A DNA stretch of 64,000 bases from Boswellia sacra (lineage: Eukaryota; Streptophyta; Magnoliopsida; Sapindales; Burseraceae), in the NCBI GenBank assembly GCA_013180625.2, contig SNVD02001254.1:79302-143301 (forward strand), read 5' to 3'. The notes below the pieces were generated by a model. That model had not been told where the DNA came from, did not search any database, and saw only the letters and a list, made by a program, of their open reading frames with translations. Below are positions 1 through 64,000 of this stretch, piece after piece. Each line of letters starts with the position of its first letter. Position 1 is the stretch's first letter. Made by a program: the position numbers and the translations under genes.

Positions 1-230
1 ATTTTAACTAATGCTTACTCCCAAATATTACACATAAGCGATGTTGTTCTTAAATTTATCCTTACAAACTCACTCATATAAATTTATGTGGTGTTATTGA
101 ATAATTACCATATTATTTATATTAATTAATATAATTAAAATTTGAAATTTACTCATCTAATTAAATTATAACATATTTGTTTATCTGAATAAGTTTATAT
201 AGATAATTTGTAAGAATAGTATTACTCATT
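1..230. repeat. MITE-like repeat, copy A (diverged)
   Basis: The ends are loosely inverted: the left reads TAATGCT and then ACAAACTCA, the right reads AATTTGTAAGAATAG and then TATTACTCATT. The centre is AT-rich with TATTAATTAAT. The same arrangement recurs at 36503-36815, which suggests a dispersed short inverted-repeat element. The left edge may be cut by the window start. Confidence 0.45.
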
Positions 231-924
231 AAACATATATTATAATTCTATAACACAAACATCATGTCATGATCGATCATAATTAACTATACAAGATCAA
301 TAGTATGTGTCAATAAACATTATAAGTGGGTTAGTAGGTTTATCAATAATGCTTGCTTAACTATAAAGAATAAAAATTTAGCTTGGTTGAGTCCTTGAGA
401 TTTTTTTTTTAATTCTAATAAGGTAATTAAGGGTTCAACTTATCAAAGGAATTTTAATTAATTAAACAGTTAGCGAGGATTGTAGAAAAAAAAAGGAATA
501 GAATTAAGGGTTCGTTTGAAAAATAACTTGAGCATTGAAATTAAAATTAGATGTTATGACCTTGTTTGACAGATCAATTGTCCAATATATATATGTATAT
601 ATTGTTGACCTCTAACACTTGATAGTTGATAGGTCTTTTTCAATGCATCAAATGTTGACCATTAGAGACTGATAAAAAAAATGACGTATCAAATGTCAAA
701 CGTTATGGACTGACGACAAAAAAAGACACATCGAATTGGCGATCTATTAAACGTAATCATAGCGTCAAAATTTTTAATGCCTAAATTATTTTTAACGTGC
801 CCCTTAATTTGAGGTTTTTATTTAATTTTTTTAATTTCTCAAAATGCTATTTTAAAATATATTAGTTTTTAGTTGAAGTATTTTATCTAATATATTTGGT
901 TGAAGTATTTTATACATACATACA

Positions 925-957
<33 letters not shown>
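231..957. other. AT-rich intergenic DNA
   Basis: No coding region or recognised repeat is seen. It ends in a (TA)n microsatellite at about 927-960 that abuts the MULE insertion site. Confidence 0.6.
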
Positions 958-965
<8 letters not shown>

Positions 966-967
966 TT
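958..967. repeat. MULE target-site duplication, left copy
   Basis: ATATTAAATT lies directly outside the left inverted repeat and matches ATTTTAAATT at 15463-15472 in 9 of 10 positions. MULEs usually make 8-10 bp duplications. Confidence 0.75.
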
Positions 968-1106
968 GAGAGATTATCATAGAGTATCCCCACCTTTTAA
1001 TGAAAGTACACGTAAATGCAATTTTTGCCACTTTATATTAGCTTGTACCCCTACCTTATTGAAAAGTCATTATTGACCTCCCTTCTGTTAAGTTTTCCGT
1101 TAAAAG
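968..1106 (+). repeat. MULE terminal inverted repeat, left
   Basis: It begins GAGAGATTATC and contains CCCCACCTTTTAA and TTACGTGTA-like sequence in inverted agreement with 15325-15462. Similarity to the right repeat is high across about 139 bp and stops after TTAAAAG. Confidence 0.9.
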
Positions 1107-1651
1107 CCATCACTTTTTCATGTAGTTTTCATTCAATTACCACACTAACCCTAACAGCTCTTTTTAAAACACGTGCAGAAGTTAAGACCATGATGTTTAA
1201 TGACCATTTTACCCGTAATAAAATAAAATTAATATAGTTATCCTTTGCCATTTGGAAGCGTGAAAATATGATTTTACCCCTTCACAAATTTAAAATTCTA
1301 AAAGCCGTCGGAAGTAGCCGTTGCTATGTAGCTTCTACTCATACAGAACACGATTCTCTACAATATAAGTGGCTTTTATTTACCAACCATGTTCATCTCC
1401 CACAGGCATTCATTCAGCAATGTTTTCCTAATTCTACTACTAAATCATTCTCAGAGTAGAAATCATTCACAAATTGCAACATATCATCTACTACACAACT
1501 GGAAGCATTCATACATAACAGCACATCAAATACATAGCTGTAGTTAACTATATTTTCTATCTTCCACAACCATAATAGAGTAAGAATTCATTCACAAAAA
1601 ATTTTCCTAATAAGTCAATCAACTTCAAGTAATGCAAATCTTACAAGTAAA
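1107..1651. other. MULE subterminal DNA without a gene
   Basis: No supported coding region. The short open frames at 1016-1459 overlap the inverted repeat and show no family features. By analogy with MuDR, where transcription starts in the inverted repeats, this stretch could hold the leader of the GRF ORF; that is inference. Confidence 0.5.
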
Positions 1652-1989
1652 ATGGTAAATGGCAACACAATAAAATTCAAAAATAAGAGATGCAAATGTG
1701 GTGCAAGGGTCGCTGTGATTATATCTGAGCCTTCAAAGAATCCAGGTAAGCTATATTTTATATGCAGGAGTGGAACATGCAACTTTTATATGAACAATGT
1801 CGTCATGGTCATGGTCAAGAAATGGATGAAATTATAGGAGAGATGCAATCGGATTTGAAGCACTTCGTCAGCAGCAATGAAATTGTCCTAGAAATGAATG
1901 TACAATTGAAGAATATTGGCATGATGATGAAGTTCCAAGTCTACATGATCCTACTGTTTTTAGTTGCATGCCTTGTAAAGTTAATGTAA
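1652..1989 (+). pseudogene. GRF-type zinc-finger protein with C-terminal membrane segment, frameshifted
   Basis: The first frame (1652-about 1790) encodes a GRF zinc finger: CKCGARVAV, then NPGKLYFIC, then a final cysteine in GTCNFYM. GRF fingers bind nucleic acid and occur in many plant proteins of unknown role. The reading frame then shifts to 1762-1989, which gives a short charged linker (DEIIGEMQSDL) and a hydrophobic C-terminal segment (YMILLFLVACLVKLM) consistent with a tail anchor. GRF finger plus linker plus terminal membrane span is a common plant arrangement. It lies inside the MULE, convergent to the transposase, and so occupies the place that mudrB has in maize MuDR. A frameshift near 1790 breaks it as read. 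The GRF domain is seen; an accessory transposition role is inference. Confidence 0.65.
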
Positions 1990-2489
1990 TGGATTTGTTT
2001 TAATCAATATGAAATGCACAATGAGCAGTTATAGGGTAACACACGACATTTAAAAAAAAAAAACGATTATAGGTATATTTCATTAGACAAAAAGTGATAT
2101 ACAACTGGACATAAACATCCATCCAGATTGTGTTTAAATATTATGCTTTATGGAGCCCCTAAAAGGTGCCATATATAGCATAATATTCATAAGTTTGACA
2201 AAAAATATCAGCTTGGTAAGTGCCTATCAAATATTTTTACAAAATAAATAGCGACCACAATAACATCATGCATAATATAACTATCATACCGAATGCATCT
2301 TCCAAAATACATTGACAGTTCCAATGCATCTTCCAAAATATTATCTTCAAAAGGTTGACTACAGTATACCTTCATCTCATTGTTTTTTATTTCCTTGGTT
2401 AAAGAACCATCTTGTTACTACATGATAAAGAAAGTAAATAAGTTAAGGATGGATGTAGAAGAAATAATTGAAACAAAACATATGAAAGA
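1990..2489. other. Spacer between convergent MULE genes
   Basis: AT-rich, with no coding region. A short duplicated phrase (CCAATGCATCTTCCAAAAT) near 2290-2340 is the only structure noticed. Confidence 0.5.
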
Positions 2490-5444
2490 TCATATTCTAC
2501 CTCTCCCTCTCCTTATTGTGTTTGACCCAACTGACTGTTGTGATGATGGTGGTGCTGAGCATCCCACTAACTGTTGAGATGGCTATGTTAGTTGTTGAGA
2601 GGATGATAGAGGGTGTTGGGATGTTGTTGTAGCTTGCTGAGCAGTTGCTGATGGAGGATGTTGAGATGATGATGGAGGGCGTTGAGATGTTGTTGCAGTT
2701 TGATGAGATGTTGATCGAGGGTTTTGAGATGATCATGAAGGGTGTTGAGAGGATTTGCGAGCCTTATGCATAGACAAATAATTTAAAGAAACATTAACAG
2801 ATTATAATTCCTATTTAAAATCAATGAAAATAAGATTAGAAATTTATGACGTATAAAGAAATTACCTTCTTTGTCTTTGTGGCTGGTGCAACTTTGCAAG
2901 TTCTTTTGTTATCATTAAAGCCACCACAATTTTTGTATTTCATTATGTGTAAAGAGTTTGAAGGTAGACGACCTTTGTTTGGTGCCCTTCTCCTTGCTTT
3001 CTTAGGTCTCCTTGCCTTGTATCTGATCTTGGGAGCCTCTATATTATTACAAGGCACCTCTGGCCATTCACTTTGATATGGTATTAGGTGGATATAATGG
3101 TTGTATGCAATAATATATCGATCTCTCAACAGTATCTTGTCCACAAACTGATGGACATCCACCCTCCTCTCATTTGCACATGTAATTGCATGTACATATG
3201 AGATTTCTGATACCTGAAACAACCCATATGAGCAAAATCCTTCATTCAACCTCACAATGTGAACTCTCCCTCTGTTTACAACTTCAAACTCCAATGAACC
3301 ATAGCACATGACTTCCATCATCGTAGCCCATTTCCCTCTATCATAAATAATTGTCCTAAATTTGGGTCCCACATCTGAATGCCAGCTCATACATTCACAA
3401 AACCTGTTCAATCAAAACAATCAAATAGATATTAGGTAATATGTTATTATTGAACACTAGCATTTTTAAAATAAAGTTAATAATATCATATTTAAAACTG
3501 TCTACTTACTTTCTTTGCATTCTTTTCATGATCTTTCTTCTAATATCCTCAATCAAACTCAAATATGCTTGACTTCGATGTTTGTTAACCCATGAATTGA
3601 ATGACTCCATGATGTTGTTGGTTACATGGTCCACCTTGACATTTTCACAAAAGCATACCTGCTCCAACTGATTGGGGGAATGGTTGCCATCGTATGCAGA
3701 TCCATCCACAGCTTTAATCTTTTCCATGGAAAAGTGGAAGTTAGTGGCATTTGCGGCCTCGCAGGCCATCCAAAACAACTCTTGCAAACTAGGTCATGTG
3801 TGACCACTCTTAAAATTGTCATACAAGTGTTTACCACAATACCTACTAGATGCATATGACAATTTTTCATTTAAAGCATTAATAATTCCTTTTTGCCTAT
3901 CACTCATAAAAGTCATAGGCAATATACATCCATCAATCCCTCTTATGTGGTCTCTTAAATGGCCTAGAAACCAGCTCCATGTGGAGGTACACTCGACCTC
4001 ACGAAATCCTAATGCTAAGGGATACATGCCATTATGAGCATCAATGCCAACAACAGCCCCTCCTATTAGGCCCTTAAGGCGGAACCCATCAACTCCAATA
4101 AATGGCCTACATCCCTCTACAAACTTAACTCTCTGGGCTGGAAATGAAACAAAAAAACCTTGAAATTTTGGGGTGGCATTAATCAGCTTTGCATCTGCCC
4201 TAACAAAGACAAAGGAGCTAGGGTTGGTGAGGTTCACTATATTTGCATATTTATGCAACAGATTAAGAGCCCTTCTATGGTTTTCACCTATGACATTAAA
4301 GGCTTTCATCTTAGCCCTAGAAATTTTCTGTTTTGAGGTTCAAGCCCAAATCTCCTCTTCAAGTCCTTCTCTAACCATTCAATACTAAAGTCAAGATTGT
4401 CCCTAAAATTGTTCTCATATTTCTTGGCTATCCAAATATAGGTGCAGTCAGAAATCTTAAGGACCTTTTGACATTGATGGATGGGGTAATAGGTCTTAAT
4501 TTGGAAGGTAATGGGGTCCTATGTTTTGGAGGCATGAATCCTCCAGGGGCAGCCCTCTATAGCACACTCACAAGTGATTCTATCTCTCTCATTCTTAATC
4601 TTTTTTAGCTTAATCCCACTTTGCACTGAGTACTCTCTAAGTACCTCCCTAAACTGTTTATAATTATTAAATGTCTGACCCACCTTAAAGACAATCTCTC
4701 CTTCTAAGCCAAAGGTAAATTTATTCGACTTGTAGGCCCTAGCAATTCTAGAACTGCCCATTTCATTATCTAAACTACTTATGAGTTTCTTACAGTTCTC
4801 ACCATCACTCTGGTAATGGGAGCTGTCATCATCTTTTGAGTCTTCTTTACTTTCTGCCTGACTACCCCCACAAACTACCCGACCACCATCATGCCCAAAT
4901 TTCACATCAGATTTAGGCCTGTAGTTTGCATTTTGAATCACTTTCAAAGTCAATATTCACTATAGCCCATTGACAATGCTACTGACTCTTCATCACCATC
5001 TTTATTTTCATGATTAGGCAGCTTAAGTTCTGCCTCATCATTTACCCTAGGGAAATCAGCTTTTGGCAACTCAAGTTCTACCTCATTTCCTATATTTTCT
5101 TCCCTATTCATCTTAGATTCTGATTCTTTTCCACCATTTTCCCCTACATGTGGCAACTTAGTTCCTAGTACCGGTTTTTTCGCACCTACATTAATAGATT
5201 TTTAAGGCTGAGGTTCATTTCTTTCTTCATTCAAAGGCAACTCACAAGTTAGTGCCCATGTAAAACTCCTCACCATTCCAAGGTAAACTAACTGTGAAAT
5301 GCATGCCCCTATGGTCTATAACCCTAGATTGCATATCTCATTAGCTGCTTGAAATGACCCTATTAAACTAACTTTATCGAGGTCTAATAACCCCACTGGA
5401 AACTCATTACCCAAATACTTCAAAGTTATAAGAAATCCATCCAT
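2490..5444 (-). pseudogene. mudrA: MULE transposase (mudrA type), broken
   Basis: Three exons can be followed on the minus strand: 5444-3510, 3403-2866 and 2762-2490, with GT-AG introns at 3509-3404 and 2865-2763. In order they encode an N-terminal region (from a plausible ATG at 5444), the MuDR-type DNA-binding domain (about 4950-4520, with GCPWRIHA), the MULE DDE domain (GVDGFRLKG, MSDRQKG, and NNIMESFN supplying the likely Glu), a degenerate SWIM finger (CSYGLFQVSEI then HAITC), a zinc-knuckle-like CGG motif, and a Ser/Gln-rich tail ending near RRGRGRI. Damage includes in-frame stops near 5310, 5200, 4519 and 3794, two stops in the tail exon, and frameshifts near 4950 and 4330. The SWIM finger has lost expected cysteines. 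The product would have cut and joined the MULE ends in the nucleus; this copy is inactive. Confidence 0.88.
2500..2762 (-). repeat. Ser/Gln-rich repeat-coding tail of the transposase
   Basis: Degenerate repeats of about 30 bp (GTTGAGATG and variants on the plus strand) encode repeated SSQ/TSQ-like units on the minus strand in the last transposase exon. The frame that stays open over 2497-2736 is not the true one; the SSQ frame fits the splice acceptor at 2763 but contains two stops. Confidence 0.55.
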
Positions 5445-6431
5445 GTCACTGCCATATGCATCATCAGGTATTGAGATAGAGCCCAAAATGTTTATTAAAA
5501 AAAAAAGCAACAATAACAACAAACAAGCAAACAAACAAACAAATGAACTTAGCAAACATACTGAACTTATTTACCGCACTTAGATTAATACGAAAATAAT
5601 ACCACAACCAAACAAACAAAAACAGTTAGCTTAGTCAATACAACCTATTTAACACAATTACATCACATTTCATACAACCTATTTAACACAATAATTACAT
5701 CCCACTAGTTGTCTAATATAAAATAATTACATCACAATAGAGTTTAATATTCTTTTTCCCAATCCACAACAGTGATCATAATTTATTTACAAAATTGTTA
5801 CATTATTCATGATAAAAATTGAAATCGTAATAATAATTTTTAATTTTATCTTATGTTATTGAGCAAAAAGTAATCTTATTTATCCTAATAAACATGCATG
5901 ATAATGCAATATCATGAGCTCTAAGAAAATAACAAAGACATACTGAAAATTGAAGAAATCGTACAAAATAAACAACAAGTGATTGAACATACTTTAACAA
6001 AGAAAAGTTAAAATCCTTACTCGTTTGAGTACACAATTGATCGAATGAACTTCCTCCAGACTGCAACGAACGACGATGCTTCAAGTCACTTCGTGTGCAG
6101 TTACCTCAAAGCTTGCAGTTACTGAGAAAAAATAGTGTTCAAATAGAAAAAAAAGGGGTTAGTTTCAAACGAACACAGATAAAAATAATAGCCAGGCAAT
6201 AGTAGAAGGGCATTGTAACACTATGAAATGCATGCATGTCAATAAAACAGTCAAAACAACGAATAAATCACATAAATTACACTTTTTTCCAATTAATATT
6301 TAAACCCCAATTTTCAACAATTTCTAGGGTTTCGATTTTTTTGAAAATTATTACTTAGCGAGCAAACGAGCTTTACAAATAAAATGCACATACCAATTAC
6401 ATCTTAGAAATAGTGTAAAAGAAATTAAGAT
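5445..6431. other. MULE 5' region upstream of the transposase
   Basis: A long T-rich tract on the minus strand (about 5490-5550) could be an intron end. The open frame at 5851-6084 (minus) resembles no family I know. Most of this stretch is probably leader or intron sequence of the transposase gene, which would have been transcribed from the right inverted repeat. Confidence 0.4.
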
Positions 6432-6436
6432 AATAT

Positions 6437-7003
6437 TGTTAGAATTATGGCTCTTTAGCCATTGTGTGTATGTGCAAGGATCCCACATGGAGTGGGAGTT
6501 TTTGTGTTGGAGAGACTTAGGCTTATAAATTAAAGCCAAGTCTTCTCACTTTGTTGTCCCATTAGAAATTCTCCTCCACCCCCTCTATTTGTAAGGTCTC
6601 ACATATAAGACCTCATAGTTTAAGGACCTTTCATTAAGGACCTTAAAGTTTGTAATATTTCTTTTTTCCCATTTGTTTTGGGTATTTGTAGTATTACCCA
6701 ATTGTTTGGGTAACTACAGTTTGACCCAACTATTTGGGTAATTATAGTTTGGCCTAATAGTTGTGGTATTTGTATTGTGGCCCAAAAGTTTGTAATTCTC
6801 TTTGAAGATAGTGGAAGGTTTCTTCAGCGGCGCCCGAGAACGTAGGTATTTATACCGAACCTCGTTAAATCTTGGTGTTCTTTCTATTTTGCATTGTTGG
6901 TTGATTAGTTGCCTCTTTAGTTGCTATCATATTCAATTATCTAGCATAGTTTGTAGTTGTGCATTTTGGTTGTTCTGTTGGTTATCACTTCCGCTATGCA
7001 TAA
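6437..7003 (+). repeat. Copia 1 5' LTR
   Basis: Starts TGTTAGAATT directly after the AATAT duplication. From about 6630 it matches 14595-14971 closely (TTAAGGACCTTAAAGTTTG, ACCCGAGAACGTAGG-like and GAACCTCGTTAAATCTT). The exact 3' boundary is uncertain by a few bases because its end differs from the 3' LTR. Confidence 0.85.
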
Positions 7004-7007
7004 TAAT

Positions 7008-7020
7008 TGGTATCAGAGCC
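7008..7020 (+). other. Copia 1 primer binding site
   Basis: TGGTATCAGAGCC is the usual plant copia primer site, complementary to the 3' end of initiator tRNA-Met. Confidence 0.85.
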
Positions 7021-7171
7021 GAAGGTTTTGGGTAGTGAGTGGCTAGTTCATTGAAGCACTTGCTACTATTCTGGGCTGTTGAGTTTGAATTGCTAGTTAA
7101 TGAATATAATAGTTTGTTTGGAGCTTGGTTATTGGTGATTTGTGTATCAAGCTTATTTGTGAGAGGTAGTA

Positions 7172-8112
7172 ATGGCATCATTGTCAACTATACCTGAGAA
7201 GACAATGACTGTCACAAATGCAAAAATAGATGTTAAAAAATTTGATGGTCGAAATAATTTCGGTTTATGGCAAAGTGAGGTGTTGGACAGGTTATATCAA
7301 CAAGATTTTGATATTGTTCTAGAAGAAACAAAACCAGACGATATAAGTGCAAGAGATTGGGACAGGCTGAATATAAAGCTTGTGGGTTGATTCGCTCTTG
7401 CTTGTGTAGAGAGCAAAAGTATCCCTTTACTAAGGAGACATCTGCAAACAAATTGTGAAAGGCGCTGGAAAACAAATATATGAAGAAAAGCAATGAGAAT
7501 CGGCTGTACCTATTGAAGAGATTGTCCCGTCTCCAGTTGAAACCAGGTACGAGCATTAGTTCTTATATTGATAAGTTTAATAAGTTAATTGCTGATTTGT
7601 TAAACTTAGATGAAACCTTCAAAGATGAAATTAAGGCTATGCTATTGATTGGCTCACTTCTGGATGAATTAGATCATTTGTGCATTACTCTTATCCATGG
7701 GAAAGATAAATCGTCTTTTGAAGAAGTTTGTTCTGCTTTGTTGAATTATGAAATTCGTAAGAAAGACCAAAGGGAACATAGGGATGAGTCAGTATATGCA
7801 TTGATAGTGAGAGGGCGTAGTCAAAGTAGGAAACCAGGAAAAAGGAAAAAATCTTGGTCGAGGGGTAGATTAGAAAAAGATGAGTGTGCCTTTTGTCGTG
7901 AGAAAGGACATTGGAAGAAAGATTGTCCTAAATTGAAAAAGAAAGATAAGGGCAAGACTGTTTCTGATGCATGTTTTGTTGAGCGTGAAGATGATAGTGA
8001 GTCAGATATATGTCTAGCTGGTCACCCATCCACTTCTGATTCTGATGAGTGGATTATGGATTCGGTTGTACTTATCATATGTGTCCACAAGAAAGAGTTA
8101 ATGGTAGTAGAA
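7172..8112 (+). pseudogene. gag: Copia 1 gag and start of protease, broken
   Basis: The gag protein starts at 7172 (MASLSTIPEK) and reads into the typical copia N-terminal segment (KKFDGRNNFGLW). A frameshift near 7382 moves it to the frame of 7480, with a TGA where tryptophan is expected near 7458. The following UBN2-type gag core ends in a zinc knuckle (CAFCREKGHWKKDC, CX2CX4HX4C). The protease active site begins at about 8052 (WIMDS) and is shifted by a one-base loss right after the aspartate-serine pair. The LINE then interrupts the frame. Gag would package the RNA and the protease would process the polyprotein. Confidence 0.85.
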
Positions 8113-8918
8113 TTCTGGAATCAGAATACGCCCTCTCAACCAAGGTCGCCGGAGTTACTGTTTACTCCGACCGATTTGTGAGTTAGGCTATAAGATTTAC
8201 ATATGTTGTAGATCGAAGTAACCTAAATAAACTTTGCTTCTTGAGCCTCACCAAATTCCGACTAGAAAACTGTCAAAATTGTGAAAAACAAATTCGGAAT
8301 TCACTGTTCATCCGCCGCTGATGAGCGAGTGAAGTCTCACCTCCATTACTATCGTATTCGCCTTAGTCAGCTCTACAATTTTGCCTTCATCATTGTCGTC
8401 TGATTTGGCCGGCATCGTCTCCGTCCACGACACTTTTTGTTACTATTCATCGTCGCTGTTTTGCATCGAACGGCGAGTGGGCTCTTACCTCTACCCCTGG
8501 GTTGTAGATCGGGGGACGTTGGTTAACTTTCCCTTCTGCACCATCATCAGATTCCAAACGAGTCTCTCTCAAATCGCATTTTTCTTTCCGGGTGGTACTA
8601 TTCACCGTCGTGATTACTGTTCATCCAGTGGGCACTGTTCATAAACCCGACCAGATTGCTTCTCAGGCTATTTCACGCAACTTTGCTTTTTGATCGATCT
8701 CTAGATTCCTTGCGGATCACCTCCAGATTCTATGGGAACTGTTTTTCTGGCCGACAATGTAGATTGACTCTTTTTTGGTGACTGGTTTGCACTTTTTCTA
8801 TTAAATTTCCTTTGAATCACCTACTGTTATTATTGGGATTGCTATAAAATTCTATTTAGATTGAATTTCTATTGACTTGAAAATTGTTGTTTGGTTATCG
8901 AATCTGCCAAAACCAACC
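8113..8918 (+). promoter_or_regulatory. LINE 5' leader with repeated ACTGTTCATC-like motif
   Basis: A motif close to ACTGTTCATC occurs at about 8302, 8440, 8598, 8615 and 8633, several times followed by CGCCG or CGTCG. In plant L1 elements the internal promoter lies in this leader. The repetition is seen; a promoter role for the motif is inference. Confidence 0.45.
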
Positions 8919-10218
8919 ATGCCCACCAAACGGACACCTACTATTACCAACCAAACAAAACCCCCACATCGCACCAACCAACTACGACCACCAACCAAGA
9001 CCTTCTTTCCCACCAACCAACTGCACCCACGACCTAACAATTCCAAAACCAAACCTCCTCAAACTCAGGGTTCATGGGCAGATAGAGTTCGGGTGACTGA
9101 GGCAAGCACTCGGTTTAGTCTTGACTCGGTAGCTCGAAAGGTCTCAGGTTTGGTTCTTGAGATTTCTGATGATTTGATTGATGATGCTGGATCTGATTGG
9201 CTACGTTGTATTGTGGGATTTTTTTCGGGTTATACTATGCCATTCCATGCTGCGCGCTCTATTGCTATGCTTGCATGGAAGTCTAGTGGTTTGGAAGATG
9301 TCCGCTCCACTGGTACTGGTTTTTTGATATTCAGATTTAGGACTGAAGAGCAGGTCCATGACATTTTGGAGAGAGGGCCTTGGATGTTTGGTGGGAAACA
9401 CATCATATTGCAACAGTGAAACCCCTCATTTCTCCTTTGACCAGAATCGAATCTCCAGAATTCCGGTTTGGATCCGCATGCATGGATTGCCATTCCCCTT
9501 ATGGTCAGCTAGAGCTCTCAGTGCCGTCTCTAGTATGGTTGGTCGGCCATTGTCATGTGATAGGATGACTTACAAGCACACTCGCTTATCTTACGCCAGG
9601 GTTTGTGTTGAGCTAGATGCTGAACACGCTCCTATTTATGATTTTGAGATTCGATGCAAACTTTCCTCTGAGCCTATTAAGATTCGAGTTGAATATGAGT
9701 GGAAGCCAAAACACTGCTCTAAGTGCTGTTTATTTGAGCATACTTGTCGAGATCCAATTAAGTCTTCTAAGACTAGTCGGGATCAGATTATTGTTGCAGA
9801 TGTTACCCCAGGATTACATGACAAGGGAAAGAGTGTGGCTATTGTTTCCACACCAATAGGAGATATTACCCCATCGATTTCACAACCAAAAACTGAAGAG
9901 AAGAGTACAATGGGCAAAATCTTTGATCGACTTGAGATTGCTACTAATGATTCAGATTCTGAGTCAGATTTTGGCTCTAATCCACTACATCATATTGAGG
10001 TAGCCCATGATACACTTCTAAAGCATGCTACTTTGCCTAGCTCTTCAGAGATTACTCCTCCAAAAGGGCTTGCTACTAAGGATTCTCCGAAATCTGATAT
10101 GACAACTTTAAATAATCAATCGCCTGTCTCTAATCCTTCCCTTACTGCTGCTGATGGTAAGAATAATAAGAAAAGACAGGAAGCTAATGAGAGTAGAGGA
10201 GGCACAAGCCTCCACTGA
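8919..10218 (+). pseudogene. LINE ORF1 (DUF4283 / zinc-knuckle nucleic-acid-binding protein), broken
   Basis: It starts at ATG 8919 (MPTKRTPTITNQ) with a Pro/Asn-rich leader, then the DUF4283 fold (about 9075-9660, including RGPWMFGGKHIIL and SRIPVWIRMHGLP), then a CCHC-like knuckle (HCSKCCLFEHTC), and a Ser/Thr-rich acidic tail. A stop (TGA where Trp is usual) at 9417 and a one-base frameshift just after it separate the halves. This protein class coats LINE RNA. The missing glycine and altered spacing in the knuckle may also be decay. Confidence 0.82.
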
Positions 10219-10253
10219 TTTCTTTATTGAGTTTGAACTCTTTCCAGTTTCCT

Positions 10254-13200
10254 ATGATAGGAAGTTGGAATATCAGAGGCCTTAACGGCTTCTCTTCGCA
10301 GCGGGCAGTTAAAAATTGGATTTCTAAGTATTCTTTGGGTTTAATTGGTTTTGTAGAGACTAAGGTTAATAAGCAACACTTGCATCGGTTGTTTCAAAAA
10401 TTTGTCCTTCTTGGCACTTCTTGTCAAATGTCACTGATTCAATTGCTTGCAGAATCTTGGTTTGTTGGGATCCTACTTTGTATAGTTTGAGTAGTCTGCG
10501 GTCTTCTCCCCAATGGATAGCTTGTCAAGTTCTCAGATTGTCAGATGGGGTTTCTTTTGGTTTGGTCTTCGTTTATGGTTCTAATGATCCGGGTGGGCGT
10601 CGACATTTGTGGGACTTTATCAGAGATCAATCTGTAGGCTTTGGTGATTTACCTTGGTTGGCATTGGGTGATTTCAATGCGATTTTACGCTCTACGGACA
10701 GAGTTGGTGGAGCTCAAGCTTAGCATGGTTATATGGACGAGTTTAGTCAGTGTGTTCATGATGCAGCATTAATAAGAGTTTCATCTTTTGGGCTTCGATA
10801 CACTTGGCATAATGGGCAGCAAGGAGAGGGTACTATTCTTAGAACTCTTGATTGGAGTTTTGGTAACTCTTCATGGTTCTTGACATGGCCAAGCACAACT
10901 TCTGAGGTTCTTCCTCGGGATGCTTCTGACCACGGTGCTATGGTTATCAGATTTGGAGATCAGCGTAGGCGAACCTTCAGTCCTTTTAAATTCTTGAACT
11001 TTTGGGCTGACTGAGATGGTTTCTTAGAGATTGTATAGAGAGTGTGGTCTATACCTGTCGATGGAGATCCTATGGTTCGGGTCACACAGAAATCGGGTTT
11101 GTTGAAACGTGAACTCAGGACTTTACATGCAAAGGATTCTAGCCATATTTCTAGTAGAGTCATCGAGGCCAAAGCTCAGTGGGTTGCGGCTCAGGCTGCT
11201 CTGGATGAGAACCCCTATTCAATAGAATGTATTTTGGCTGAGAGGGTTTCTGCTAAACAGTATTCGTAATTATGCAGAGACGAGGAGGCTTTCTTTCGAC
11301 AGAGGTCAAGGATCCAATGGCTTTCTTTGGGGGATCAGAATACCAAATTCTTTCATAAGTCATTGATCCATAGACAAGCCAGGAACCGAATTCATCAACT
11401 TGAGGATGAGGATGGCACCATCTTTACAGATTAAGGCGAATTGGGACATCTAGCTGTGAGGTGTTTTCAGAAGTTGCTTATAGTTCCTTCTAGACCTTCT
11501 ATTGAATATGCTTCTTGGTTTTTCTTTGGAAGAGTTTCTGAGGAGATGTTACCTTCTTTGTCATGCCCTATTACTGATGATGAGATCAAGTCAGCTTTAT
11601 TTTTGATTCCTGATGATAAAGCCCCAGGACCAGATGGGTATACCTCTTTATTCTTTAAGAGGGCTTGGGATATTATTAGTATGGAGTTTAAGGCTGTTGT
11701 ACGTTACTTCTTCATGACTTGTCGGATGCCTAAATGTGTTAATGCCACTAGAATTGCCTTGGTCCCTAAGGTTGAGAGTCCGAGGACTATAAGTGATTTT
11801 CGACCAATCTCTTGTTGTAATGTGCTCTATAAGTGTATCTCCAAAGTGATCGTGAATCAGTTCAAAGTGGTCTTACCTGATGTGATTGGGAGTTCATGGT
11901 CTTCTTTTGTCCCAGGTCAAAGAATTTCTGATGCCATTCTATTGACTCAAGAGCTGATGCATAATTATCATCTTGGGCGCTCGCCTCCTCGATGTGCTTT
12001 AAAGGTGGATATTCGCAAAGCTTTTAATACTGTCAGCTGGGATTTCATCCTTTTGGGTTTAAGAACGATCGGTATTCCAGAGTGTATGGTTCGCTGGATT
12101 GCGACATGTATGTCCTCTGCATATTTCTCGGTTACTTTAAATGGAGAGTTTCACGGGTTCTTCTCCACCTCCAGAGGAATTCGACAGGGTGATCCTTTAT
12201 CGCCATACCTTTTTGTGCTGGCCATGGAGGGTTTGAGTGGTATTCTTCGAGAGGCTACTCAGAGGCCTGGTTTTCGATATCATTGGAGATGTCAACAGGT
12301 TTCTCTCACTCATCTTTGTTTTGCAGATGATCTAATGGTTTTTTGTAGGGCAGATATAGGCTCTGTTAGTGTGATCCGTGCTGCATTACAGAAGTTTACA
12401 AAGCTCTCTGGTTTTGTTACGAATTCGGTCAAAAGTCATGTCTTCTTCTCCGGAGTCAATGATGAGGACCGAACTGCATTGGAGGCTATCTTAGGTTTTC
12501 AAGTGGGGAGTCTGCCGGTCAGATATCTAGGGGTACCTCTAATCAGTACCAGATTACGCCTCTCAGATTGTGCTCCATTGATAGAACGGATTTTGTCGAG
12601 GATCAGGTTATGGACATCTGCTATGCTGACTTATGCTGGCCGACTACAATTGATCAAGTCGGTTCTCTTTTCCATCCAGGTTTATTGGTCCTCCATGTTC
12701 ACTCTACCTACAGCTGTGGTACGGAGGATCAAGGGTATTATGGCTGCTTTCCTTTGGAAAAGGATCTCTTTGTCTCGTTATGGGGCCAAAGTAGCGTGGG
12801 ATTCGATTTGCTATCTGTTGAAAGAAGGTGGATTAGGAATAAAGCGAGTCAAGGAGTGGAATCGTGCAGCTATTCTGAAACATGTTTGGAGACTTCTTTC
12901 TAACCAATCCTCCACTTGGTCTTCTTGGGTTCATAAGGTGCTCCTTCGGGGCCGCTCATTTTGGCAGATTCGGGTAACTTCTGGAGCCTCTTGGTCTTGG
13001 AGGAAGATTTTGCACAGTCGGGCTTGGTGTAGAGGTAAATTTGTCTCTTGTATTGGAGATGGCCGTAATACCTCTCTTTGGCAGGATTACTGGTTGCCAC
13101 AGGGGCGTCTGTGTGACTTGTTACCCTTCAGAACTCTTACATCTACAGGTCTTCCTTCAGATGCTAGGGTCTCAGACATTATTCAGAATAGGGACTGGGC

Positions 13201-13870
13201 TTTTCCTGATGGAAGTCAGGCCCTTAAGTTGATTTGGGACTCAGTCAGCATCCGACCTTCGATGGGGGCTCCTGATCATGTTGTTTGGAAGGGCCATACC
13301 TCAGGTATTTTCTCTATTGGCTCCGCATGGGAATTGTTACGGAGTAGGCGACCGATGAACACTCTTCATCATCTTCTCTGGTTCCCTGGCCATGTCCCAA
13401 GACACTCTTTTATTCTTTGGCTTGCCTTTTTGGGTCGGCTTCGTACTATAGATCGACTACAACGTCATGGTATCTTACAATCTTCAAGCTGTGTTCTCTG
13501 TGTTTCAGCAAATGAGACCCATGACCATCTTTTCTTTAGCTGTCCTTTCTCATCTTCTGTTTGGGGGGAGATTTCAGCTTAGACTCTCGTTGTTTGGCCA
13601 TCCTTTTGTTGGACGTCCTTACTTCAATGGGCTTTTCTGCATCTCCAGGGTAGGAAGAATTTTGGACATGTCCTTGCACATTTGGTCTTCTTTGCAACGG
13701 TTTATTCTCTGTGGTATGAAAGGAATGATCGTATGTATCAACAGCGACGTCGGACCTGTCGTTAGGTGACTGATGAGATTTTTGACTTGGTTCGTTCCCG
13801 GCTTTTAGCCTTGGAGACCAAGTATGCGATCACTCCTCAGCTTCGTGCCATATGTGGTCTGCATAATTAA
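10254..13870 (+). pseudogene. LINE ORF2: endonuclease, reverse transcriptase, zf-RVT, broken
   Basis: The AP-type endonuclease starts with MIGSWNIRGLNG and includes FVETKV, LALGDFNAIL, TLDWSFGN (usually R at the first position) and SDH. The reverse transcriptase runs from about 11580 (KAPGPDGY) through KVDIRKAFNTVSW (second Asp replaced by Asn), GIRQGDPLSPYLF, the catalytic FADD box (HLCFADDLMVF, about 12315) and RYLGVPL. A zf-RVT domain follows (about 13290-13580). Stops lie at about 10721, 11012, 11267 and 11432, all in one frame; frameshifts lie near 10430 and 13580. The frame ends with TAA at 13868-13870. ORF2 would nick the target and prime reverse transcription there. No C-terminal RNase H is seen. 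Confidence 0.9.
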
Positions 13871-14115
13871 CTTTGTTCTTGGACTTTGTTTTACTATTGG
13901 TTTAGTTGTGGTTGGTTTGGGCCTGTGCACCTTTTTTTCTATTTGATTGGGCCTTTGGCTCTCTTGTTTAGGTTGTTTTATTTTGGGCCCTTGGGCATCA
14001 GTATTTCCTGTTTGGAATTATGAGTATTAGGTACTCTTCTTGGGGTATACCCTTCGTATCTTGTACATTCACTTTTTCTTTTATGTGAATAGTAATTTTT
14101 TCCAAAAAAAAAAAA

Positions 14116-14594
14116 GCTTGATTGTGGAGTTGTGTATATGGACAATGATGATATTTGCCATACTGTTGGGATAGGTTTGATTCGATTGAGGAATCATGAT
14201 GGACTGACTAGAGTTCTGACAGATGTTCGATATGTACCGGAGTTGAAAAAGAATCTCATATCTTTGGGAGCCTTGGAATCTAAAGGCTGTGGTATATCTA
14301 TTCGAGATGGTATTCTGAGGGTCACTTCAAGTGCTCTTGTGGCATTGAAAGGCACTAGGAGGAACAACTTGTATTACTATAATGGTAATACGGTTATTGG
14401 ATCAGCGGCTATGGTTTCTGATAATGATGCAGACTTAGAGATCACGAGACTGTGGCATATGCATTTGGGACATGCAGGTGAGAAAGCGTTATTTAGTTTG
14501 GTGAAACGAGGCTTATTGAAAGGTGTAAAGACCTGCAAGTTGGATTTTTGTGAGCATTGTGTTCTGGGAAAGCAGAAGAGAGTGAAATTTGGGC
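14116..14594 (+). pseudogene. pol: Copia 1 pol fragment (protease tail and GAG-pre-integrase)
   Basis: Copia sequence continues after the LINE with DCGVVYMDNDD, the DVRYVPELKKNLISLG motif and the GAG-pre-integrase segment (LWHMHLGHAGEKALF ... CEHCVLGKQKRVKFG). The histidines and cysteines of the integrase zinc region are present. Coding stops at about 14594, where LTR sequence begins. Confidence 0.85.
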
Positions 14595-14971
14595 ATTTCA
14601 TTAAGGACCTTAAAGTTTGTAATATTTTTTTTTTTCATTTGTTTTAGGTATTTGTAGTATTGCCCAATTGTTTGGATAATTACAGTTTGGCTTAACTATT
14701 TGGGTAATTATAGTTTGACCCAATAGTTGTGGTATTTGTATTGTGGCCCAAAAGTTTGTGATTCTCTTTGAAGATAGTGGAAGGTTTCTTCAGCGGCACC
14801 CGAGAACGTAGGTATTTATACCGAACCTCGTTAAATCTTTGTGTTCTTTCTATTTTGCATTGTTGGTTGATTAGTTGTCTCTTTAGTTACTATCATATTC
14901 AATTGTCTAGCATAGTTTATGGTTGTGCATTTTGGTTGTTTTGTTGCTTTCGCTTCCGTTCTTGTGCAACA
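14595..14971 (+). repeat. Copia 1 3' LTR, 5'-truncated
   Basis: Matches 5' LTR positions from about 6630 onward and ends with CAACA at 14971, followed by the AATAT duplication. The first ~190 bp of the LTR are absent. The junction with pol has the short shared run TTTCATTA, consistent with microhomology-mediated deletion. Confidence 0.85.
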
Positions 14972-14976
14972 AATAT

Positions 14977-15324
14977 AAACGAAGTTAAGCAAACGAATTG
15001 TTCATATTACAATATTCATTAAAGTAACGAAGACCAAACATCCCTCTACAAGTCCTCACCATTATGGGTTACGTGATGCTTCATGACCTTCCACAACGTA
15101 GAAACGATGAAGGTTGAATGAAGATGAACAGTTAGGTCCAGAGGCACGCAGACAAACGAAGAAACCAAAACGACAAGCATAGTGGGGACCAAAGTATTCG
15201 AGACAGATAAAAAAGAGATGGGGGAAATTTTTTATCATTTGACTTTGCCATTATATATGGTTGACTGTCCCTCTTGTAAAAAGACAATCTTAACCCTCTT
15301 TTATCGTTTTATTTAATTACAAGG
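14977..15324. other. MULE right interior
   Basis: No gene seen. It lies between the copia duplication and the right inverted repeat and, given the transposase orientation, probably held its promoter and leader. Confidence 0.5.
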
Positions 15325-15462
15325 TTTTAATGGAAAACTTAACATAAGGGAGGTCGATGATGACTTTTCAATAAGGTAACGGTATACGCTAATACAAAGT
15401 GGTAAAAGTTGCATTTACGTGTAATTTCGTTAAAAGGTGGGGGTACTCTGTGATAACCTCCC
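15325..15462 (-). repeat. MULE terminal inverted repeat, right
   Basis: Reverse complement of the left repeat; ends CTGTGATAACCTCCC. It is followed by the 10-bp duplication at 15463-15472. Confidence 0.9.
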
Positions 15463-15509
15463 ATTTTAAATTCTTGATGGTAAATCTTCCGTGTGTCGTT
15501 CAATTAATA

Positions 15510-15916
15510 GAATAGTGAGATAGCATAATGAAATGGTAGTTGTAGGTTCTTAACACGTTTTATGGTAGCTAACTATTGTCTAGTCAATTTTTATTTTATT
15601 CTACTTTTCTAGAGCCCGGGAGTTTTTAGTTTTATGGATGTTTCTCTTGAACTAATGAATTAATAGTCTATCAAGGTTATTTTCGGAGAAACAAAAAAGA
15701 AAAAAAAAATCAAATTCTAGAAAAAGGAAATGAACTTTCGAACCTTAAATGGCTCGATATAATTAATCTTTCTCTTCTAAGAGGAACCGTTTAGGTTTAT
15801 TATTGCTTTGAATTAAGTGGTTCTTTAATCTTCTTATTTTTCAAAATGAAGAAAAGAATTCGATCCCAAAATCTAATGTACAACCTAAAGTTAAAGATCA
15901 GGTATGTAATCTGTAA
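15510..15916. repeat. 3' flank of LecRK1, duplicated downstream of LecRK2
   Basis: This stretch shares an ordered series of matches with about 32330-32820, such as TTTATGGTAGCTAACTATT, ACAAAATGAAG-like, GCTTTGAATTA, GTGGTTC and GAATTCGATCC. The duplication that created the two kinases therefore included at least 400 bp of downstream DNA. Confidence 0.65.
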
Positions 15917-17918
15917 CTATGGCCAGCTTGGAAATTGGTTTTGGCTTGCTGAAGAATCATTCGCAGCAGAGTTCAGTGAAAGTACAGATGCCGGTGAATT
16001 GATCACAAAAGGGGGGAAATATGTGGCCACAGGCATCTTTGGTGGGAGAATTGGCAATGGAGCTTCAGAGTTAAGAACATGAATTGCTTGCCTTATTGAA
16101 GGCCTGAGATTTTCATCCGGATGAGCACACCATAGCCCAACTGTCATCAAGAGTTGCACCTGTTGCTCATCATAATCTTCGCATAGTCTTGGATCAGCAG
16201 CTTCGAGTAGTTTTCCACTTCCATATAGGTCCCAAACCCACTCCACCATATAGACCTCACCTTCAGCTGCCATTTGGTTGATAGGTTTCCTCCCGCATGC
16301 TATTTCCAAAGCAACGATTCCGAAGCTATATACATCCGTTTCTCTACTAGCTTTACCCGTTGTGACAGATTCAGGTGCTATATAGCCCATTGTTCCCGCC
16401 AAAACTGTGGTTTGTGACCCTTTGGCATGTTCTACAAGCCTAGCTAATCCAAAATCCCCAATCTTGGCATTGAAATTTGAGTCCAACATAATGTTGCTTG
16501 ATTTTATATCCCTATGCACAACACATTGTTCCCATTCTTCATGCAAGTAAAGTAATCCTGAAGCCAAGTCTTGAGCAATTTTGTACCTCATCTCCCATGT
16601 CAGTAAGCTGTTGTCTTTGAAAAGATGAGAATCTAAGCTTCCGTTTGGCATAAATTCATAAACAAGCAAGAGTTCCTTTTTCTCATGGCACCAACCAAGA
16701 AGTTGCACCAAATTCTTATGCCGCAATCTGGTAATGATTTTCACTTCTGATGCATACTCCTTTATCCCCTGCTTAGACCATTTGGACACCCTCTTAACTG
16801 CAATGTAAGAGTTGGTATCTTTCAAAAATCCTTTATAAACTCCACCAAAGCCTCCCTGTCCTAACTTGTGTTCTTCGTTGAAATTATTTGTGGCGCCAGC
16901 CAATTCCTTATACGAAAACTTCTTGGGCCCTGTTCCTTTTTCAAAATCATCATCCACGTAGTCGCTGAAGCCTTGGCTATCTTCTTCATCATGGCCATCT
17001 CTCTTGCTACGAATGCTGACAAGCCAAAGTAAAACCAACCCAGCAACCAAAACACCCCCACCAATACTCAGCCCCAGTGCCAGCCCCATCTTGCTTTTGC
17101 CCTTCTTTGTTAAAGTTTGATCATCAATTTCCAGGCTTGAACTGAACTCCCACGAGCAAAGGGTTTGTATCGCATATTCAGATCCAGTTGCAGCTGAGAA
17201 GCCAAAAGTAACCAACTCAGGTAAATATTGCCTCAAATCGACTTCATACTTAAGGACTTGCAACGCTGTGACGTTATCCTGAAAACCTGTGAAGGTAACA
17301 CAAAGTCTGTTTACTAGAATCATAAGTAATCTCTGCTTCATTTCTTTTTCCGTCTTTGATACTGCTCCACCACGGAGCACTAACACTGGAATTCACGGAG
17401 TTGATATCAATGCCTACATGATCAAAGTGTGATAAATATGGATATGGATCCCAATAATTTTGAAAGGTATCGAATTCAACTGCAACAAAAGGGTTGGATG
17501 TTGAATTCAATGGCTCGTCACCTTTCGTCAGAGCGAAAGAGCCTGCACTCCCATCGCCAAGAATCCATGAATTTTGTGGCGCCAGGAAGAACGCCAACCC
17601 GTCTCCATATACAGATCTGTTGTTGGAATCTATTACAAAGGAGAAACGAGTGGTGAACTCGGCGAGATTTCCGGTGGCATGCTCCCAAAGCCGTAGGGGT
17701 TGGCCGTATGTTGCTCGACCAGCCATTTGAGTGGTTCTGGTGAGTTGAATGGCTCCACTTTGGTCAGGATAATTAGGTCTCTCGTATTTGATGTTATCGT
17801 TGGGACCGAAACTGGAAAAGTTGAAAGATAATGGAGTTGCCAATGGGATTATTATTAGAGATAATAAACAAATAATAATTATGATGCAGAAATTGAGAAG
17901 AAAAGGCATGTTAGTCAT
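15917..17918 (-). pseudogene. L-type lectin receptor kinase 1 (LecRK-IX-like), one frameshift
   Basis: A single-exon gene on the minus strand. From ATG 17918 (MTNMPFLL) it has a hydrophobic signal peptide, a legume-lectin domain (YGDGLAFFLAP, NPFVAVEFDTF, DHVGIDINSV), a membrane span (about 17090-17010), and a cytosolic Ser/Thr kinase: GQGGFGGVYKG (about 16850), AVKRVSK, HRDIKSSNIMLD, DFGLARL and GTMGYIAPE. It is an RD-type kinase with all key residues. An upstream ATG at 18026 is in frame, but the signal peptide favours 17918. A frameshift near 17300, in the lectin domain at the conserved FTGF stretch, shifts the rest of the protein; one extra base or two missing bases would explain it. Such receptors sit in the plasma membrane and act in defence and cell-wall sensing. 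A sequencing error cannot be excluded because everything else is intact. Confidence 0.88.
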
Positions 17919-18917
17919 TTTTTGGGAGAGAGGGAGGGCGGGAGGAATATGGCCAAAAAAGTCATGTTCTCCCCCTCCAGCAACGTACCCGCATAAATGT
18001 GAATGGAAGAGCATGCCCTTCGCCATCCCCCCGAACTTTGATCATTACTAATTCCGCAACTCGAAGAGAACGATAATGTGCCTATTCTTACTTCTTGTTT
18101 TTGCTCTCTCTGTTATTATTATTCTATTTGTCACATCAAATAATGAAAAATTTATGTCCATTGCTCACCTGATCAAACCAAATAGATCAACTCATGAGGT
18201 CACTTATTCATAGATGTAAGCTAGCCGTTGGCACGTGATTTGAATTTTGTTCCCATGCATGCATTATTAAATTTTATTAATATGCTTACTAAAATGCTTA
18301 GTGATGGCTACTAGGCTATCACATTGACACTAATTATGGGTAATCTCCTACAAACTCCCATGAAGTTTCACCCAAAAAAAGGGCATAAATGTTTGGCGAA
18401 AATTTCAACAACCTTCACCCAAATCTAAACCAGAAGGGCTAGTCTGAAGATTGAAATTAGCATAGGTATATGTCTCTCTTTGTTCTTTCCTTTGTAGTGT
18501 AGGGGAACCTTCTCTTTAGGAGCAGTATGAGAACAAATGAAGTTTTTCTACAATTCACATGAAACCTCGCCCTAAATTATAATAAGTGTTGTTAAAAAAA
18601 AAAATCTAAATGAAAATTTTGACCTTATCCAAAAATAGGTAACTAAAAAATATATAAATAACGAGAAATTAAATTATTATTCTTGTCATTAAAACCAGAT
18701 CACACTCTGATAACATTTCCATCAGTGAAGTCAATTTCTAGGAAATTATTGATTTAAATGTATATTGAAAAACACAGAGTATTGTGTCAATTTCCAACGT
18801 AATGATAATTTATTTATAATATTGACACAAATAATTCGTTAAAGGATTGATATATATATATATATATATAATAAGAAATTATCTACATAATATGATAAAA
18901 TATATATCAGAAGCACA
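17919..18917. other. LecRK1 upstream intergenic region
   Basis: No gene found. It should contain the LecRK1 promoter. A (TA)n run lies at about 18851-18870, just before the plastid insertion. Confidence 0.5.
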
Positions 18918-18956
18918 AGGGCTATAACTCAGTTAGGTAGAGCACCTAGTTTACAC
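18918..18956 (+). pseudogene. trnV-UAC: trnV-UAC 5' exon (plastid origin)
   Basis: Reads AGGGCTATAACTCAGTTAGG and on through GTAGAGCACC to TTTACAC, with the UAC anticodon at the end. Two changes from the usual plastid sequence (AGCTC to AACTC, CTCG to CTAG) are seen. Without its 3' exon it cannot make a tRNA. Confidence 0.82.
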
Positions 18957-19631
18957 GCGCGCCAATGTTTTTCAGAGGAGTCCACCATACAATCAAAAGA
19001 ATTGATCTTTTTGATAAATCAATGTCTGACTCCAGACTTTTAGGGAATAAAATAAGAGAACAATAGCCTGACAAAGGGTTCGGTCCGATTCAGGTGCCTA
19101 TTTAGGAACCGAATATAATCCACTATTGATTTGAGATATTGATGAGGTGAATACCTAGTCTATTCAATGCTAGGCATAATGAGAATAAGGACCTCAAAAA
19201 TTCTCTTTTCGTCCTATGAACCTTAAGGATTCTTTAATTAGGATGATAGAGACTCCATTTAACTTAGGTTTATTTAGGCCAGAATCAGACCTACGTCAGG
19301 ATAACCTTATACAATCAAAAGAATTGATCTTTTTGATAAATCAATGTCTGACTCTAGACTAGTAGGGAACAAAATAAGAGAACAATAGTCTGACAAAGGG
19401 TTCAGTCCGATTCAGGTGCCTATTTAGGAACCAAATAGAATCCACTATTGATTTGAGATATTGATGAGGTGAATATCTAGTCTATTCAATGCTAGGCATA
19501 ATGAGAATAAGGACCTCAAAAATTCTCTTTTCGTCCTATGAACCTTAAGGATTCTTTAATCAGGATGATAGAGACTCCATTTAACTTAGGTTTACTTAGG
19601 CCAGAAGCAGACCTACATCAGGATAACCTTA
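18918..19631 (+). other. Nuclear plastid DNA insertion (trnV-UAC exon 1 and group II intron)
   Basis: The sequence from 18918 matches the start of plastid trnV-UAC and runs into its group II intron. The intron part is present as two tandem copies of 322 bp, 18988-19309 and 19310-19631, which differ at only a few positions (for example TTTTAGGG versus TAGTAGGG). The plastid intron has no such duplication, so it arose during or after transfer. The 3' exon of the tRNA is missing. Identification is from memory of the plastid gene. Confidence 0.85.
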
Positions 19632-20040
19632 TATATATATACAGACCCCCCATTGGTTTTGGGTTAATTTTGTCCATATTCATTGTTTGACACTTTTCAT
19701 CACTGCCTACCCTTGACTTTTTTGAAATTCAATACGGAGACCCCTACCCCCAATTGGTTTTGGGTTAATTTTGTCCATATTCATTGTTTGACACTTTTCA
19801 TCACTGCCTACCCTTGACTTTTTTGAAATTCAATACGGAGACCCCTTCCGTCAGATTTTTCGTTAAACGCCTACCCCCTTGACTTTTTCGAAGATTTTTC
19901 GTTAACCGCCTACCCTTGACTTTTTCGAAATTCATCATAGAGACCCCTTCCGTCAGATTTTCTGTAAAGTGCTCGTAATTATGTTGAGTATTGAGGGGCA
20001 TAATAGTTATTCAACATTATATATGAGTTTAAATAAATTT

Positions 20041-20255
20041 TACAATGTTTTGGTTCGAACTCGAGACCTCCTACATTGTAAATGTTTGATTTACCACCAA
20101 AGTAAAAGATATTTTTGTTTAAAGTCAACAATAAATATATTTAAGCTATAGATTATGCTATGAAATAAGCTAAATTTTAACTTGTTGGCGTTTATTGGTG
20201 CTTGTACCCAAGACCTCCTCTCTTCTACATGGCACGCTCACCACCAGGCTACAAC
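20041..20255 (-). repeat. Two antisense tRNA-like segments
   Basis: At 20054-20100 and 20190-20240 the minus strand carries GAGGTCT followed upstream by GGTGGT-like runs, resembling box A/box B order of tRNA genes (GGTTCGAACTCGAGACC on the plus strand at 20053). No cloverleaf is apparent. They may be tRNA-derived SINE remnants. Confidence 0.35.
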
Positions 20256-20317
20256 ATATTTGTGCATAAAGTTAACAACAAGTAAGCTATCGTTGATTCA
20301 AATTAATTATACATTTA

Positions 20318-20770
20318 TACATTTTAATTAATTTATTAAAATAAATTAATAAATTTATTAATAAGAATTAATAAATTAAAATAGATTGAAATAAAAATTA
20401 ATAAAATAAATTAATAAATCTATAGTTCCTCTTATTTAATTTATAATTGATTAAAATTAATTATAAAATTTAATTAATTTATTAAAATAAATTAATAAAT
20501 AAATTAATAAGAATTAATAGATTAAAATAAAAATTAATAAAATAAATTAATAAATATATAGTTCCTCTTATTTAATTTATAATTGATTAAAATTAATTAT
20601 AAATTTTAATTAATTTATTAAAATAAATTAATAAATCTATTAATAAGAATTAATAAATTAAAATAGATTAAAATAAAAATTAATAAATCTATAGCTCCTC
20701 TTATCTAATTTATAATTGATTAAAATTAATTATAAAATTTAATTAATTTATTAAAACAAATTAATAAATT
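20318..20770. repeat. AT-rich tandem repeat, ~133-136 bp period
   Basis: The marker TATAG(T/C)TCCTCTTAT recurs at 20421, 20557 and 20690, each followed by TTATAATTGATTAAA. About three and a half units, made almost wholly of AATTAATAAA-like words. Confidence 0.75.
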
Positions 20771-21270
20771 TATTAATAAGAATTAATAAATTAAATAAAA
20801 ATATATTAAAATAAATATCAAACGAAAATAAATTAATAAATTTAGATTAAAATATAAATTAAACAAAAATAAATTAATAAATTTAGATTAAAAAATTAAA
20901 CAAAAATAATCAGTTTAATTTTTGCATATTTTTGTTGGCATTTTTAATGGTTTTGTAATTTTATTGTATCAAAAATTCAAAAATTATAATTTTTAGATAT
21001 TTTGTTGAGTATTTTGTGAATTTTTAAATATATTTGTGGATATTTTATTGAGTATTTTTCAATTATTTAAAATTTAATTGTATATTAGAAATGCCTTGAT
21101 AATATGAAAAATAAATATTATGAAAAATAAAATAAGTATTTTATATATTTGAATATATTCAAAAAATTTTAATTAAATAAAATTAGCACATTCTTTGAGT
21201 AACTAAATACAATAATTGATTCCTTAAAATAGTATTACAATAAATAATAAAGTATGGTATGTTGAATAAC
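20771..21270. other. AT-rich core of the MULE-like element
   Basis: Low-complexity A/T sequence without coding potential. Confidence 0.5.
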
Positions 21271-21274
21271 TTTA

Positions 21275-21345
21275 AGCAGTTGGTGTGGTGGTAAGAAAGC
21301 TATACTACCTTCTTGGAGAAATGGGTTCGAATCATACTAATTTCA
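21275..21345 (+). repeat. tRNA-like segment (box A and box B)
   Basis: TTGGTGTGGTGGTAAG resembles a polymerase III box A, and GGGTTCGAATC about 35 bp later is a near-consensus box B. The intervening sequence does not fold as an obvious tRNA. A SINE head or a decayed tRNA copy is likely. Confidence 0.4.
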
Positions 21346-21631
21346 CTAGCTAACATTTTAGAAATTTGTTCAGAGGGTATTTTAGTAATTATAACGGTAA
21401 CGGTTTTGGATGGAGTAGTGATGCCATCTAAAGGCAAAAGTGACGGAAGGGTGGCTCGTGATGAATCTTCATAACATCAGGGGTGGCAAACAGTGAATAC
21501 GGACGAAATTAAGCCGATGTCATCTAAAGGCAAAAGTGACGGAAGGGTGGTTCGTGATGAATTTTCATAACATCAGGGGTGACAAACAGTGAATATGGAC
21601 GAAATTAAGCCAAAACCAAAGAGGGGTCTGT

Positions 21632-22190
21632 GTGATTAGCGCATATACACACAAAAAATTTCTATTAGTAAAAAAAATAAAAAAATGCTACATATGCATT
21701 TCACTAAATAAGGTTGTATAAATCGATGTTATACAAATTTTAGAAAAATCGATGACCTTATTGAATGGCTTTGCTTATAACGTCTGAAAGCATGTGGAGT
21801 GGGAGGATTTGAAACTACAAAAGTACACGATTCTGATATAATACAAGTTATCAAAAAGAAACATGCAACAACCACAATATCAAGACTACACAAACAGTTT
21901 ACACAAAAACTTCATATTCAAGAAAAAAATATATATATATAAAAGGAAAAATGGTAATTTACAGGATAAAAATATTTATACCGACAAGTCACCACCTAGT
22001 TAGAAATTAGAAACATCATGAGATGAGCAAAAATTAACAACAAACTAATAGAGACCATTCCAATTCATGTGAAGTCCTTTCTCCAAGTAATCAGTCAAGC
22101 CCAAAACTAGCCAACAAATCTGTCATAAAGCCAACAAATTAGCTCTTGATTCATGGCTGCATCAATGACGTGAGCTAATCATGGGATATG
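21632..22190. other. Intergenic DNA
   Basis: Nothing recognised except a short (TA)n run near 21930. Confidence 0.5.
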
Positions 22191-22374
22191 ATTTTAATGT
22201 ATATATTGCATTTCCTTTTCTACAAAATCTCTGTATAATAGCTTTACATATTAGTATTAGAATCCATAAATTATATAGTTGCTTATACCTGTAAATATCT
22301 ATATAAATGAATAAAGACAATCTCAAAGACTCAAGGTTTTGAGTAAGAATTTCTCATAGATTTGTTTGATCTTT
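22190..22374 (+). repeat. Copia 2 5' LTR, 3' part
   Basis: Inferred only from its position directly before the primer site (TGGTATCAGAGCT at 22377). It contains TATAAATGAATAAAGAC-like sequence typical of an LTR transcript start region. The left limit is unknown. Confidence 0.45.
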
Positions 22375-22436
22375 TATGGTATCAGAGCTATTGTCCGACT
22401 CTGTTATTTTTTTTGTTTTCTCTTGTTCTGTTATTC

Positions 22437-25400
22437 ATGGGTTCATCTAGTGGTGTGTCAGTTGGTGTTGCAGTACCCAACCTTTCTCATGTTATTTTGA
22501 TCAAACTTGATCGCACAACGTATGCCCTTTGGCTGGCCCAATTCCTTCCTGTCCTCAAAAGTAAGGATCTGATTGGCTTTGTTGATGGAACAAAACCTTG
22601 TCCTACAAAGTTTCAACTTGATTCTACTGGGAAAGAGACAACTGCAATTAATCCAAAGTATTTAACTTGGGAGCAACAAGCTCAGATGATTTTAAGCTGG
22701 ATCAATGCATCTCTTACACCAAGTGTTCCTTCTTCAGTGGCTCGATTATCTTCTTCTTATGATGTTTGGCAAACACTTAAAAGAAGGTATACTTCCAAAT
22801 CTCAAACACGCATTCTCCAACTGCAAAACTAGCTACATAATACCAGGAGAGGAGACCTCTCTATTTCTGATTTTATTGATAAGCTTACACATATTGCGGA
22901 CAACTTAGCTCTTCCTGGCAAGCCTATTGATGATGATGCTCTTATTAATATTATCATGAGAAATGTTGGTCTTGCATTTGAAGTCACAGTTAATTCAGCA
23001 CAAGCTTGTGATACTCCTATCTCTCTAGATGATCTTATTGGTCTTTTGTTAAGTGCTGAAATGAGACTTAACGAGCAAAGTTTGGATTTAGTTGAATCTC
23101 ATGCCACTGCTTTATATTCTTGTAAGTCTAAATCCAACTCATCCCGTAGCCAGGGTTGCATGAATTCTCAACGGTTTTCTTCCAATCGGCCAATTGATCA
23201 AAGATCAAATCGTGCTCCTAATACCACTCAACAACTTGGTTCTTTTCAGTTGGAAGGGAAAACAAAATGTCAAATTTGGGGACGTCCTGGACATATAGCA
23301 ATTAATTGTTTCCATCGAATGGATCACTTTTATGAAGGCAAAATACCAACAAAAAAGCTTGCTGCTATTATATGGTCGCTTCCACTACCAAGAGTAAAGA
23401 TGTGCAAACATGGTTTACAGATAGTGGCGCTTCAAACCATATAACATCAAATCTTGGCAACTTGTCTCTTCAAGAAGAATACCGTGGCAATGATCGAGTT
23501 GCAGTTGGTAATGGTTTAGGTTTGGTCATATCCCATATTGGTTCCTCTAAGCTACACCATACTTTTTCTACTTTTACCATGAAAAATATTTTACATTTTT
23601 CGTCAGCTTCTGCCAATTTACTATCAGTTCATCAATTTTCTCAAGACAATAATTGTTACTTTGTTTTTCATTCTGATGGTTTTTTTGTTAAGGACACAAC
23701 GATGGGGAAGACGCTTTTCCAAGGCAAGAGTGAACATGGTCTATATCCTATGAGCCTTAGTCCTGACGTTTCTAATAAAAAGTTTCACTCCTTTGCTTTT
23801 GTTGGGGTTAGAGTTTCTCATCCAGTTTGGCACCATCGGTTCGGCCATCCTACTCTTCCAATATTAAGATGCATTGTTTCTCAATCTCATTTACCTCTTC
23901 AAGGCACGTTTCTTAATCAGTTTGTATGTGATTCATCTTTGATGGCTACAAGTTGTCGATTACCATTTCAGGCATCAGGTTCTGTTTCATTTTCTCCATT
24001 AGAATTGGTGCATTCCGATGTCTGGACTTCTCCATATTATTCAATAAAAGGCTCAAAGTATTATATTTTATTTGTTCATGATTATTCCAAATATTCGTGG
24101 ATTTTTCCCATGCATTTTAAACATGAAGCTTTTGATTATTTTGTTAATTAATTTAAAGCTCGTATTGAAATATCTTTTCTCATGCCAAATTAAATCTCTC
24201 CAAACTGATGGTGGTGAGGAATATACTAATCATGTTTTTCATTCATTCTTAGAAAAGCATGGCATTTCTCATCGTTTGTCTTGTCCTCACACCCCTGAAC
24301 AAAATGGCGTTGTTGAAAGAAAGCATCGACATATTGTAGACATGCACGGGTCTTACCCTTTTAGCCCGTCCTCATATGTCTCCTCATTATTGGGTTGATG
24401 CCTTTAATAATGCTTTGTATTTAATTAATAGGCTTCCAACTAAAGTTTTATGAAATAATCCGCCGTACGAGAAGTTTTTTCATAGGCTGCCCAACTATGA
24501 AATTCTTGGAATTTTCGGTTGTCCATGTTATCCCTATCTGCGTCCTTATAATAAAAATAAACTTCAATTTCGTTCTAGACAATGTGTTTTTATAGGATAT
24601 TCTCTTAATGATCAAGGTTATGGGTGTTTAGATATTGATAATGGAAGGGTTTATTTGTCTCGTCATGTCATTTTTAATGAGTTTCTTTTTCCTTTTAAGT
24701 CAGATCAAAATGTTCAATCTTCACCTGGAAAAGCCGATTCTCCGTTGATCATTCCAATAAATCCAGTACCACCTCCAATACAACCTCAAACACACGCTAT
24801 CTCGACTCAACCATATACCACTAATGCCAATTTTCAACAACGTGAAGTGAATTTTCTACATCAGATCAATCCTCACATTCCATCACACAAATAGATCCTT
24901 TATCAAATCCTAATCATGATACTGTTGCGCTTGGTCCAACCACTGCTTCTTTGCATCCAATGGTTACAAGAGGAAAGGTGGGTACTTATGTTCCTAATAG
25001 GAAGTATGCTTTGGCAACAACATCTTTTTCTGAACAGGTTGAACCATCGTGTTTTAGTCAAGCTATTAAGCATGCATAATGGCGTTTAGCAATGTGTTCA
25101 GAATTTAATGCTTTACAACAATGTGGTACCTAGTCTTTGGTTGAACATACTCCTAATATGAATATGTTGTCCAATAAATGGGTTTTTAAAATGAAGAAAA
25201 ATTCAGATGGCTCTATTCAACGCTACAAAGCTCGACTTGTAGCAAATGGTTTTCATCAACAAGAAGGAGTTGATTATATTGAGACATTCAACCCAGTTGT
25301 CAAACATACCATAATAAGAGTTGTTTTGGCCCTTGCCTTGCATAACAAATGGCCAATTTGACAACTAGATGATCAAAATGCTTTTCTTTATGGCTTTTTA

Positions 25401-25441
25401 AATAAAAAGGTCTATATGCATCAACCAAGAGGCTTTGAGGA
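22437..25441 (+). pseudogene. gag-pol: Copia 2 gag-protease-integrase-RT (5' part), broken
   Basis: From ATG 22437 (MGSSSGVSVG) the gag region includes LTWEQQAQMILSW and a zinc knuckle with one cysteine replaced (CQIWGRPGH). A stop lies at 22830. The protease has its DSG site (WFTDSGASNH, about 23413). The integrase zinc region (HHRFGHPT) and catalytic core (HSDVWTS, TDGGEEYTNH, and the Glu in EQNGVVERKH) are recognisable but shifted by a break near 24150. Reverse transcriptase begins at about 25160 (NKWVFKMKKN, YKARLVANGFHQQ) and is interrupted at 25441 by copia 3. Several TGA/TAG/TAA codons make it non-functional. Confidence 0.85.
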
Positions 25442-25891
25442 TGTTGTTATTTGTAAAGTTGCACTAGAAAAACAAAGACAAATTTGAAGGGATAAATTTT
25501 CCAGCAAAGAAGACTAGAGATTGTGTTGAAGAAGAGAGATATCTTTCATTGAATTCAGTACTTACAATTTAAAGATCCCATTCCTGCCTGTCCTGCGGCA
25601 CATGCGGTACCCGCTCTTGTTCTTGATGTGGCTCTTTCGTGCACCTTTCCCCAATGGAAGAATGAGTGATCCGTTCCCCTGCAGATCATGGCCTAGACCC
25701 CCACCCCAACTCTATCTTCCTTATCAGTGAACCGGAACTTAAAAATAACTAACCACCAAGATCATGTGCTATAATTAGGCCACATTTAGCAACCTCCTGG
25801 AGACTAGGAAACAAATTCTGAAATAGTCAAAACAGAACAAAAAACAAAAATTATTCAAATGTGGCAGCAGTCCTAAGCACAATAGCTAACA
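25442..25891 (-). repeat. Copia 3 3' LTR with 162-bp extra segment
   Basis: 450 bp; identical in outline to 29910-30197 but with an additional, GC-richer stretch at about 25576-25737 that the other LTR lacks. Outside it the two LTRs differ at only a few positions (for example AACCACCAAG versus AACCGCCAAG). Confidence 0.9.
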
Positions 25892-25903
25892 CTCCTCCTT
25901 GCT
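25892..25903 (-). other. Copia 3 polypurine tract
   Basis: On the minus strand, GCAAGGAGGAG directly precedes the TGTTAG start of the 3' LTR and overlaps the end of the polyprotein stop context. It primes plus-strand synthesis in this class. Confidence 0.8.
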
Positions 25904-28900
25904 TTAGAGACTGCAAACACCAAGTTTCATTCTTAGGAACTCAAACTTGCTAACTGGTAAGGATTTAGTAAAAACATCAGCTATTTGCTCTTTTGTTTTG
26001 CAATATTCAAGAGTTACAGCACCATCCTTCTGCACTTCCTCAAGAAAAACAGCTTGATGTTGAAATGTTTAGTTTTTCCGTGAAAAACTGGGTTGTGAGA
26101 AATAGCTATTGCAGCTTGATTATCAACAAAGATCTTAGTGTCTTCTTTCTGCTCAAAATGAAGATCACTTAATATCTTCCTCAGCCACAAAGCTTGATTT
26201 ACAGCAGCTGTTGCTGCAACAAACTCTGCTTCAGTAGTAGATTGAGCTACTGTTTCTTGCTTTTTTGAACTCTATGAAAAAAATCCTGATCCAAAACTAA
26301 AACAGTACCCTGAGGTACTTTTCATGTCATCGATAGATCCTGCCCAGTCACTATCAGAGAAACCAAACAACTTGAAGTCCTTGCTTTTCTTGAACTTGAT
26401 GCCAAAGTTGATTGTGCCTTTGATGTATCTAACCACCCTCTTGGCAACCTTCAAGTGTATTTCACTTGCACAGTGCATGAACCGAGATAAAATACTCACA
26501 GCAATCAAGATGTCAGGTCTTGTTGCTGTAAGATACATTAGGCACCCAATCAAGCTTCTAAAGTGTGCCTCATCCACTTTTTCAGTTCCATCTTCCTTGC
26601 TCAAGTATTCCTTTTGATTCATAGGAGTGCTCATTGACTTGCAATCTTCCATATGAAACTTCTTGAGAATTTCCTTTGCATACTTCTTTTGACAAATGAA
26701 AACTTCATCTTGACTTTGCTTGATCTCCATTCCAAGAAAATAAGTCATCAATCCAAGATCAGTCATCTCAAATATTTTCATCATTTCCAGCTTGAATTCA
26801 TCAATCAAAGCTGCATTATTTCCAGTCACCAAAAGATCATCAACATAAAGAGAAATAACAAGAATATCAACCTCACAGTGCTTGATGTAAAGAGTGGATT
26901 TAGATAGGCTTTTTACAAAGCCTAAACTTAGCAGATGATTGTCAATTCTGCTGTACCAGGCTCTTGGAGCTTGCTTCAATTCATAGAAAGCTTTCTTGAG
27001 GAGATAAACTTTGTCTTCTTCTCCTTTCTTCACAAAGCCTTCAGGTTGTTCAACATAGATTTCTTCTTGTAAGAAACCATTTAGAAATGCTGATTTAACA
27101 TCCAACTGATACACTTTCCAGCCCTTTTGTGCTGCAACAGCAAGTAGCAGCCTAATGGTGTCTAGCCTGGCCACTGGTGCAAATGTGTCTGAGCAGTCCA
27201 CTCCAAAAATATGAGCATAACCTTTAACCACAAGCCTCGCCTTGTGCTAATTGATGGAACCATCAGCATTTAGCTTGGTTCTGAACACCCATTTGACTCC
27301 AATGACTTTTCTATCTTGAGGTCTGTCAACAAGCTGCCATGTCTTGTTTTTCTCGATCATGTACAACTCCTCCTTCATTGTAACCATCCAGTTTTGATCA
27401 AGTTTTGCTTCTTTAAAACCTGCAAGCTCACAAACTGCTATGTTGCATCTCTGATAAACATCAGAAAGCAATCTAGTGCCTCTAATTGGAATGTTATCCA
27501 CCATCTGATTTTCCCAATCTTCATTTCTCTGCCCCTCGACATTTCTGACAGGAAAATTTAGCTTTAGTTGATTTGAGGCTTGGTTCAAGTCTTTTAAAGT
27601 CTCCCAGTTCTATTCTTCATTTTCCACAAAGTATACATCTCTGCTTATGATAATATTCCTTGTTTGGGGCTGAAAAACTTTGTAAGCCTTGGATATTGTG
27701 CTGTAGCCTATGAAGATGCCTTGTACTGCCTTCTTATCTAGTTTATCACGCTTAACCTGAGGAATATAGGTGAAGCACAAACAACCAAACACTTTAAGGA
27801 AGTTTAGAGATGGTTTATATCCATACCAAGCCTCGAATGGTGTCTTATTCTTTACTGCCTTTGTGGGAAGCCTGTTTTGAAGAAAAACTGCTATATTTGT
27901 TGCTTTTGCCCAGAATTGTTTTGGTAAGTTTTTCTCGTGTAGCATGCATCTTGTCATTTCCAATATATATCTATTTCTTCTCTCACTAACTCCATTTTGT
28001 TGTGGAGTGTAAGGAGCAGTAAGCTGGTGTTCAATTCCTGCTTCCTCACAAAATAAATTAAATTTTTCTGAGGTGTATTCTTTTCCATTATCTGACCTTA
28101 GAAGTTGAATATTGCAGCCACTTTGGTTTTCCACCATTTTCTTAAACTTCCAAAACACTCCAGCCACTTCTGACTTGAATTTTAAGAAAAAAATCCAACA
28201 TAATCTTGTAAAATCATCAATGAAGGCAATATAGTAAAGACTACCTTTGAGAGAGGGTGTTCTTTGTGGTCCTGATAAATCAGTGTGGATCAATTGAAGC
28301 TTCTGTGTTGCTCTCCAAGCTGTTTTTGGAAATGGTTGTCTGTGTTGCTTTCCATATTGACATGCTTGGCAGTAAGGAAGATGATCTTCTAAAATAGGTA
28401 AATCCCTCACTAATTTCTTTGTTTGAAGCAGTAGTAGTCCTTGATGATAATAATGACCGAGCCTCTTGTGCCATATCTCCGTGACACTTTCCTTAGTAGG
28501 AAATGCAGCTTGCTCCTCTAATGGATTAAGTGTGAAGCTCTTTCCTCTCATCTTGACCTTGAAAATCTCTTGATCAGATGCATCCTTTATCAGGCAGTAT
28601 TTGTTTTCAAAATGTACTTTGAAGCCTTTTTCTATCAACTGACCAACACTCAACAGATTTTGATCAATTTCTGGAACATAGAGAACATCAGAGATAAGTT
28701 TTGTACCTGAAAAACTTTCAATTGCAATGGTGCCTTTTCCCTTGACTGCTATGTGTTGTCCATTGCCAATTCTGACCTTTGAAGTCTCTGTGCTTCTTAA
28801 TTCCTTAAACAGCTCCTTGTCATATGTCATATGATTAGTGCAGCCACTGTCAATTAACCAGCACTCACTTGACTCACTGCCTGAGAAGCAAGTAGCAACA

Positions 28901-29853
28901 AAGAGCTGATCCTCCTCCTCTTGATCAGCAACTTGAGCATCTACTTCTTGTTGCTGAATTTTATTTTTGCAAATCACAACTTCATGACCAAGTTGGTTAC
29001 ACCTGCTCCATTTTGCATCAGGTCTCCTCCAACATTTGAAAGGAGGATGACCCTTTTTGCCACAATGTTGGCATGGAGGATGATTTCCCTTTAGATCTCC
29101 AATCTTGTTCTTGTTGCTGTTTGCTGTAGCATTACCACTTGTATCAAAATTCCTTTTGTTCTTCTTCTTCCTTATTTTTCCTCCTTCTTGATGCTTGACT
29201 GGCAGTGCTCCTTCAACGACTCCTTCTTGCCTCATGACCCTTCTTTGCTCTTGTGCCTGTAAAGCATTTAAGAGCTCTGCCAAGGTAATCTTGGACAGAT
29301 CCTTGGTGTTCTCCAAGGTTGTAATGGTTGCGTCAAACTTTTCAGGCACCGTTACTAAGATTTTTTCAACAATCCTCGAGTCGGGTAGATCAGAACCAAG
29401 CAGTCTTACCTTATTGGCAATGCTTAGAAGTTTGTCAGAATACTCTTTAATGGTTTCTGATTCCTTCATTTTCTACAGTTCAAAATCTCTGATCAAATTC
29501 AGCACTTGCATCCCTTTGATCCTCTCATTTCCTTCATACTTTGTTTTGAGATAATCCCAGATGGCTTTCGCTGATTTGAGTGACATGATTCGGATGAAGA
29601 CAGTTGATGAAACGACAGCCAAACAGGCCTTTGCTTTTGACTTCCTTGTTTTTTTGTCCTTCTGATTCTTGATCTGGGCCATTGTGGGGTTGTCTGGCAG
29701 TGGAGGAACTTCATAATCCTCTTCTACAGCTTCCCAAAGATCCAGTGCATCTAGGTAGGTCTCCATTCTCACAGCCCAAATCTGATAATTTTCTCCATTG
29801 AACACTGGAGGAGCAATTGATGAAAAACTAGCTTCTGTGTCCATGGCTTCCAC
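25904..29853 (-). pseudogene. gag-pol: Copia 3 gag-pol polyprotein with four amber codons
   Basis: Starts at ATG 29853 (MEAMDTEASF). In order: gag (UBN2 type, NYQIWAVRMETYL), zinc knuckle (CQHCGKKGHPPFKC) and a second one (CNQLGHEVVIC), protease (WLIDSGCTNHM), GAG-pre-integrase (HKRLGH), integrase core (HTDLSGP, RSDNGKEY, Glu in QNGVSERRNR), reverse transcriptase (FAPVARLDTIR, LDVKSAFLNG, catalytic YVDD in ISLYVDDLLVTG), and RNase H (SDSDWAGS, then TEAEFVA). TAG codons occur at about 29471, 27606, 27245 and 26271, and a one-base loss near 26033 affects the last 40 codons, which otherwise end at 25904. All other catalytic residues listed are present. Confidence 0.92.
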
Positions 29854-29895
29854 TTGAATTCAATCTTAGACTCTCACAGGTTCCTTAAGAAGAAA

Positions 29896-29907
29896 GCTCT
29901 GATACCA
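29896..29907 (-). other. Copia 3 primer binding site
   Basis: The minus strand reads TGGTATCAGAGC, two bases from the 5' LTR; initiator tRNA-Met type. Confidence 0.88.
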
Positions 29908-29909
29908 AT

Positions 29910-30197
29910 TGTTGTTATTTGTAAAGTTGCACTAGAAAAACAAAGACAAATTTGAAGGGATAAATTTTCCAGCAAAGAAGACTAGAGATTGTGTTGAAGA
30001 AGAGAGATATCTTTCATTGAATTCAGTACTTACAATTTAAAGACTTAAAAATAACTAACCGCCAAGATCATGTCCTATAATTAGGCCACATTTGACAACC
30101 TCCTGGAGACTAGGAAACAAATTCTGAAATAGTCAAAACAGAACAAAAAACAAAAATTATTCAAATGTGGCAGCAGTCCTAAGCACAATAGCTAACA
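29910..30197 (-). repeat. Copia 3 5' LTR
   Basis: 288 bp; begins and ends like the 3' LTR and is next to the primer site. It lacks the 162-bp segment present in the 3' LTR. Confidence 0.9.
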
Positions 30198-30202
30198 GAG
30201 GA

Positions 30203-31389
30203 TCCTTCTTTTCCAAATCATGTTTTTCGTCTTCATAGATCAGTTTTTGGGTTAAAACAGGCGCCCCAAGCTTGGTTCCAAAGGTTTCCAAATTACTTGG
30301 TAGAACTTGGTTTTGAAGAGTCTAAAGCTGATTATTCTCTCTTCACCTATCATTGCAATGTGGTTATTATCATTTTATTAATCTATGTGGATGATATTCT
30401 GCTTACAGGTAATAATGAGGCTTATCTCATGGAGCTTATTTCCAACTTAAGGAAATTGTTTGCTATGAAAGACATTGGTAGCTTGCACTATTTTTTTTGG
30501 GTCTGGAAGTTGATTTTACTTCCCAAGGTTTATACTTATCCAAAACTAAGTATGCCTTAGATCTTCTTCATTGCACCAAAATGGTTGATGCAAAACCTTA
30601 TCCTTCACCAGCACTTTGCGAAAAGAAATTGGACATCAATGATGGGGATCCGCTGCCAGATGCTTCTGAATATAGGAGTGTTGTTGGGGCTTTGCAATAC
30701 TTAACATTAACAAGACCTGACTTATCTTTTTCAGTTAATCAAGTATGCCAGTTTATGCACAAACTGACCTCAACACATTGGACAGCAGTAAAGCGTATTT
30801 TAAGCTATGTTAAATGTACACTTGATCATGGATTATTTTTGCAACCTGGCTCATTGTCTCTGGAGGCATATTCTGATGCAGATTATGCTGGTAGTCCTAT
30901 TGATCACCGTTCTACAGGTGGTTTATTGTGTGTATCTTGGACATAACCCAATTTCATGGAGTGCGAAAAAGCAATTAACCATATCACGATCCAGCACCGA
31001 ATCTGAGTATAGACAACTTGCTCACACTGCAGCTGAAATTTCCTGGTTACGTTCTCTTCTAAAAGATCTTTGTATCCATCTTTCCACTCCTCGCATTTCG
31101 TGTGACAATATAAGCTCCATTTCTCTTGCATCTAATCCTATATTTCATACAAGGACAAAACATATAGAGGTTGATTATCATTATTTATCATTATGTTTGC
31201 GAAAAAGTGGTTCGTAAAGAACTTGATGTTTGTTATATTCATACTGAAGATCAGATTGCTGATATCTTTACTAAAGGATTGTCCAATGCTCGTTTTCAGA
31301 CACTCAGAAATAGTTATTTACGTTTTCGTTTTGATTTATTTTCTAGTTTTAAAATATGTTTGAATTTAGGAAAAAATAGATTTAGTTAA
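30203..31389 (+). pseudogene. pol: Copia 2 reverse transcriptase and RNase H (3' part), broken
   Basis: Continues the frame cut at 25441. It includes GLKQAPQAWFQRF, the YVDD box (LLIYVDDILLTGN, about 30385), DIGSLHYF, the RT tail (SEYRSVVGALQYL, TRPDLSFSVNQV), and RNase H motifs (YSDADYAGSP, STESEYRQLA, IFHTRTKHIEVDYH, DIFTKGLS). Frameshifts near 30500 and 30945 and a stop near 31215 break it. Confidence 0.87.
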
Positions 31390-31580
31390 TATAATTAGCT
31401 TTCTTATTTGAACCATTTCTTATGGAATTATAGTTTCCTATCAGATATAGAAGTAGTTCGTTATAAATAAATCTCTTGAGTAATTTTGCATTAGTTTTCT
31501 TGTGATATGAATCAATGAAAAACTCGTCCATTATTCGATTTGGAAGCCTAATAAATCAGTAATCTTGCATATTCAACAGA
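31390..31580 (+). repeat. Probable copia 2 3' LTR remnant
   Basis: Has words typical of copia LTRs (TAATTAGCTTTC, TTCCTATCAG, TATAAATAAATCTC, GATATGAATCAAT). It does not align well with the presumed 5' LTR at 22190-22374, so it may be heavily decayed or of another origin. Confidence 0.4.
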
Positions 31581-32320
31581 TTATTAGTACAGTACATTTG
31601 CATCAGTGATGTAGCAAGAAACTTAGTGCCTTTATAGATCTGGAGATCTAAGGGGATTCTTTTCATGGTCAGATCCTAGCTAATTGGTGTCACATACTGC
31701 AACGGTCAACCTTATCAGTTTTTTATAGCAAGAGGAGTTTCCTCACTGTTTGAAAACTTGTTGTGTCATCAATGTAAATGACAAACTCTTACTTTCTCCT
31801 CGAAGGATTCTTTTGCTTTAACCATTCATGTTTTAGTGTTTAGCACAATCGCCTAACAGAGAGAATCAGCTGGCCTGGTTTGCGTTAGCCAAGAAAATTA
31901 ATATTAATAGCGTTGAAAAAAATGTGTTGGTTGTCAATAACATGCGTTCATGTTATATCAACATTGTGTTTAATATAATATGTGGCTACCACTGGAATTC
32001 GACTAAAATAAAACTTTGCCTTTAATAAAATTTTACCTAAAAAAAAAACCAAAATCCTATTTAAAATGGAAAGAAAGAAGAGAAGATTTGAAATACTACT
32101 ACATTAGTTTAGATTTTAGAGACAGGTAAGAAACGAGAAGTTTATTGGTTATCTAGGTTGATGTTTACTTGGTTTTTATTTCTGTGAGAAGCTTCTTTTC
32201 TCCTTATCACTAGCTGTTCTCTGGTTCCTTTTAAATAAATTTGCAGTTTGTTGAAAAACATATTTTTATAAAATTGTTACTGGTAAATTCTTTGATGTCA
32301 TTCATTGAATTAATGGATAC
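31581..32320. other. Intergenic DNA
   Basis: No gene or clear repeat found. Confidence 0.5.
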
Positions 32321-32329
32321 AGAGAAATG

Positions 32330-32830
32330 GTTGTTGTTAGGCTGTTCTGACACGCTTCATGGTAGATAACTATTAGGTCAAGTCAATTTTATGATTTCAC
32401 TTTTCTGTGTCAAATTACTTTAATATATGTAACTGGTGCACATTTACTATACGTATTCTAGTGAAAGCTTTCAGTTCAATATATATAACATATCATTGGT
32501 AATCTTTAACTTCAAATTTACAGAACAAATTTTATGGATGATTTTATTGATTTTACCTTGATTAAGAATTTAGTAGTCTCTATAAGGCTCTTCTACGTAG
32601 ACAAAATGAAGAAAAAAAATATCAAAGAAATGAAGCAAATAAACTTTCAATTTTTACCAATTGCTCAATCCTCCATTGATTAATCTATCGCAATAACTTT
32701 ATAGGTCCGTTATAGCTTTGAATTAGGTGGTTCCTTTTAATTTTTTTTCCGAAATAAAGAATTCGATCCAAAAATCTCTACTACAACTGTAAATTTAGGA
32801 TTTAACTAATTGATCTAAAATCAAGATCTT
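32330..32830. repeat. 3' flank of LecRK2, homologous to 15510-15916
   Basis: Ordered matches with the LecRK1 downstream region: CATGGTAGATAACTATT, TTTATGGATG, ACAAAATGAAGAAAAAA, GCTTTGAATTAGGTGGTTC and GAATTCGATCC. About 450 bp of unmatched DNA separates it from the LecRK2 stop, whereas the matching block at LecRK1 lies next to the stop. Confidence 0.65.
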
Positions 32831-33280
32831 CTACTCATCTAATTTTGCCTTAACTTTCGAGGATCTATTGATATATAGATTTTCGTATTGATGGATAACT
32901 GGGATGTGTATTTATTTTCTCACTTCATTAATTTATTTTTTATAACCATCAATGACCCCTTTTTTTTAAAAAAAGAAAAAGATAGAAATGAAATGAAAAG
33001 GAGATTTTTGTCATCTATCTAACTTGTATCCATTCATATTAAATAACTTAAAAATAGCTGTATGTAAGTTGTAAGAAAATCCTAGTTTAGGGTCTTTAAT
33101 TCAAGAAGAATCTGCAATATTATTGGTATTAACAATCAATACAACATTATCACGACACAGAAGATGATGAGGATTAACAATGTCCCGTTGCTTCCATCAA
33201 GGCATGAATGAATCCATAGAAAATGAATATTTTTATGCTACAAAGATGAAAAATTTTCTTACAATAATAAACTTTATCAA
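32831..33280. other. LecRK2 3' region
   Basis: No gene; an AT-rich stretch present here but not at LecRK1. Confidence 0.45.
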
Positions 33281-35379
33281 TTAGCGAGTGTACAAAAGGG
33301 ACTTTGATGCAGAAGCAGTAGAAGATGAGGTATTGGTACTGTAGCTATAACCGGAAGATTGGCTTTGGCTTACCAAGGAATCATTGGTAGCAGAGGTCAT
33401 TGAAAATAGAGATGCTGGGGTATTCATTGGAGGAGGGAAGTATGTTGGCACAGGCATCTGTGGTGGGAGAATTGGCAATTCGGCTTCGAAGTTCAGAACT
33501 TGAATTGCTTGCCTTATTGAGGGCCTGAGACTTTCAGCTGGGTGAGCACACCATAATCCAACAATCATCAAGCGTTTCAACTGTTGCTCATCAAACTCTT
33601 TGCATAGTCTTGGATCAGCGGCTTCTAACAGCTTTTCACTTCCATAGAGGTCCCAAACCCACTGCACCATGTAGTCCTGTCCTTCTTCGGCCATTGGATT
33701 GATTGGTTTTCTTCCACAAGCTATTTCCAATGCAACAATGCCAAAGCTATAAACATCTGATTCTTTGCTAGCTTTACCTGTTATGACACATTCAGGAGCC
33801 ATATAGCCCATTGTTCCTGCCAATACTGTGGTTTGTGACCCTTTGGCGTGTTCTACAAGCCTAGCTAATCCAAAATCTCCAATCTTGGCATTGAAATTTG
33901 AGTCCAACATAATGTTGCTTGATTTTATATCCCTATGCACAACACATTGCTCCCATTCTTCATGCAAGTAAAGCAATCCTGAGGCTAAGTCTTGAGCAAT
34001 TTTGTACCTCATCTCCCATGTCAATAAGGTGTTGTCTTTAAAAAGATGAGAATCTAAGCTTCCATTTGGCATAAATTCATAAACGAGCAAGAGCTCCTTT
34101 CTCTCGTGGCACCACCCCAGAAGTTGCACCAAATTTCTATGCCTTAATCGGCTAATGATTTTCACCTCTGACGCATACTCCTTTATGCCCTGTTTGGACC
34201 CTTTGGATACCCTCTTAACCGCAATATAAGAGTTGTTGTCCCTCAAAAATCCTTTATAAACTCCACCAAAGCCTCCTTGTCCCAACTTGTGTTCATCGTT
34301 GAAATTATTGGTTGCTCGATGCAATTCCTTGTACGAAAACTTCTTGGGTCCTGTTCCGTTTTCTAATTCTTCATCTATATACCCGTTAAAGCCATGATCA
34401 TGATCATCTTCTTCATCGTTCTTGTTTCCTTTCCTGGCCAGCCAAACTATCAAAACCAAAGCACCAATCAAAACACCTCCACCAAGCTCAACCCAACTGC
34501 AAGTTTTGTTTTTGTACTGTTTTTTCTTCTTCTTCTATTGAGTGCTGGAGGATTTGGATTCGAGTTTGAACTATAATCACCCTCCAAGCTTGAGCTGAAC
34601 TCCCAGGAGTAAAGATTATGAACTGCGGATGCGTTTCCAGTTGCTGCGGAGAAGCCAAAAGTGACCCATTCAGGTAAATAAAGCCTCAAATCGACTTTAT
34701 AATCAAGGTATTGCATCACTGTGGCATTATTTCTGAAACCAGTGAAGACAACACTCAAATTCTGTGTAGTAGAATTGTATCTGATCCATGCTTCGTTCAT
34801 TCGCCCTTCCATTATACTTGTATTACTCCACCATGTGATATTGTTGCTTGATCTCACAGAGTTGATATCAATCCCTACATGTTCACGACCTGCTGGCGGA
34901 TCCCACTCAGGGTTCCTATAGATATCAAATTCAACCGCAACAAACGGATTGGATGTTGAATTCAATTGCTCCCCATCATTGGTGAGACCAAACAAGCCTC
35001 CTTTGGTGACGTTAGGAATCCTGGAACCTTGAGGCGCGAGAAAGAAGGCGAGCCCATCTCCATACGAGGTTCTGTTGTCAGAGTCAATAACAAAAGAGAA
35101 ATGAGTGGTGAAGTCTGTCAGATTTCCTGTGGCGTTATCCCACAGGTGCATAGGTTGGGCGTAGGTGGCTCGAGCGATCATCGCATTGCTTGAGACTAGT
35201 TGAATCACCCCCTTTTGGTAGTCAGCGTAAGCTCTCTCATAGCTTATGTTAGTGTTATCCGAGCCGAAGCTGGAGTAGTTGAAGGATAAAGCACTTGCCA
35301 AAGGGGTTCTCAGAGATAAGAAGATTATGAATATTGCGGAGAAACGGAGAAGAAGAGTGTTAGAGTTGCAGGTAGCCAT
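33281..35379 (-). pseudogene. L-type lectin receptor kinase 2 (LecRK-IX-like), one frameshift
   Basis: A single-exon minus-strand paralogue of LecRK1. From ATG 35379 (MATCNSNTLL) it has a signal peptide, legume-lectin domain (YGDGLAFFLAP, NPFVAVEFDIY, EHVGIDINSV, NLSVVFTGF), membrane segment (about 34490-34420), and kinase with GQGGFGGVYKG, AVKRVSK, HRDIKSSNIMLD, DFGLARL and GTMGYMAPE. The kinase C-terminal tail is Ser/Thr-rich (TNTSSSTASASK). A single-base loss near 34485, within the Gly-rich start of the membrane span, puts lectin and kinase in different frames; LecRK1 reads through the same site in frame. As written only a secreted lectin-domain protein could be made. It could equally be a sequencing or assembly error. 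Confidence 0.88.
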
Positions 35380-36460
35380 TGTTGGGAAGGAGAGAAGCTA
35401 GGATGGCTTAGAATAGTTTCAGATTTTGATCAAAATAAATATCAAAGTCTAAATCAAGTGGTTGGTTGGTACGTAATTGTTTTTCTTTGTCAACTAGGCA
35501 ATATTATTTGGCAAACTAGAGCGAAGATTAAGAGAGCTTTTATTATTATTATTATTATTATTATTGAAAATGGCTTGGACTCAAAACGCTAGCTCTTGAA
35601 ATATCAATTATTAGTGAAATTTTCTATCTATTAAGTAGTAATTATTGAAAGAGAAAAAAATTATTAAACTAAATAAATATGCATGATTGTAAACGAAATA
35701 AACAGAGTGTAATAAAATTTTGTTTTTTATCACAATATTAATTTTCTTATATAATTATACTTTTTCAACGATGTTAAATAATGTGGGTGTGCATGCATGC
35801 ATCACCTCATATTAGATATGGTTTTGATATTGTCCATCTAAATTATTCACCCACCATCAAATATTGTTTGCTACAACTTACTAAAGTTCATGATTTCAAA
35901 TCGTTTTACTAGTTAAGAGACATTTATCTCATAAACATTGTAATTAAACCTCTCCTATACAATGACATGTGAGATACCAAAATATAGATTGATTCAATAA
36001 ATATACCATATGAGAGTGAATTTTTTTAAGAATATTTAATAAAGTTAAGTTAAAACCTCAACCGTCAATAGTAAGAAAGAAAGAGAATTTTTTTTTTTTT
36101 TTTTGTGTGTGTGGAAGTAATAGAACTAATCAAGTGAATGCATTTGTATACAGCACATGGATGCCGGCATATATATACCTCTAACCTAAGGCTCTGTGTT
36201 GACTAACGCGTACATGGTCAAATGAGAAGAGTCAAATGTTTAAATGTGGAGATGAGAATTTGTAGACATCAATAATTTATTCCTCGAGGAAATTTGAAGC
36301 TCTTGTTTAGTTTGAAAATTTGTTGTTTTGCTCTCTTCGAAACTTTGACAAGTATGCCCGCCATGATGCATTTCTATCAATACTTTAATATAAAGTAAAA
36401 TGATTTTTATCGACACGTTTTATGTAAACGATGACTCCAAATAAGTTACTTTCATATATG
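35380..36460. other. LecRK2 upstream intergenic region
   Basis: No gene. A (TTA)n microsatellite lies at about 35540-35567. The LecRK2 promoter is expected in the first few hundred bases. Confidence 0.5.
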
Positions 36461-36502
36461 AGATAGGCTAGACACGAAATCTTATTATAATTAATTATAA
36501 TA

Positions 36503-36614
36503 TGAAACTCACATCATCTATATTAATTATTATTAATATATATTTATCAAATTATATTATATCACGTTAATTTATAAGGATGAGTTTGTATAAGTAGTGT
36601 GTAAGAATAGCATT
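36503..36614. repeat. MITE-like repeat, copy B (left-truncated)
   Basis: Shares AACTCACATC, TATTAATTATTATTAAT, ATCACGTTAATTT and GTTTGTATAAGTAG with copy C, which begins where copy B ends. Confidence 0.5.
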
Positions 36615-36815
36615 ATACAAACTATTTATATAAACTCACATGTATAAACTGATGTGGTATCCTTATATGATAGTCACATCATTCATATTAATTAATGTTA
36701 TTTATTATTAATAGATATTTATCAAATCACTGTATTTATTTGTCAAATCACATTATGTCACGTCAGTTTGTGAGAATAAGTTTGTATAAGTAGTTTGTAA
36801 GAGTAGCATTACTCA
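36612..36815. repeat. MITE-like repeat, copy C
   Basis: About 204 bp with inverted ends: the left has ATACAAACTATTTATA then AACTGATGTGG; the right, read in reverse, has TACAAACTACTTATACAAAC then AACTGACGTGAC. The centre is AT-rich (CATATTAATTAATG). No coding capacity. Confidence 0.65.
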
Positions 36816-36987
36816 TATAATAAACTTATGAACATATAGAGACAGAAATGATATTAGATTGAATTTCATTTAAAAAAATAAATTATTAATTATTTTATCA
36901 TTTTAATTTATATTCTTAATATCAATTGAACATTTTTTATTAATTAAATTAATACATTCAAGGTTTTCAACGGAGTGGTTAAGGAAT

Positions 36988-37071
36988 GTTGAATAATAAA
37001 GTAAAGATTAATTGAATGCCGCCTCCTCTGTTGAATAATAAAGTAAAGATTAATCGAATGCCGCCTCCTAT
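36988..37071 (+). repeat. 42-bp tandem duplication
   Basis: GTTGAATAATAAAGTAAAGA and following bases to GCCGCCTCCT occur at 36988 and again at 37030, with one difference (AATTG/AATCG). Confidence 0.85.
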
Positions 37072-38060
37072 GTTGTTTTGGTTTTTTATTCTTGTCTTTA
37101 GTGGTCATGACCGATTTATTTTTATTGATTCTTTTATTTTCAGTTCTTCATTACGAAAGACATTGTTGAATTTTCATATGGGAACGAAGTCTAGAGAGTA
37201 GTCTCATTAACTTTGACTTCATTCTCAATCGTGGCGATAAAGAAAAAAAGTAACAATTTAAATAATCAAAAATAAAAAATCAGTAAGCCTAATTAATCTT
37301 CAAGAGCATAAATTAAAGTAATCCGTTTCACAAGCCACCTTTGCATCGATGGCCTCCAAGATGTGCTCGTTGTCGTTAATCGTTATGTTTAGTTCATTTT
37401 TTCCCTTCCAAATGTCCAATTATTGAAATATAAGGTGAGAATTTGATTTTTTATTAATTTATTTTTATAAACCACTTATTACATCGTTCTTGCTCATAGG
37501 AGGGAGCCTCGATTAATTTAAGAGTAATTATCATCGGAGCTCCATTTATTTAGTCAAACATCAACCCGATTTCTGAGAAACCATCCATCACATTAAAAGG
37601 ATATACGTGTGACTTTTTTTTAGAGCCAAATGCCTTCAGAAATGACTTCTTTTTTAGTAGTGAATATCAGTGAACCAATTAACATAATCTAGTAGCGATG
37701 GTATCGGTAGTGTACTATAGTGAACAATAATGCTATATTTATAAAGTCAGGATATAAAATTTATATCTCAACTGCTATTGCATGAAATAAATAGAAAGAT
37801 AAATATAAGGAAGTGAATATAATAAATATTAATGAATAATGCAGAGGTGGACTCAAGAAAACTTGGGCTGGCTTTTGCACACAAATATATATATATATAT
37901 ATATAAACACCCTAAAGTTTTAGTATTATTCAAAAACACAGTACAACAAAATTTAATATAATATATATAATTATTTAATATTATTTAACTCACTTGATCC
38001 CCTCCCAAGTTTATATTAATTATACAAGATAATTATTTTATTATTGAGTAATTATTTTGA
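37072..38060. other. Intergenic DNA
   Basis: No gene. A (TA)n run lies at about 37885-37905. Confidence 0.5.
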
Positions 38061-38630
38061 TGTTAGAATTTTATTATATATAGATTTAATTTGTGAGTTT
38101 CAAGACTTAATTTTAACATCCTATTTAATAGGTTTTGATAAATTAATTATGATGTAGTATACTATGTAAAATATTAGAAGATTTGAGTTAGTTTTTTTTT
38201 TTTTTGGTAGATTTGATTTGTAGGTTTGATGAATTAGTTTTAACGTCTCATTAAAATTTTTTATACTAGTTGTGATGTAGTATATTATATAGATTCTAGA
38301 AAATATTAAGGTGTATTTCTTTAAAAAAAAAAATTCAAGTGCCTAATTTGTGTTAAATTTTATATTATGGATATATAATTTGTGGGTTTTAAAGAATTAG
38401 TTTTAACATCTTATTTTATAATTTTTTATAAACTGATTGTGATACATTGTGTAAGATAGTAGAGTGTTTAATTTAAAAATAAATATTTGATTTAAGCTAG
38501 ACTTTTATTATACAGATTTTGATTGGTGAGTTTTGAGAATTATTTTAACTTATTATTTTATATGTTTTGATAAATTAATTGTGATATCATCTAGATGGTA
38601 AAATATTAGAGATTTTAGAGACATTTTAAT
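38060..38630 (+). repeat. Degenerate tandem repeat, about 4 units of ~130-160 bp
   Basis: Each unit contains a GATTT(A/G)ATTTGT(G/A)(A/G)GTTT-like start (about 38084, 38211, 38370, 38516), then TTAGTTTTAAC(A/G)TC-like, then TTTTTATA, then TTGTGAT(G/A). Units have diverged strongly. Confidence 0.55.
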
Positions 38631-38979
38631 ATATTCGGATAAAGCTTCAAATAACAAAACTTTACATAATGAATAGATTATTATGATAAAATTATAGTAA
38701 TGAAGTATTAATTCTTTGTGATTGTGATAAGATCACTTTAATAGTTTACTATTATTATATTTGCATTACATATTATTATATTATTATTATTATTTGTTTA
38801 CATGTGTTTAATTATTATTATGTTTTATGTATAGAATATACATTTTGAGGCTAAGGTTCATTATGCCCCCTTATCTACATATAAAATTTTACTTAAAAAA
38901 AATTATGTGTACGTTGCGGTTTTTTAAGTTAAATTTAGCTCAATTTGGTAAAAACTTCCTGGATCTGCCCTTTTGGAGT
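38631..38979. other. Intergenic DNA
   Basis: AT-rich; nothing recognised. Confidence 0.5.
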
Positions 38980-40340
38980 AGTGTGACATCACATTAACTT
39001 TGTATATATATGTGGATGACAATTTGTCATCACTAAGTAAAAGACAAATCTACCCTCTTAATTCAACTCAAGGACCATCAAACATCAAATACTACTAGGT
39101 GGATTTCCCAAAAGAAAAGCTTAACAAAGACAATAATAAAGAAACCACTAGACTTGGGTTACAATGAAGTGATGACACAATGAAGATTTAGAAACTAACA
39201 AACGTCCAAGTGACTATTCAAGTGATATTAATAGCCTAAAGTCTAACACTAAGCAGTTGAATCACCAGCTAACTTAATGGTTGGTCCTTTTCAAGAGTTA
39301 GCCACGAGGAGTAAGCGACAGCTCTAAGAGGGCTAATAAGTAAGTGATGTCACATTCGATGCCATATGGCAAATCCTTATTACTTGGGAAGTAGGGTTTT
39401 GAGAATCCCCTGGAAGCATTTAGAAGGTTGTGTAAGCCCTTACGATCATGACATCTCATGGGATTGAAGATTCAGGATCTAGGTTAAGGAAAGAGTCTCA
39501 TAGAAAAGCCACAGGATGGTTAAAAGGAAAGGATTCGGAGCCCACAAAAGATTCTGAATCATCATCCCAAGAAAGATACTTCACTAGGGTTTATCCACTT
39601 TTCCTTGAAGTTAGCCACCACCTTTCCACTCATTTTTCCTCCATTATTGTTCCATTGCTCCCACACATATACACACATTCAAGCACCCATTTTCCTTGAT
39701 TTTTCACCATAAACAAAGCCCCTCAGAGCTAACTTGAGCATCGGAGGATTTACGCCAATAAAAAATTCGACAACCCTTGACACTTTTCTGTGTTGCAGCT
39801 GTTGAAGGAGTTCTCAACTACAACCATGAATGCATCTTGCAGCAGCCTTGGTACCTGAAGAGGAAGAAACTATAGTGTATACTGTCACTTTCAACTACCA
39901 AAGGCCTGCCCCTTTACTCTCACAATGGTCATTTTCATCTTGTCAATAGTTGTCCTTTGGTTATCGGAGTTTGTCTAAAGTTATTCTTGAGTCTTTAAAT
40001 TTTGGTTGCTTCTCCCTTGTTGTGGTCTCAGGTTAGTTCTAGGACTTTGATTGGCTTTGCCATTGCTTGTTTAGAACCCATCTGTGTTATAGCTGAGAGA
40101 CTTATCTAGTCTCATTTTTTGGTAATAGATCGGGTCACTATCAAGCCTTAAGTGTTGTCACTTTTCATCCATTACTGTCCCAAGCCATGCCTTCAGAGTT
40201 GGATTGATATGTACCTAGCAGAAAGTCACTATACTTATATTTCCATTAATACATATTTAACACCTAAAGTCATCTAAGTCATTTACCATAAAATCTCTTT
40301 AATTGTCTAATTTTAGTTGTAGCCATTTTTCGATAATAAC
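38980..40340 (+). repeat. Gypsy 5' LTR (left limit approximate)
   Basis: Ends directly before the primer site at 40344. Internal phrase TAACTTGAGCATCGGAGG (about 39731) is characteristic of Tat-type LTRs. The start is not fixed because the partner LTR is not in the window. Confidence 0.6.
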
Positions 40341-40343
40341 ATT

Positions 40344-40360
40344 TGGCACCGTCTGTGGGG
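40344..40360 (+). other. Gypsy primer binding site
   Basis: TGGCACCGTCTGTGGGG is the form commonly found after Tat-type LTRs. Confidence 0.75.
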
Positions 40361-41083
40361 ATTGACATTAGTTAGTGTTCTCAATTTTAGTTATGGTGCA
40401 AAAACCCAATTTTATCCTTTGAAATATACTTTGAAACTTTTTGAAAATGGATGGCACAAAGGCTAGTGTCACCAATAGCTTACAACTAGCTGCTGGGTCT
40501 AAAAACACCAGGCAAGTCATGATAAGACAAGCCACTCAAAACTAACGAATGGAGGGTATAGAATTTGAAATGAGAATTCTCAAGGAGGATAGTGCTCAAT
40601 TGAAAGCTATGCAATATAAGTAGATGGGAAAGGGAAAGACCCCAACACAATCCCAAACACAACACTTAAACACCACCCAAGAAACCACATTACTTAGCCC
40701 GTACCTAACCAACAACCTATGCTAGAATCCGTAGCACCCAACTATGAACTTTATATGGAAGGCCCTAGCCAACCCCTACCAAATTATTAATCGAACACTT
40801 CAAGCCACAGATAGGGAAGGCTCGAACTAAAACCCCAATCCAAACCAAGTAACAAATTTGGGAGGTCCTACTCCAGAAGATGGAATAAAATAGCCTAATT
40901 ATCAGAGTCAAAACGCAGCTTTAAGCCTCACGTAAATACGCCACTTAGAAACCTATTTGAGAACAGGCATGGACATGGTAATGGTGGTTACTAGCTAGAG
41001 AACCCTAACCAACAAATGGGAAGACATCGCCCAAAGGCTGAATCCACTCCCATCACTACAACTAAATGACTCACTTTTAGCAT

Positions 41084-42113
41084 ATGGGACATGATGGTCA
41101 TCGAACCAAAAATTATGAGCTAGAAAACCATAACTATAGTGTGAGAAATCATGAACACAATAGGCATAACAATTACTGTCTGGAAGAGCATCATATTCAT
41201 CATAATGCAAGGGAACATCGTCTTACCCAACAAAAGTTAAAGTTTAGAGAGCTAAAACAAGAGATGACTCTTCTCAAACAGGTGCAAGCCGGAAGAAATC
41301 ATGGTTTTGCACCCGAGTTCAATCTAAATGCACCTTTCCTACATGCAATAGCAAGATTTCCTGTCCCTTCCAACTTTAACTTGCTAGCCTTGAATTCTTA
41401 TGATGGTTAAAAGATCCCCTTGGGTCGAGCTGTACTCAGCTTTTTTATGATTGAGTGATGCTACCACCTATCATACGACAAATTGGATAGAGATGCTTTC
41501 AAATAGGATTCTACCGTTGGGTTGGAGAAAGTTAAAGAGAGAAGGTGGGGAACACTTGGAAGCCTTAAATGCATGCATGACTGTGTACAATCCTACTGAT
41601 GCTATGTCTTATAAAGCCTTCTCCCTCACACTCATAGGACCAGCTAGGCAATGGTTAAGGTCTTTGGGGGCAAACTATATAACCACATTTCAACACTTTT
41701 GTAACCAGTTCTTGAGTTACTTTAAGGCATTAAGGAATATCGACAAGCATAGCCACATATTGGGGAACGTTAAGCAAAAGGAGGGGGAATCCACATTGGA
41801 ATATGTCAATCGCTATCACAATAAGGTGACAAGTTTGGGGGCAATCAAGAAATCCACCACCTTAAGTTCGTTTCTGAACGAACTTAAGCCCAATAGGATT
41901 TAAAAATACTTGTCTGATTTTTTAGCTTCTAGTTATGAGGAAGTTTACTATACCGCCCTAAACATGGCTAAAACAGAGGAGGCTTTTAGTCAAAGGGTGC
42001 AAGATAACAAAGACGATTCTATATGCTATAAGAAGCAAAATGGTCAATCTACCAACTCTACGCAAGATCAATCTAAGAACAAGCAGTTCATTGCAAGGCG
42101 ACATTCAAGTCCA
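41084..42113 (+). pseudogene. gag: Gypsy gag, broken
   Basis: A charged N-terminal coiled region (41084-41410) with FRELKQEMTLLKQVQ is followed, after a stop and a frameshift near 41410-41450, by the Retrotrans_gag core: CMTVYNPTDAMSYKAFSLTL, ARQWLRSL, FCNQFLSYF, KQKEGESTLEYVNRY and FLNELKP. The core ends at a stop at 41901 and is followed by ALNMAKTEEAF. It would form the particle shell. Upstream sequence (40440-41080) is probably also gag but too damaged to define. Confidence 0.8.
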
Positions 42114-42420
42114 AGATAGCCGAAACCTCAACTGCAATATAGGAGACCCCAACACCCACCACTTTCGCGGAGACCTGAGGTTCATCATGCTGATAACTAT
42201 AGGTCAACCAATTACCAAATATACAACTATAGATTAGGCCATCATCAAGAAGTAAGTCACTAAGATTATACGCCACCTGCAAGGTTCACCAACTACGTAG
42301 CCCTCAATAACAAAAGGGATGAGATCTTTGTAGCAATGCGCACATTAGGCCTATTCAAAAAGCCGAGGCCTATCAAAACAAAACCTATAAGGCTAGATTG
42401 ATCTAGGTATTGTCACTTCC

Positions 42421-42975
42421 ATGAAAATTTCAGGCAACACTGTCTATTGCTATGAATATAAAGATCAAATTGAAGAGTTGGTTAGAGCTAGAGAGTTAAA
42501 GGAGTTCATTAAGCAAGTCCATGAAGTTTACAGGTACAGGGCAATTATAGAGGGCAAAAGACCAGTGCATGAGGAAGATGATGTTAATGGACAACCCAAG
42601 GTCTAGAGGATAACCATCATTTACGATAGAGCCAGTCAAACTAAGACTACAATAATTCAAGGAAGAACTATGCAAAAAGTTTTGATAAAGAAATCTTTAT
42701 GGCAAGTTGAACTAGAAAGCCAACTACATTCCATGCCCCAATCATGTTCTCAGACGATGATGCTAAGGGGTAGTTCATCCACATGAAGATACACTAGTGG
42801 TTACAATGATGATCGCTAATTTTGAATGCCAAGGATTTTGATAAACATAGGTAGCTCTATTAAGGTTTCATATAAAGATGCCTTTGATAGGGTGGGACTT
42901 AAAAAGTCACAGCTATGCCCGATCCAAACTCCATTAGTGGGATTTGCTGGAGAAAGAGTCAACTCTTTAGGTTCT
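42421..42975 (+). pseudogene. pro: Gypsy aspartic protease region, broken
   Basis: CYEYKDQIEELVRARELKEF is a typical spacer before the protease. The active site is found at about 42838-42870 as LINIGSS, where LIDTGSS-like is usual; the catalytic Asp is replaced by Asn. It continues with YKDAFDRVGL and LVGFAGERVNSLG, after which the solo LTR interrupts it. Frameshifts and stops are present. Confidence 0.72.
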
Positions 42976-44398
42976 TGATAAGTGTCTATTTATATATCAT
43001 TTTCATATCAATTCGTCCATGTTTCTTTGCTATATTCCTTGGTATTTTTATGTTTTTGTGTGGTTTTGATGTTTGTAGGAGTTTTGGAGCAACTTGCACA
43101 AAAATGGAGTAAAACCCTTCATTTTCACCTCTGCTAGTCAACCATCTTCTCGGAGTTAATTGTATTGATATACAATGAACCCGATGACATATCATATACC
43201 GTTGAAAAGCTCTCGAAGTCTACTTTTTGGAGAAATTTACGGATTATGAATACATTCAGTGTACCGAAAGTTGTAATCAAAACAGTGTGAGAAGTGTAGA
43301 AATGTAATTCCACACATCACGGTAGCATGTATAATACGGGACACTGTAGCACGTTACTGTAGCAGAGTATTTAAACACATTTTAGGGTTTTATTTCATAA
43401 CTTGAAGAGGGGAAAACGTGGGAGGAGGCTGCATTTCTGGATTTCTCTCATCCCTGGGAGTTCTTGAAGGAGAAAGAAGATTTTGAAAGAGGAGGAACTA
43501 CAATTCCTAGAAGATTCATCTAAAAAGAAGATTTTCAAAGAATTTGCTAAGTTCTTTCTTTCCTTTTCAATTCTGGAATTTCTCTGTATTGTATTTGTTA
43601 TTCTGATTGAATATGTGTAACTAAATCTGAATTGGTTGAGGGTGATTTCAAAGCCTTGATATGGATTTTGTAAGTTGATTGTGTAAGAAATTGTTATCCA
43701 ATTCTCTAATTGAAGTTGCTTGTATTTTCCCATATCTAATGCTTATGATTGCTTACTGATTGTATTTGGAATGGCCAACTGAATATAATCTGTTGTTGTC
43801 TATTGCTAAATTAGAAATCTTGATCCGTAATTGTCATGAATTTCCAATCATTAGTAGCAAAATTGTGATCAGAGATTGCAATTGGAAAATACAACCTAGG
43901 TTAAATAATTTGAACTTGTGTGATTATTGCTTAGATCAACCTATCTTTCTCATCGTAATGCTTCTATTGAATTAAACTTAGAGAGCTTGTTCTAGGTTGT
44001 TTAATGGATAGAGATTAAATAAAGAGCTTGTTTTATTAAACAACAAAGTAAGGAAAGATTGGGATAACAGAGCTTGTTGTTATCTACGGTTGATAACTTC
44101 AATGCTGTAATTGGATTACAATTCTATGTTAATTCACAAATTCTTATCTTGTGGCAGAGAATGAACTCTTAACCAAGTGTCTCTCATTGATTTTTCACTC
44201 CATTTAACTTTGCTTTGTGTTATTCTTCATTTTCTTTCGTATTAAGTTTAGTTAATCAATCAACAAAACCCCCCCTGTTTAGTTTATTATTGCTGGAAAA
44301 TAACAAATTCAATTAGAATCAATCCTCGTGGGAACGATATCTTACTTATCACTTTATTAATTGTGCGACTAGTATACTTGTTAGTTTCGAATGCATCA
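42976..44398 (+). mobile_element. Solo gypsy LTR inserted in the gypsy element
   Basis: 1423 bp starting TGATAAGTGTC and ending GAATGCATCA, with flanking GTTCT (42971-42975) and CTTCT (44399-44403), a 5-bp duplication with one mismatch. The end (GGGAACGATATCTTACTTATC ... TGTGCGACTAG) is of the kind that precedes a gypsy primer site. The host protein reading resumes on the other side (IYIPVKA). There is no coding region inside, as expected after LTR-LTR recombination. Confidence 0.8.
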
Positions 44399-44403
44399 CT
44401 TCT

Positions 44404-45800
44404 ATTTATATACCTGTCAAGGCTAGCGATGGAAGACCCCAAAACAGCCATTCTGATAGTATCTACTATTGTTGATAGGCCAAGTGCCTATAAATTGATA
44501 TTAGGGAGACCATTCTTGTATGAGACAAAGGCAGTAATTTAAATATATTATCAAAAGCTGAAGATTCAAACGGGTGATGGAGCGGGGATCATGGCCAATA
44601 ACCAACAAGCTTTCAGAGATTCTTATGAGGTACCTATCAAACCATGTCACATGGTTGTTGGGGCTTTAACCGATAATCAGCCTAGTCTCATAACTATTGG
44701 ATCTCCTCTGAGAGATGATGGAGAGGCGCGTAGTGAATTAGATCCTCAAGACAAGAGGTATGAACAACGGGCAAAACCATCTAATGAAATGAAGATGTTT
44801 CACTTGGACCCAAATAGTGAAGATAAGTCAGCGAGACTTGGGAACCCACTATTACTTTCATTGCGGCTGAAGTTGTAAGATTTGCTAAAAGATTATAGAG
44901 ATATCTTTGAACGGGGCCATGATAACATGCTAGGCATCGACCCATCATTGCTTTGCCACCGTTTGAATATCGACCCAGTAATGAAGCCGATTAGATAAAA
45001 GAGGCGAGCTTATGATGTAACACGTTATGAGGCAATGACGATTGAAGTAGACAAACTCTTGTAAGCTAATGTCATTCAAGAGGCTAACTACCTTAGTTGG
45101 TTGGCTAACCCTGTTCTTGTGCAAAAACCTAATGGTAAGTGAAGAATGCATATAGACTTTACTGACCTAAACAAAGCTTGCCCTAAGGATAGTTTCCCAC
45201 TACCGAGAATAGGCAACTTGTGGATGCCACAACGGGCCATGAGTTGATGAGCTTCATAGATGCCTTTTTTGGTTACAATCAAATCAAGATGTACCCACCT
45301 GATGAAGAGAAGACTACATTAATCACAAAGTAGGGGTTTTATTATTACAAAATCATACCATTTGGCCTAAAAAATGCTAGAGCCACCTATCAAAAACTTG
45401 TGAACAAGCTCTTCGAAGAGCAAGTTAGCAAAAACCTAGAAGTCTATGTTGATGACATGCTAACCAAGTCTACTACCACAGAGAAGCACGTTGAAGACTT
45501 AAAGCAAACCTTTAAGTTATTAAGAAGGCATCATATGAAGTTATACCGAGAGAAGTGTGGTTTTGGAGTGTTAGTAGGAAAGTTCTTATGCTTCGTGGTA
45601 AGCCAAAGAGGCATTGAAGCTAATCCTGATAAGATCCAAGCCATTCGTAACATGAAATACCCTAAAACACTCAAGCAAGTGTAGATACTGATCGGTAGGT
45701 TAGCCACTTTCAGTCGATTCATTTCAAGAGCCATAGATAAGTCACACCCTTTTTCCAAAGTAATGAGGCAAGGTAAGAAGATGGAATAGACAACTAAATG
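44404..45800 (+). pseudogene. pol: Gypsy reverse transcriptase, broken
   Basis: After a protease tail (STIVDRPSAYKLILGRPFLY) the reverse transcriptase appears at about 44860: HRLNIDP, VLVQKPNGK, MHIDFTDLNKACPKDSFPLP, FGYNQIKMYPPDEEKT, PFGLKNARATYQ and the catalytic box LEVYVDDMLTKS (about 45440). Then FLCFVVSQRGIEANPDK and IGRLATFSRFIS. At least eight stop codons interrupt it. Confidence 0.85.
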
Positions 45801-46290
45801 TAAGGTTACTTTCCAGCAGTTAAAGAATTACTTAGCAAGTCCTCCACTTCTCTTGACACTCCAACAGAGTGAGACCTATGTATATACTTAGTTGTTTCTA
45901 TGACTGCTATAAGTTTAATGTTGGTTTAAGAGTCTAAAAAAATTCAGAAGCCTATCTATTATGCAAGCAAGTCTTTTGTAGATGCAAAAACCCGTTACTA
46001 AGCTTCGGAGAAATTAGCTCTTTCTTTGGTGGTTTCATCAAGAAAGCTTAGGCCTTACTTCCAAGCCCATTCAATTTGTGCAGTCACTGATCAATCATTG
46101 AAGCAAATCTTACAAAAGCCTAAACTTTCAAGTTGTTTAACAAAGTGAAGCATTGAGATAAGTGAATTTGACATCACTTTCTCGCCTAGAAATGCAATCA
46201 AAGCTCAAGCAATCGTCGAATTCATAGCTGAATTCACCAACTGCTTAGGGAGGTGTAATGATGGTAAGATGCTACTTAGGCAAGAAAGTG
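45801..46290 (+). pseudogene. Gypsy RNase H (RT-associated), broken
   Basis: Fragments in different frames read QKPIYYASKSFVDAKTRY, LALSLVVSSRKLRPYF and FDITFSPRNAIKAQ, matching the RT-linked RNase H of gypsy elements. Confidence 0.7.
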
Positions 46291-46307
46291 ATGTACCTCA
46301 ATAAAAT

Positions 46308-46712
46308 ATGAAAGTATCAGACAAACAAACCTCATCGCTCACAAACTATCGAGAGATAACAAGCTGGACATTGTATGTTGATAGAAGCAGTAATGAGAAA
46401 GGCAGTGGAGCAAGAGTTGTCATGGTAAGCCCAGAAAACATAGAACTTTGTTATGCTATGAAGTTTGGTTTCAAGGCGCGCTTCCAACAATGAAGTAGAA
46501 TATGAGACAGTTTCAGCTGGAATGAGATTAGCAAAAAACTTGGAAGTTAAAAAATTGATCCTCAAAAGTGATTCACAAGTTGTAAGCCAAGTAAATTCAG
46601 AATACCAAGCTAAGAAAAGCAATATGACAACTTATCTCCAAAGGGACAATGAACTAAAGAAGGACTTCAAAGAATTGAAAGTACAAAGAATCCCACAAAA
46701 AGAGAACCCATA
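46308..46712 (+). pseudogene. Second RNase H-like domain (Tat-type), broken
   Basis: Reads SWTLYVDRSSNEKGSGARVV in the frame of 46308, then NNEVEYETVSAGMRLA, LILKSDSQVVSQVN and SNMTTYLQ in the frame of 46465. The Asp-Glu-Asp residues of an RNase H fold are visible. A frameshift lies near 46490. An extra RNase H of this archaeal-like type is a Tat-clade feature. Confidence 0.75.
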
Positions 46713-46859
46713 AGCTAACTTTTTAGCTAAGCTAGCATCTTTTGTTGAAATCAAAATGTACAAGATGGTCTCACTAGAGTTTATCCTGAAACTAAGGATT
46801 CATCTTGAAGATGTCACCTTTGAGGTAAAAGCAGTGAATTAATCACCAAGTTGGATAAA

Positions 46860-48070
46860 TCCCATCCTAGCTTATCTCATAACTAGGGAGCTCTTAAATG
46901 ACAAATTGGCAACAAGGAAGCTTAAATATCGAGCGGCTAGGTATTCTCTAATTGATGATGTCTTGTACATATAGGGTTATTTAATGCCATACCTAAGGCG
47001 TCTCAATGATGAAGATGCCAATTATGTGTTAAGAGAGATCCATGAATGAGTATATGGTAACCATTCTGGAGCAAGAAGTCTGGCTTTTAAAGCCTTAAGG
47101 CAGGGTTATTACTGGCCTACAAGGCCTTTGTAAAGGATTGTGACAAGTGCTAATGGTTTGTGAACATACCCTGACAACCACTCGAGAATCTTACCTCATT
47201 GAGTAGCCCTTGGCCATTTACCTAACGAGGCATAGACTTGACTGGCCCTCTCCGAACCTCTAAGGTTCAAGTTAAATTTGCAATAGTAGCCATTGATTAC
47301 TTCACAAAGTGGGCTGAATTAGAGTTATAGCATCTATTACTGAGAAGAAGACTACAGACTTTATCTAGAGGTCTCTTGTTTGTAGGTTTGGGATCCCACG
47401 TACTATAATAACTAATAATGGTAAGTATTTTGATAATGCCAACCTTAGAGAGCCTTGTGAACAACTTGCCATCCATCACAAGTTCTCCTCACCAGCTCAC
47501 CCTCAAGCTAATGGACAAGTAGAGGCAATTAACAACAAGATAAAGCACTTACTCAAGACCAACCTAGAAGCATGCAAGGGGCCTTAGGCCGAGGAGCTTC
47601 ATAATGTATTGTGGGCTTATAAAACCACCCTAATATCCACAACAGGGGAGACCTTTTACTCTTTATCTTTCGAAGTGGAGGCTGTAGCTCTAGTTGAGGT
47701 AGGAATGCCTAACCTCTGAAAAGTCACCCACAATCTCAAGGCCAATTCTGAACAGCTTAGGCTATGTTTGGACTTGGTTGAAGAGGTGCGAGATATGGCA
47801 CAGGTTAGGTTGGTAATATATCAACAAAAGGTGGCCAAGTTCTATAACTTTATATTAAAGGCAAGGAAGCTTGAAGTTGGATACTTGGTCCTAAGGAAGG
47901 TGATGTTAAACGCATAAGAACCAGGGGTTGGAGGCCTGGGATCTAATTGGAAAGGCCCATACCAAGTAGAGCAAGTGCTTGGCTTAGGGGCTTATCGCCT
48001 ACTTCTCATAGATAGGACTAAAATTAGGCATTCTTGGAAGGCTGAGCACTTGAAGAAATATTATCAATGA
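46860..48070 (+). pseudogene. int: Gypsy integrase, broken
   Basis: The zinc region (HSGARSLAFKALRQGYYWP, about 47060) is followed by the catalytic core (RGIDLTGPL, AIDYFTKWAE, TNNGKYFDN, and the Glu in ANGQVEAINNKIKH), then LWAYKTT and a C-terminal segment (NWKGPYQVEQVLGLGAY) ending at TGA 48068. Many stops and frameshifts. Confidence 0.8.
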
Positions 48071-48247
48071 AGAAGTTAAACTTGGAGGAATATCCCAAGT
48101 TTAGGACAGCTAATATGCCAATATTTTGAAAATATCTAATGAGCTATATTTTGAAGGCCTAAATGCCCCCTTCTTTTATTTCTACAAAAAGCCCAAGTGC
48201 TCCTCTTTTGTAGAGGACTAAGATCCTTCTCCATCAAAAGAGCTAAG
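48071..48247 (+). other. Gypsy post-integrase spacer
   Basis: Non-coding; contains TGCCAATATTTTGAAAATAT and purine runs. Confidence 0.5.
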
Positions 48248-48955
48248 TGTCACGACCTTATTGTTTAACAAGCGGAGACCGTGCGACCTTAGGCGCTAAC
48301 ACTCTCTAAAGTGCACCTAAGTAAGCCTTAACTGTTAGAAGAGAGGTTCAAGCGATGGAGAACATGGACATAAGAGATTTAGGTGAGGAAATGTTCACTA
48401 TACTCAAAGTAGTTTACAAGGCTTACAAGACTCTTTAAACCCTTGATTCTATCCTAACTTGCCTATGGCTCACCCATATTTATGGCTGGCTCACCCATAT
48501 TTGTAGGTTTTCACCTCTTTAATACGTGGCTAACATTACGTCACACGTCAACCTCCTATTAGCTACCTAATGTACCTAAAACATTCCTACTCTAGATCTT
48601 TCTTAGATATTTACAAGCTTACTTGTTGGCCACGTATCTCTAGAGACATCCACAAGTTGTTAGACAATACTACACAACACTAGGGAATTCTACCATACAC
48701 TAGACAACCCGAGATATCCCTAGAATGTCCTAGACTCAAGATATTTTTCCAAGCTTTTGAAATCTTCTATGGCCTTCTATCATCTTCCACCACCTTTCGG
48801 AGCCTTTCGGAACCTTCTTGAGTCTTTCGCACCCTTCTCGCTCTATTCAAAACATTCTAGAATATCTCAGAAACTTCCAAAACTTTCAGAATACTGTGCC
48901 CATTCTTTACGCCATTATATTCTTCTTGACACGAGGATTCCAAAGCACCACAACA
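48248..48955 (-). mobile_element. Probable solo LTR, antisense
   Basis: Starts TGTCACGACC and ends CACCACAACA. GGTCGTGACA on the minus strand is a usual LTR end before a primer site in several plant gypsy families. No clear target duplication (CTAAG versus CTTGC), so the call is tentative. Confidence 0.4.
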
Positions 48956-49957
48956 CTTGCCCTAAAATCTCATTCCTTGGTATGCTTCTGAGCAAGTATG
49001 ACCCTAAATCATACGCGTTCCACGCAAAGTGTAACATAAAGCTCACTTAGTGAATGAAAAATCCAATGAGGTATTATTTATATCATGGTGCATAATGCTT
49101 GCAATTAGTTAATATTCCAAAGTTCTTCATCCAAGGATAGAATCCTTTGAAGAAGTTTAGGTCATGAGTACGTTAACTAATAGCCTAGCTTATTAGCAAT
49201 TCAGAGTAGCCTATCTACAGATAAGGCACTTTGATAAAGTTAAAGCTGCTAGTACATTCACTAGCAAGCTTAACTTATTAATTAAGATTCCAATTTAAAA
49301 AATAGAAAGCAATTCGAGCAATCTCTAAAAGAAAAGTCGCCTGACATTGCATGCTGTTCTCATTTATACAAGCACTAAAATAAATAATGAAAGTGAGCAT
49401 CTAGAAGTACCCAATGGAGGCCAAGGCCTTCCTACCTCAAAACCAATTAATAAACCATGTTATATCTCTCAACTATGCAGATCAAGTCATTTGCTGTGTG
49501 ATTTACAAGCTATCATAAGTAACATTAATAATCAAATCAAAAGATATCTTGCTAAAGCAATTGGCTTTGCAATGTCCTAATACTTTGCTTATCCTAGAAT
49601 GGCTTTGTAATGACTTGGTACTTTGCTTATCCCTAAAATACATGCAAAGTATAAAGCTAATCAATGATGGTATTACCAGCATAACATCCATAATAAGATA
49701 TATACATTAAAAGATGAAAAAATAATTTGACAAGTTATCATGCAACAAGCAACCCAAAATAGATCACCTCATCAAGTTCAGTCATAATGAACAATCCAAA
49801 ATAGATCACGTCATTAAGGTCAGTCACAATGGCGATGACAAGTAATCCAAAATATCATCATGTCAAAATTAGTTATAATGGTAAGATACATTCCTTTTAT
49901 CAATAACAGCTTAACAAAATACATGAAGGAGAAAATGTAACATTGGTTCTTAAAGTA
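48956..49957. other. Gypsy 3' non-coding region
   Basis: No gene seen. At about 49750-49880 the phrase AATCCAAAAT(A)GATCA(C)(G)TCA-TTAAG-TCAGT(C/T)A(C/T)AATG recurs about three times, a short degenerate tandem repeat. Confidence 0.45.
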
Positions 49958-50356
49958 TTACTCATGTGCCTGAGGGCTTCCTATAGGAATTTGATCCGCT
50001 TTGGCCAGGATCATCTGATGAAAGGCATCAAAATTAATTATAGGATAAAGCTCGTGAAGACACTCCATGAATAGGTTGCAGAGGTAGTTCCCAGAGTTCT
50101 TGACTTCAAACTCTAATTCATCAATACGGGCATCTGTATCCTTTTCGAATTGTCTTTGTGTTTTAAGTTGTTCTATCAAGTTTTTAAGCTTCTCCCTCAA
50201 CCTCTTACTCTCCTCATCCTTGGAGCGAGCAGATGTCATTAATCTCTTTATAGTTGTCTTTTGTCTTGCAACCTCTTGCTGCTTCGAAGCATCATATTAT
50301 CTCCTTTCGCTAATTAAGATTCTTAGCTTCTCAAAAGAAGCTCTGATCACATCACG
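49958..50356 (-). pseudogene. Antisense coiled-coil ORF of the gypsy element
   Basis: The minus strand encodes a charged heptad-like region (SKDEESKRLREKLKNLIEQL, TDARIDELEFEV) and then NLFMECLHELYPIINFD and LAKADQIPIGSPQAHE. The clean reading frame is 50239-49958. It extends upstream in the same frame (KQQEVARQKTTIKRL) to about 50356 with one stop near 50298. Antisense ORFs downstream of pol are known in Tat elements such as maize Grande; their role is unknown. Confidence 0.6.
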
Positions 50357-50421
50357 ATGTTATACGAAGATAAAAGATCCATGCAATTACCAATGTTTAA
50401 TAAAAGATTGGAAAGACATAA

Positions 50422-50560
50422 CACTACAAGAAATTTTAAAATATTTGACACATTAGCTTTTATATATTTGACCATTTTTTGTAAAACCGTAAAATATGAT
50501 GTCCCCAAAAAAAGTCAACATACTTTTGGCTTATACTTGACAGTATTAATTTTTATTTTA
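50422..50560 (+). repeat. CACTA left terminus and subterminal repeats
   Basis: Terminal CACTACAAGAAA followed by ATATTTGACAC, TATATTTGACC, AAAGTCAAC and ATACTTGACAGT. These words recur inverted near 63660-64000. Confidence 0.75.
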
Positions 50561-50654
50561 TTTACGAATTTGCCATCCTATATATATTATGTTTTCATTC
50601 CCTCTTTTTCTTTTGCCCTAAATCGATTCCCCTCCACTCTTTCTGTCGTTCCCT

Positions 50655-50724
50655 CGCTTTCTCCTTATCTCCCTCGCTCGAATCCCTTATCTCCCTCACT
50701 CGAATCCCTTATCTCCCTCACTCG
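50655..50724 (+). repeat. 23-bp tandem repeat in the COX10-like leader
   Basis: TCTCCCTC(G/A)CTCGAATCCCT-type units repeat nearly three times in a pyrimidine-rich stretch that is probably the captured COX10 5' untranslated region. Confidence 0.75.
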
Positions 50725-50834
50725 ATCAATCTTTCTCTTTTTCAATCGACTCTCAGCGGCTCAATCCCTCATCTCCTTTGCTCCCTATTCACCGGTATCT
50801 CTTCCTCAATCCATCACTCAGGTCGATCGGTCTG

Positions 50835-50854
50835 CACTGCATCATTACTTTGTG
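50835..50854 (+). repeat. 20-bp direct repeat left of COX10
   Basis: CACTGCATCATTACTTTGTG here is identical to 54686-54705. The two copies bracket the COX10 segment. Confidence 0.9.
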
Positions 50855-50979
50855 TTGCTATTGGGTTGGTTCTTTTTATTTAAAAAAAAAATTCAATTTT
50901 GAGCAAATGGTCAAGATATGATTTTAAAATTATTTTTTATTTAATTTTCCTTTAGTTCTAGGTTCACAGAAACTTCATC

Positions 50980-53900
50980 ATGTGGAGAAACAGCTTTGTC
51001 CGGCAACTGCTGTCTCACTCCGGGTCGCAGAGTCCTCACTTGTCAATAGAATTAGGGGCTTTCATCAACAGTAAGTCTGATGGGATTCCATCTCGTGCCT
51101 CTTCCTCTTCGGCCATGGCCACTGCCACTGCCACTGCCGCTTTTACAGCAACAACCATGGCCGTTGATCTTTCATCATTCGTTCGCGCATTTCAGCCGTT
51201 GCTATTGGGAACTCTCCAAAGCTCGACTCAGGTTTTCTCTCAATCCTTCATCATATTCAATCCGTTTGCTTAAAACATAATCTAAGTGAATCGATTATAC
51301 ATATGCATGTTAGTTTCTCATTGAAATTTCTTGTACTATTGTATGTAGCATGCTAGTTGTTGCAACTTCTGGAACTGGATTTGTACTGGGGAGTGGGAGT
51401 GCCATTGATATAGCTGGACTTTGTTGGACATGTACTGGAACTATGATGGTTGCTGCCTCTGCTAATTCTTTGAATCAGGTGATATAAACTCTTTCCATCA
51501 TTGACTTAAATAATTAGTCAATTAGTAGTGCATCTACAACTTACTACAAGGACAACAGAGGCCAAGCTTCCTAGCATGGGAAATTTTTGAAATTACTTAG
51601 GAATTTGTTTAAAACTTCTAGACTAAAATTTCATTTAAACAAAAAAAAAAAATTGGCTCTCAGTTCCTGAAGTTTGGCTCTGCCTCTATTAGTCATTATC
51701 TATTTCATATCTTTAATGCTTTTCTTTTTTATTCACGACCAGTATACTCAAGAGATTATTAAATAATGAAAGACTTGGAGAATTTTATATGAGTGATTTC
51801 TTTGTTCAGTTGTTATGTTTGATGGAAAGTTGTAGATAAAACAGAAATATAGGAAATTTTTTTTCCTTATTCTTTTGTCGGGTAGATGACTAGATATAAA
51901 TATATTGCGTTGCTTCACTCTGTTAGTATTTTATGATTGCTTATTCTCGGTTATTAGGTATTTGAGATAAAAAATGACGCAAAAATGAAGCGAACAAGGC
52001 TAAGACCACTGCCTTCAGGCAGAATTTTTACGCCTCATGCGGTTATCTGGGCATCTTCTGTTGGTGTAGCTGGCACTGCTTTATTGACATACAAGGTGGC
52101 GAAATAAAATTACTCTTTATTAAGTATTGTTGGACATCATCATGTTATACTCTTGTCTTCACCAAATAGATAACTTGCTACAATCTGAGAGACTAATATT
52201 GTATCTATGCTGGCAAGGAGTTTGCAGGCTAATATGTTGACAGCTGGACTTGCAGCCTCTAATCTTATTCTTTATGCATTTGCATACACGCCATTGAAGC
52301 AAATTCACCCAGTCAATACATGGGTTGGTGTTGTGGTTGGCGCTATTCCACCCCTTCTTGGGTAATTTTTTTTTTTGGTGTCTTTAATTTGTCTTTATAG
52401 CTGCATCTCATCTCATTTTACCACGCTACTAAGAAAATTTCTTCTTGGAATTAGGCATATCCATGATAAATCATCTTTTCAATAGACAATAATAAGAAAG
52501 AAAATTGATAATGTTAGGTGTGATCCAATCAAAGTTTTAATGCGTGTAATGCTAGTTCTTGGGATTTGTGAGGAACTCTTATTTCCATTATTATGCTTGC
52601 AAGTTTCAAGTTGAGACTCATTAGCAGTTCTCTACCCATCTTTGGATTCTTGATGCTAAAAATGATATATGTTCATTTATTGTGATAGTTTTGGATGGAA
52701 GTGCTATTGCACTCTGTATTGTTACCACTACTGAGAATTGATGCAATTTATTTGTAATTCATTTGGAGTTCTTTAGTAGCCTCTTCATACTGCCTTGATA
52801 TAGGGAATTTCACTGATAGGCCTGGAGAATTATAAACTATAGCAATCTTATTTAGCTGATCGTAAAGAGCTTAGATCCTTTGACAAGAATAACAAGTGTT
52901 TATCATTGGAAAATGATGGCTTTTTCTCCTTGCAGACTTTCATTTATACTTCTGATGAATTTTTCAAGAGTTCGTACTGATCAAATCATTAGATTGATAT
53001 TTTTATTAAACCCAACCAGAATCCAAGTTTACATGCTTTATTGTTAACTCAAAACTTAATAGTCATGCATGCATGCTCATGCTTGTCTCTGTTCTGGATT
53101 CTCAGTTGGACTACAGCTTGTGGTCAAGTTTCGCTTAATGGAATGCTTCTCCCTGCAGCTCTTTACTTTTGGCAAATACCCCATTTTATGGCTCTTGCAT
53201 ACTTGTGTCGCGATGATTATGCTGCTGGAGGGTATGTACATTTGTCATGAAATAATTGGTGACAACTTGCTTTGGTTATGGCTCAATGACTGTGTAGGGA
53301 TGTTGTTTCACCATGTAGTATACTGCTCTGGCTTTCTTCTAACTTGTCCAAAATTTGCTATAAGCTAAGACATAGAGATGACCCAATGACATGACCTTAA
53401 GTGCTTATACTGGAAAAATTATTGATAATTTAATAGTACTTGTGATACATATCTAGTACGAAAATATTTAGTTTTCGCAAAGATGATCAATTGATCGTCA
53501 ACAGGGATATTATATACAGTGGTGTGATAATTAAACATCTTTTTTACCTATTTCTTATTTTTATCATTTATCAACATTTCAGTTATAGGATGTTCTCGCT
53601 TGCTGATGCTTCTGGTCAGAGAACTGCCTCAGTTGCCTTGAGGAACTGCCTGTATCTGATACCATTGGGATACTTAGCATATGATTGTGAGTTACAAGAG
53701 TACCAAATACAGATCTCGTTTACGAGTTATTTATTTATTTTTAATTTTTCCCCTCCAAATTTGGTTCTTTCTGGCAAGCTCTCCTTTAATTTTTGGGCAA
53801 AAAAAAAAAAGGTTTTTTTGTACATGATTAATAGATATTGAATAACTTGAGTCAGGGATGCTTTTGCTTCTAATTTTAGAATCCTTTTCTTCATTTTTTT

Positions 53901-54458
53901 TGGATTGCAAACCTCTTTCTTGAATAAACTATGAAATGAACCCAGCTTCTGAAAAATTAATTTCTATATAAAGCATTTATGATGTACTGTATATTTCTGT
54001 CCAAACATGCCGTAATTTCTACAATATGAATTCATCTTGTTTCACCCTTCAACATAACTTGTCTGTCTACAGGGGGGATGACTTCTGGGTGGTTTTGTCT
54101 TGAATCGTCACTTATCACTCTAGCAATAAGTGCTGCAGCATTCTCATTCTATCGAGATAGGACAACTCAGAAAGCCAGAAGGATGTTTCGTGCCAGCCTC
54201 CTGTATCTTCCTGTGTTTATGTCAGGGCTCCTATTTCACCGCTACACTGATAACTAGGATTGCCTTACAGAAGAAAGTTCAGACAATGTCATCAAGTTTT
54301 CAACATCCTCAGAAACTGTAGCTGAAGATAGTGGAAATTTCAGCACCAAGAACAAGTTGAAACATTCCTCTGATAGCAGACGAGCACGTCCACCTGTAGC
54401 ATATGCCTCTGTTGCACCATTTCCCTTCTTGACTGTCCCTACCTATGCTTCCCCTTGA
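50980..54458 (+). pseudogene. COX10: Protoheme IX farnesyltransferase (heme O synthase), captured copy
   Basis: COX10 farnesylates heme B to heme O in the inner mitochondrial membrane for cytochrome c oxidase. Seven exons with GT-AG introns are seen: 50980-51231, 51349-51478, 51958-52095, 52228-52361, 53106-53231, 53583-53686 and 54073-54458. The start MWRNSFVRQLL and the Ala/Thr/Ser-rich leader suit a mitochondrial presequence. The UbiA-type core is well kept: SANSLNQ at the end of exon 2, the polar KNDAKMKRTRLRPLPSGR prenyl-binding segment in exon 3, [15 protein letters not shown], and PAALYFWQIPHFMALA. Two defects are visible: a one-base frameshift in exon 1 near 51186, just before the RCYWELSKARL segment, and an amber codon at 54255-54257, after which the same frame continues 66 codons to a conserved-looking tail (RPPVAYASVAPFPF). 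Length would otherwise be about normal for plants. The gene lies inside the CACTA element, so it is probably a captured copy and not the resident locus. Confidence 0.9.
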
Positions 54459-54685
54459 TTTGTTGATGGATATTGGTAGGTAATTGTGCAAGGTTTTCTG
54501 GTTTTCTTGAACAATTTTGAAATTATTTTCCAATATTTGTTTTCTGTTGGAATAAGTTTTTTTTTGTTGGTCTTCTTGTTGATAATGCTCTACACCATGG
54601 GCTCGAAAGAGCACAGGAGAAGAGTGTTCCATAGAGGCTGCCTGGAACATTTTTTGAACAGATCATTATGTGTTGCTAAACATTT

Positions 54686-54705
54686 CACTGCATCATTACT
54701 TTGTG
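54686..54705 (+). repeat. 20-bp direct repeat right of COX10
   Basis: Second copy of the sequence at 50835-50854. Confidence 0.9.
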
Positions 54706-54816
54706 CATAGATCGCTAGTTCTAATAATCTGTTCATGAGTCTTAACCATTTTCTTTCCTTCCTCTAGCTTCTGGGTGACAGAGGCTTAGCCATTTTCTTT
54801 CCTTTTCTTTTTATAG

Positions 54817-55335
54817 TTGGATGTTTGGGCCAAGGAGAGAGAAGCTACTGGTTTGAGGGTAAGCTTGAATACTTTGATGTCTTAAATACAATGACTGAAT
54901 AAATTGTGTGCCGAGAGGAAAGAAGCTGAGGATTCATTAAGGAAAAAGTGGAAGAAGATTGAAGAGATTCTCGCAGATCTGAACTTGAAACAATATACAC
55001 TGCTCTACTCAGGGCTAATATGGTGAGCATCAATCTCCGATATATCTTGGAAAACTTGAAAAAAATTGTTTGTATTGGGCTCACTTATATGTATTTCAAC
55101 TGGAGAATGGTAAGTGGTCTTATTATGGTTCTATTTACCTTAAAGGATGCAACTGCATTATGGAATCAGCAGCCATTAGCCGCAAGGGAGTTTGCATCAA
55201 GCACCATCATTCCTGCATGCACAGTTGTTGTCGATATTTGAAATAGTGCAAAAGGTTTCATTGATAAAGAAGTTTCTGCTTTCTATCGAAGTCCTGATAA
55301 TAGTCTATACATGCTTCTGTCAACCCCACATGTTT
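54817..55335 (+). pseudogene. AUG5: Augmin subunit 5 fragment (two exons)
   Basis: Exon 54817-55022 reads [34 protein letters not shown] and, after a 4-base loss near 54968, [16 protein letters not shown]. Exon 55146-about 55335 reads [20 protein letters not shown] and [20 protein letters not shown]. These match my knowledge of plant AUG5 (HAUS5-like), a coiled-coil subunit of the augmin complex that recruits gamma-tubulin to microtubules. Splice sites are present. Stops at about 54886, 54892 and 55240 and the 4-base deletion show it is dead. It is only a middle part of a much longer gene. Confidence 0.82.
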
Positions 55336-55419
55336 GTAAGATAGCAACTGTATATATGTTTTGATTAAATACAAGTTTTAATTATTTTCTTATCATAATT
55401 TACATTATTGAATTGGTAG

Positions 55420-56136
55420 GTATGAACACCGCCTTATTGATGATATGGTGGCTTATGCTCTTAAGAGTGAGGGGGGTTATGTGTGGGCATGCAAAAACTA
55501 TGATGGAGATGTCCAGAGTGACTTTCTAGCCCAAGGTTTATTTAGTAAAGCGTTAGAACTTCAAGTTAGTTAAAGAGTTGTGTAGTTTTTGCTTCAATCT
55601 TCTGTAACCTGAAACAAGTTTGCTGCTTCTTGTAGTTATTTAGGCATTCAGTGCTTTGATCGATCACTAATTTCCAGTTACATGTCTGTAGGGTTTGGAT
55701 CTCTTGGATTGATGACATCTGTATTGGTACATCTCTTCACAATGATCTATTTTGTTTTGATATATACATTGCATTATCTCATTATCATTGGTTATTTAAA
55801 AAGTTGCATGTATCTACTTTTGTGGGTCTGCAAAGTGTTTTCATTCTTATGGATTTCTTTTTGCTTCTTACGAAAAATTGTTAAAAGTATCTTGATGTCA
55901 CACATACAAGACATTAGGTAATTCTGGTAGGGCAGGAGGACACTATGCTAGCATTTCAATGAAAATTAACTCTTTCTCTATCTTTTACCATTTGTATCTT
56001 CTTTTTTTCTTACTGGAGTATGAACTGGCTCCAGGTGTGCCCAGATGGGAAGACAATAGAAGCAGAAGCTGCCCATGGAACAGTTACACAGCATTACAGG
56101 GTTCATCAGAAAGGTGGTGAAACCAGCACAAACAGG
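55420..56136 (+). pseudogene. ICDH: NADP-isocitrate dehydrogenase fragment (three exons)
   Basis: Exons 55420-55535 ([37 protein letters not shown]), 55692-55736 (GFGSLGLMTSVL) and 56035-56136 ([33 protein letters not shown]) are consecutive parts of plant NADP-dependent isocitrate dehydrogenase, including the Asp-rich metal/isocitrate-binding loop and the HGTVT NADP-binding motif. Splice sites are intact and no stop is seen within the exons. The N- and C-terminal exons are absent. The intact enzyme converts isocitrate to 2-oxoglutarate. It lies only 85 bp after the AUG5 piece, so the join is inside intron sequence. Confidence 0.88.
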
Positions 56137-56712
56137 GTTCATCGCTTTCTTTTTTTTTGATCTTTAAGGCATTGTCTAAGACTGAAAAAAAAAAGCATTT
56201 CCTTCTGGCCTTTTAGAAAGTGATTCCTAACTCAAGTCATCCCAGTAACAGTAGAACAGAGACAAAGTTGATACTACATGAACAAGCAAAGCAAGTAGGC
56301 AGTTCCCTTAAAAACTTGCTTACCATTGCATTCTCATTAAGAATTAGTAACTTCTTTTGTATATTTCTCACAATCAGTGTATGATATTCCATCATCCCTG
56401 CCTTTAGAATGTCATTCTTTTCAGTTCAGAGGTTGTGTCCCACTGATGGGAACTTGTTTGTCAGTACCAATAAACACCCATTCCCTGTTTTTATTATGTC
56501 ACAAGATACCACTGCCCCTTCTTATTATAATCATGCAATGGAATATAATAGCAGGGCTTGGTATTTATTGATATTTGCAAATATTTTTGTTCTATGCTCT
56601 AACTTCTAAATTCTTTTTCCTACTTGGTTTTTATTTGTCTTCTACATTCCTATTTATGTAAATATTGCCATTTTTTTTATCCTGAATAATGCTTCTGTTT
56701 GCTCGGATTCAG
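56137..56712. other. CACTA interior without a gene
   Basis: No exon-like segment; the open frames at 56377-56609 overlap each other and match nothing known to me. Confidence 0.45.
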
Positions 56713-57747
56713 TTGCAGGGTTCATCTAGTCAATGGGTTGATGTGATGAAGAAGAAGAGAGCAGTTCATGAGAATATTATAAATTTAGTGCATCAGCAAC
56801 GTTCTAGCAAAAATGTGGAGAAGGTAAACTTTTGATATGCATTCTACAGCAAAACATTATATAATTGAGGACAGTTGATAGTTAACTACTGTGAAATTTT
56901 GGTCTGTCTAGGCTTGGTTATTATTTATAGATGGTCTGTTTAGTTTTGCTTTCAAAGGTTTTGGTCGCTTCCTTTATGGTTTTTTGTATATATCTAATGA
57001 ATTATTTGACAATTTGCAGGAAGTTCAATCTGAAGTCGTTCCTTTGAGAGAAAAGGAGAAAAAAGGTGTTTATCCATGTCTAGTATTTAAATCACTCATA
57101 ATAATCGTTATTTTCATTTGGAATGTGTTTATGTTCCAAATTTTAGTTATTAAAGGAAGTTTTTGAGCTTGTTGAGAACATTCTAATATGAAGATCTGTT
57201 TAGAATGAAGGCAATGTTGTTCCTTTATTAGTAAAAAGAGGTTTCAATTATAATGATTTTTATCTTCTTCATAAAAAAACATTTTATCCTTTGTTTGTAG
57301 TTATTGTCATACGGTTGATAATTATGCATAAAGTTTATTTGCAGAGAGAAACGGCATTAAGAAAGAAGCATGGAGATCATCTGATTGGTCATTTTAAAAG
57401 CCCAGAGAATGCTACTACCATTGGTGGTACTGCTGAATCATCATTGTGCCTCAACCATGAGGTCTCAGGTATGATACTACATAACCAGTAAAAATAATTA
57501 CAGAAAACTTTAAGCAGAAACAAAAAATGAAATGGCATAATTGTGGTCTTAACTTTATCATGTCTGAATAATCTTTTTGTTGATGTTCTGACTTCTAAAG
57601 TATTCCCTTTTCTCAAGATTCACAAGAGAGTTTTCTTCAAGGCGAAGAAGTAACCAGGCGAGCTGGTTTACCATCGAATCCTGCATATGTCTCTGGAACC
57701 AAGGAAAGTGAAAAAAAATTTTCTTTTCAGAAGCAAAAAATCCCAGT
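56713..57747 (+). pseudogene. Unidentified gene fragment with four exon-like segments
   Basis: Four plus-strand open blocks have good splice borders: 56713-56823 ([30 protein letters not shown]), 57020-57065 (EVQSEVVPLREKEKK), 57345-57468 (RETALRKKHGDHLIGHFKSP, TAESSLCLNHEVS) and 57618-about 57747 (DSQESFLQGEEVTRRAGLPS, NPAYVSGTKESEK). The protein is charged, Ser-rich and without a recognised domain. I do not recognise the gene. The retained AG acceptors and GT donors suggest a real gene captured with its introns. Confidence 0.5.
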
Positions 57748-57823
57748 TAAGGATTACTTAATATTTCTTTTTAAGCTAAGATTCTACCCCATTCTTTGAA
57801 TACTATCATTGTTATGATTTTAG

Positions 57824-57926
57824 GATAGTGGAGGTTTTTAGAGATTGGACAAATTGGCTTCTTTACAGAGGTGGAATTGGAGTTAAAGGGGAAGAAAGCT
57901 GGGAAGCTTGGTGGGAAGAGGAATTG
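57824..57926 (+). pseudogene. CALS: Callose synthase exon fragment
   Basis: The block reads VFRDWTNWLLYRGGIGVKGE followed by ESWEAWWEEEL, a highly conserved segment of plant callose (1,3-beta-glucan) synthases, glycosyltransferase family 48, found in the cytosolic catalytic region. An AG acceptor precedes 57824 and a GT donor follows 57926. Only this one exon is present; the parent gene spans tens of exons. Confidence 0.82.
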
Positions 57927-58608
57927 GTATTAGTTCTGTTCTCTGTCGTTTCTTTGGTTGATTGTCTGGTGTTATTTGCCTTCTATTTTTTGCAGTTTAT
58001 TTTGCCTTTTATTTTCTATAGTTTATTTTGATTGTTTACTTAAAAATACTAGTAAGCCTCTTGTTTTATTTGCTTAATTTCTATTAGTTGGTTATTACAT
58101 TGAAAGGGCCTAAACGGTGCGTTTAGTTCCCTGCCGTTCAACCAAACTTTTGTCTGGTAGTTGATCAGATTAGCTTATGTATTGTAATGGTTTTTTCACA
58201 AAAGAGAATAGAAATTTCTTTTCTCCTGGGATTTGTTCTTCCTGGACACCCAGTGAGCTACATCTTTCATGCATCCAAAAGATTACTGTACTACTTTCCA
58301 TTCAAGTGTCTGCTATCAAGTTCTGCTAGATTACTGTTGTTAGGCACTTATTAGCCTCTTCTTTTTTAGATTAATTTATTTTGTTCTACCTTTTGAGTGC
58401 TAAGTATCATAAAATTTGTGTTTTTTTTTATTTGTCCTTCTATTTTTTTGGGTCCACCATTAATGATCTTTCAATGCTTCCAAATTGAACTGGTATATAT
58501 CTTTTGTCTTTCAATGCTTATATTTATTTCTCAGACTTGTATGAAGAACACATGTATACATCTTTTGTCTTTCAATGCTTATATTAATTCCTCAGACTTG
58601 TCTTTCAG
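57927..58608. other. CACTA interior; 61-bp tandem duplication
   Basis: No exon recognised. CTTTTGTCTTTCAATGCTTA and the following bases to CTCAGACTTGT occur at 58501 and 58562, a tandem duplication directly before the LAZ1 exon. Confidence 0.6.
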
Positions 58609-59044
58609 AACTGGTATGGTTACCAACAGTGGATGCTGAGTCAGAGTCAGTTGAAGCCATCACCTTGCCAATCTTCAGTGCAAGCATATGTGTTGTTGTT
58701 GCTATTGTTCTCTCGATGTATCTTATCTTCGAACATTTAGCTGGTTATAATCAGCCCGAGGTTCATGCTTATTTTCTCTATTTTGAAGTTTGGTTATCCT
58801 TTATATAATTATGCTTTTATATGTTTATTTTTCACTCATAGTACTCACATATTGCTGCTGTTGTCAAAATGGCTTTGTACTATCTTGTATAATTTTTCTA
58901 GTTAAAGTCTAAACTGTTTCTATTTCAATTAATTTTTTCCTTTTGTTGATGTTTGATTTCAGAAGCAAAAGTTCTTGATTGGACTCATTCTGATGGTTCC
59001 TGTTTATGCTCAATATGGGAAGGATCACTCCTTGAGGATGGAAG
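58609..59044 (+). pseudogene. LAZ1/DUF300 membrane protein fragment (two exons)
   Basis: Exon 58609-58760 reads LPIFSASICVVVAIVLSMYL then IFEHLAGYNQPE, and exon 58963-59044 reads KQKFLIGLILMVPVYA. This is the first transmembrane helix and the conserved loop and start of helix 2 of the LAZ1 / Ost-alpha-like (DUF300) family, tonoplast and vesicle membrane proteins. The end of the second exon (QYGKDHSLRMEG) does not follow the family and may be a junction with other DNA. Confidence 0.72.
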
Positions 59045-59272
59045 GTAATAATTTTTAATCAATACAATATAAAACATCTTATATGTTGTCGAGCTTATTT
59101 GTTTGTTGGAAATATGTATGTGAAACATTGGTAGTACTTTGATTGGGATAGATGAAGATAACTGCCGTGTCTCCCCACTTCTATTCCAAGGAAAAAAGAT
59201 ACCCATCCAAGTTCTTTCAATGCAAATCCGTTGTTTAAGAACTTGATCACCTGATGGTTTTTTTATTTTTAT

Positions 59273-59374
59273 TTTTTTACAGCAGCTTCCTGCAACCAAA
59301 ATGAGCAAAAGATTTACTCTTGGATGTTTATTTTAAGTATTTTTTTTTTACAGCAGCTTCCTGCAACCAAAATG
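59273..59374 (+). repeat. Short direct repeat, 71-bp spacing
   Basis: TTACAGCAGCTTCCTGCAAC followed by CAAAATG occurs at about 59277 and again at about 59348; each includes a possible AG acceptor. Confidence 0.75.
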
Positions 59375-59561
59375 CAAATCACTTGAGGCTAGACGTGAGA
59401 GTAAGAAAAAATTGAGCTTTTTGGTTTAGGAGAGTTAGGAGTTAAACATGTTTATTTTGTCAATAAACTGATTTTCTTGCCTGGTCTTGTTGTATATTCC
59501 TTTTTACTTTTTTATACTTTCATGAATGAAGTTTAGAACACTAACATCGTTTGACTTCAAG

Positions 59562-59614
59562 CACCTGGAAGAGAGTTCTTACTCCATGTGTCATTTCTCG
59601 AAATCTACAATAAG
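59562..59614 (+). pseudogene. Kinesin motor-domain exon fragment
   Basis: The 53-bp block between AG and GT reads PGREFLLHVSFLEIYNK, which matches the kinesin motor segment around the conserved S-x-x-E-I-Y-N motif; the preceding PGREFLL fits plant kinesin-7. Only one exon is recognised, so the call rests on about 17 residues. Confidence 0.65.
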
Positions 59615-62600
59615 GTAAGTTGCTTCGCTTACAATTTAAGAAGTCTGGATTAGTTTTATTTAAGTATTAAAGTAGATTCATTGTGTTTTTTGAAGTCATT
59701 TTAAGAAATTCCTTCCATTTTGTTGATTTTATAACCTACATAGCTAATTTTCCTATCTTCTGTACATGTTCTATTTCATCTTTCTGGATACAATTCGTTA
59801 ATTTCCTTCTTTATAAAACCTCTTTTAAAACCAATAATATTTTTGTATCCAGAATGTATATTATGATATGTTGTACTAATTTATGTTTCTTATATCGGGT
59901 GATAAATGAATTGCTTGTTTGATTTCTCAAGTTCAATGGCTAATCTCTTTAATTTCTCGTATCTTTTTTTATTTCGATTGTATTTTTTTGGTGGAGAGGT
60001 GACTGTTTTTATGGGCATGAGGGCAGGGGTTGGTTCTTTGAACGGGTTCATGCTTTAAGTAGGGGTTGTGTGTTTTTTGTTTTGGGTTTTTTGTTTTTGA
60101 ATGCTTTGGATGGGGGCTGGGAGTTTTTTGTTCATATTTCTATCTGGGTTATGTTTTTGAGTAGTTTGTATGCTTCAATTAGAAGTTATTTTGGATTAAC
60201 ATAAATTGATGTGTGTTCACTATTTAACACTTCTTTAAAATTGGTGTTCATTTCTTTGATTATCTTTCTCATGTGGGTTCCACACGATCTCAAATGGGTA
60301 TGTAACAAAATTTCAAATTTATATCGGTAATGCTTGTTCTCTTTACATGCATGCATTTATTTTTACTTCTATTAAATTTTTTCAGGGGGTTTTTGGGTTA
60401 TTTGGTTGTCTATCTTATGTGAGGTGCTTTTTTTTTTAATTTTTATGTTTATACTATTTTTTGTGTTGTAATTGTGTTCTGGTGTAATCTATAAGCATAG
60501 TTTCTTTAGGCCCATGAACAACCAAGCAATAGACTTGTATTAAAAAATCACTTTCAGTTTGTTTGTAAATGAATAAATTAATGATATGATGGTGCAAATT
60601 TATTTACATTTATGCAAATAATCAAATAGAGGAAGGTGTGATTCTTTTAGTTTTATTATTACGTAATCAATCAAAAGCAAAAGAGAGTGTCCTTGTATTG
60701 TTTGAGTTGTTGTTGTTATTATGGTTTCTAGCTTTGATGTTTTCCCTCTATTTGATTGCTATGAAACTGTAGGAAAACAGTAGTTAAATTTCCAAAATTG
60801 CATTCGTTCTTTATATTCTATAATCGTATTGCATAAAGTCCTTGGTTAATGAATTTTTTTATGTTATTTTGTATGTCATTGTTTGGATAGATTTGACTAA
60901 ATAGTTGTTGATTATTGACTGAATTTCTGCTTTTTTCACTTTTGACCATTTCCTTGAGATGCTCATCTGTGTGGGCAGTATGTTAACATTCATTGACACT
61001 TAGGAAATTGGTCTATATTGTCATTAATACAGTGTGGTGATGCACTTAAAACTCCCAATTTTAAAATATATCCATCAATATCTTCTCATAATAGAAACTC
61101 CTAGATCCCAGAATATATGTAAAACTATGAAAACATAATCATTAATATTACCATCTGTTAAGTAAGTAGATAAAGTATATTTTTATTTACTTTATTGTCT
61201 TTGATTAGTATATTTTTGATTACTCACTTTGCTGGGAACTTCTGTGGCTATCATAGATCTTGTGTCATCATATAAATCGAAATTTAAAAATGAAATAAAA
61301 TGAAAGAGGAATCAGTTAACTCTTTTTTTGTTGAAATTAATGAAAAAAAAACTAAAAAGAAGGGAAGAAAGAAATTTCAGATTTGAGATGGTGGTGTCTA
61401 GTAGATTTCTTAGGATAGATTATTAATTATAAAGAAATTGTTTTGTTTGGGAGAGGAATGGATTCTATGTAATTTATTTTGATTGATTATTATTTAATAG
61501 GGTGTACTTTAATTGAAAGCTTCAAAATTTGACACTAGGAGGAAAAAGCTCGAAGCTGCCCAGTTGTAAGTCCCTCCTCTCTTTCTTGCTCTTTCCTTTT
61601 CAACTTACCTGACCTTGCTAACTTGATTTTTTGATTGGTTGATGATTCTTGATCATTGCTTATTAGGATAGCATTTTCAATTTTTTAGTCAAATTCAGTT
61701 GATATGGTTTACGTTTGTAGTCTGTTTCTTACTTTATTATTTGATTGGTTTCGTTGCTTGCATTGTGATATTTACTGAAATTGGGTGCATGTGATATGGG
61801 TCATGTTTTGATCTTACTTTGGGGCTTGCTGAGTGGATGTTTTGTTGCAATTTGGATATCTAATAGACCTTGATTGATGGGCATATAATTTCTCAAGGAT
61901 TTGTGTTGATTCATGCTCTGGTGGTTTCTATCGTAACACAATTGTTGTTTATTTTAAATTTGAGGCTTTTCTTTTATGGGGATTTATGCTATGCGTTGCT
62001 AGAACATAGTTATATTCTACCCATTTTGGGCTATTGTGCATACACGAATAACATAATACAATGCTTGTTTACGCTCAATTGTTGATTAGCTTTTTTGTCC
62101 ATTTCTTTCTCTTATGTGAATATCTTTCCACTGAACGATCTGATACTTTTAGTCACGACTATTACACAGTTCTAGTTCTTCAATTGATGTTTCAAATGCC
62201 AGACCCACTGTATTAATAGATGTACCCCAGTGTTCCATTTTCTGGCTGCTGTAGAATATATCCTGATTGTCAACCATAAACCTGTTATGTTGCTTGTAGC
62301 TCTGAATTATGTAAAGATGGCTGCTCTGAATTATGTTGCTTGTAGCTCTGAATTATGTTACAAACAGTTGTTAAGACCGTGTGTAGGGGTGCAAGCTGAT
62401 TTTTAGATATGTGAAAGAAAATCAATATTTGATGTAGCCCCTTGTATGGTTACTTGCTTTCTTAATGAGTTGGTTCTTTTTATGGTTTAGCTCATTTAAA
62501 TGTAAGATTGAACTAAAATGACCTGTTTGTAAAACATTAATTGCATACAGATGGGTGAAGAATGACCAAATAATAATAATAATAATAATAATTTTTTTTG

Positions 62601-63049
62601 GAATTGAAGGGTTTGTGCAACAAACAATGTACTAAGGTTTGCTACTTATAGTGGCATATTCTGGTTCAGAAAACATCATTGATCACCTGAAGTAATTGAA
62701 GTTTCTGATAAATTGCTCAATGTATTGAGTTTTGGAAGGATTGAATCTTTTATACATTAAGTGTTGCTGTTCTAAAATTAATCAGGCGATATCAAAAGAA
62801 CAAATAAAATTAATAAGTGATTTTTTGTTAACAAAGTTGAACATTTAGGTCTAACTGAGTACGTCTGCAATGATTTTTGTTTGTTCAGCCGTATAAATTA
62901 CTTAAAATAAGATAGAAACGTCCAGGAGCTTTATGTTATTTGAATTCTTTGGGGTCTTTTGGTACATTTGACTTGCTTTACTTATTCAACTCACATGACA
63001 ATGGTTTTGGAATTTGTCGGACTAAACTCTTATTTGGCCTTTTTTGCAG
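59615..63049. other. CACTA interior, mostly non-coding
   Basis: T-rich, intron-like DNA with no recognised exon. Seen: a (AAT)n run at about 62570-62592, and GCTCTGAATTATGT repeated three times at about 62318-62360. A possible exon at 61540-61567 (GGAGGAAAAAGCTCGAAGC) is too short to call. Confidence 0.4.
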
Positions 63050-63166
63050 CTTGCAGCAACTACATTTACTGGGGCAATATTTTACTTTTGTGCCTTTTGT
63101 TTCAAGAGCATGTATGGTTTCCTTGCTCTTTTCTCCATTGGTGAACTTTTAATCTTTGCCATTCAG
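63050..63166 (+). pseudogene. Spinster-like major facilitator exon fragment
   Basis: A 39-codon block between AG and GT reads LAATTFTGAIFYFCAFCFKS then MYGFLALFSIGELLIFAIQ, two hydrophobic segments. The pattern fits a transmembrane pair of plant spinster-homologue transporters (MFS). No other part of that gene is recognised. Confidence 0.55.
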
Positions 63167-63590
63167 GTATTTCTTTTGCAACGCTGAAAGACCTCAGCAT
63201 CATCCAGATATGCTAATTAATTTCGCTACTGCAGTCACATGTTTCCCATTTATCATGTAGAAACTTTTATACATTAATCTTATGAAATTCAGGATTATTT
63301 GTAATACAATTTTACTTTCAATGTCTTCAAGTAGTGATCTTGATTTGGAATTCCTAGCCCTCCACAAACTGAAAATTATAAACTCATGTTAAGAAGCATA
63401 ATTTATGCTAGTGAAAATATTTGTGTCCATGGTAAGATCTCAACCTTAATCTACCTATAATTGTTCAATTTTGTGTTGGGATTTATTGGGATTTAAATAT
63501 GGTTTTTTAATGTTGATAGAATATAGTTAGGTCTGATAGACTATAATTCAGTTTTAATTTATTCATCTATAAATTTCATAAACCTAAAAC
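63167..63590. other. CACTA interior, 3' side
   Basis: No gene found. Confidence 0.45.
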
Positions 63591-64000
63591 CAAGTTCGAA
63601 ATTTCAAGGTCTCACCAAGTTCGAAACCAAGTTCGAAATTTCAAATTTTTAAGTTAATAATATTTGACTGTAAAATAGCTTACATACTTGACGGTCAAAA
63701 GCAATCAAATATGTTTCGTAAAGAGTCAAATATGAGCCAAAATATTTACCATACTTGACAGTATCGAAAGGGTCAAGTTTTAAATTAATAATATTTGTCT
63801 GTCAACAAGGGTCAAATATTATTCTATGCTCACATACTTGACAGTTAGAAGCAATCAAATATGGAAAAAAATTCCGTAAAACTTGACGGTTACTGCAAAA
63901 TACTTGACGGTTATAAGCAGTCAAATATTGAAAAATTCGACCATTGGAATCAAAATATTTGACGGTTACTGTCAAATATTATTAACAAAATTTTAAAATT
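63590..64000 (-). repeat. CACTA right subterminal repeats
   Basis: CAAGTTCGAAATTTCAA-like words occur three times at 63590-63645. Then (A/T)CTTGAC(G/A)GT and CAATCAAATATG alternate at about 63690, 63755, 63835, 63880, 63900 and 63958. The window ends in AAAATTTTAAAATT, the inverted match to 50430-50442. Confidence 0.75.

Follow-up and report, generated by a model that had tools for sequence, protein, structure and literature searches.

The soybean CACTA element Tgm-Express1, a direct precedent for chimeric splicing, is 5.7 kb long and carries five pieces from several unrelated host genes with introns kept, which are spliced into chimeric mRNAs (PMC1947982). The Tpn1 family of Japanese morning glory consists of non-autonomous elements of the En/Spm type in which host genic sequence has taken the place of the interior; it is defined by Tpn1-type tips and subterminal repeats of 122 and 104 bp, has a 3-bp target site duplication (TSD), and a chimeric transcript is known (PMC5105172). 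For Pack-CACTA and other Pack-TYPE elements of Arabidopsis, rice, and maize, multi-locus capture is reported, and fusion of same-orientation neighbouring insertions is proposed together with compatible small-element examples (PMC8903248). At the capture joins of animal Pack-TIR elements there is microhomology, with short insertions in some cases, and gap filling or template switching has been proposed (PMC8277862); maize Helitrons form series in which related elements hold successive captures (PMC3288121). Multi-gene capture by plant transposons has mostly been argued from end products.

The window, i.e., the whole stretch of 64,000 nucleotides analysed (G000:C609:79302-143301), contains from 50422 onwards a non-autonomous Pack-CACTA transposon, another member of this known kind with an unusually readable assembly record. 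The part 50422-64000 carries pieces of about 10 ordinary plant genes. Like Tgm-Express1, this is a CACTA element with pieces of several unrelated host genes, introns included; unlike that 5.7-kb element with its five pieces, it is 13.8 kb long, has at least ten pieces, shows donors, unfused forms, and fusion joins, and is known from DNA alone. The likeness to the Tpn1 family (host genic interior within CACTA ends) is one of description, and the available part of PMC5105172 does not describe captured-gene orientation or assembly history. Multi-locus capture and same-orientation fusion are shared with the Pack-TYPE elements of the accessible text of PMC8903248, but in the present case each fused partner is itself a multi-gene element several kb long, and templated filler is present at capture joins. 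Microhomology and short insertions at joins are likewise shared with the animal Pack-TIR elements, although the available portion of PMC8277862 yielded no multi-gene example, whereas the present element is a plant one and multi-gene. The occurrence of related elements with successive pieces resembles the maize Helitron series as presented in the accessible part of PMC3288121. The donors, the unfused forms, the hybrid, and its truncated offspring coexist in one genome, so break-repair copying and element fusion can be observed next to each other and put to the test. The features of the element are as follows.

50422..50839, plus strand: CACTA left terminus, tip CACTACAAGAAA and 418-bp left-end module (left-end search of genome contigs)
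50840..50861, plus: filler between left end and COX10 (sequence repeats within the window)
50862..54653, plus: COX10 (protohaem farnesyltransferase) copy, pseudogene, extending from the 5' leader beyond the stop codon, introns included (donor C6560, Pfam)
54650..54741, plus: 92-bp piece from C6245 (97% to C6245)
54742..54782, plus: filler with a second partial copy of the start of the AUG5 piece (repeat 54737-54760 vs 54781-54804)
54783..55390, plus: AUG5 (augmin subunit 5) fragment (donor C5575 / C5300, 94-95%)
55387..56135, plus: NADP-isocitrate dehydrogenase (ICDH) fragment (donor C6619; Pfam Iso_dh above gathering)
56185..56327, plus: 143-bp piece from C3518 (4/143 substitutions)
56324..57236, plus: gene A fragment (unnamed), two exons by eye (donor C6413:448254-449158)
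57282..57768, plus: gene B fragment (unnamed) (donor C2972:1662589-1663075)
57765..59132, plus: callose-synthase exon, named by eye, and LAZ1/DUF300 exons
59132..59135, unstranded: fusion point of two pre-existing pack-elements (contig match boundaries)
59135..59325, minus: copia reverse-transcriptase fragment (RVT_2 in the longer C3462 version)
59326..59378, unstranded: scar of a 1.2-kb deletion with short repeat (repeats and copy comparison)
59379..62003, plus: older reshuffled blocks, including one kinesin-like exon, 59561-59614, by eye (genome matches)
62010..63476, plus: spinster-like transporter fragment, named by eye (donor C5057:94285-95780, paralogue C6770)
63477..64000, plus: right subterminal repeat region (true tip about 260 bp past the contig end)

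According to a string search of the whole window, CACTACAAGAAA occurs once, at 50422, which bears out the CACTA terminus placed there by the sequence-only reading. A 440-bp left-end query is matched over its full length by 10 scored rows (one of these 439 bp), and because the remaining 30 match at most over positions 1-418 (83-97%), these 418 bp appear to be a left end generic to a larger family. Contig C609 stops at window position 64000 and the right tip is therefore invisible in this copy; the CACTA right end was, however, read in C5214, a full-length sister copy of 13,837 bp located on a different contig (~99% identical; 98.96% and 99.64% in aligned pieces and 97.2% over the last 218 bp), whose sequence finishes ...TTTTTTCTTGTAGTG. 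The right tip TTTCTTGTAGTG is present in C5214, C6641, C6050, and others, and the terminal inverted repeat starting with CACTA that characterizes the superfamily is seen with its left tip in the window and its right tip in these relatives. Short subterminal repeats in both orientations, also characteristic of CACTA elements, are found as a TTGACGG/TTGACAG/CTGTCAA/GTCAAA cluster at 63663-63971, with only a few in the left end; the mirrored sequence noticed at the window end corresponds to these repeats but is not the tip. Among 7 relatives with both tips read, 3 have a matching 3-bp TSD (C178 AAT, C3533 AAT, and C6685 TCT) and 4 have mismatched flanks (C5214, C3424, C3462, and C7034). Host gene sequence from elsewhere lies between the CACTA ends, its donors being on other contigs, and it is repeated in the genome after capture: at least 16 contigs share a 461-bp right part and at least 10 the join between left end and COX10 (the window's contig included in both), where at most 40 candidates of each genome search were scored, making copy counts lower bounds and absence weak evidence.

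For eight carried pieces donor loci were located, each on a contig of its own other than C609 (93-97% at ungapped sites), as the earlier suggestion of a donor search had anticipated: COX10, AUG5, ICDH, gene A, gene B, spinster, and the two small pieces. For callose synthase, LAZ1, and kinesin no donor was isolated among the genome matches listed. The claims of eight or more host genes and of retained introns are both supported, with COX10 (UbiA, 130 bits), AUG5 (HAUS5), and ICDH above the Pfam gathering threshold. The COX10 copy (152/3740 substitutions to its donor) is broken by a 1-bp insertion in exon 1 causing a frameshift and by a CAG to TAG early stop, with AG and GT preserved at those exon edges inspected; the AUG5 reading frame is also broken relative to its donor. 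LAZ1 scores 22.4 bits for Solute_trans_a (PF03619), just under the gathering value of 24.9 bits. The short exons of callose synthase, kinesin, and spinster, all named by eye, had no match in the Pfam search, nor did callose synthase and spinster in a PDB search. Positions 57765-59011 are common to a second set of contigs, and the blocks of 59379-62003 are found on many contigs (75-98%) in varying combinations. The spinster donor and an element both lie on C5057, 37 kb apart.

Divergence from the donors is homogeneous among the six left-hand pieces (~3.8%, chi-square p 0.56; e.g., gene A, 30/903) and higher in the two right-hand ones (6.4%; gene B 33/487 and spinster 90/1444). The left and right substitution counts are 238/6235 and 123/1931, respectively (p 2.5e-6), and the two right-hand pieces appear to be older than the six left-hand ones, presuming that the located loci are the true sources. 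Plain growth from right to left with age was rejected: there are two strata, yet divergence over the 8 segments has no rank trend with position (Spearman 0.38, p 0.35).

Two older elements, each carrying genes, have been joined at 59132/59135 to make this element, and both unfused forms survive elsewhere. Matches of six contigs (C5772, C2173, C6868, C2698, C6377, and C6634) stop at 59132, while C609, C5214, and C6641 run on through the join; C5772 diverges after 59132 and C3462 before 59135. Relatives recovered by the common right part bear three other left ends. The four left ends are 70-76% alike, in comparison with 97-98% similarity of their right parts to the window's. When gaps are counted, the last 480 bp of C3424 and C3462 show no more than 76-90% similarity to the others. 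C6635 and C2389 each contain most of the C3424 left part in a single block (96%), and on C6635 this block is followed 4.6 kb further on, on the same strand, by a related right end. Hybrid copies sit at several places with different flanks. Among the matches listed, C5214 is the only other copy of exactly the window form; its TSD is mismatched, and its right flank is similar to the left flank of the window copy, so that two contigs may have been swapped within the element.

The element also derives from a larger progenitor by deletion. The left edge of ICDH is a deletion join shown, among the matches listed, only by the window copy and C5214, and at least 7 other contigs hold ~2 kb more there (by coordinates; read in C6641). 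Nested right parts were considered as growth of a short element, which was rejected; since the breakpoints 62054 and 52816 fall inside the spinster and COX10 donor matches, these classes are truncated forms that acquired new left parts. The 58501/61725 join of C3424 was dropped as a separate fusion, because C4434 has the same join with the same 13-bp filler, and is taken as an inherited deletion.

These observations are best explained, with a probability of roughly 0.78, by a Pack-CACTA element grown by multi-locus break-repair copying and by fusion of two pack-elements, with later deletions. An older element would have suffered a break close to its left end, repaired by copying pieces of several unlinked loci, with template switches at a few matching bases. 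COX10, the 92-bp piece, AUG5, ICDH, the 143-bp piece, and gene A would have been copied in this way, probably in one event or short burst. Templated capture, suspected in the sequence-only reading, is supported at the COX10 end, where the 20 nt at 50835-50854 exactly duplicate the neighbouring segment 54686-54705; this filler is unchanged in C5214, C6383, and C6634 except for single substitutions. COX10 and the 92-bp piece have TTTT in common at their join. Two pack-elements in the same orientation, presumably neighbours, fused at 59132/59135, the left partner keeping its left tip and losing its right end, and the right partner the reverse. The deletions of ~2 kb and 1.2 kb came later, and a transposase encoded elsewhere may move the element in trans. 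The host genes were indeed collected from many donors, but not by simple one-by-one gain, given the fusion, the apparent multi-donor capture, and the deletions.

The equal divergence (~3.8%) of the six left pieces, together with the templated filler, suggests one multi-donor copying event. This one-burst reading rests on equal divergence and on the absence of intermediates among the matches listed, and quick successive captures fit the data as well. Its strongest version seems improbable: the whole left block (~8-9 kb in the progenitor, with COX10, AUG5, ICDH, gene A, and the two small pieces) would have entered in one repair event, six or more unlinked loci being read in a row, genes always sense, possibly from nascent unspliced transcripts, under a family-wide sense-only rule.

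Stepwise capture only, in which genes are taken singly when two neighbouring elements and the intervening host DNA move as one, is a rather unlikely alternative. This tandem model is published (available text of PMC8903248 and PMC13317346), and it fits the different left ends on one right part, the mismatched TSDs in C3424 and C3462, and the older right-hand pieces. However, the 92-bp and 143-bp pieces and the 20-nt templated filler are awkward for host DNA trapped between elements, and a search of the element interior for the exact string found no second intact CACTACAAGAAA, diverged remnants being outside its scope. Moreover, element-type COX10 occurs on at least 14 contigs, 13 of these 14 also holding the ICDH-gene A join (found in at least 13 contigs, the window's included), and no stepwise intermediate is among the matches listed, C1363 left aside.

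It is very doubtful that break repair took the pieces from nascent, unspliced RNA, a route that would account for both sense orientation and introns. All 14 orientable host-gene pieces in three element classes are sense to the element; this tally omits the uncertain frames of the C3533 class (both strands, near element positions 2937-3445) and the C3462 class, where the copia piece alone was recognised. Numbers of ORFs of at least 80 aa lean likewise (22 sense vs 6 antisense), and among the 10 longest ORFs per strand 3/10 sense and 0/10 antisense score above Pfam gathering. The same bias might, however, be due to oriented insertion or to selection, whether through splicing or to avoid antisense RNA; several pieces in the tally are named by eye and some may stem from one event, and transcription of the C6245 and C3518 pieces is an assumption of this reading. 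The copia piece at 59135-59325 is antisense, so the uniform plus-strand orientation noted earlier holds for host-gene pieces only, and a grapevine CACTA family contains an antisense gene piece (available part of PMC2528002). The present data do not discriminate between sense-strand selection and other causes; a sense-only rule that proved true throughout the genome would help to distinguish selection on spliced transcripts from an orientation inherent in capture.

As for the joins, said to lie inside introns, the ICDH join at 56135 sits within an exon and the COX10 3' join falls beyond the stop codon, these being the exceptions listed. Chimeric mRNA from the element would be plausible by analogy with Tgm-Express1.

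A host gene cluster or an assembly error instead of a transposon is highly improbable: although contig C609 ends inside the element, donors on different contigs contradict a single-locus cluster, and recurrence of joins on further contigs (three contigs in all for the fusion join and two for the two deletion scars) contradicts misassembly. Helitrons belong to a different superfamily from CACTA elements, with a different transposition chemistry, and are not known to have inverted tips, subterminal repeats of this sort, or a target duplication. They likewise gather gene pieces stepwise (available text of PMC3288121), but Helitron identity, the least credible of all readings, is contradicted by the CACTA inverted tips, the subterminal repeats, and the 3-bp duplications in 3 of 7 relatives.

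Matches to the left part of the window element, a CACTA-type transposon, end at 59132 in at least six contigs of the assembly (C5772, C2173, C6868, C2698, C6377, and C6634) and run past this position in C609 (the window's own contig), C5214, and C6641. In C5772, the only one of the six read beyond 59132, unrelated DNA follows. C3462 has common sequence with the window from 59135 on, and leftward it holds more of a copia fragment instead. Given these unfused continuations, to the right of 59132 and to the left of 59135, the window element joins the left part of one gene-carrying element, across a few filler bases, to the right part of another.

In C3424, a left part that holds exons resembling ALG6 and FREE1 joins a window-type element at 52816, within COX10. 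C6635 and C2389 each contain most of this left part as a single block (96%), and on C6635 a related right end lies 4.6 kb beyond the block. Judged from these alignments, C3424 shows a fusion event of the same kind. A third class (C7034, C178, C3533, and C6685) carries before 62054 an NPH3-type gene with matches in C5936 and C2906. The four left ends are mutually just 70-76% alike over 170 bp; shared right parts reach 97-98% against that of the window, and over the last 480 bp, gaps counted, C3424 and C3462 score 76-90% against other copies. The initial search by right end favours seeing left-side exchange; a later left-end search gave at least 30 further loci that, on the side searched, share no more than all or part of the 418-bp left end (50422-50839). 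Within the third class, a segment of ~290 bp (element positions about 2600-2930) is inverted between copies, C178 having it the opposite way round from C3533, C6685, and C7034.

Donors, which the sequence-only reading proposed to seek in the same genome, were matched segment by segment on other contigs.

Carried pieces of the window element and their donor loci
50862-54653, COX10 piece, donor C6560
54650-54741, small piece, donor C6245
54783-55390, AUG5 piece, donors C5575 and C5300
55387-56135, ICDH piece, donor C6619
56185-56327, small piece, donor C3518
56324-57236, gene A (unnamed) piece, donor C6413
57282-57768, gene B (unnamed) piece, donor C2972
62010-63476, spinster piece, donor C5057, paralogue on C6770

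For callose synthase with LAZ1 (57765-59011), and likewise for the kinesin region (59379-62003), the genome search gave matches on many contigs and isolated no single donor. In Pfam, UbiA, HAUS5, and Iso_dh score over the cut-off and LAZ1 slightly under it; callose synthase, kinesin, spinster, and FREE1 were named by eye. Introns persist in the pieces, which excludes spliced mRNA as the template. On C5057, the spinster donor gene (94285-95780) lies 37 kb from an old element (132145-133356; 92-95% similar) holding part of the same gene, a proximity that would fit local capture.

The six left pieces are homogeneous in substitutions against their donors (152/3740, 3/92, 27/608, 22/749, 4/143, and 30/903; p 0.56). 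Their pooled divergence is 3.8%, versus 6.4% for gene B (33/487) and spinster (90/1444) together (p 2.5e-6), both p-values being approximate owing to mutually dependent sites. The ICDH-gene A stretch also occurs in 13 of the 14 contigs listed with element-type COX10, the remaining one being C1363; C6868 has part of it without COX10, but there the match starts at the contig edge. One multi-donor event, or a short burst, is the simplest reading of the left pieces.

At the join of left end and COX10, 20 bases (50835-50854) exactly equal 54686-54705, which sits in the C6245 piece across COX10. The C6245 locus differs from this copy at one base, so the template was more probably the piece within the element itself. 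The AUG5 start is partly duplicated (54737-54760 and 54781-54804), and TTTT is common to both sides of the join between COX10 and the C6245 piece. Such filler copies and shared bases are the trace expected of break repair with template switching; work on animal Pack-TIRs describes both microhomology and template switching (PMC8277862).

All 14 host-gene pieces that could be oriented are sense to the element, which upholds the single orientation proposed earlier: COX10, AUG5, a further gene in C6641, ICDH, gene A, gene B, callose synthase, LAZ1, kinesin, and spinster in the window class; FREE1-like, ALG6, and a further gene in the C3424 class; and NPH3 in the C3533 class. The copia piece is antisense. 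This tally omits frames unreadable as genes, among them one of 97 aa on the antisense strand of C3533 that has no Pfam match. The chance of 14 alike is 1.2e-4 if the pieces are independent, though some may be dependent. ORF counts agree with the tally (at ≥80 aa, 22 on the sense strand against 6 on the antisense strand; at 60 aa, 55 against 28), and among the ten longest ORFs per strand Pfam matches over gathering number 3/10 sense (two of them ALG6) and 0/10 antisense. The carried genes look dead: COX10 differs from its donor by a 1-bp insertion in exon 1 and, close to the gene's end, by TAG in place of CAG, and the AUG5 frame is disrupted. The ICDH piece ends within an exon, so the joins do not all lie in introns as had been supposed.

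Gene-capturing CACTA elements are an already known kind, as the consulted portions of the following sources indicate: Tgm-Express1 has five gene pieces spliced into chimeric mRNAs (PMC1947982), Tpn1 elements have interiors replaced by host genes (PMC5105172), Chenopodium CACTA elements hold captured pieces in the 5' region (PMC8978399), and a published model has neighbouring Pack-TYPE elements fuse, local pairs being mostly in the same orientation (PMC8903248; PMC13317346). The literature surveyed, in those portions, describes neither a fusion of multi-gene CACTA elements whose two unfused forms survive nor a rule that CACTA captures are always sense; an antisense capture in grapevine (PMC2528002, in part) counts against a universal one.

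The left tip, of CACTA type, is at 50422; the right tip falls outside the window (C609:79302-143301), whose end is the contig end. C5214 carries a full-length sister copy of 13,837 bp, 98.96%, 99.64%, and 97.2% identical in its aligned pieces, which terminates in TTTCTTGTAGTG; copies on C6641, C6050, and other contigs share this ending. The 3-bp target duplication matches in 3 of the 7 relatives with both tips read. No transposase was recognised by eye within the window element. The C609 element on its left side and the C5214 element on its right side abut copies of one tandem-repeat unit (49727-50421; sequence L015:644-1400; 86% alike), reflecting either a common target repeat or a contig swap within the element.

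By coordinates, at least seven other contigs have ~2 kb extra between AUG5 and ICDH; in C6641, the one read, this comprises more AUG5, the further gene piece, and additional ICDH exons, each in sense orientation by eye. C6641 and C3462 have an extra 1.2 kb at 59325-59379. By these comparisons, the window element and the C5214 copy are deletion derivatives. Near 58400-58405, matches of C6383, C407, C1610, and C4434 break at one common point, beyond which C6383, the copy read there, has by eye LTR-retrotransposon-like sequence, a nested insertion that may have travelled with the element.

Elsewhere in the window, two lectin-type receptor kinase genes, each over two frames, were recognised by eye on the minus strand (15917-18041 and 33281-35397). 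ORFs inspected by eye gave transposon remains (MULE transposase, LINE, and copia elements) at 2836-4339, 8865-13582, 22833-24151, and 26272-29472. A tandem-repeat cluster at 18987-21611 consists of a 322-bp unit in two copies, 101-bp and 96-bp units in two copies, and AT-rich arrays.
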